From Agromyces humi (GTDB lineage Bacteria > Actinomycetota > Actinomycetes > Actinomycetales > Microbacteriaceae), in contig NZ_WJSP02000013.1 of NCBI RefSeq assembly GCF_009720255.1, positions 1 to 32,167 of the forward strand: a stretch of DNA of 32,167 nt, written 5' to 3'. The translations under genes and the position numbers were made by a program. The stretch's first letter is position 1; every line of letters begins with the position of its first letter. The notes below the pieces were generated by a model, which saw only the letters and a list, made by a program, of their open reading frames with translations, was not told the origin of the DNA and did no database searches. Below are positions 1-32,167 of this stretch, in pieces.

Positions 1-221
1 GGCTGCACCCGCAGCTCGAGTTCAGCGACGACCTGAGCGCGGTCCTCGAAGGCGCAGACCTCGTCGTCCTCGTGACGGAGTGGAACGAGTACCGGCACAT
101 GGACCCGGTCTGGGCGGGCGATCTCGTGGGCGTGCGGTCGGTGATCGACGGCCGCAACTGCCTCGACGCCAAGGCCTGGCGCGACGCCGGGTGGACCTAC
201 AAGGGACTCGGCCGGCCCTGA
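1..221 (+). CDS. UDP-glucose 6-dehydrogenase, C-terminal end (partial)
   Basis: The gene enters from the left edge and only its last 72 codons are seen, ending at TGA 219-221. The readable protein contains VVLVTEWNEYR, then VIDGRNCLD and a terminal WTYKGLGRP. These are the conserved C-terminal motifs of the UDP-glucose/GDP-mannose dehydrogenase family, whose members oxidise UDP-glucose to UDP-glucuronate in the cytoplasm for surface polysaccharide synthesis. The close neighbour galU, on the other strand, makes the UDP-glucose substrate, which supports the UDP-glucose assignment over GDP-mannose. The N-terminal Rossmann domain and the catalytic cysteine lie outside the window, so substrate specificity cannot be confirmed here. 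Confidence 0.88.
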   Translation, partial: LHPQLEFSDDLSAVLEGADLVVLVTEWNEYRHMDPVWAGDLVGVRSVIDGRNCLDAKAWRDAGWTYKGLGRP

Positions 222-233
222 GCACGGACAGAC

Positions 234-266
234 GGATGCCCCGGGGTGATCCACCCCGGGGCATCC
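234..266. terminator. Bidirectional hairpin terminator between convergent genes
   Basis: A perfect 13-bp inverted repeat, GGATGCCCCGGGG (234-246) and CCCCGGGGCATCC (254-266), encloses a 7-nt loop. It lies 12 nt after the stop of the left-edge dehydrogenase gene and 19 nt beyond the stop of the convergent nitroreductase gene. There is no T-tract on either side, as is common for terminators of high-GC actinobacteria. Position and symmetry suggest it ends transcription from both sides. Confidence 0.75.
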
Positions 267-285
267 GCGTGTTGCGGCATCCGCC

Positions 286-1230
286 TCACTCGTGCGTCGT
301 GAGCACCTGCGAGACCGGGCGACGGGGCGAGCGTGCCACCCGGAAGCCCGCTTCGGGCGGGTAGCCGATCGCGATCAGGCAGATCACGTCCTCGCTGTCG
401 GGGATGCCCGCCGCCTGTCGCAGCGCGTCGGTGCGGTCGTTCGTCATCGACCAGTTGAGCATGCACGAGCTCACGCCGAGCCCGTGCAGCGCCCACACCA
501 GGGTCATCGCGAAGAGCCCGCCGTCGATCCAGCGCTGGTTGCGCTCCGCCGCCCCCGCGAAGAGGCCGCGCTCGACCGTCACGACCAGCACGCTGCGCAC
601 CTGGTCGCGGAAGCCGGCGTTGCCGTTCTGGTGGGCGAGGATGCGCGCGGCGTCCTCGGCGCCGCTGAAGGCGTGCACCCGCCCCGCCTGCCGGTTGCAG
701 ACCGACGGCGTGTACGTCGCGAGGCGCACCGCCTCCTCGATGGTGGCCGGCTCGACGGGGCGCGTCTCGTCGAAGTCGCGCACGCTGTGCCGGGTGGCGA
801 AGAACCGGTCGAGCTCGACCGCGCCGAACAGCGGTGCCGGGATGGCCGGCGGGCTCACGTCGTCATCCACCGCGCCACCGTCGTTCCAGGTGAGGAGCGC
901 CCCCTTGGCGTCCTCGGCGAAGCGCAGGTACGCCGCGTCCGCCTGCTGCGCGCCGGCGACGGGGATGAGCATCGAGAGGCGGTGCTCCACCGCGGCCCCG
1001 AAGGGCTGCTTGGGGCGGCGCAGGCTCAACCCCTTCTCCACCCGGTGGTAGTCCTTCGTGAGCTGCGCCTCGAGGTTGACGCCCGAGACGACCGGTGTCA
1101 CCGCATCGTCCACGGGCGCGGCCGAGTCACGGTACCTGCGGTAGTCGCGCAGGAACTCCGAGTACATCAGCCAGCCGCGCTTCGCGCGGCGGACCGGTCC
1201 TCTCAGCGGCTTCTTGATGGTGTCGAACAT
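286..1230 (-). CDS. Nitroreductase-family protein
   Basis: The product is 314 aa. The C-terminal two thirds resembles FMN-dependent nitroreductases, with RHSVRDF at residues 147-153 (the usual R-S-x-R-x-F/Y flavin-binding opening), a TPSVCNRQ stretch, and a late GYPPE near the C-terminus. The N-terminal part has a DYHRVEKGLSL segment that I associate with nitroreductase-like proteins found in exopolysaccharide clusters. ATG 1230 is chosen because GGGGGAG stands 5 nt upstream; the reading frame is open further upstream but that part is antisense to the HAD gene. It is third in a minus-strand set after galU and the HAD gene, 29 nt downstream of the latter, so it may serve polysaccharide metabolism. 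The substrate is unknown. Confidence 0.8.
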   Translation of the reverse strand: MFDTIKKPLRGPVRRAKRGWLMYSEFLRDYRRYRDSAAPVDDAVTPVVSGVNLEAQLTKDYHRVEKGLSLRRPKQPFGAAVEHRLSMLIPVAGAQQADAAYLRFAEDAKGALLTWNDGGAVDDDVSPPAIPAPLFGAVELDRFFATRHSVRDFDETRPVEPATIEEAVRLATYTPSVCNRQAGRVHAFSGAEDAARILAHQNGNAGFRDQVRSVLVVTVERGLFAGAAERNQRWIDGGLFAMTLVWALHGLGVSSCMLNWSMTNDRTDALRQAAGIPDSEDVICLIAIGYPPEAGFRVARSPRRPVSQVLTTHE

Positions 1231-1259
1231 GAGGGCTCCCCCTTTGCTTGGTTCACGAT

Positions 1260-2033
1260 TCACCCGACGCGAGCCTCGTGGGCGGCCATCGCGATCACTT
1301 CGTCGATGACCGCGAGCGTGTCGCGCCATCCTCCGACGGACCGGCACGGCACCCCGGTCGCGATGACCGGGAAGTCGTTGCCGTCGGGGTCGAGGCGGTC
1401 GCCGACGAACAGCATCGACGATGCGGGGATCCCCGTCGCCGCGATGAGCTTGCGCATGCCGTAGGCCTTGTCGACGCCCTTGCGGGTGATGTCGATCGAC
1501 GTCGAGCCGCCCGAGCGCACCTCGAGGTCGGGCAGGTCGGCCTGCACCGCGGCTCGGAGGGCGGCCTTCTTCGCGCCGGTCGGATCCCACTGCCGCTTGG
1601 CGTCGACGGGTGCGGCCTGCCCGAGAGCCGAGAAGGTGACCTGGGACCCGCGGTGCTCGACGCGCGGTCCCCACGCGGGCCCGTCGTCGAAGCCGAGCTC
1701 CGCCGACCGGCGCGCGAGCGAGGACGACGCCCGGCCCGCCTCGTCGAGGGTGAGGTCCTCGGCGTACAGCTGGCGCCAGTCGCCGTCGGCGAAACGCAGG
1801 TAGCGCGTGCCGCAGGTCGGCATGAGGTGCAGCCGCCCGAGATCCGCGCCGTGCACGTCGAGGGCGTCGATCACCTGCCTGCGGAACTGCGAGAAGTCGC
1901 CGCCCGAGATGATGCACACCTCCGTGTGCTCGAGCAGCCGCGTGAGTGCGCCAGCCATCTGGGGATCGATGCGGCTCTTCGACGGCGCGAGCGTGTCGTC
2001 GAGATCGAACGCGATGAGCTGCGGGCGGTTCAT
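1260..2033 (-). CDS. HAD-superfamily (IIB-like) sugar phosphatase or phosphomannomutase-like protein
   Basis: The 257-aa protein opens with FDLDDTLAPSKS (residues 9-20). This is HAD motif I, with Asp10 as nucleophile and Asp12 as acid/base. IISGGDF fits motif II, a lysine-containing GVDKAYGM stretch fits motif III, and FVGDRLDPDGNDF fits motif IV. The spacing and long cap between motifs II and III match subclass IIB, which includes Cof-type sugar phosphatases and eukaryotic-type phosphomannomutases; DDTLAPSK is particularly like the latter. Its ATG overlaps the galU stop (ATGA), so translation is coupled to galU and a role in sugar-phosphate or nucleotide-sugar supply is likely. Mutase versus phosphatase activity cannot be decided from sequence inspection. 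Confidence 0.8.
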   Translation of the reverse strand: MNRPQLIAFDLDDTLAPSKSRIDPQMAGALTRLLEHTEVCIISGGDFSQFRRQVIDALDVHGADLGRLHLMPTCGTRYLRFADGDWRQLYAEDLTLDEAGRASSSLARRSAELGFDDGPAWGPRVEHRGSQVTFSALGQAAPVDAKRQWDPTGAKKAALRAAVQADLPDLEVRSGGSTSIDITRKGVDKAYGMRKLIAATGIPASSMLFVGDRLDPDGNDFPVIATGVPCRSVGGWRDTLAVIDEVIAMAAHEARVG

Positions 2034-2908
2034 GGCAGCGTGGCGGCGACCGACTTCAGCCAGACGGCCAGGTCGGGACCGAGGTCCGCGCGATCCAGCG
2101 CGAGCTGCATCACGGACTTGAGGTAGTCGAGGCGGTCGCCGGTGTCGTACCGGCGGCCGCGGAACACGACGCCGTAGACGCCGCCCGCGATCGACTCGTC
2201 GGCCGCGAGCACCTGCAGCGCGTCGGTCAGCTGGATCTCGCCGCCCTTGCCCGGCGGGGTCTCCTCCAGCACGTCGAAGACCTCGGGCCGCAGCACGTAG
2301 CGCCCGATGACGGCCAGGTTCGAGGGCGCGTCGGCGGCCGCCGGCTTCTCGACGAGGCCCGTCACCCTGACGACGTCGGCCTCGTCGGTCGGCTCGACCG
2401 CGGCGGCGCCGTACATGTGGATCTGGTCGGGATCGACCTCCATCAGCGCGATCACGGTCGCGCCCCGCTCGGCGCTCTCGTCGATCATCTTGGTGAGCAG
2501 CACGTCGCGCTCGTCGATGAGGTCATCGCCGAGCAGCACCGCGAAGGTCTCGTCGCCCACGTGCTTGCGTGCGCGCAGCACGGCGTGCCCCAGTCCGCGC
2601 GGATCCCCCTGCCGGACGAAGTGGATGTCGGCCAGGCTGCTCGAGTGCATGACCCGCTCGAGCTTGGTCTGGTCGCCCTTCTGCTCCAGCGTGTGCTCGA
2701 GCTCGGTGACCCGGTCGAAGTGGTTGGCGAGCGCGTTCTTGTTCCGGCCGATGATGACGAGGATGTCGTCGATCCCGGCACTCACGGCCTCCTCGACCAC
2801 GTATTGGATCGCCGGCTTGTCGACGACCGGAAGCATCTCCTTCGGCATGGCCTTCGTGGCCGGCAGGAACCTCGTGCCGAGGCCCGCGGCAGGAATGACG
2901 GCTTTCAT
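2030..2908 (-). CDS. galU: UTP-glucose-1-phosphate uridylyltransferase
   Basis: The enzyme forms UDP-glucose from UTP and glucose-1-phosphate in the cytoplasm, the precursor for glycosylation and for UDP-glucuronate. The 292-aa product begins MKAVIPAAGLGTRFLPATK, the nucleotide-binding signature of bacterial GalU, followed by MPKEMLPVVDKPAIQY. Later GDD in LLGDDLID is the metal-binding region, and VEKP and GKGGEIQLTDAL are further family motifs. ATG 2908 is preferred over upstream ATGs because GGGGAG lies 7 nt before it and the protein then starts directly at the catalytic fold. Length matches the family. It heads an operon with the HAD and nitroreductase genes and sits near a UDP-glucose dehydrogenase gene that would use its product. 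Confidence 0.94.
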   Translation of the reverse strand: MKAVIPAAGLGTRFLPATKAMPKEMLPVVDKPAIQYVVEEAVSAGIDDILVIIGRNKNALANHFDRVTELEHTLEQKGDQTKLERVMHSSSLADIHFVRQGDPRGLGHAVLRARKHVGDETFAVLLGDDLIDERDVLLTKMIDESAERGATVIALMEVDPDQIHMYGAAAVEPTDEADVVRVTGLVEKPAAADAPSNLAVIGRYVLRPEVFDVLEETPPGKGGEIQLTDALQVLAADESIAGGVYGVVFRGRRYDTGDRLDYLKSVMQLALDRADLGPDLAVWLKSVAATLP

Positions 2909-3000
2909 CGGTGTTCTCCCCATGTCGTGACTGTAACCAGCGCGCATGAAGCTGGGATTACGAACGCGGGTCATTCTCGTGCCTCGCGTACCCTGACTGC

Positions 3001-3384
3001 ATGCACACGAGACGGATGCCGCGGCGGGTCGTCGCGGCCGCGCGCTGGCTGTTCCCGGCCTACCTCGTCGTGCTCGCGTTGATCGTCTTCCTTCCCGCGC
3101 GCGAGGCGGGGCGGCTCACGGGCGTCGTCGGATGGCTCGCGCTCCAGGTCGGGAAGCTCGGCATCCCGGTCGATCCCGCCTACGTCGTGCTCGAGTTCAC
3201 GGCCAACATCGTGCTGTTCCTGCCGTTCGGGCTGCTCGCGACGATCGCCTACCCGCGCCTCCGCCCGGTCCTGGTGATCGCCATCGGGTTCGCGTCGAGC
3301 GTGGTCATCGAGCTGGTGCAGCTCGCGATCGGCTGCGCGCCGGCCGCCGAGGGTGCGCACCCTCGCCTGCCATTGGTCCTGTGA
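3001..3384 (+). pseudogene. VanZ-like membrane protein gene, 3' end lost at the island border
   Basis: The 127-aa reading frame starts as a normal VanZ-like membrane protein. There is a hydrophobic segment at about residues 13-30 (WLFPAYLVVLALIVFLP), a second containing ANIVLFLPFGLLATIAYP, and a third ending in VVIELVQLAI. VanZ proteins continue after this point with an R-x-x-D-x-x-D-x-x-N-x-x-G region and another membrane helix. Here the frame instead runs into GCAPAAEGAHPRLPLVL and stops. The family likeness ends near 3335, so the gene looks cut by the event that brought in the accessory DNA. Its start region carries TACCCT at 2989-2994, close enough to the ATG for a leaderless or very short leader transcript. 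A functional truncated product cannot be excluded. Confidence 0.7.
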
Positions 3385-3544
3385 CGGCGCTACGTCGACA
3401 ACCGGGGTCAGTGCGGGCCGTGCCAGTGCGGACTTCTCGAGCAGAGTGCCGGCCAACTTCGGCACCTGTCCCTGCGTTTCATGGGGGGCTCGCCGCAACC
3501 TGCGTCCAGACTGAGCAGACATCGACGGCGAATCGAGGGGAAGC

Positions 3545-3580
3545 ATGGCGTCCGGCCAACAATGGATCGACACGGCGTGA
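3545..3580 (+). other. Short 11-codon ORF before the FRG gene (leader peptide or interrupted N-terminus)
   Basis: ATG 3545 follows a GAGGGGAAGC sequence, a much better ribosome site than anything before the FRG gene. It encodes MASGQQWIDTA and stops at TGA 3578-3580. The frame is the same as that of the FRG gene starting 18 nt later, and the codons between are open. Two readings fit: a leader peptide translationally coupled to the FRG gene, or the original start of that gene separated by a nonsense codon. I cannot tell which from one sequence. Confidence 0.35.
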
Positions 3581-3598
3581 TTCCAAAATCCGCGCAGT

Positions 3599-4453
3599 AT
3601 GACGGAGTTGTTCTCTGTCTTGGGAAGGATCGGCGGATTCAGCGCGCGCTCCAATCTTGCTTGGCGAGGGTTCGCAAGCATCGACTATGACTTGGTCTCG
3701 TCCCTCCAGCGCGTCCCAGGCCTCTCCGACGAGGACTCGCTCCGGGACGTGGAGCGTTCCAGCTTGACCGCGGCGCGGGAGTGGGGACTCGGCTTCGGTC
3801 ACGGCGGATGGGCGAGCGACCTTCAGTTGCTCGCTGATCTTCAGCACTATGGAACCAGCACGAGACTGATGGATGTCACGAGCAACCCCATGACAGCTCT
3901 GTGGTTCGCATGCCAGCAACCGGCGTCGGCGGGACTATCACGTAGTGGGCTTCTGCTGGCGATAAACACAACAGACTGGCCCCGCTATGGTCGTGCGCAG
4001 CCTTCGGGACGGCCGAGCGCCATCGACAATCCGATCGGCTGGGAACTGGAGCGCGCCCTCGGATCGGGCTCCCCGTTCGTCGTCGAGTCGCTCTCCCCAA
4101 ACGACCGATTGCGAGCGCAGGAGGGCTTCTTCATCGCTGATCGTGTGCCCGCCGTCGATGAGCAGGCCGGGCCGTTCAAGAGCCTCCGAATCGCCTACCC
4201 ACGCATCGACTCACACGACCTCAAGTCCGCGTTGCAGAATCCCGATGGCTCAGCGTCACCGACGATTCGGGATCGGCTTCCGTTCGTCGCGGTTAAGGTC
4301 AATCAAGGGCTGAAGCGTCGTGCGCTCAAGATTCTTCAGAATTCATACAACAGAACTCATAGGGTCCTCTTTCCCGACTTCACCGGGTTTCGGGAGTACA
4401 GCGCCCACGCAACGCCGCGCGAGCGGTCCTCCGAGGTCAATGAGACTCGATGA
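3599..4453 (+). CDS. FRG-domain protein
   Basis: The 284-aa protein carries the FRG domain. WRG at residues 22-24 corresponds to the F/W-R-G that names the domain, and LLADLQHYGTSTRLMDVTSN (about 78-97) followed by ALWFACQ is its best conserved stretch. Near the C-terminus, HRVLFPDFTGF is the usual closing motif. FRG proteins are frequent in phage-defence and toxin settings, but their biochemical activity is not settled. The ATG at 3599 lacks a clear ribosome site, and an in-frame stop lies at 3578, so the start is uncertain. The gene is the first intact one inside the left island border, faces toward the Dpd cluster and is separated from it by about 900 bp, so it may be independent cargo and not a Dpd component. 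Confidence 0.82.
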   Translation: MTELFSVLGRIGGFSARSNLAWRGFASIDYDLVSSLQRVPGLSDEDSLRDVERSSLTAAREWGLGFGHGGWASDLQLLADLQHYGTSTRLMDVTSNPMTALWFACQQPASAGLSRSGLLLAINTTDWPRYGRAQPSGRPSAIDNPIGWELERALGSGSPFVVESLSPNDRLRAQEGFFIADRVPAVDEQAGPFKSLRIAYPRIDSHDLKSALQNPDGSASPTIRDRLPFVAVKVNQGLKRRALKILQNSYNRTHRVLFPDFTGFREYSAHATPRERSSEVNETR

Positions 4454-4543
4454 ACGCTCCGGCCCAGTCGATCGGAGCGGGCCTTCGGGAGTCGCCTGGA
4501 TCGCCTGAATCTCGGCGTGCCGTCCACAGTTGCACCCGGTCCC

Positions 4544-4951
4544 CTACGCGTGTCCCTCAACGAGCGATGGCCGCGGACCGTCCCGCTGCCGTACAGGCCC
4601 ATCGCCGAAACGGGCATGCCGCTCATCCAGCTGCACGATCCGCCGCCGCAGTACGGTGAGCAACGCCACCACGTGCCGGCGCCGGTGCGGCTCCAGCTCG
4701 CCATCCACATCGAGCGCACCGGCCCTGTCGGCGATGGAGCGCAGGCGGGTCACGGTGTCGCGCCGCCATGCCTGGTATGCGTCGTCGGGGCGGGCTGCGA
4801 GCCGGTCGAACCGGTCGTCGATGATCGCTAGGCGCAGCTCCAGTGCCTGCACGTCGGCGAGGAACTGTGGGCGGTCGATGTGATCGACGGGCATGCCGCC
4901 GACGGGAAGTTGCGCGTCCATGCGTGCGCTGAGGGGTGAGTCCGAGCCCAT
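4544..4951 (-). CDS. Hypothetical protein, 135 aa
   Basis: I do not recognise this family. It is predicted as real because AAGGAG stands 7 nt before ATG 4951 and the product looks like a soluble, charged helical protein: LADVQALELRLAIIDDRFDR and TRLRSIADRAGALDVDGELE read as amphipathic helices, and HVVALLTVLRRRIVQLDERH as another. No membrane segment, signal peptide or catalytic motif is visible. The gene faces away from the FRG gene and is convergent with it (90 nt between stops). It could be island cargo or the remains of an earlier insertion. Confidence 0.5.
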   Translation of the reverse strand: MGSDSPLSARMDAQLPVGGMPVDHIDRPQFLADVQALELRLAIIDDRFDRLAARPDDAYQAWRRDTVTRLRSIADRAGALDVDGELEPHRRRHVVALLTVLRRRIVQLDERHARFGDGPVRQRDGPRPSLVEGHA

Positions 4952-5377
4952 GTCGGTGCTCCTTGCTGACTCCAGCCGTAGCCGAAGATTTCGACCCTAG
5001 AGGGGGCCACCGACATCCGCTCGCTACGGCGGTCGATGTGCCACGTGCCCTTCTGGGGCGGATGCTGCAGCATCTGCCGATCAGGCGCACGTTCCGCGCC
5101 CGTGCAATCAGAGCACGAGACCGCCCGCGCCGCCGTTGAGTCGCACGCCCTCAGTAACGTCGGTCAACTGTCGACCCGACCGCGCCGCGCCTGATCGGCG
5201 CACCCATCCCACAGCGAACGGAAGCATCATGAGCGACTCGAAGACGAACACCCGCGCAGGCGGGGGAACCGCCATGGGACGGCACGCCGGCGCGACCACG
5301 CGACCCCTCTGAGACCGACGACCAGCGGAGAACCGCCTGCCGTTGCGTTGTTCACCATTGGGGCCGGGGTCTAGCGA
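4952..5377. other. Intergenic region with no recognisable intact gene
   Basis: This 426-nt stretch lies between the 135-aa orphan gene and the end of the preQ0 operon. I see no RNA gene and no longer gene with a convincing start. It contains the perfect 14-bp palindrome GATGCTGCAGCATC at 5061-5074 and a possible 27-codon ORF at 5229-5312. Reading the minus strand downstream of the transporter stop, only a weak 4-bp GCGG/CCGC hairpin is visible, so no good terminator for the preQ0 operon is identified. Confidence 0.5.
5229..5312 (+). CDS. Possible very short ORF, 27 aa
   Basis: ATG 5229 follows CGGAAGCATC, a moderate ribosome-site match, and reads 27 codons to TGA 5310-5312, starting MSDSKTNTRAGGGTAMGRHA. 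The composition is hydrophilic, rich in Gly, Ala and Thr. It may be a chance ORF or the remnant of a longer gene. No function can be given. Confidence 0.15.
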   Translation: MSDSKTNTRAGGGTAMGRHAGATTRPL

Positions 5378-5968
5378 CTACTGGACCAACTTGCCGACGG
5401 GAGTTGTGTCTCGGTGAGTCCGTCGCACTCGGCGCATGCGGACAAGCGCCTTCACGCCGACGAAGATCGCGAGCGGCACAATCGTCGCCCAGACGATCTT
5501 GCCGACCATCTGCCCCACAATGCTCTCGAACGTCAGCGGGAATCCAGCGATCCAGAGGAAGAGCACCGTGTCGACCGGCGCTGAGACGCAGTTCGAGATG
5601 AGCGCAGCCCGAACGAAACCGCGCGGACGAGCCCAAAGGAACACGAGCATGTCTGCGACTTCAGCGACGAGGAATGCAACCGCAGAGGCCAACGCGAGCG
5701 CGGGCGTCGCGAGGAACCAAGAAAGCGCCAACCCAACTGCCATCCCGAGGAGCACGCCGCGGACCCCAAGGTACGTGTGGACGAAGTCGCGCGACAGGAG
5801 CGCGAATCCGGCTGCGTACGTTCCTGCAGAAACGACCAGCCCGAACCCGACCGGAACCAGACCGAAGTTCGCGGAGAGGATGTTCGCGGCAACGATGGCG
5901 CCAATGTAGACGGCGAGCGCGATCGATCCACGGATTAAATTGCGACGGTCATAGACCTTGGCGTTCAA
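5378..5968 (-). CDS. Queuosine-precursor-type transporter (VUT/YhhQ-like)
   Basis: A 196-aa integral membrane protein with about six hydrophobic segments: IALAVYIGAIVAANIL near the N-terminus, then a segment around FGLVVSAGTYAAGFALL, then VLLGMAVGLALSWFLA, ALASAVAFLVAEVADMLVF, a short helix with VDTVLFLWIAGF, and IVWATIVPLAIFVGVKALV. A charged R/H-rich tail ends it. The pattern AANI...GT...F...D and the EVADMLVF stretch match the VUT family, whose YhhQ members import preQ0 and preQ1. TTG 5968 is chosen because AGGAG stands 5 nt upstream; an ATG at 6001 inside folE2 is the alternative. It is the last gene of the preQ0 operon, 11 nt after the folE2 stop, which supports salvage of a 7-deazaguanine base. 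Substrate and direction are inferred. Confidence 0.8.
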   Translation of the reverse strand: MNAKVYDRRNLIRGSIALAVYIGAIVAANILSANFGLVPVGFGLVVSAGTYAAGFALLSRDFVHTYLGVRGVLLGMAVGLALSWFLATPALALASAVAFLVAEVADMLVFLWARPRGFVRAALISNCVSAPVDTVLFLWIAGFPLTFESIVGQMVGKIVWATIVPLAIFVGVKALVRMRRVRRTHRDTTPVGKLVQ

Positions 5969-5979
5969 AACTGCTCCTG

Positions 5980-6786
5980 CTAGTTGGCGCTGGGCGCCCA
6001 TGAGAGTGATGCGACTGCATCATGGCTGTGAATGCTTTCGAAGTTGCGAACGTGGATCGAGTGCCGAAGAGCGCGGGCGCGGCATGTCGAGGAGAGATCT
6101 CGAACCATATCCTCAACGAAGGCGGGGTGGTCGTACGCCTCCATCGTGATCCAACGCTCGTCCGGGCGTTTGATGACGGGGTAAATGGGGCACGAGCCAA
6201 CTTGACGTGCGAGCGAGAACATCTCGCTCAGAGTGAGCGGATACAGGTCATCGGTGTCGCCCGTAACCGACAGCGTCACGGCACTTCGCTGATTGTGTGC
6301 GCCGTACTCACTAATCGCTTTGCTGCATGGGCAAAGACTCGTGACGTGCGTTGTCAAGGTCGTCGTCATCGTCGCTGACTCTGATGAGCCTTCAATGGAG
6401 AATCGGACATCGGCGGCCTGCCAGGCCGCCACATCCGAGACAGGCGCTCGAACCTCGAACGAAACTGCAAGATCGAACGAGATACGAGCTTCCGTTGCGT
6501 CGAGGCGATCGGCTGCGGTCGCGATCAACGCGTGGGCGCGCCGAGGATCGAACTCACGCATCTGGACGGCGAGCGTCTCGACCATGCGACTCATGTGTGT
6601 ACCGCGCCGGTCTGGCGCCAAGGGGACGACGAAGTCCGCAGAGCCCACGCCGGCGGCATCCACTTCGCCATCAATGACGCGGATGGGAGTGCGTACACCC
6701 GCGACTCCTACCGCATCCAGTTCAATCCCGCGTCGGTCAACTTCGTCCTGGATGTCGGGCAGCGCATGGGCCAACTCGGGGAGCAT
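5980..6786 (-). CDS. folE2: GTP cyclohydrolase I, FolE2 type
   Basis: The enzyme opens the GTP imidazole ring and yields 7,8-dihydroneopterin triphosphate, the first step toward preQ0. The 268-aa protein has the FolE2 signatures: RGTHMSR (about residues 61-67), and SLCPCSKAISEYGAHNQRS with Cys152, Cys154 and His164, the metal site and catalytic region of the type IB enzymes. ATG 6786 is preferred because GGAGG ends 6 nt before it; an adjacent ATG at 6789 would leave only 3 nt. The start overlaps the queD stop, so the two are coupled. FolE2 enzymes can use metals other than zinc, unlike the common FolE, which would let the cassette work when zinc is scarce. A host folE for folate is presumably elsewhere. 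Confidence 0.92.
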   Translation of the reverse strand: MLPELAHALPDIQDEVDRRGIELDAVGVAGVRTPIRVIDGEVDAAGVGSADFVVPLAPDRRGTHMSRMVETLAVQMREFDPRRAHALIATAADRLDATEARISFDLAVSFEVRAPVSDVAAWQAADVRFSIEGSSESATMTTTLTTHVTSLCPCSKAISEYGAHNQRSAVTLSVTGDTDDLYPLTLSEMFSLARQVGSCPIYPVIKRPDERWITMEAYDHPAFVEDMVRDLSSTCRARALRHSIHVRNFESIHSHDAVASLSWAPSAN

Positions 6787-7169
6787 CATTGGCCTCCGTT
6801 CGATTCGCCGCGGTACGTACACCGTGAACGCGGGGTTTCGCTCACAACGATCGCGTGGAGGAGTGGGAGTGCGACGCTGAGCCTGTCCCACATCCAACGC
6901 GCGAGGTGCTCGCTGGTCGGATTCTCGAGGCCTTCGATGTCGTTCAAGAGGCGATGATCGAGCTGTGCAGAGATCGGTGCAAACGCAGTTGAGAGGTCAC
7001 CGAAGTCCTGGACGAAGCCGCTCTCGTCATCAACGGCGCCGCGCACATGGACCTCGACCGTGTAGGAGTGCCCGTGCATCCGCCCGCACTTGTGCCCGTC
7101 GGGGACATTCGGGAGAAAGTGGGCGGACTCGAACGAGAACTCGCGGGAAAGTTCGGCGTAGAAGGTCAT
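6786..7169 (-). CDS. queD: 6-carboxy-5,6,7,8-tetrahydropterin synthase
   Basis: QueD converts dihydroneopterin triphosphate to 6-carboxytetrahydropterin in the preQ0 pathway. The 127-aa product has FSFESAHFLP with zinc ligand His17, then KCGRMHGHSY with catalytic Cys28 and zinc ligands His32 and His34 (the CxxxHGH signature), and later FGDLSTAF and QLDHRLLND with the Asp-His pair. Size fits the family. ATG 7169 forms an ATGA overlap with the queE stop; the open frame extends 14 codons further but into queE. The order queC-queE-queD-folE2 with one- to four-base overlaps shows a tightly coupled four-step pathway. Confidence 0.93.
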   Translation of the reverse strand: MTFYAELSREFSFESAHFLPNVPDGHKCGRMHGHSYTVEVHVRGAVDDESGFVQDFGDLSTAFAPISAQLDHRLLNDIEGLENPTSEHLARWMWDRLSVALPLLHAIVVSETPRSRCTYRGESNGGQ

Positions 7170-7801
7170 GCGATTCCCAAGTATTTGTGTGTCTGGAGGC
7201 TGAGCTGCCACGTCGGGTGGTTGAGACAGTATTCGACTGCGAGCGCGGTGTTTACGCTGATGTCGGGGCCGTCCATGGGCTGAACTCGATAAGTTCCGAA
7301 GTCGAGATGCTCGAAGCTCGACGGATCCACGCCCTTCTGCGGATAGACGAACTTGAGTTCGTCCCCACGCGTAACCACGAGATCGGCCCCGATTTTCGGA
7401 CTAACGCAAAGCCAGTCGACACCCGCCGGAGGAATCCGCGTGCCGTTCGTCTCAACGGCTACGTAGAAACCCCGTCGATGGAGCGCCTCTATGGCTGGCT
7501 CGTCAAGTTGAAGCAGCGGCTCGCCGCCTGTGCAGACGACCATCCGATTGGATGCCCAACCGACCGGCCAGGCGGCTTCAACTGCGTCAGCGAGATCATC
7601 GGCCGTGGCGAACTTGCCTCCACCCGGACCGTCCGTTCCGACAAAGTCCGTGTCGCAGAACTGGCAGATAGCGCGAGGGCGATCGCGCTCATGCCCGGTC
7701 CAGAGGTTGCAGAGGCTGAACCGGCAGAAGACCGCTGGACGACCGGCGTGCGTTCCCTCCCCCTGGAGGGTGTAGAAGATCTCCTTGACCTTGTACGACA
7801 T
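7166..7801 (-). CDS. queE: 7-carboxy-7-deazaguanine synthase (radical SAM)
   Basis: QueE rearranges carboxytetrahydropterin to 7-carboxy-7-deazaguanine (CDG) using SAM and a 4Fe-4S cluster. The 211-aa protein begins with the family pattern IFYTLQGEGTHAGRPAVF. The cluster cysteines are Cys31, Cys46 and Cys49, a CX14CX2C arrangement (C-NLWTG...ICQFCDTDF) known from one QueE subgroup and different from the common radical-SAM CX3CX2C. VVCTGGEPLLQLD is the SAM-binding GGEP motif, and VETNGT follows. ATG 7801 shares one base with the queC stop. An upstream extension of 29 codons is open but lies within queC and lacks family likeness. Confidence 0.94.
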   Translation of the reverse strand: MSYKVKEIFYTLQGEGTHAGRPAVFCRFSLCNLWTGHERDRPRAICQFCDTDFVGTDGPGGGKFATADDLADAVEAAWPVGWASNRMVVCTGGEPLLQLDEPAIEALHRRGFYVAVETNGTRIPPAGVDWLCVSPKIGADLVVTRGDELKFVYPQKGVDPSSFEHLDFGTYRVQPMDGPDISVNTALAVEYCLNHPTWQLSLQTHKYLGIA

Positions 7802-8496
7802 CAGGCAGCTTGATAGGAAACGGGGTCGGAGAACCCAGCCTCCTGAAATCCACGGATCCGCAGCAGACACGAGTCGCAGTGTCCGCACGAACGGCCCTCG
7901 TCATCGGGGTCATAGCATGACAGCGTCAGCGAGTAGTCGACTCCGAGCTCTGTGCCGGTCTGGACGATGTCGGCCTTCGTCATAGAGATCAGCGGAGTGT
8001 GGATCTTCAGTCGTGCACCCTCGACGCCCGCGCGCGTGGCAAGGTTCGCCATCGTCTCGTACGCTTCGATGTACTCGGGCCGGCAGTCGGGGTAGCCCGA
8101 GTAGTCGAGCGCGTTGACACCGATGAACACATCAGTTGCTCCGACCACTTCCGCGAACGCAAGAGCGAAAGAGAGGAAGATGGTGTTCCGAGCGGGGACG
8201 TAGGTGACTGGAATTTCCTCCGCGGAAAGGTCTCCAGCATTGTCGTGCTTGGGAACCTCTGTCTCCGACGTGAGTGCCGAACCACCAAAAGTCCTCAGGT
8301 CGATGTCACAGACGACGTGCTGTGCAACACCCTGAGCCTTCGCCACACGCTTCGCTGCTTCAAGTTCCACGACGTGACGCTGGCCGTAACGGAAGCTCAG
8401 CGCATACGGCTCGTAACCCTGGTTCTTAGCCAGTGCGAGAACGGTGGTTGAATCGAGGCCTCCACTGAGGAGAACAATTGCCTTGCGCTTGGACAC
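7801..8496 (-). CDS. queC: 7-cyano-7-deazaguanine (preQ0) synthase
   Basis: QueC uses ATP and ammonia to turn CDG into preQ0, the base that DpdA would insert in DNA. The 231-aa product starts [15 protein letters not shown], the PP-loop ATP-pyrophosphatase motif (residues 11-16), followed by [27 protein letters not shown] and [17 protein letters not shown] are family signatures. The C-terminal zinc site is Cys194, Cys204, Cys207 and Cys210 ([18 protein letters not shown]). GTG 8496 is chosen because GGAGG lies 5 nt upstream; earlier codons have no ribosome site. It is the first gene of the preQ0 operon and faces away from the modification operon across a 99-bp control region. Confidence 0.95.
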
Positions 8497-8595
8497 GTGA
8501 GCCTCCGCTCTTTCTGACGTTTGCACGCACCGCAATGATAGATCGAAACTGTCGCGTACAGTAGCATCGAATCACGCGCAGTTAGGTGGTGTTAC
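8497..8595. promoter_or_regulatory. Divergent promoter region of the preQ0 and modification operons, with inverted repeat
   Basis: These 99 bp separate queC (leftward) from the candidate dpdC (rightward) and must hold both promoters unless transcription enters from elsewhere. The inverted repeat ACTGT (8548-8552) and ACAGT (8558-8562), with a 5-bp spacer, sits about midway and could be an operator for a shared regulator. TACAGT at 8557-8562 could serve as a rightward -10 element and TATCAT on the minus strand (8541-8536) as a leftward one, but neither has a convincing -35. Ribosome sites lie at both ends (GGAGG for queC, AGGTGG for dpdC). Assignment of individual elements is tentative. Confidence 0.4.
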
Positions 8596-9492
8596 GTGTT
8601 GGAGAAACTCACGATCGTCGTGACCTGCACCGACCGTAAGTCACTTGTAGTTCCCGAGCAGCGGATGCTCCGCTCGCTGCCTAACTCAGTCTCCAAAGCG
8701 TCCGTGTGGACCCAGCGAATCGAGTCCGCTGATACGGTCACCCTCCTGAGGAACCTCTACCAAGGCGACGCCTGGGCTCAACTTCCGCGCCTCGAGGACG
8801 CCTCGCGCGCCATCGGATTCGAGCCAACGACATACGTTGCGTCGGCTGGACTGGGGTTGCGCCCGGTTTCGACCCCAGGACCAGCCTACGGCGCAACATT
8901 CACTCCGAATTCGCCGGACTCCGTGCCAGGTTCCGCGATACAACAACGAGCGTGGTGGGACCACTTGAACAGATGGAACGGATCCGGGGGGAATCTTCCC
9001 GACGGCATTCCAACGCTCTTCGTCTTGTCTCGTCGCTATTCCGACGTGTTGGCGCCGCTCGTCGCGAAGACCGCCGTCGCCAGCCCGGTACTCGTCATCG
9101 GGGGGTCGGAGGCAATCGCACCCTCGCTGCGATTGCCAGCCGACGCCAAACTCCGTTCCGCACTAGGGGGCACACTCGGTGCGCTCAACATGCGTACGGC
9201 TGTCGCTTGGATGGAGAGACTAACCTCCACCGTCATCGATTCCACTCGCCATCGAGAGTTGTGGCACAACTGGGCGACGCGAGCCAGCCGACATGAGCGC
9301 CACGAGAGAATTCCGCTTGCGGACCACGAGGTCCTTGAAGCGGTCCGTCGGATCCGCACTCAGGAACCGACCGTAAGCAAGACTCGCGCGCTCCGGTCAC
9401 TACGCGAGAACGGCTATGCGTGCGAGCAGAAGCGTTTCGGGCAACTGTTTGAAGCGTTCGAGGAGGAGCATCGTGGCACAAGAGTGGATTGA
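8596..9492 (+). CDS. dpdC: Candidate DpdC, final step of 7-deazaguanine DNA modification
   Basis: In the Salmonella system DpdC converts preQ0 in DNA to 7-amido-7-deazaguanine (dADG). I assign this 298-aa protein to that role from position, first in the operon with dpdB and dpdA, and because all other Dpd parts are accounted for. Visible features are LTIVVTCTDRKS at residues 5-16, TYVASAGLGL at 79-88, and PAYGATFTPN at 96-105. The SAGLGL step loosely recalls the SxxGL turn of YaaA-like and archaeosine-synthase-associated domains, but this is a weak likeness. The C-terminal 60 residues are charged and look like a separate helical DNA-binding region (DHEVLEAVRRIRTQE, then KTRALRSLRENGYACEQKR). 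GTG 8596 follows AGGTGG by 6 nt. It overlaps the next gene by 20 bp. It could instead be an unrelated accessory protein. Confidence 0.6.
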   Translation: MLEKLTIVVTCTDRKSLVVPEQRMLRSLPNSVSKASVWTQRIESADTVTLLRNLYQGDAWAQLPRLEDASRAIGFEPTTYVASAGLGLRPVSTPGPAYGATFTPNSPDSVPGSAIQQRAWWDHLNRWNGSGGNLPDGIPTLFVLSRRYSDVLAPLVAKTAVASPVLVIGGSEAIAPSLRLPADAKLRSALGGTLGALNMRTAVAWMERLTSTVIDSTRHRELWHNWATRASRHERHERIPLADHEVLEAVRRIRTQEPTVSKTRALRSLRENGYACEQKRFGQLFEAFEEEHRGTRVD

Positions 9493-10603
9493 ACGGCGGG
9501 CTCTTCGTGTGCTCCAGGGCGAGATCCCGCTTTACCTCTTCACGCTTGCGGCGGAAGAAGTGGATCAAGTCGCCGACGTGGCCAGGATCTCACGTGATCA
9601 GGCCGGCAAGCTCATTGGCTACCAACGGCCGGAGAAGCGCAAGCATGTGAAACAGATCCAGGACTACCTGGATAGTGAAGACGTGCTCTTCCCCAACGGG
9701 CTCATTCTTGCCCTGCCTAGGGAAGTCCGGTTCAAGTCCAGCCGAGGTCCCGGTGTAAGCGATGGCCTCGCGACGGCGGGCACATTGGAGATTCCTGTCG
9801 TCAACGGTGAGGGAGGGCCGCGGCCCGCTTGGATCGTGGACGGCCAGCAGCGCAGTCTCGCTCTCGCCCGGACCCGCAACCGGCGTCTCCCCGTTCCCGT
9901 CGCGGGCTTCGTTTCGGATGACCTGGAAGTGCAACGCGAGCAGTTCCTCAGGGTGAACACCGTGCAACCGCTGCCCGTTGGGCTGGTCACTGAACTGCTG
10001 CCCGAGATCGCGCGCGTGCCGTCAACGCGAATGTCGACGCGACAACTGCCGTCCGCCCTCGTTGACATGCTCAACTCCGACCCGGACTCCCCCTTCTTTG
10101 GGCTAATCCGACGCGCGTCGACGGCAACCGAAGCCCGCCCGAGTGCGATCGTGACTGACACCGGACTGGTCGAGGCGTTGCGCGAGTCTGTTGAGTCTCC
10201 ATCAGGGGTGTTGTTCCCCTATAGGAACATCGCGGCCGGCACCACGGATACCGAAGGAATCCGACGAACTCTGCTGGTCTATTGGAACGCTGTTCGCGAG
10301 ACGTTCCCGTCCGCGTGGGGCAAGAACCCGACGGAGTCACGTCTCATGGGTGGCGTCGGCATTCGTGCGATGGGACGCCTGATGGAACGCGTCATGGCGC
10401 ACGTGGATGTCGACTCTGCGGATGCCGCCGCGCAAGCGCGCCTCGAAGTCGGCCGCATTGCCTCTCAATGCCACTGGACAAGCGGCACCTGGACCGATCT
10501 GGGGCTCCCGTGGAATGAGCTGCAGAACACTCCTCGGCACATCAGTGCGCTCTCCAACTTCCTCGCTCGCGCCTATCTTGCAGAGAGAGCGGCCGCGCGT
10601 TGA
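9473..10603 (+). CDS. dpdB: DpdB, first copy (DGQHR-domain protein)
   Basis: DpdB works with DpdA in putting preQ0 into DNA; it belongs to the ParB/DndB-like DGQHR-domain proteins. This 376-aa protein has GYQRPEK at residues 49-55 and the signature as DGQQRS at 123-128, followed by FLRVNTVQPLP, matching the F-x-x-x-N-x-x-x-P-L segment of the domain. The C-terminal half contains SRLMGGVGIRAM and ends in WNELQNTPRHIS. GTG 9473 is chosen because AGGAGG stands 6 nt upstream. The start lies inside the end of the preceding gene and the stop overlaps the dpdA start (TTGA), giving full coupling. A second copy of equal length follows dpdA. Confidence 0.85.
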   Translation: MAQEWIERRALRVLQGEIPLYLFTLAAEEVDQVADVARISRDQAGKLIGYQRPEKRKHVKQIQDYLDSEDVLFPNGLILALPREVRFKSSRGPGVSDGLATAGTLEIPVVNGEGGPRPAWIVDGQQRSLALARTRNRRLPVPVAGFVSDDLEVQREQFLRVNTVQPLPVGLVTELLPEIARVPSTRMSTRQLPSALVDMLNSDPDSPFFGLIRRASTATEARPSAIVTDTGLVEALRESVESPSGVLFPYRNIAAGTTDTEGIRRTLLVYWNAVRETFPSAWGKNPTESRLMGGVGIRAMGRLMERVMAHVDVDSADAAAQARLEVGRIASQCHWTSGTWTDLGLPWNELQNTPRHISALSNFLARAYLAERAAAR

Positions 10604-11835
10604 AGTTCTACTTCCCTGACAGCCAGGACCTCGTGAGTCCGACGTATGACTTCGAGCATGATGAATACCCGCCGACGCGCGTTCGGCAGCGTGACGATCG
10701 CTACGCTCATGAAGTTCTGGACTCTTCTCCGTACCACGGCTTCCTCGTCAGCAAGGCGATCGTCGATGGTAGCGTGTCAGGCTCTGGGAAGTACACCTCG
10801 TCGCAGAGAGCCCGTCTCTACCGCATGGGTGCCAGACGCTTCTTCCGCCTCCCGGATGAGATCGCGACTCTCGGCGACAACGGCGCGTTCAATTACGTGG
10901 CCGAGGAGGTGCCGCCGGTTACTGTCGATGACACTCTCGATTTCTACGAAGAGTGCGGGTTCGACGCGGGAGTCAGTGTCGACCACATCATCTTCGGGTA
11001 CGACGGCACGGCCGGACTGGACAACGCGGACCCCGCGTGGATCCGACGCCGAGAACTAACGCTGGAACTCGCCGCTGACTTCCGTCGGCGAGTCGAGGAA
11101 CGAGGCTCGCGGATCGAACCTGTCGGCGCCGCGCAGGGCTGGAGTCCCGCGAGCTACGCCGACAGCGTCGCGCGACTCCAGGAGTTTGGTTACACCCGCG
11201 TCGCGCTCGGAGGCATGGTTCCGCTGAGGACTAAAGACGTGCTCTCATGCCTTCATGAGATCGACAAGGTGCGGCACCCGTCGACCGAGCTGCATTTGCT
11301 CGGCCTGACCCGTGTAGATGCGATGGACGAGTTCTCCCAACTCGGCGTGACGAGCTTCGACAGCACCTCGCCCTTTCGGCAAGCGTTCATGGACGACCGG
11401 AACAATTTCCACACACCGAACGGTGCTTACGTTGCGTTACGCGTGCCGCAGGTCGATGGCAACCCGACTCTTCGCCGAGCGATCCTCGCAGGCACAGTCT
11501 CCCAGCAGGATGCCATCGCAGCGGAACGCCGAACGCTGCGAGCGCTGCGGGCGCTCGACGGCTCCCGTGTCGGAATCGACGACGCGCTTGATGCACTCGG
11601 GCACTACGAAACGGTCATGGGCGCAAAGAAGAGCTACCTCCCGGCGTACGAGCAAACTCTCGTCGCCGCACCGTGGGCCGACTGCCGGTGCAGCCTGTGC
11701 CGTGAGCACGGTGTCGAGATCGCAATCTTCCGAGGCACCGAGCGGAACAAGCGCCGCGGCTTCCACAACTTGACAGTTCTCGCCAGCAAGGTATCTGCCC
11801 TCACCGACCGGAGTTCTTCGCCCACTTATGTCTAA
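10600..11835 (+). CDS. dpdA: DpdA, DNA-guanine transglycosylase (TGT paralogue)
   Basis: DpdA is the base-exchange enzyme of the Dpd system, replacing guanine in DNA with preQ0. The 411-aa product shows a tRNA-guanine transglycosylase fold: GDNGAFNYV (residues 92-100) matches the D-S-G-G-F region with the catalytic Asp93, VALGGMVPL (201-209) matches the G-G-L loop, and LLGLTRVD followed by SFDSTSP (252-258) matches the nucleophile Asp254 region. The zinc site is Cys362, Cys364, Cys367 and probably His389 (DCRCSLCREH...GFHN). The pairing with two dpdB genes and the preQ0 operon separates it from tRNA enzymes. The start is TTG 10600, overlapping the dpdB stop; no strong ribosome site is seen, so it depends on coupling. 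The 3' end overlaps the second dpdB by 8 bp. Confidence 0.92.
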   Translation: MKFYFPDSQDLVSPTYDFEHDEYPPTRVRQRDDRYAHEVLDSSPYHGFLVSKAIVDGSVSGSGKYTSSQRARLYRMGARRFFRLPDEIATLGDNGAFNYVAEEVPPVTVDDTLDFYEECGFDAGVSVDHIIFGYDGTAGLDNADPAWIRRRELTLELAADFRRRVEERGSRIEPVGAAQGWSPASYADSVARLQEFGYTRVALGGMVPLRTKDVLSCLHEIDKVRHPSTELHLLGLTRVDAMDEFSQLGVTSFDSTSPFRQAFMDDRNNFHTPNGAYVALRVPQVDGNPTLRRAILAGTVSQQDAIAAERRTLRALRALDGSRVGIDDALDALGHYETVMGAKKSYLPAYEQTLVAAPWADCRCSLCREHGVEIAIFRGTERNKRRGFHNLTVLASKVSALTDRSSSPTYV

Positions 11836-12958
11836 GCTACCAATCGTTCTCCCTGCGATCCGGATTCGTCAGGGCAATCAGTTCATCTTCGCGTTCGGCA
11901 TCGACGGAAAGCGCGTACACGAGTTTGCCGCGGTAAGCCGCGTGCACCGCACCGATCAGACGCTGGCGGGGTATCAGCGACCCGAAGTGCTGTCGCACAT
12001 TCGCGCGATTCGTCGCTACCTTGAGTCGGATGCGGCGCTCCTCCCCAACGCGATCGTGCTCGCATTCGACGACCGGGTCGAATTCAAGCCGTTAGATGCC
12101 GGGGCATCCGCGGCCGCGTACTCAACCGTTGGTCACTTGGTCATTCCGGTCGATCCGGAGTTGGCCGACGATGAAAAGCCCGCATGGCTGGTAGACGGCC
12201 AGCAGCGTAGCGCGGCAATTCGCGACGCTGACGTTGATGAGTTTCCCGTGGCAGCTGTCGGTTTCATCGCACGGGATGAAGCCGAGCAACGATCGCAGTT
12301 CATCCTCGTGAACAACACGAAGCCACTTCCGAAGGGTTTGATTCACGAACTCCTTCCGACGACCTCGGCGGAACTACCCGCCGCGTACGCGCGTCGCCGA
12401 CTCCCGGCAACCGTCTTAAACCTCCTGAACTTCGGAACTGATGGAGGCGAAGGCCCGTTCACCGGACGGATCAGCACTCCCACCATGGCAAACGGGTTTA
12501 TCCGCGACAACAGCGTGCTCAAGATGATCGAGAACAGCCTGTACGAGGGGGCGCTCTATCAGTACCGCGATCCCGAGGATGGCACCGGCGACATCCCGTC
12601 GATCCTGACGCACCTCAACTATTTCTGGGGTGCAGTTGAGCGAGTGTTCCCGCTGGAATGGCGCCTACCCCCAACAAAGTCGCGCCTCACCCACGGTGCC
12701 GGAATACAGTCTCTCGGGTACGTCATGGATTCGCTCACGGAAGGCGTCCCCGCCGCGGAGCTTCCCGGCATCGGAATTGAGGACGTTCTACTCGAACTGC
12801 GCGATCACTGCGCTTGGACGGAGGGGAACTGGAACTTCGGTGACGACCAGGTTCGCCGTTGGAACGGCATCCAGAACACGCCAAACGACGTCCGCCTGCT
12901 GACGAGTCATCTACTGCGGGTGGTACGAACCTCCGGGGCCCTGGCTACGCAACGCTGA
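11828..12958 (+). CDS. dpdB: DpdB, second copy (DGQHR-domain protein)
   Basis: A full-length paralogue of the dpdB upstream of dpdA, again 376 aa. It has GYQRPE at residues 48-53, DGQQRS at 123-128 (the same position as in the first copy), FILVNNTKPLPKG, SRLTHGAGIQSLG and WNGIQNTPNDVR. Conservation of the catalytic-type motifs in both copies suggests both are functional, possibly as different subunits of one complex with DpdA. The sequences have diverged widely outside the motifs, so this is not a recent duplication. ATG 11828 overlaps the end of dpdA by 8 bp. The gene converges on dpdD with only 19 bp between the stops and no hairpin there. Confidence 0.87.
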   Translation: MSKLPIVLPAIRIRQGNQFIFAFGIDGKRVHEFAAVSRVHRTDQTLAGYQRPEVLSHIRAIRRYLESDAALLPNAIVLAFDDRVEFKPLDAGASAAAYSTVGHLVIPVDPELADDEKPAWLVDGQQRSAAIRDADVDEFPVAAVGFIARDEAEQRSQFILVNNTKPLPKGLIHELLPTTSAELPAAYARRRLPATVLNLLNFGTDGGEGPFTGRISTPTMANGFIRDNSVLKMIENSLYEGALYQYRDPEDGTGDIPSILTHLNYFWGAVERVFPLEWRLPPTKSRLTHGAGIQSLGYVMDSLTEGVPAAELPGIGIEDVLLELRDHCAWTEGNWNFGDDQVRRWNGIQNTPNDVRLLTSHLLRVVRTSGALATQR

Positions 12959-12977
12959 GCCCAAGTCTTTTCCGAGG

Positions 12978-14963
12978 TCACCCGGTCAACTCTGCGATTC
13001 CGGCGGTCACCGCTCTCAGCATCGAGGCCGACCCAGCACCGTCTGGATAGGAGATCAGGGCCACACCGGCGTTGTCGGCGATGCATCCGGTGGCGGCGTG
13101 GGCGGCCCTCCGCGTCGCAACAACGATGAGATCCGAATTTCTCGCATGCTGCTTGAGCATCGGACTCCCGTCCTTGTCCGAGGATGTACGAACGATCGTT
13201 CCGGGCCACGACTGTTCGATCGCCTTCTGCACACGCGCAAGCGTTCCCCGATCCAAGCTGTACAGCAGGATGCGCGGAGTGATCGCCGGGACGGCTTCCG
13301 GAAGGGCGCCCTCCTGCTGTGGGGGAACCGACCAATCGAAGTCCAGGCCAACGTCAGACGTCACTAGCCCAGCGAGGCCACGTAACGTGTCGTGCAATCG
13401 GCGCTTCTGTTGGTTCAGTGGCGAGAGCAAGGTCGCGACGAAATCTGAACGTGCTGCTGCGTCGACAGCTGGTCCCAGTGCAACGGTGTCTGCAATGTCA
13501 AGCGCTCGCGATGCCGTCGTGATCGCCACCCACTGATCCGACGAGGCACGAACATCACCGAGGACTTCTCGATACTTCGCGCCGCTGGGGGCGCCCCGGA
13601 GAAAGACGTCAAGCAGGGCGCAGATCACGCCGAGGTCGGCGGGGGCGAATCGCTCAGCGAGCAGGTATCTGCGTAGGAATGCTTCCGCGCTCCTCGGTGC
13701 AGGCCGTTCGATGTCATCCGTTTCAAGGAAGCAGGCGATGCCTGACAACAGATCATCGGTCGCCAGCCAGTCAAGGTCATCGATCGCGTCGGCAAGTTCC
13801 GCATCGACGGTCGAGACCGCTGTCCACGACCCGACCATGTCGAAGTCGATCTGCTCAGGGTTGCCGCGTCCGATTGCTCGGACCCAATCGATCCAAGATT
13901 CGACCGTGTGCGGGTCTGCGGCGTCGGCATGAGCATCTTCGACCACTGAAGCCACGAGACCGCTATCGACTGCGTCATGCTCTGGCTCAACTGCAGGTGG
14001 TTGGTCGTCCTCCTCAAACTGAGCGAGAACGCGACGGACGGCCGTGTCAATCAATTCATTGGGCGCGAACGCGTTTCTGAGTTCGGCGTCGTCTCGAGCG
14101 AGCGAGACCAATCCGCCGAGAGTCGCCGCATCGGGGTCTGCCGATCGCGCGAGCCGCCCGTCGACGAGCATGGCAATGTCGGGCTTTGCCAGGCGGACGC
14201 TTTCGATGGCCCCATCGATGTCGTTCGGGGCGATTGGTCTTGCCAGGTGAACCCGCGCCCACGCGCCGAGGATGCCCTCACGCACAAGCTGCGGCGGTTC
14301 TGCGTACACGAGGGTCGGCAGCGAGCCAAGCGCGAGGAGTTCAGCATCTCTGCCCAACCGTGCCATGCGGCGAATCTGAAGGAACGCCACGTTCTCGTGG
14401 GAAATACCCCCCAGAGTCTCGATTTCATCGAGGATCTGAGCCGAGGTCTCTGCTGCACCGCTGGCGAGTGCCAAATCGAACTCCCGAAGCATCCGACCAA
14501 TCGGCCTCGAAGGGGTTGGGTTTCGAAGCGGCACGTCATTGAGCGATCGGACGAGTCGCGCGAGCGCGGTGTAGGTCGGGCCGGCGGTCCGAGGCTCCGG
14601 GCTCAGGATGAAGGTCGTTCCTTGCCCAACGAGATCGAGCACTGCGGCTTCGACTGAATCCTGCTGGTTCAGGCGTGCAACGCGTCCATCGAACGGTGTC
14701 CAGTGGGTGGCCGTGGCGGCATCAATCAACGCTCTGACTCGACCAGCGTGTGCGGTGTCCCAGCAAATGACGTAGTAGCGCGCGGCTGACCAGGAGGCTT
14801 CTCGCCTCGGAAGAATGAGCGGGCACTCGCCTCGCTTTGTAAGCGCTGTGAGGAACGGCTTCAGATTCGCCGCGACATTGCCGCTTGGGTCTTGGCCCGG
14901 CCAAGTGACATTCGGCTCGGAGAAGAAGCGAGTGATGAACTCATCGTCGGGGAACGAGTTCAT
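12978..14963 (-). CDS. dpdD: DpdD, restriction-associated protein of unknown activity
   Basis: The 661-aa product is last in the long minus-strand operon. The N-terminal region (to about residue 180) and the acidic middle part contain no catalytic motif I recognise. The C-terminal 53 residues (609-661) include NSDLIVVATRRAAHAATGCI and a YPDGAGSASML loop, a Rossmann-like ending of a type seen in several defence proteins. Identity rests on this ending, size and position in a cluster where all other Dpd members are found. ATG 14963 makes an ATGA overlap with the dpdK stop; a TTG six codons upstream (14981) is the alternative. In the Salmonella cluster the genes outside dpdABC are linked to restriction of unmodified DNA; the role of DpdD itself is not known to me. 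Confidence 0.72.
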   Translation of the reverse strand: MNSFPDDEFITRFFSEPNVTWPGQDPSGNVAANLKPFLTALTKRGECPLILPRREASWSAARYYVICWDTAHAGRVRALIDAATATHWTPFDGRVARLNQQDSVEAAVLDLVGQGTTFILSPEPRTAGPTYTALARLVRSLNDVPLRNPTPSRPIGRMLREFDLALASGAAETSAQILDEIETLGGISHENVAFLQIRRMARLGRDAELLALGSLPTLVYAEPPQLVREGILGAWARVHLARPIAPNDIDGAIESVRLAKPDIAMLVDGRLARSADPDAATLGGLVSLARDDAELRNAFAPNELIDTAVRRVLAQFEEDDQPPAVEPEHDAVDSGLVASVVEDAHADAADPHTVESWIDWVRAIGRGNPEQIDFDMVGSWTAVSTVDAELADAIDDLDWLATDDLLSGIACFLETDDIERPAPRSAEAFLRRYLLAERFAPADLGVICALLDVFLRGAPSGAKYREVLGDVRASSDQWVAITTASRALDIADTVALGPAVDAAARSDFVATLLSPLNQQKRRLHDTLRGLAGLVTSDVGLDFDWSVPPQQEGALPEAVPAITPRILLYSLDRGTLARVQKAIEQSWPGTIVRTSSDKDGSPMLKQHARNSDLIVVATRRAAHAATGCIADNAGVALISYPDGAGSASMLRAVTAGIAELTG

Positions 14964-15481
14964 GCCGATCCGCCAATCCAACGAGTGCGCAGTTCAAGCC
15001 GTTGCCTAGCAGCCTCGGCCTGATCTACCTCGAACTCGAGACTCTCCTCGTTCCGCTGAACGCCATACCAGGTGAAGTTCATCGAACCCTTCAATACCCA
15101 CGACCAGCCGACAATCATCTTTTCGTGCAGGTCAGCGCTCGAGTAGATGTGCAGCGAGTCTGCGCCACTCGCCCGCTGCAGACGATCAACGAACAGTTGG
15201 TTGTGATCTTCTTCTCGAAGTGCAACATGCAACTGTGTTCCGCGCCTGGTGAGCGCGCCCAACGCCTCACTGAGGGTCATCTGTGAACGAGGCTCGTTCC
15301 CCATCACCGAATCAAACTGCCGATCCGCGTTGTCCACCACGGGGATATCAGTCACCCACCCGGAGACTAGCCACAGTTCCTCGCTTGGCCAGCAGAGTTC
15401 GGAGACGATCGCGGCCGTGAGCACGTCGCTGATCGCGAGGCCATTTCGTGGTCGTGTCCGAACCATTCTTCTTCCGCTCAC
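14960..15481 (-). CDS. dpdK: DpdK, phospholipase-D-like nuclease
   Basis: A 173-aa protein with a single PLD (HKD) motif: ADLHEKMIVGWSWVLKGSMN, with His119 and Lys121 of the HxK pair and Gly132-Ser133-x-Asn135 completing the site. One motif per chain means the active site would form in a dimer, as in BfiI- and Nuc-type nucleases. It is therefore the best candidate in the window for the DNA-cutting subunit. GTG 15481 is chosen because GGAGG stands 7 nt upstream and it overlaps the dpdJ stop (GTGA); a longer open frame to 15694 is antisense-like translation of dpdJ codons in another frame. The stop overlaps dpdD. Confidence 0.86.
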   Translation of the reverse strand: MSGRRMVRTRPRNGLAISDVLTAAIVSELCWPSEELWLVSGWVTDIPVVDNADRQFDSVMGNEPRSQMTLSEALGALTRRGTQLHVALREEDHNQLFVDRLQRASGADSLHIYSSADLHEKMIVGWSWVLKGSMNFTWYGVQRNEESLEFEVDQAEAARQRLELRTRWIGGSA

Positions 15482-18400
15482 TGCCACTCCTCCGCAAGCG
15501 ACAGTTCGGCGAGTACGACGCCGTGGCGTTGTCGGAGCGCAATCACCCGTGCATAGGTTCTCAGGCCGTTCCGTTCGACCGGCGTGACCACCGCCTCCCG
15601 AACAGCGGAGGCGAGATTCTTCCGCGACGCATAGGGCGAGATGAGCACTGCTCGGCCGCCGTTCTCGATCGCGCCCGAGTACTCGGCGACCCAACCCGAC
15701 GTCGTCACGTCGATTACCGGTGCGTCCTGGCGTAGGACGTGCTCGAGGATTCGCCGCTCCACGGCGACGTTAGACCGGTACGGATGCCAATGCTCGAGGC
15801 GTTGGTTACGCGCCTGAGGCCCCCGTAACCACAGAAGCGAGAAAGCGGCGTCCGTACTGAGAGGACCCAGGTCGAATCCGAGATGGCCTCGCGACGCGTG
15901 ATAATTGAGAGTTCGCGCGTCGATCTCGATACCGAGTCTGTGTTCCTGGAAAACCCACGCTTCCGCGAGGTTCGCCACGATTTGATCAATCGCAGGTGAC
16001 GACCCCGGCCGCAGCATCCGCGTCGCCAGCGTCGACACCAGGAGGTGAGATGGGGGCCCTTCGGACTCCGTCCACGACGCGAGGAGCTCGCGAAGCGCAG
16101 CGTCCATCGCGTCGATTCCGTCAGCTGCGCGGAACGCATAGACTCCCTCGACAATCGCACTGCCCGGAGAGACCAAGTCAGCCGCGATGGACAGCATCGC
16201 GTCGTCGACGTCTTCGGCTTCGCTCGACGCGGTCGCTCGAGTGACCGCATCCCAGAAACGGCGCGGGTCCCGCGCATAGTCCCGATGTAGCTTCTCGAGC
16301 AGCCCCAGCCCGCCGATGGACGTCTCCGACACGAGGATCCGGAACGACCTGTCGGCCGCCGAGAACTCCACGTCCACGGCGAGGTCGCCGTCCTGTGCGT
16401 CGGCAAGTGCCTCCTCTGCCGCAGTGAGGATTGCATTCGCGACCGTGTCGAGGAACACCCGATCAAGCAGGCCCGAGGTCGAGCTCATTGCGTCCGCCGC
16501 CACGAGCAACTGCGCGTGCTCTTCGATTACGGATTGGACGTGTCGACTGGCCGCGAGAGCTGTCAACGCCGTCAGCGTGCGGGTCTGACTCTGTTGGCCG
16601 GAGTCATCTGCTCTGTACGCGACCGCGAGGAACTGTTGAAGGTCGGCTGCCCATCTGCCCTGTATGAGCCTGCCGGGCACTTGCGCAACATCCTCAGTTG
16701 CGAGACCCGCCTCCACGAACGCGTGGAGGTACGCCTCCGTGAGCCACTGTCGTTGGAAAGTGTTGGCCACATCGTCGAGTCGCTCATCCTCCAGCACAAG
16801 ACGCCGGAACAGCAGCGTCCGGCCAACGGGTGACTCCGGAAAGTCACCGAGGTATTCGCGAGGATCGACAGGCAGGACACCATCGACCACCATGGCATCG
16901 ACGTCCAGTTCGAACCCAAGAGCCGCGGCCGCGCCCTCGTGCTCGTACCGCACGTGTAAGGGCAGCGTCGAGCCATCCCGATTGGTCAATTCGCCGTCCG
17001 ACCCGATTGCCATTCGACGCACCTTGAGTGGTCCACCGCCGACATGGAGGGCGAACGAGCAGTCGGTGATGAGACTCGACCAGTCTGATGGGGTCGGCAG
17101 GTCCGCGTGACGGAGCGCAGCGTCTGGAACCTGGAACGCCGAACGCCAAAGCGGCTGCGCATTCGAGGTGTCAGCAACCGTCCTTGGTGGAGCGACAAGC
17201 TTCAGCGCCAGCGGACGAACGACGGTGTAGGTCTCACCGCTTGAGGTCGACCATTGGCCAAGCGCGTGACCCTTGGAGACGACATCAGTAAGTGGGAGAC
17301 CCAAACCGGCATCCGAGATCGGAAGCCAGGTACTCAGCGACGCGTGCGCCTGCCCGTATCGTCGGCTCACTCTACCGGGAACTGCCTCACGCAGCGCTTG
17401 AGAGATCGGCATCGTCGGCTCTTCGTCACCAAAGTTCGTTGGCAGTTCGAAGGCGACATCCGGTGTATTGAGGGCTCCGAATAGCGTGGCCGTCATGAAC
17501 TCCGGAAGCGGAGTCCATGGGATCGCGCCGGCATCTGTCTGTCCCGACATCGGCGTCCAGTTGGACTCAAGTCGGCGAAGCGCCGTCGGGACGACCGAGA
17601 GCATCAGCGAACGAGGCTCTTCCCAGAGTGCCGCGCTCGCTTCGTCGGCTGTCACCCTGAGTGCGCGACGGAGGTGCTCGGCCACTTCCTCCTGTAGCGA
17701 GGCGTCGTCGACGAGGGCCGCCAATAGCGCCCGCACCTCGTCGGTCTTCGCCCACCGTGAGTCGTTGGGGGGCGTCAGTACCGTCCTCGCGTCGGCGCCA
17801 GTCTTACGGGCCACCCAGTCAACCAAAGCGTGAGTCGCCTGCATCTTGATGACGAATCGGTTGTTGATCGGGAGTGATCGAGCGTCGATCTCCGGATCGA
17901 GCAACTTTTCATACGTTTGATAGGCGATTCTGTCTCGGCCGTAGTCCGACAAGACGACGACGGTCAGGGGACGCATGGCGAGTCGGCGTCCCGCCCGCCC
18001 GCGACGCTGCAGGAACGACGCGAGGTCTCGCGGGGCCTTGTGCTGGATGACGGCGCCCACGCGCGGGTCGTTGAACCCGACTTCCAGGGATGAAGTCGCG
18101 ACAACCACGTCGGCGCCAGCATCGACCCCGGTGTCCTGGGAGGTAGTCCTTGCGACATTAAGTCCCCGCTCCAGACGTTGCAGGTGCGCCGCCATATCCC
18201 AGGATTGCCCATCTACGTACCGCTGACCCGCCTGCGGCTCGCGGGGGCTCCTGAGATTGGCGAGGACCGAGCCTCTTGCTCGGCCTCGCGGAGAATGCCC
18301 CTCCGCGTCGCGAAGGTTGTCGTACAGGCGGTTGATCGAATCCAGGTCGTCTGTGAACGCGAACGTCACGGAGCCATACGTACCGGGCGTGGGGTCGAGC

Positions 18401-19866
18401 ATTCGCTCGACGAGCATGATCGTCTGGATCGAGGTCGACAGGAGCGCGGTGCCGGAAACGGGATCCCCACGGAGGACGATTCCGTACTCGCGACTGACCG
18501 CATCGAGTTCCTGAGGTGCCGGCGCAATGACCTCGACGTCGCTGCGATCGGCTCCTGTCAGATTCGAGAAGAAATCACCGGCATCGCGCAGCGTCGCCGA
18601 AAGTCCGACGAAGAGCGGACTCCCGGCGCCCCATTGCCGGTTTGCGTGCCGCCACCGACGAAGCATGAGTCCGACCTGTGCTCCGTGCACGCCGGAATAC
18701 GTGTGGGCTTCATCGAGGAGAACCATCCGCGTGCCAGTCGGCCCTCTCCACCCCAGCACTTTTCCCAGCCCAGAGTTGGTGGACTGCTTGCTGAGCATCT
18801 CGGTCGAACTGAAAAGAATGTCTGGCGGGTCCCGCCTGATCGACTCTCGTGTGATGGCGAGCGTCCCGTGGGGTGTTGTGGTCCCGCATGCGTCACACTT
18901 CAGCTGTTCATTGCCCGCTCGTCGGTCGGTATCGAGCCACACCAACCGCCCTAAGCACCCATCAGTCAGGCACGGGAAGTACGGGGCGGCCCAGCCTGCA
19001 GCCTGCCGCTTCCACCCCGCTCGTCCGTGGCCCCCGTCAAAATCGCGCTCACTCGGCGTGCTGCCGTACAGGAGACCAATACGCACCAGGCGCGTTCCTG
19101 TTCCGTTCAGGCCACCAACGCGCCGCGCCATAAGCAATGCCTCGCGTGCCTGATCACGAAGCAGTTCGTTTCGGGGGTAGAGCGCGAGCGTGTGTGGGCC
19201 TGCCCGTTTCATATCCGCGGTAGCTGCAATGTCAAGAAGGGCAGGAATGTAGAAGGCGAGTGTCTTGCCAGAACCAGTGCCGGCGGTCACGATGCGTGCC
19301 GTCAGGCGAGGCGCCCCGAGACCCTCGAGGATGGACGCAGTCGCATTCACCTGGAACTTGGCTAGCTTGACGTCACCGATGATGCGCTCGAGAACGCCCG
19401 CGCCGCCAGCGGACCAACCGGGAATGCCGGCCAGCGATGCGAGGGCTTCATCGGCAGAAATCTCGCGCCGCGGGTAGCGACGTGGCGCAACGCGGACTCG
19501 ATAGTCGGCAACGAGTGTGCTCGATTGGCGCCACCATCCAGGAGTGGAACTATCGCTTGGCTGCCACAGTTGCCGTAGCGTCCGAAGCAATCTAAGTGTC
19601 TCGGCGAGGCGGGTCCGGTACTTTGGCGTGGGGTCAGGGACGCGGTGGAGGAGGCCTGCGTCGAGCAGGTGCTCAAGGTACTCACCTACCGAATGGAGCG
19701 CGACACCAGGCTGGGACGCATCGACGTCGAGTTGAGCATCGATAGCGTCCTCGACATCCCGTTTGCTCAGGAATCCATCGACAATGCCCCATGAAAGAAG
19801 CGGTAGCTCGCGGTCTTCCAGTCGGCTGAGGATGTCCGGAACGCCCGCCCACCGATCGACGCTCAT
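15478..19866 (-). CDS. dpdJ: DpdJ, large SF2 helicase
   Basis: The 1462-aa protein is an SF2 helicase. FQVNAT near 171 is the Q-motif region, TAGTGSGKT (194-202) is Walker A, LLDEAH (383-388) is motif II, LSATL follows as motif III, and QRRGRAGR (620-627) is motif VI preceded by SSLEVGFND. Inserted before motif II is a four-cysteine element (Cys299, Cys304, Cys324, Cys327), a likely zinc finger. The C-terminal 800 residues show no motif I know. The large helicase plus a PLD protein encoded next to it recalls the DrmA/DrmC pair of DISARM, but the neighbourhood assigns it to Dpd. Its ATG overlaps the dpdI stop and its stop overlaps the dpdK start. The length is the greatest in the cluster and the frame is intact. 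Confidence 0.87.
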   Translation of the reverse strand: MSVDRWAGVPDILSRLEDRELPLLSWGIVDGFLSKRDVEDAIDAQLDVDASQPGVALHSVGEYLEHLLDAGLLHRVPDPTPKYRTRLAETLRLLRTLRQLWQPSDSSTPGWWRQSSTLVADYRVRVAPRRYPRREISADEALASLAGIPGWSAGGAGVLERIIGDVKLAKFQVNATASILEGLGAPRLTARIVTAGTGSGKTLAFYIPALLDIAATADMKRAGPHTLALYPRNELLRDQAREALLMARRVGGLNGTGTRLVRIGLLYGSTPSERDFDGGHGRAGWKRQAAGWAAPYFPCLTDGCLGRLVWLDTDRRAGNEQLKCDACGTTTPHGTLAITRESIRRDPPDILFSSTEMLSKQSTNSGLGKVLGWRGPTGTRMVLLDEAHTYSGVHGAQVGLMLRRWRHANRQWGAGSPLFVGLSATLRDAGDFFSNLTGADRSDVEVIAPAPQELDAVSREYGIVLRGDPVSGTALLSTSIQTIMLVERMLDPTPGTYGSVTFAFTDDLDSINRLYDNLRDAEGHSPRGRARGSVLANLRSPREPQAGQRYVDGQSWDMAAHLQRLERGLNVARTTSQDTGVDAGADVVVATSSLEVGFNDPRVGAVIQHKAPRDLASFLQRRGRAGRRLAMRPLTVVVLSDYGRDRIAYQTYEKLLDPEIDARSLPINNRFVIKMQATHALVDWVARKTGADARTVLTPPNDSRWAKTDEVRALLAALVDDASLQEEVAEHLRRALRVTADEASAALWEEPRSLMLSVVPTALRRLESNWTPMSGQTDAGAIPWTPLPEFMTATLFGALNTPDVAFELPTNFGDEEPTMPISQALREAVPGRVSRRYGQAHASLSTWLPISDAGLGLPLTDVVSKGHALGQWSTSSGETYTVVRPLALKLVAPPRTVADTSNAQPLWRSAFQVPDAALRHADLPTPSDWSSLITDCSFALHVGGGPLKVRRMAIGSDGELTNRDGSTLPLHVRYEHEGAAAALGFELDVDAMVVDGVLPVDPREYLGDFPESPVGRTLLFRRLVLEDERLDDVANTFQRQWLTEAYLHAFVEAGLATEDVAQVPGRLIQGRWAADLQQFLAVAYRADDSGQQSQTRTLTALTALAASRHVQSVIEEHAQLLVAADAMSSTSGLLDRVFLDTVANAILTAAEEALADAQDGDLAVDVEFSAADRSFRILVSETSIGGLGLLEKLHRDYARDPRRFWDAVTRATASSEAEDVDDAMLSIAADLVSPGSAIVEGVYAFRAADGIDAMDAALRELLASWTESEGPPSHLLVSTLATRMLRPGSSPAIDQIVANLAEAWVFQEHRLGIEIDARTLNYHASRGHLGFDLGPLSTDAAFSLLWLRGPQARNQRLEHWHPYRSNVAVERRILEHVLRQDAPVIDVTTSGWVAEYSGAIENGGRAVLISPYASRKNLASAVREAVVTPVERNGLRTYARVIALRQRHGVVLAELSLAEEWQ

Positions 19867-20543
19867 GACAGCGACAGGTACAACTGATTGCGCAGGGTCT
19901 CATCCGTCCTCAGCAGTTCGAGTTCTTCCTCACTGAGATCGGACAGACGGATCCGGCCTTGAACGAATCGGGACAGGATCGCGTCGACGCCTGCACTCTC
20001 GACTTCTTCAAGATCTTCCTTGACCCGTTGCAAGACTGCCTGAAACTCGGTCATTGCACCCAAGGTCGGGGCCTTGCTTGCAAGTTTCTCCAAGTTCGTT
20101 ACCCGGGACTCGGTGGTGCGGCGATCAAACCCGAGTCTTGGGATTAGCGCGACAGGCAGGCTGGAGACCTGGGCCTGTGCCCAGGCGGTCCAGGCCTGCG
20201 TGTCCGTCATTGTCAGCGCGCCACTCGTTCTCTCCACCCTGGCAACTCTCACGTTGATGTACTGCCATGTTGGGCGTCCGATCCGGGAGACCTGGTCACG
20301 TATCTCCCGAGGCGCCGTCATCAGATCGGGCAGGTCCTCCACCGGGACGCCAATGCTTCCAAGACGCCGGTGGACATCGAGACCCTGCTTCAGTTTCCCA
20401 AGTTCAATGCTCAATTTCTCGAGTTGCGTTTGTAGTCGCCGCTGTTCCTGCGAATCCGTCTCAGACTCCCGCTTTGCCCGGGCGAGCGCTGCCAACCGCC
20501 GCGCATTCTCCGCGAGAGTCATGGCTGTCGAGTGGTCACTCAT
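19863..20543 (-). CDS. dpdI: DpdI, coiled-coil protein
   Basis: A 226-aa soluble, highly charged protein. A coiled coil is clear at about residues 32-60 (QEQRRLQTQLEKLSIELGKL), with heptad-like leucines, and a second helical region is near VLQRVKEDLEEVES. No catalytic motif is visible. The assignment as DpdI is by its place between dpdH and dpdJ and by size. It probably bridges or regulates other components of the restriction complex, an inference from the coiled coil only. ATG 20543 overlaps the dpdH stop by 8 bp, and the stop overlaps the dpdJ start as ATGA. Confidence 0.68.
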   Translation of the reverse strand: MSDHSTAMTLAENARRLAALARAKRESETDSQEQRRLQTQLEKLSIELGKLKQGLDVHRRLGSIGVPVEDLPDLMTAPREIRDQVSRIGRPTWQYINVRVARVERTSGALTMTDTQAWTAWAQAQVSSLPVALIPRLGFDRRTTESRVTNLEKLASKAPTLGAMTEFQAVLQRVKEDLEEVESAGVDAILSRFVQGRIRLSDLSEEELELLRTDETLRNQLYLSLS

Positions 20544-23532
20544 TCGAGTCCCCTCCTACGATCTCGAGCCATTCGGCGATGACCGCCTGGAGCAACTCGT
20601 CCACGTCGGCGGTCATGCCGCCGCCACTTTCCGCCTGCGCAATCCCAGCCGTAATCCACCGCGCACTGTAGTCGAGGTAGTCCGCGATTGCCTGGAGGTC
20701 GGCCCCTGCTGTGGCTCCGACGACCCGGTCCAGTTCAACGCCTGTCGTGGTCGGTGCAGCGGCCAACAACTTCTCAACGTCAGTAATGGACTTGGCGTCC
20801 AATGCCCGCGCCGCCGCGTTACGCGCCGCGAGGCCGTGAAGATCGGAGACGAGGACGAGACCCTCTGATTGACCATCCCGGACTGCCGATTCGATGGCAT
20901 CGACGGTGTCGGGAAGGGACCCACCAGGTATGTGAACTCTCACTCGATCGATCAGGCCCTGCCAGTGCGCCAATTGTCGACTCGAAAGCCGCGTGAGACC
21001 TTTGAGTTTCCGATCGGCGTCTCGACACCATTCCGGCACCTCGAACTCAGATTCGCCGGTCGCCGTCTCCCAGGCCACTCTCGCTATCGTGGCAAAGCGC
21101 GTGAAGTCAACAGCGTGGACTGCTCCGCTGCCTTGCGCCACCCCCACGCCGCTCAAAAGTCGATCGACGACCTGGCCTCTAACTGCGACGTATTCCTGAT
21201 ACGCCCGTGTCCATTCTGCGGCGCGCGAATCGCTGTCTGTTCGTGCGCTCGTGTCCCGCCACAGAGTCGCAGCGACTATGTCAAGATCGGAAGGCCTTCG
21301 CGGAACAACCCCGCAAGCGATTGCCCCGCGAATGAGAGAGGCCGTCGCACCGACGAGTTCGGCGTTGGAGACTTGAAGTTCAGCAAGAATCCGCTCCTTT
21401 GCTACCCCAATGACGGGTGACACGATTCCATCGACACGGGGCAAAGCGTCGCTCGCCCGTTCGGGGAAACCAGCCATCAGGAGCACGAGGCCCTTGAAGG
21501 TGACGGCCATGCGAGCAGATCTCGCTAGGCGAAGGAGTGGTTCAACTCCAAGCGCGAGGTTCTCCGTTGCCCCTTCGATGGACACACTCCGCGCGTTGTT
21601 CGGCACCGCCCTGTTGATCGTTGCCGCATCGGGGTCCCTAATCACAACATCGAACCAGTCGATCCGCGCGAGCAGGAACTCTCGGAACACCGACCGGATA
21701 TCGGCCGCGATGCTCTGGGGCAGCACCCTGCCCTGCGACCAGGCGTCGATTGCATCCAGTTGGCCCTGAACGGATCGTGGGATTCCATCCGTCGATCTCG
21801 TTCCGCGTTCTCCTACGTCTGGATCGGCGGTCGGAATCGAGTCGCGGTCGTAGATCAGGGCAGACACGGCGGGGTGCGAGAACGCGGCAAGAACCTCATC
21901 CGAGACCGGTACCCTCCCAACCGACCCCCAGAAGGTTACGAGCGCCTCAAGTCGCCCCGCGTCTTCGTCGGCGAGTGTTCCCTCGATCTGCTCGCGAATG
22001 TGAACTGGCAGGCGAGGAAGGCCCATCTCCGCTGACTCTTCGGCGAGGAAGTTGGCCGGCGGGAAGGCTCCGCTCCTAATCGTGGATACGTTGTCGTTGA
22101 GCACGTTTCGAACCGCCCGTGAGAGAACCTTGCGCGGATTGAAGTAGGTCCGATCGAGTTCGGCATCCTTCTCTGCACAGGCTCGGATCGCACGCAGCAG
22201 GGCAACCCTGTTATACGGGTAGAGGCCGTACTCCTGTCGCGATGCGCCGAATGTCGCGTGGCACGCAACTTGGAACCGGCACGATGCGCAGGCGTTCGGC
22301 ACGCTCGGCGCTTCACTCTCAAGCTTTTCCTTGCCAACCCTGGCCGCATTGAGGTACCGGCCAACAAAATCGATCAGGTCGTCCTCGTCTGTTGTTGCAC
22401 CGTCCAGGTCGACGTCGACAGCGTATATGGGGGACGTCGCTTCAGAACGTCGCCGAAATGTCTCTGGCAGTGATTCGCGGTAATAGCCCGGCGTAACCGC
22501 CATGAGTGTTCGAACAGTCGCATAGCGCTCGACACCCTGAATGACACCGACTTCGACCACCGCATCCAGCAGGTCGCGCCGGACACCCTGGATAAGAGCA
22601 ACATCCTCGATGAGCAGAACGATCTCGTCTCCGACCAACTTCTCCCGGATCTTCTTGAAAGCCCTTCCAATGTCGCCAACGGCGAGGCTCGCGGCTTTCA
22701 TCACCGCGACATCGAGATTGTCGTTGATTAAGCGCACGGCTTCGGCCTGCATCGCAGGCCTCGCCAGGAGCTGTCGGAACAGCCTCTGGGTGGCAGCCGC
22801 GGCCTCCTTCACGTCCTCATAGTCCCCAATGTCGAGCGGTAATTCCTCCGGGGTGAACTCGAGTGGGATGTCCCCCTCGTCGGCATCACGACCTCGCAAC
22901 GCATGCTCGGCGCGCCGACGAAAGAATGACCCCACCCGGAGCAGATGCTTCTCGAATAGGGGATCGGTGAAAAACAGTCGGAGGCCGTTCTCGCCGACCA
23001 ATGCCTTGCCGAAAGTGCTGTCCGCCTCCGCGGTGCGCAACACCTCTGCAAGTTCGGAGAGAAGCTTGTGCTCCATCTCGTCGAGGGTCATGCCGCTTCC
23101 TAGAGTGGATACCTTCCGTCGGATTTCCTCGAACTCGGGATCTTTCTGCTTCACGAGGAGGGCTTCAACCACGTCCTTCAGACTCGTCTCGGTCTTCTGG
23201 AGGTAGACGACGTGCCGCCGCGGCTCACGAGGGACCTTCGCGTTTATCCATCGGACAAGATGCGACTTACCTGCACCAGACTCTCCAACGACGGTCGCGA
23301 CGAGCACGCCGTTATTCGGGGTTGATGTGAGAAACTCCTCGAGAACTTGCTGCTCGCTGATCAACTCAGACGCCAGATGACCCCCGCGACCGCCTCGACG
23401 CGTTATTCGTAGAGGCGCATGCGTTGCGAGCAGGACCTCGTTCGATGGAGTTGCAGCCTCCGTTGGGATCGTGGACGAGACGACGTCCGACGACCAGCAG
23501 ACGTATTTGACCTGCGCACTCAACATGCTCAT
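20536..23532 (-). CDS. dpdH: DpdH, P-loop ATPase
   Basis: A 998-aa ATPase. VVGESGAGKSHL has the Walker A at residues 83-90, and EIVLLIEDVAL has the Walker B ending at Asp310; a VTPGYY region near 347 follows a potential sensor strand. A compact cysteine cluster, CASCRFQVACH (Cys415, Cys418, Cys424, His425), may bind zinc or a 4Fe-4S cluster. The overall look is of AAA+/STAND-like defence ATPases, in which nucleotide binding gates an effector. The C-terminal 500 residues are not recognised. ATG 23532 overlaps the dpdG stop; another ATG two codons later is possible. It is the largest ATPase in the cluster that lacks helicase motifs. Confidence 0.8.
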   Translation of the reverse strand: MSMLSAQVKYVCWSSDVVSSTIPTEAATPSNEVLLATHAPLRITRRGGRGGHLASELISEQQVLEEFLTSTPNNGVLVATVVGESGAGKSHLVRWINAKVPREPRRHVVYLQKTETSLKDVVEALLVKQKDPEFEEIRRKVSTLGSGMTLDEMEHKLLSELAEVLRTAEADSTFGKALVGENGLRLFFTDPLFEKHLLRVGSFFRRRAEHALRGRDADEGDIPLEFTPEELPLDIGDYEDVKEAAAATQRLFRQLLARPAMQAEAVRLINDNLDVAVMKAASLAVGDIGRAFKKIREKLVGDEIVLLIEDVALIQGVRRDLLDAVVEVGVIQGVERYATVRTLMAVTPGYYRESLPETFRRRSEATSPIYAVDVDLDGATTDEDDLIDFVGRYLNAARVGKEKLESEAPSVPNACASCRFQVACHATFGASRQEYGLYPYNRVALLRAIRACAEKDAELDRTYFNPRKVLSRAVRNVLNDNVSTIRSGAFPPANFLAEESAEMGLPRLPVHIREQIEGTLADEDAGRLEALVTFWGSVGRVPVSDEVLAAFSHPAVSALIYDRDSIPTADPDVGERGTRSTDGIPRSVQGQLDAIDAWSQGRVLPQSIAADIRSVFREFLLARIDWFDVVIRDPDAATINRAVPNNARSVSIEGATENLALGVEPLLRLARSARMAVTFKGLVLLMAGFPERASDALPRVDGIVSPVIGVAKERILAELQVSNAELVGATASLIRGAIACGVVPRRPSDLDIVAATLWRDTSARTDSDSRAAEWTRAYQEYVAVRGQVVDRLLSGVGVAQGSGAVHAVDFTRFATIARVAWETATGESEFEVPEWCRDADRKLKGLTRLSSRQLAHWQGLIDRVRVHIPGGSLPDTVDAIESAVRDGQSEGLVLVSDLHGLAARNAAARALDAKSITDVEKLLAAAPTTTGVELDRVVGATAGADLQAIADYLDYSARWITAGIAQAESGGGMTADVDELLQAVIAEWLEIVGGDSNE

Positions 23533-24392
23533 CCCTTGATCGTCACTGTCGAGATGTACCGACTGCGACCGTAATCCTGAGCGTCTGGCAGGGCCATGAC
23601 ACCCGACGGGTCCGACTGATACGCCATCGAGAGGACCCCTCGCTGCTCAGCGCTCGACAGCGCCAATCCGAGCACCCGTACTGCATGGTCGTCATTGTCG
23701 GTCAGTCCCTCATAGGTCGCACTTGGGTGGCCAGGGAGAACCGGAAGTTCAGCCCGCAGGAAGTCCAGCAGGCGCCCGATTGGGAGTTGTTCGTTCCGAG
23801 GTAAGGGGTCGCCGAAAGGTGCGCGAATAGCCTCCACGACCGCCTCGGTCGGATCCGGGACGATCTTCGACTTCTGATCGGAGGCCTTCGAGAGCGCGGT
23901 CAACGCAGGCTGGCTGAACCCGAGTGCCTGACTCCACCACCGAAAGGCGTTCCAGCGTGTGTCATTCGTGAAGAGGCCCTCAGGCATCTCGGTCTGTACA
24001 GACTCGTAATGAAGGGGCACAAGCGGTGATTGACGCATCAGCCAGACAAGGCCCGAGCGGAGATCAGGCGCTCCCGCGAAGTCCGCGCTCACGGTCGCGG
24101 GCGGAACCACCACGCGGTGGCGAAGCATGCGAAGGAAGGTAGTCGCGTCAGGTAGTCGATCTGCGGACAGCAATCCCGCATCGTCCTGCATTACGAGACC
24201 AAACTCGCGCAATCCTGTCAGCGCTCTTCGACCATGTGCCCCCTCTTGTGGTGTCCGTGGTCGAAGCGATTCCGGGACAACCTGCGACAAGACTTGGTCT
24301 TGAGTGAGCCCCGACGCATTCATGATCACCTGGTACGTGAGCCACATCGTCGGGGGCCAACAGAGCACGGGACTCGGATTCAGGACTTCCAT
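23529..24392 (-). CDS. dpdG: DpdG, unknown function
   Basis: A 287-aa protein with no catalytic motif that I can name. It starts MEVLNPSPVLCWPPTMWLTY and contains GRRALTGLREFGLV, which resembles a winged-helix segment, and a tryptophan-rich stretch TRWNAFRWWSQALGFSQ. No signal peptide or membrane helix is apparent. Identification as DpdG depends on position between dpdF and dpdH and on size. Its ATG is 1 nt after the dpdF stop and its stop overlaps the dpdH start, so it is translated with them. A helix-turn-helix DNA-binding or adaptor role is possible but unproven. Confidence 0.68.
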   Translation of the reverse strand: MEVLNPSPVLCWPPTMWLTYQVIMNASGLTQDQVLSQVVPESLRPRTPQEGAHGRRALTGLREFGLVMQDDAGLLSADRLPDATTFLRMLRHRVVVPPATVSADFAGAPDLRSGLVWLMRQSPLVPLHYESVQTEMPEGLFTNDTRWNAFRWWSQALGFSQPALTALSKASDQKSKIVPDPTEAVVEAIRAPFGDPLPRNEQLPIGRLLDFLRAELPVLPGHPSATYEGLTDNDDHAVRVLGLALSSAEQRGVLSMAYQSDPSGVMALPDAQDYGRSRYISTVTIKG

Positions 24393-24393
24393 G

Positions 24394-26943
24394 TCAGAGT
24401 TCCTTCAGTAGGGCGCGGGCCGAGATCGCGTCGTGTGTATCGCGTCGCGGCCAACCTGGACGATCGGGGTTAGGTGTGTCCTTAAGCCCCACGATGTACG
24501 TCACAAGGCCCAACCTATGGCGTTCAATGACATCGTCCGGAATTCTGGCTTCACTTAGGACGATAGCGACGGGCCCCGAGTAGGTATGTGCGAGCGGCGC
24601 AACCGAACTGGGGTCGTCGAGGATCACCGGGGTGTGCGCAGCCGCGCGTTGGAGTCGAACACCTGCCGATGGATTCAAGCCAGCGAACACGCACACTTCA
24701 CGTTGCACCATTCGGAGCAGCAGCGGATGGAGGTCTTCATCGACCTCATGCCAAATGAACAACGATGGGCTACCGCCACGCCACCTAGCAAGCGGATCTC
24801 GTGGTGATCTCGGTTCCGGAACGCTCGGAACCGGCTCGGGCGGTGTCGGGGGCGCTGAAGATGGATTGCGACGGCACGATGGACAGCCCCGACATGACGG
24901 CTGAGTGACGAGTATGCCTCCGCTCACCGCCACCCGATAATGTCTTGCGATACTTCGGCCGACACAGTTCCGAGCCTTGGCAAGTTCCATGGACGACATG
25001 AGCGCGTGCCGCTGGGCTTCCCGCACCTCAGAGCGGACCCGGCCCATGGCGGTGATCCAGCCGCTCCGGCTCAGATATTCGCCATTCCTTAGTTCGAACT
25101 CGATATAGTCTTCGACCTCGTCGAAGAACTTGGCACGCGATGTCGCGAGTTCTTCGTCCGTCATGCTCGGCTTTGGGTTCCATTGAGGTACACGCAAGCC
25201 AATGATGCCCGCCTGGGACATCAGGGTAAGAGTTCGCACGTTCCATTGCTTGCTGCGCCCGAAGCCCTTATCCAGGTGCGCTGGAAGTGCGCTCTTGCGA
25301 ACGCGGTAGCGCAGTTCGCTTAGGAGTTCGCCACGCTGGAGAAGTTCCTGCCATCGATTCCACCCCAACTCGTCACCGATCATCGTGATTTCACTCAATC
25401 GTTCAGCGGTCTGGCGATCTCCTGGACCAATCGAGAGATACGCGAGTGAAGGTCTGCCATCGCGTCCGGATCGCCCCACCTCCTGGTAATAGCGGTCGAT
25501 GGTTTCCGGCAGGCAGGCGTGAAGGACGGTGCGCACGTTGGGCATGTCAAGCCCGAGTCCAAACGCGGACGTGCCCACAACAATGTCGTACGCCGTTGGT
25601 GTGCCGCCAACCCCGCGCCATTGTTCCATCACCGTTCGGCGTTGATCATCCGAGGATTTCCCAGTGACGGACCCCACCCGCCTGAAGCCAGCCTCTCGTA
25701 AGCGTGCTACCCAGGCATTTGCGTCGTCGACCTTGGTGACGTAAAGGATGAGCGGTCTCGGAAGGCAGCTAGCGGCTTTGAGCACCGCTGCCTGTCGAGC
25801 ACCCTCATCGTCGTGCGAATCGATGAAGTAGGCCGGCTCCGCACGCAATTCGGACCCCCACACTACGTCCGCTTGGGTATCGCCGACTGAAAAGAGATCG
25901 ATGAGTAAGTCGACCGGCCGTTGCGCAAGAGTTGCGCTGAGTAGGAGGATGGATGGTTTGCGTCCGTCGGGGGCGTTGATGTGGGCGTCGCGGATCAAGC
26001 CGGGCATCGTCTGAAATTCCGGTCGGAAGTCAGTCCCCCACTGATCGACAAGGTGAGCCTCGTCTATTACGATCTGCTGAAGGAGACCTGCTTGGGCGCA
26101 AGCGAGGACCGAGGGCGCGAGACCTGACACAAACGCCTCGGGAGATGTGTAGAGCAGCCTCTGGCTACCAGACCTCATCGCCTCGCGGAGTTGCGCCTTC
26201 GTGTCTGGGTCGAGCGATCCGACGTATGCGAATCTGCCCACCGGGCTGAGTTGGATGCCCCTGTCTTGTGCCATCTGGTGCGTTCGCCGCTCCATGTCGA
26301 GGGCGAGAACCACAGTCGGGACGACGATGACCGTTACGCCGCGGGTAGACAGGAGCACCTTGCTCCACGCCACGGCGGTCTTGCCCCGACCGGTGGGCAG
26401 CGCAATGACAACGGATCCTTCGTCATTGAGCACAGCCGCCCGAGCTGCCTGTCGCTGCGGCTCACCCCGATACGTGGGGTAGTGGTGTGCTTCCTTCCAA
26501 AACGGGTCAGCGTCGAGGAGATGAGGCTCCTCAGGATCCACGTCCCGATACACGGCTCGAACCTCGCTTCGAGCCTCGTCGCGCCCGGTATCTCCACCCT
26601 CCGGGGTAGCGGGAGGCTCCCAGTCCAAGGCTTGAATCGATAGTCGGCCATCCGATAGCCGAGCTGCCTGACACTCCAGGCCCTCCCACTCCTCAACGGT
26701 CGGCCAGAGTGGCGTGCTCGGGGTGACAAGCGACGGGTTGCCGCCGTAGGTCTCCCGTGCCGTGAGGAGGACCTGTCTGATCAGTGCAGCAACGTCCCGC
26801 CGCCCTGCCGCCTGTGTCGTCAGCCCGCTGAGTGCGTCCAGAAGACGCCGACACGCGTCAGAGATTACACGGCCGGATTCCACGCCAAGCTCCGGCCACC
26901 GGTCTAGTACGGCCTGCGCTGTCCAGATGTCATCCCTTGACAT
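24394..26943 (-). CDS. dpdF: DpdF, RecQ-like helicase
   Basis: The 849-aa protein is a RecQ-type SF2 helicase. Walker A is LPTGRGKT (182-189), motif II is IDEAHLVDQWGTDFRPEF (293-310), whose W-G-x-D-F-R-P-E ending is characteristic of RecQ, SATLA is motif III, and QEVGRSGRDG (487-496) is motif VI. Beyond the helicase core are Cys660, Cys684, Cys687 and Cys690 (the last three within SCRGCPSC), matching the zinc or iron-sulfur element after the RecQ core. The N-terminal 150 residues are specific to this protein. ATG 26943 overlaps the end of dpdE by 14 bp and has a G-rich ribosome site. DNA unwinding at unmodified sites is the likely task, inferred from the family and cluster. Confidence 0.88.
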   Translation of the reverse strand: MSRDDIWTAQAVLDRWPELGVESGRVISDACRRLLDALSGLTTQAAGRRDVAALIRQVLLTARETYGGNPSLVTPSTPLWPTVEEWEGLECQAARLSDGRLSIQALDWEPPATPEGGDTGRDEARSEVRAVYRDVDPEEPHLLDADPFWKEAHHYPTYRGEPQRQAARAAVLNDEGSVVIALPTGRGKTAVAWSKVLLSTRGVTVIVVPTVVLALDMERRTHQMAQDRGIQLSPVGRFAYVGSLDPDTKAQLREAMRSGSQRLLYTSPEAFVSGLAPSVLACAQAGLLQQIVIDEAHLVDQWGTDFRPEFQTMPGLIRDAHINAPDGRKPSILLLSATLAQRPVDLLIDLFSVGDTQADVVWGSELRAEPAYFIDSHDDEGARQAAVLKAASCLPRPLILYVTKVDDANAWVARLREAGFRRVGSVTGKSSDDQRRTVMEQWRGVGGTPTAYDIVVGTSAFGLGLDMPNVRTVLHACLPETIDRYYQEVGRSGRDGRPSLAYLSIGPGDRQTAERLSEITMIGDELGWNRWQELLQRGELLSELRYRVRKSALPAHLDKGFGRSKQWNVRTLTLMSQAGIIGLRVPQWNPKPSMTDEELATSRAKFFDEVEDYIEFELRNGEYLSRSGWITAMGRVRSEVREAQRHALMSSMELAKARNCVGRSIARHYRVAVSGGILVTQPSCRGCPSCRRNPSSAPPTPPEPVPSVPEPRSPRDPLARWRGGSPSLFIWHEVDEDLHPLLLRMVQREVCVFAGLNPSAGVRLQRAAAHTPVILDDPSSVAPLAHTYSGPVAIVLSEARIPDDVIERHRLGLVTYIVGLKDTPNPDRPGWPRRDTHDAISARALLKEL

Positions 26944-29900
26944 ATGCCCCCCAGGGCTGCGCCGAGACCACTACGCACGTCACTCCGCTCAGCCGTACGA
27001 TCGGATTTACGACCCCCGCCTCGAGCGCTCGACCGATCGCGATCTCAATCTCAAGCGCCGTCGGGTCGCTAACGAGTCCTGCAGCCTGAGACCGTGCCCG
27101 GCTCTGTGCCACCACCACTTCGGTCTCACGTCGAACCTCCATCGCGGCTCGCGCGGATGCCTCGGTGACGTCGGCCAGACCAACGACGTGGCGCCTGGCT
27201 GCCTCGTAAGAGGCGTTCGCAACAGGCGCGAGGTTCGCCTCACCGCCTAGGAGGAAGTGAAGCGCAGGAATCTTCTCGTAGTTCAGGTTTTGGTCCGGAC
27301 CCTGCTCGAAGGGTCGATCCAGGTACGTGATGAAGCCAGGACTCGAGACGGGCGCTTGGGTGTTGACCGGGATCCACACACGCTGGCGTTGAGGCGGGAA
27401 CGCCGCATCAGCGCGCCTGCGGGCGACGGGCTCGAGTGCGGGGTCGTCATCAAGCAATTGAAGGATGGGGTCGAAATCGGCCTCGATGAGGAAGTCGAAC
27501 CCAAAGAAGATGAATGGGTCGTTTGGCCACCGTTGATCGAGCCTCCACATCGCGACAGCTTGTCCACGGTCGTCCAGTTCGAGGAGGCTCTCGACTCCAT
27601 CAATGAACGGATTGCCCCGGCGGAATAGCCGCTTTCTCGGAGGGAGACCCCACCGGTCGAACGATCCCGTTCGCGCCGCATCCACCGACATTAGCCGGCC
27701 GAGCAGTCTCGGACTGAACAGGGGCTGCTCTATCGGGTCGCGACCGAAGGTTATTGTGCCGTCCTTGTCACGCGACGAAGTCAGTCGAAAGCCTTCAACC
27801 CCAGTGACCAAGCGAAGGTACGCATCCTCGAGAGTCCGCGGTTGCTCCTCATATCTCGCAATCGCTGCCGCCATGGATTCACCCTCTGACTTGGTGCCGA
27901 AACTCGACTCAAGTGCGTCAAGTTCGTTGATTCGGCTGCGCTCCTTCCGCAATTGATCGTGGATCGGCGCGATCCGATCGAGGAGCGCCTCCACGCCCTC
28001 CCGCGCACATCCAGCCCAAGCCTCGATGGCGATCTCGTCGGCGGCCTCCTGAAGCGCAGAAATAGAGTCGTCGAAAATCTCGAATCCGCTCACGAGAACT
28101 CGGAGCCAGGAGTCTGGGACTTCGCCTCGCTCTCCAGCAACCACAACGAATTGCTGAGCTGGACGGTGGCCGCCGTAGCGATCCACCCGACCAATTCGCT
28201 GCTCAAGGGCGTTTGGGCTCCATGGAAGTCGCGCATGGAAAACAAGCGACGCGTCCTGGAAGTTCTTCCCGATCTCACCGCTTTCATCGACGATCAATAA
28301 CCCGCCGGACGTCCGCCATGCATTCGCTGCCGACTCGCGTTGTGTTTCGGACTGCTGTGACAGATGAGCGAAGGCATTCGTCGCGATGCCAGGGGCTGCG
28401 CGAACTGACCGGACGAGTTCTTCCGCGAGGGATCCCCGCCCGCAGAAGACGACCGCACGAGACGACGGGTTGACCCGACCGAGTGCACTAGCGAGGGCGG
28501 TGAGGCCGTCTGAACCGCTGTGGTTCTTGAGGCTCGCGAGGAGTCGTGCCTCGAACCCAAGTGGCGGCGCACTATCCAGCACCGCGCGTTCTACAGGGCC
28601 AAGCGCGTGAGCATCCGCCTCTCCACCGACCCGATACTCCAGGACGCCGACGAGGTCGTCCATAGGTCCACCAACTCGCGAAACCAACACTCCCAGCACC
28701 GGCCCGTAAAGCACCGGATCGATGTCTTCGTCAAGGATTGCGGCCGCGCAACCCGCCGCCCAGGACGCAACCGCCCGCGCACCTGCGGCATGCTCCTCGG
28801 ACCCTTCGAGGCGGACGACTTTTGGTCGCGTCCGACCGGTGAACTCAAACGGCGTTAGCAGCCCATCGTCATCCGACTTCTGTCGGGCGACCTCTTGGCG
28901 GCGGTTGCGGATCACCCGATGGTGAAGACGGTAGGTCTCGGAAATGTGGGTGCGGACAGCCTCGACGGCCGCGCGGAGTTCCTCTTGGTCGATGAGGTCA
29001 GAACTCGTCCCGGCGGGCCCGAACACAGCCATCGCACGGGACATAGCCGCCTGGAGTAATTCGTCCCCCGGTATCAACGCCCGGATCTCCTCGAATTGGA
29101 GATCGAGGAATTCGGGGTTGTCTGGATCTGGGTCCGGATCCAAGCCAAAGACAGCGAAGGCCAGTTCTCGCCTTGCGGCGAGCAACTCCTCGAACTTCTC
29201 TCGGTCCTCCCAACGAAACAACTGAGGGTCTAGGAGGTGGAGCAGTGCGAGGTGAGTCGTGGCGCTGCGGGCGAACGGCGTCGCTGAGAGCATCAGAACA
29301 CGTGGGGCGGCATGGACAACTTCAGCCAACTCGCGGTAGGGGGACGAGTTTGGATCGCTTGCCTGCGCTAGTAGGTGGGCCTCGTCCACCACGAGGAGGT
29401 CTACGTCCGTCAGGTCGCGCCAACGCGCTACCTCTTCATGACCCAGGATCTCGTATGGCGCTACTCCTCGTGCTAACGGAAAGTCGTCGAGGTAGAACTT
29501 GTCACTTAGTTCGGAGCGCCACTGAGCGATAAGGGCGTCCGGAACGATGACACCAACACGGCGGTCGGGTGCATCGATAAGCAGTTGGCGCATCACAAGT
29601 CCGGCCTGGATTGTCTTCCCCATGCCGACCTCGTCCGCCAGCAAATACCGCTGTACGGGGTCACGGATGATGCGAAGTGCGGCGCTGACTTGGTGTGCGT
29701 GAATCCGAACTCCGGCCGACATGATCCCAGAAGCGGATGCCGTCGCGGCACGTTCCTCAAGCAGAAGTCGCCTCACAGGTTCGCGGGCGTCCCGAAAGCG
29801 TGGCGTCTCATTTGCTCCGCTGAGCAGAACCTGCAGCGGATCACGTGGCGCCTTGTCCCATCGCGTGTAAAGGTCCCCTTCGTCGATCTCCACGCGCCCG

Positions 29901-30169
29901 CGTACGTTTGGAACTTTGACGTAGTAGAACCCGTCTTTCGCGCCGATCACTCGGCCCGCCCTCCAGTGCCCTGTTCCCAACCGAAAAAAGACCCGCGTCT
30001 CTTCCTCAAGTTGAACCCAGCGAACCTCTGATACGCGCTTCCAGACAGATTCGGCGCATGGCTCCGCCGCCGACTCGAAGAAATCGACTCTCACTTCCGT
30101 GCCCCGCGTCTCGCCGATCCGCCCAATCCCAGGTGCGCCGCTGAAGGTCACGAAATTGCCAACCTTCAC
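26930..30169 (-). CDS. dpdE: DpdE, SNF2/RapA-like DNA translocase
   Basis: The 1079-aa protein is an SNF2-family ATPase. After an N-terminal region of about 100 residues with two Tudor/SH3-like stretches (GRIGETRGTEVRVDFF, then GHWRAGRVIGAKDGFYYV), it has Walker A ADEVGMGKT (178-186), VVDEAH (260-265), LSAT as motif III and QRIGRVDR (657-664) as motif VI, with GEIGKNFQDA just before it. The order of parts and the ADEVGMGKTIQAG signature are close to RapA. GTG 30169 is chosen because GGAGG stands 8 nt upstream; the frame is open to 30238 but nothing there looks like protein. It is first in the eight-gene operon, so its upstream region (30170-30530) should contain the promoter. Cluster context assigns it to restriction. 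Confidence 0.88.
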   Translation of the reverse strand: MKVGNFVTFSGAPGIGRIGETRGTEVRVDFFESAAEPCAESVWKRVSEVRWVQLEEETRVFFRLGTGHWRAGRVIGAKDGFYYVKVPNVRGRVEIDEGDLYTRWDKAPRDPLQVLLSGANETPRFRDAREPVRRLLLEERAATASASGIMSAGVRIHAHQVSAALRIIRDPVQRYLLADEVGMGKTIQAGLVMRQLLIDAPDRRVGVIVPDALIAQWRSELSDKFYLDDFPLARGVAPYEILGHEEVARWRDLTDVDLLVVDEAHLLAQASDPNSSPYRELAEVVHAAPRVLMLSATPFARSATTHLALLHLLDPQLFRWEDREKFEELLAARRELAFAVFGLDPDPDPDNPEFLDLQFEEIRALIPGDELLQAAMSRAMAVFGPAGTSSDLIDQEELRAAVEAVRTHISETYRLHHRVIRNRRQEVARQKSDDDGLLTPFEFTGRTRPKVVRLEGSEEHAAGARAVASWAAGCAAAILDEDIDPVLYGPVLGVLVSRVGGPMDDLVGVLEYRVGGEADAHALGPVERAVLDSAPPLGFEARLLASLKNHSGSDGLTALASALGRVNPSSRAVVFCGRGSLAEELVRSVRAAPGIATNAFAHLSQQSETQRESAANAWRTSGGLLIVDESGEIGKNFQDASLVFHARLPWSPNALEQRIGRVDRYGGHRPAQQFVVVAGERGEVPDSWLRVLVSGFEIFDDSISALQEAADEIAIEAWAGCAREGVEALLDRIAPIHDQLRKERSRINELDALESSFGTKSEGESMAAAIARYEEQPRTLEDAYLRLVTGVEGFRLTSSRDKDGTITFGRDPIEQPLFSPRLLGRLMSVDAARTGSFDRWGLPPRKRLFRRGNPFIDGVESLLELDDRGQAVAMWRLDQRWPNDPFIFFGFDFLIEADFDPILQLLDDDPALEPVARRRADAAFPPQRQRVWIPVNTQAPVSSPGFITYLDRPFEQGPDQNLNYEKIPALHFLLGGEANLAPVANASYEAARRHVVGLADVTEASARAAMEVRRETEVVVAQSRARSQAAGLVSDPTALEIEIAIGRALEAGVVNPIVRLSGVTCVVVSAQPWGAYVKG

Positions 30170-30529
30170 CGAGTCTTCCTCCCTACTACGGGTCGACCTC
30201 TCGCCGGCATTCCGCACTACTGCCGAGCCGGCGTTCAATTCCCTGAGGCGCTGTCTGCTCGGCGAATTCCCTTAGGTTAGCGAGTTCACGGCTGCGGGGT
30301 TCCTACTCGGATGCCCCGCCCCCCGTTTTGGGGTCGAATGACGTGCCTCGACTGGAGACGGGGGCGGTCGTCCGTTACTGCGGTGCTTACGGGCCGACAC
30401 TCCGAATCTCCGCGATCATTCGCAAGTTCCTGCCGCCGGTCAGGAGGTTACCGATGCCGGCCGTGCCGCAGCATGCGGTCCCTCGCCCGGCGATGGCACG
30501 CGGCCCCGGCCCGGCCCGCGCTGCCCGAG
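30170..30529. other. Upstream region of the dpdE operon and right island border
   Basis: No convincing gene is seen in these 360 nt. On the minus strand, the first 120 nt upstream of dpdE should carry the operon promoter; TAACCT within GCTAACCTAAGG (near 30275) is a possible -10 element but no good -35 accompanies it. A small CCCC-GTTTT-GGGG hairpin lies at 30321-30333. The base composition rises to the flank level (very GC-rich) from about 30300 rightward, which places the right island border between here and the TPM remnant. A plus-strand ORF at 30311-30568 has no ribosome site or likeness to known proteins. Confidence 0.4.
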
Positions 30530-31700
30530 CCCGTTGCGTCGGCGGGCGTCGACATCACGACGCGCTAGGTCCAGCGATTCGCTCGCGAGGGACGCAACAC
30601 GGCGGGCCATCGCGATCGGTTGCTCCCGGCAATCCTGGGCGATCACCCCGGTCATCGCCGCGGGACTGCCGAGGGAGTGGGCGAGGTCGACGCGGGCGCG
30701 CTCGGACTCGGCCAGCCGCGTCAGGGCCTCGACGCCGATGTGGCCCGGGTGGGCGGCGATGGCATCGCGCGCGACATCGAACTGCCGGTCGGCGTCCCTG
30801 ATCGCGTGATGCACGTGGTGTACCAGCGGAATCAGATCCGTCGGGCGCTCGCGGGCAGCGGAGATCGTGGCTTCCAGCGCTGCGCGTGCCTTTCGCGATC
30901 GGCTCAGGTGGGCGAACGGGTTGGTGTTGACGCCGGCCGGCGGGAGGGCGGCGAGGGCCGCTTGCAGCTCGCCGCTCGTATCCGCGACGCGGCGGGAGCG
31001 GGGCTCCTCGAGCGCGGCGGCGAGGTCACGACGGGACTCCTCGACGAGCGCAGCGAGCGTGGACTCAGGCCGCAGCGCCTCGACCTCGAAGGTCTCCACC
31101 GCATCGAAGGAGGGTCGCCGCTCGGCGCACCGATTCGACGGATGCTTCGATCGCGACGCTCGCCGGCTCGCGATAGCCGGCTACGTGACGGCGCTCGGCC
31201 ACGCCGACGCTGTGCTCGGCGATTCCGAGCAACTGATTGGCCTCCCAACATTGCCTGACACGTCAGGGAGCGCCTCCGGGTCGTAGCGGGTGGCGAGGTG
31301 GGGGATGGTCGCGTAGGCATGCGGCACACGGGAGCCGAGCGCCGCGGCATCCGCTCGCACGCCGGCGATGACCTCCGGCGCACGCCTTGCACGCCGCATC
31401 CGCTCGACCAGCGCACTGGTCTGCGCATTGAGCTCCTCCAGAATCAGGTCGCACAGCTCCGCGACGCGGGCCGGAACCTCGTCGGCACTGCCGGGGAAAC
31501 GCGCCGTGATTGAGCCGGTCCATGCGGAACGCGTCACTCAGATGCCTGCGGGCCGCGGCGAGGGTCTCGCTCAGTTGCCTGCTCGCGGCATCCCGCAGTT
31601 CCGCCTCGGCGAAGCCGAGCTCGTCGGCCGCGACCAACGCGCGTCCAGCCCGCTTCGTGAGTTCGGCGTCATGGACTTCGAGCTGCTGCGCAGGGCGACT
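30530..31700 (-). pseudogene. TPM-domain (DUF/phosphatase-modifying-like) protein, decayed C-terminal half
   Basis: Reading the minus strand in three frames restores one continuous helical protein. The first piece (from about 31667) reads LVAADELGFAEAELRD, then DAFRMDR; after a shift near 31500 it reads FPGSADEVPARVAELCDLIL through RYDPEALPDVSGNV; after a shift near 31250, ANQLLGIAEHSVGVAERRHV; after a shift near 31105, DAVETFEVEALRPE through SLASESLDLARRDVDA. These match, in order, the long coiled-coil C-terminal half of actinobacterial TPM-domain membrane proteins. The signal peptide, TPM domain and transmembrane helix at the N-terminus are missing, as is the Gly-rich tail. At least three frameshifts mean no single functional product. 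The remnant marks the right flank of the island. Confidence 0.75.
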
Positions 31701-31925
31701 ACGCCCGATCCGGAACGCGACCATGGTCAATCCAGATGGGTCGGGCGGCCATGCTCGACACCGTCGCCAACAGGACCGGCCAGTAGTTGATCTAGTGGGA
31801 ACTTCTCGACGGTATGAGACGGCGCGTTGTGGAATGCTGCCAAACCGGCGAGCGGCCCGATGACGCGCATCGTGGAACCCGCAGACATCATGACCCGCCC
31901 ACGAAAGCGCAGTTACGCTGCGGGC

Positions 31926-32167
31926 ATGAGCGCATTCCGACCCCCGACAGCCGATATCGCCTTCATCCTCGAGCACGTGGTGGACTACGACGCAGTCGCG
32001 CTGCTCCCGGGGTATGAGCACGCTGACCTCGAGACGGTCTCCGAGATCCTCGACGAGGCCGGCAACTTCATGGCCGAGGTCGTGGCACCCACCAACCGTG
32101 CCGGCGACCTCGAGGGAGCGCGGCTGAACCCCGACGGCACCGTCAGCACGGCGACCGGGTTCAAGGA
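31926..32167 (+). CDS. Acyl-CoA dehydrogenase, N-terminal start (partial)
   Basis: The gene starts at ATG 31926 and runs off the right edge after 80 codons. The protein begins with ADIAFILEHVVDYDAVALLP followed by LDEAGNFMAEVVAPTNRAGD, EGARLNPDGTVSTATGFKE. This is the N-terminal pattern of the larger acyl-CoA dehydrogenases (the kind with an N-terminal extension before the flavoprotein domain), which oxidise acyl-CoA thioesters in fatty-acid breakdown. The flavin-binding and catalytic regions lie outside the window. No strong ribosome site is seen; TTACGCT shortly before the start could be a -10 element with a short leader. Confidence 0.82.
   Translation, partial: MSAFRPPTADIAFILEHVVDYDAVALLPGYEHADLETVSEILDEAGNFMAEVVAPTNRAGDLEGARLNPDGTVSTATGFK

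Follow-up and report, generated by a model that had tools for sequence, protein, structure and literature searches.

Why should a dpd (7-deazaguanine DNA modification) cluster carry two dpdB genes, one on either side of dpdA? The modification set is presented in the available text of PMC11888242 and PMC12839542 as DpdA, DpdB and DpdC with a single role for DpdB, to which the latter source, in the same part, ascribes an ATPase activity serving preQ0 insertion. The window, that is, the whole stretch of 32,167 nucleotides of Agromyces humi DNA that was analysed, has the gene order dpdC–dpdB1–dpdA–dpdB2, and the following features were recognised in it:

5378..6001, −, queuosine-precursor transporter-like, under cut-off (TIGR00697, 28 bits vs cut-off 51)
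5980..6897, −, GTP cyclohydrolase FolE2 (NF010200, 218 bits, cut-off 215)
7166..7888, −, queE (TIGR04508, 340 bits, cut-off 240)
7801..8535, −, queC, preQ0 synthesis (TIGR00364, 219 bits, cut-off 150)
8596..9492, +, dpdC, 298 aa (PADLOC DpdC PDLC02817, 306 bits)
9473..10603, +, dpdB1, the upstream copy, 376 aa from GTG (NF041060, 393 bits)
10600..11835, +, dpdA, DNA-guanine transglycosylase, 411 aa (NF041059, 589 bits, cut-off 200; PDB 7ui4, E 8.4e-115)
11828..12958, +, dpdB2, the downstream copy, 376 aa (NF041060, 500 bits)
12978..14981, −, dpdD (NF041061, 553 bits)
14960..15694, −, dpdK (NF041068, 174 bits)
15478..19866, −, dpdJ (NF041067, 1525 bits)
20536..23532, −, dpdH (PADLOC PDLC02891, 1243 bits)
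23529..24392, −, dpdG-like, under cut-off (NF041064, 61 bits vs cut-off 80)
24394..26943, −, dpdF (PADLOC PDLC02872, 1080 bits)
26930..30238, −, dpdE (NF041062, 1101 bits)

By model scores the window thus holds A, B, B, C, D, E, F, H, J and K of the Dpd system, while dpdI was not recognised by these scores and dpdG only under its cut-off. The dpdC product had no NCBIfam or Pfam match. The dpdK match covers only residues 75-239 of its open reading frame, so the true start of dpdK is probably internal. The genes of the core are tightly packed: dpdB1 overlaps dpdA by 4 bases, dpdA starting with the TTG of a TTGA shared with the dpdB1 stop, and the last 8 bases of dpdA are also the first of dpdB2.

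The two DpdB proteins

Membership of the DpdB family was defined by NCBIfam NF041060, with its curated cut-off of 300 bits over the whole protein, and both products exceed it, as the preliminary description had proposed in speaking of two divergent DpdB paralogues around dpdA. No third DpdB match was found in the assembly of the window (812 contigs, 96% complete). The two proteins share 131 identities over 366 aligned positions (36%) in a global alignment; their local score of 504 lies far above all of 200 shuffles (37 +/- 5, maximum 57), which rules out chance similarity. Both have 376 residues, as had been described, provided that B1 is counted from the GTG at 9473, which is preceded by a GAGGAG stretch; the longest B1 reading frame starts at the ATG at 9416 and gives 395 aa. 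Equal length is uninformative by itself. A DGQ[HQ]R-type motif is present in both as DGQQR at 123-127, within the DGQQRS reported earlier at 123-128, and GYQRPE lies at 48-53 in B2 as described, but at 49-54, one residue further on, in B1.

Structural models of B1 (pLDDT 82.8) and B2 (pLDDT 87.6) both contain a ParB/sulfiredoxin-like N-terminal domain. Their top structural matches are ParB, Noc, KorB, PadC and sulfiredoxin, at Z values near 8, which are modest: the best ParB match has Z 8.4, rmsd 3.1 and 96 aligned positions for B1, and Z 7.7, rmsd 3.1 and 95 aligned positions for B2. Foldseek alone returned nothing at E < 0.001 for either model, and a PDB sequence search with B2 gave no match up to E 1. 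B1 is accordingly predicted to consist of a ParB/sulfiredoxin-like N-domain and a helical C-terminal part.

Two deep groups across dpd loci

The arrangement is no local oddity. The B–A–B layout occurs in 76 of 97 DpdA loci, which were sampled with a bias towards relatives (80 of 234 relatives were kept); a scan of viral_contigs with DpdA gave no relatives. In a tree of 177 rows, from which one fragment of the 178 was omitted, all 76 upstream copies lie on one side of a single branch (support 94). They also stay together in two trees of rows chosen by hand from the 178, namely a mixture-model tree of 82 rows (33/33, SH-aLRT 100) and a careful subset tree of 61 rows (24/24, 100/100). In the best 61-row tree the downstream group is not monophyletic with respect to the outgroup, but its monophyly is not rejected (AU p 0.452). 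Mean identity is 0.547 among upstream copies, 0.509 among downstream copies and 0.357 between the two copies of a locus. Judged by their sequences, upstream and downstream DpdBs form two deep groups, a finding that is new here and that agrees with the two clades for which a phylogeny had been suggested.

Recent tandem duplication can be rejected, given 36% identity and two groups that extend across phyla. So can gene conversion between the copies, the highest upstream-downstream identity being 0.425. Nor has one copy decayed: DGQQR does not vary within either group (53 rows in alignment A2, 59 in A3), and over seven locus pairs B1 has a dN/dS of 0.00-0.14 and B2 one of 0.04-0.11, with one B2 value not computable, which points to purifying selection on both. 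The earlier view of old paralogues with intact motifs is thereby borne out; by the group identities the two copies of a locus are not each other's closest relatives, and by dN/dS neither is degenerate. Among nine genomes with single-B loci that were searched, eight hold one DpdB over the cut-off, and the ninth (G398) holds three, two of which are assigned to the B–A–B pair at another of its loci.

Extra dpdB copies were already reported in the 2025 GATOR-GC preprint (PMC11888242), in the available text of which dpdB is the dpd gene with the most additional copies (n=801). This is the only statement on dpdB copy number that we met in the literature on paired DpdB, and we do not claim that others are absent from print; the two-group split and the module histories described below are new here.

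Separate co-inheritance of the two copies

Across 72 loci, the distances of DpdA and downstream DpdB correlate most closely (r 0.94), followed by those of DpdC and upstream DpdB (0.87-0.89) and those of the two DpdBs (0.76-0.77). Partial correlations in the 64 loci outside the Alphaproteobacteria are 0.82 for DpdA with B2, 0.70 for DpdC with B1, 0.17 for B1 with DpdA and 0.02 for B1 with B2. When each gene was fitted to the tree of another in 56 of these 64 loci (eight near-copies removed), the likelihood fell by 44-140 lnL units if both belonged to the same pair (C/B1 or A/B2) and by 548-1200 if they did not. With ten clearly swapped loci dropped, the remaining 46 gave 51-102 within pairs vs 147-515 across, and a 24-locus subset 16-57 vs 125-380. 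The AU test, run with 2000 replicates for the 56 loci (under the program's advice) and 10000 for the two reruns, rejects foreign trees within the pairs too (p 0.0245 or less, 56 loci). In a sitewise scan, which is partly circular for B1 and DpdA as their own trees are compared, 8/8 windows of DpdC favour the B1 tree and 10/10 windows of B2 favour the DpdA tree. Combinations of B1 and DpdA are exchanged among loci. As far as gene trees and distances can tell, the history of B2 follows DpdA and that of B1 follows DpdC; the distances of dpdD fit no module (0.15-0.25, 38 loci).

Since dpdC adjoins dpdB1 and dpdA adjoins dpdB2, joint inheritance may reflect linkage and not shared function. The sole control for linkage is the equally tight B1|A junction, which is the one that gives way; a few old exchanges falling by chance at this junction would give the same two-module signal. 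Furthermore, dpdC occurs without B1 in 14 loci, which means that B1 is not a constant requirement of DpdC.

The presence of B1 is also associated with preQ0 genes within the cluster, found in 70 of 72 loci with B1 vs 2 of 13 without it, a count not corrected for kinship, in which que genes past the available stretch would be missed and from which six loci (five with less than 4.5 kb before dpdA, and L004) and three with a long DpdA are omitted. The exceptions are L091, L102, L101 and L104, and the association comprises only two to three supported independent pairs. The distances of queC assign it to no module (values of 0.33-0.48 against C, B1, A and B2), and queC tracks B1 no better than DpdA (0.47 vs 0.48).

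Possible roles of DpdB1 and DpdB2

The reading that we consider probable is that B1 and B2 are non-redundant subunits, of which B2 is the cognate partner of DpdA and B1 is tied to the DpdC/preQ0 side. The genes would be ancient positional paralogues, not interchangeable, with a predicted nucleotide-binding domain of the ParB/sulfiredoxin type. B2 would power the exchange of guanine for preQ0 in DNA together with DpdA, and B1, a second subfamily whose history would follow dpdC, queE and, less clearly, queC, would most likely act at a different step, on the dpdC side; it may pass preQ0-marked DNA to DpdC, license insertion according to preQ0 supply, or set a second class of sites. A more specific version, which we put forward tentatively as somewhat less likely to be right than wrong, is that B–A–B machines contain two dedicated NTPases, B2 for base exchange by DpdA and B1 driving or gating the DpdC step or preQ0 supply, in exchangeable modules with their seam at the four-base dpdB1/dpdA overlap.

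The idea with which the locus was first described, a heteromer of B1 and B2 serving DpdA, would fit copies on both sides of dpdA in so many loci, and the gene overlaps (67 of 72 B1 stops lie within an ATGA, GTGA or TTGA able to start dpdA) would fit coordinated synthesis. The obligate form is nevertheless not favoured, because B2 follows DpdA and B1 follows DpdC: the partial correlation of B1 with B2 given A and C is almost nil (0.10, 0.02), B1/A combinations are swapped, and clusters with a single B occur, which leaves the heteromer unlikely. We give equally little credence to alternative specificity subunits sending DpdA to different DNA contexts; motifs intact despite deep divergence would fit it, as would models resembling ParB proteins, among which there are DNA binders, but two competitors for a single DpdA could be expected to follow it to the same degree, and B2 follows it far more closely. 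Plain redundancy or gene dosage could draw on the common family and motifs, yet is highly improbable in view of two deep groups that stay separate from phylum to phylum with no gene conversion, each under apparent purifying selection.

B1 could instead regulate the cluster and not be a modification subunit, as reported for DndB and the dnd operon: in Salmonella Cerro, according to the available part of PMC4507180, DndB binds to the promoter of dnd, and when DndB is lost, modification and the dndCDE products increase. Both proteins pass the Pfam DndB cut-off (PF14072, 29; B1 52 and B2 91 bits), and the association of B1 with preQ0 supply genes would suit such a role. Against this, B1 passes the DpdB equivalog cut-off, the DndB-specific model DGQHR_dnd_1 gives 49 (B1) and 38 (B2) bits vs a cut-off of 450, the PADLOC DndB models do not match B1 at E 0.05, and the invariant motif is the same in B1 and B2, so that a regulatory B1 seems doubtful. 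Should many clusters have DpdBs that come in non-equivalent pairs, the enterobacterial model could be a reduced form, and the known base-exchange role of DpdB no more than half of the story; the split also gives simple names, dpdB1 upstream and dpdB2 downstream.

Comparison with known systems

DndB of the phosphorothioate systems, reported as a transcriptional regulator, shares with B1 and B2 the Pfam DndB family and a DGQHR-type motif, but both proteins of the window are far under the DGQHR_dnd_1 cut-off and barely match the PADLOC DndB models. The dpd islands of the GATOR-GC study (PMC11888242) contain extra dpdB copies as the window does; unlike here, its available text does not sort them by subfamily, position or module history. 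It names the cluster of Kineococcus radiotolerans as one validated for the modified bases. Plasmids of Skermanella rosea (pSR-1) and Agrobacterium vitis CG957 carry dpdB–dpdA–dpdB like the window, both copies being annotated as DpdB. In these plasmids queE and queD lie downstream of B2 (in A. vitis also queC, by annotation), whereas queE and queC of the window are encoded on the opposite strand, upstream of dpdC.

In E. coli, a dpdC-A-B query matched 161 of 5426 genomes, in one place each, and the one annotation read has a single dpdB; strain B27 has a gene in the place of dpdC, then dpdA, one dpdB and dpdE-H. The Dpd systems of Enterobacteria (dpdC–dpdA–dpdB) consist of the same gene families as the window. 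Their single DpdB falls in the downstream group, together with dpdB2 of the window (L025, L108 and L110; the Salmonella DpdB is not among them), and their layout has one dpdB where the window has an additional DpdB between dpdC and dpdA.

The dpd Island and Its Two DpdB Genes

According to profile scores, the content of the window is a dpd island with the following order of genes:

3599-4453 (+), FRG-domain protein, close to the island edge
(-) strand, FolE2, queE and queC
8596-9492 (+), dpdC, after the que genes (preQ0 synthesis)
9473-10603 (+), dpdB1, the upstream DpdB copy (B1)
10600-11835 (+), dpdA
11828-12958 (+), dpdB2, the downstream DpdB copy (B2)
(-) strand, after dpdB2, dpdD, K, J, H, a G-like gene, F and E
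19863-20543 (-), a 226-aa protein without a convincing family match, in the gap between dpdH and dpdJ, presumably the expected dpdI position

The preliminary description had reported two DpdB paralogues flanking dpdA, an observation which holds, apart from one wrongly placed motif. Both copies pass the curated DpdB cut-off (NCBIfam NF041060), no third DpdB match is present in the assembly, and B1 has 376 residues if the GTG at 9473, preceded by a GAGGAG stretch, is its start. Compared with the locus of Agromyces ramosus (L031; L-numbers denote dpd loci of the comparison sample), the window shows ~97-99% DNA identity from ~6.0 to 12.4 kb. The identity falls within the 3′ end of dpdB2 (12400-12958) and the next match, of 67%, lies at 17.8-18.8 kb, as if the restriction half had recently been exchanged.

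Distribution of the B-A-B Arrangement

DpdA above the cut-off is scarce: of the 396 genomes in the phylum sample two have it, that of the window and G031, whose locus also has DpdB on both sides of DpdA (B-A-B). Further DpdA searches covered plasmids and, by an alignment query, a species-genome collection, of which the best 80 of 234 relatives were used, which biases the sample towards the query's close relatives. Profiles built in this analysis were run on 101 loci, namely the window, G031 and those retrieved through a match. With the genome part so limited to the best 80 of 234, DpdA was present in 97 of the 101 loci, and among these 97 DpdB flanked it on both sides in 76, lay downstream only in 15, and was not found in the scanned stretch in 6, three of which carry the long DpdA form seen in cyanobacteria and Paenibacillus. 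The 76 comprise 74 loci recognized by script, L102, assigned in the tree step, and L097, whose downstream DpdB is truncated by the contig end. Taken alone, 65 of these best 80 genome loci have the upstream copy. The B-A-B loci range over Actinomycetota, Myxococcota, Planctomycetota and Alphaproteobacteria.

Where DpdB is single, dpdC ends at or near the dpdA start in 14 of 15 loci; in the other, L092, queC, queE and dpdC follow dpdA-dpdB rather than precede it. A dpdC-A-B query matched 161 of 5426 E. coli genomes, at one place per genome, and the annotation, read for one of these genomes, gives it a single dpdB. One metagenome-assembled genome has an A-B dpd locus as well as a B-A-B one (L083 and L091). 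For three DpdA loci (L030, L064, L117) no DpdB match was found in the plasmid record or genome searched; the plasmid cases are from Acetobacter and Methylorubrum extorquens AM1 (dpdC-dpdA only), and the genome case is Actinomadura sp. J1-007.

Other DpdB-like proteins were also encountered. Plasmid dpdB genes from Nonomuraea, Euzebya and four Variovorax plasmids (L120, L121, L122) are in records not among the DpdA search matches; that of Variovorax sp. SRS16 is followed by a DUF6884 gene and adjoined by CRISPR type I-E genes. Mycobacteriaceae and Myxococcus loci (L059:10080-11651, L060, L062 and L099, minus strand) encode an additional, longer DpdB-like protein of 523-536 aa downstream of B2 and on the other strand; it retains DGQQR or DGQHR and has ~120 residues ahead of the DpdB-like part in L059. 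In L109 a shorter distant relative is also downstream of B2. In Acidimicrobiia loci without B1 a divergent DGQHR protein is encoded upstream of dpdC (L084:4740-5861, L086).

Two Groups of DpdB Proteins

A tree built from 177 DpdB rows places all 76 upstream copies on one side of a single branch (support 94); on the opposite side stand the 90 downstream copies together with three orphan DpdBs. The upstream group reaches a support of 100 when 82 chosen rows are analysed with a mixture model and 100/100 in a careful tree of 61 rows; in the latter the downstream group is not recovered as a clade relative to the distant outgroup, and the AU test does not reject such a clade (p 0.452). Five gammaproteobacterial loci (L025, L104, L105, L108, L110) have one DpdB only, which in the 177-row tree belongs with the downstream copies.

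Both copies are intact. DGQQR does not vary in the alignment of either group, 53 columns have the same residue at ≥90% in both, and four are conserved at ≥90% in each with differing residues, most sharply S216 (B1) versus T219 (B2). In seven locus pairs dN/dS was 0.00-0.14 for B1 and 0.04-0.11 for B2, one B2 value not being computable. In both structural models the N-terminal domain is predicted to resemble ParB-type proteins and sulfiredoxin, the top matches, with modest scores, and the C-terminal part is modelled as helical; Foldseek alone gave nothing with E < 0.001 for either.

Co-Inheritance with dpdC and dpdA

Pairwise distances across the 72 complete loci correlate between B2 and DpdA (r 0.94) and between B1 and DpdC (r 0.89), and the B1-B2 partial correlation of 0.10 leaves the two little in common beyond DpdA and DpdC. 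The pattern persists in the 64 loci without Alphaproteobacteria (partials: A-B2 0.82, C-B1 0.70, B1-B2 0.02), where queE groups with DpdC and B1 (0.72-0.73, versus 0.39-0.57 for B2 and DpdA) and queC distances align with neither side. Forcing a gene alignment on a foreign tree in 56 loci cost 44-140 lnL within the pairs versus 548-1200 across them, foreign trees within the pairs being likewise rejected by the AU test; with ten visibly swapped loci removed the costs were 51-102 versus 147-515, and this residue suggests more than one exchange. Several combinations are present in the cross-table of groups. Along the joined alignment, the B1 tree is preferred by all 18 windows of dpdC and B1 and the DpdA tree by all 21 windows of dpdA and B2, a result partly built in for B1 and DpdA, since the trees compared are their own; the independent part consists of dpdC (8 of 8 windows, B1 tree) and B2 (10 of 10, DpdA tree).

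As neighbouring genes are co-inherited, this signal is no proof of physical partnership. The three junctions of C-B1-A-B2 are about equally tight, an NTGA able to start dpdA ending 67 of 72 B1 genes, and despite this the strongest break is at the B1|A junction, where the sitewise preference flips at the end of B1. In the few loci (14) with dpdC and without B1, the dpdC-dpdA distance correlation of 0.89 slightly exceeds the 95th percentile of random 14-locus B-A-B sets (0.88, with a median of 0.78).

Among 85 loci with B2 and sufficient upstream sequence, queC or queE is present in 70 and absent in 2 where B1 is present, and que genes are present in 2 and absent in 11 where it is lacking (Fisher p 2.7e-10, kinship ignored), a count which takes in Alphaproteobacteria with annotated que genes downstream of B2. 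The supported independent pairs, two or three, are too few for a test; the association is thus a clade-level pattern.

Proposed Roles and Comparison with Known Systems

On the published account of DpdB as an ATPase in preQ0 insertion, B2, the sole DpdB kind in Enterobacteria and the one that tracks DpdA, would be the insertion NTPase; in accord with that account, DpdB is reportedly the ATPase in the Salmonella reconstitution. B1 most likely acts on the other side, where it may serve the DpdC step, preQ0 supply or regulation, the exact step being one that we infer.

In the literature searched, which takes in only a minority of subscription papers, we found neither a division of DpdB into two subfamilies nor the module seam at B1|A. 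The multiplicity of dpdB is already in print: the available text of the GATOR-GC paper names dpdB as the dpd gene with the most additional copies (n = 801; PMC11888242). According to the available text of PMC4507180, DndB, related to DpdB by family, regulates transcription in Salmonella Cerro, and this leaves room for a regulatory role of B1.
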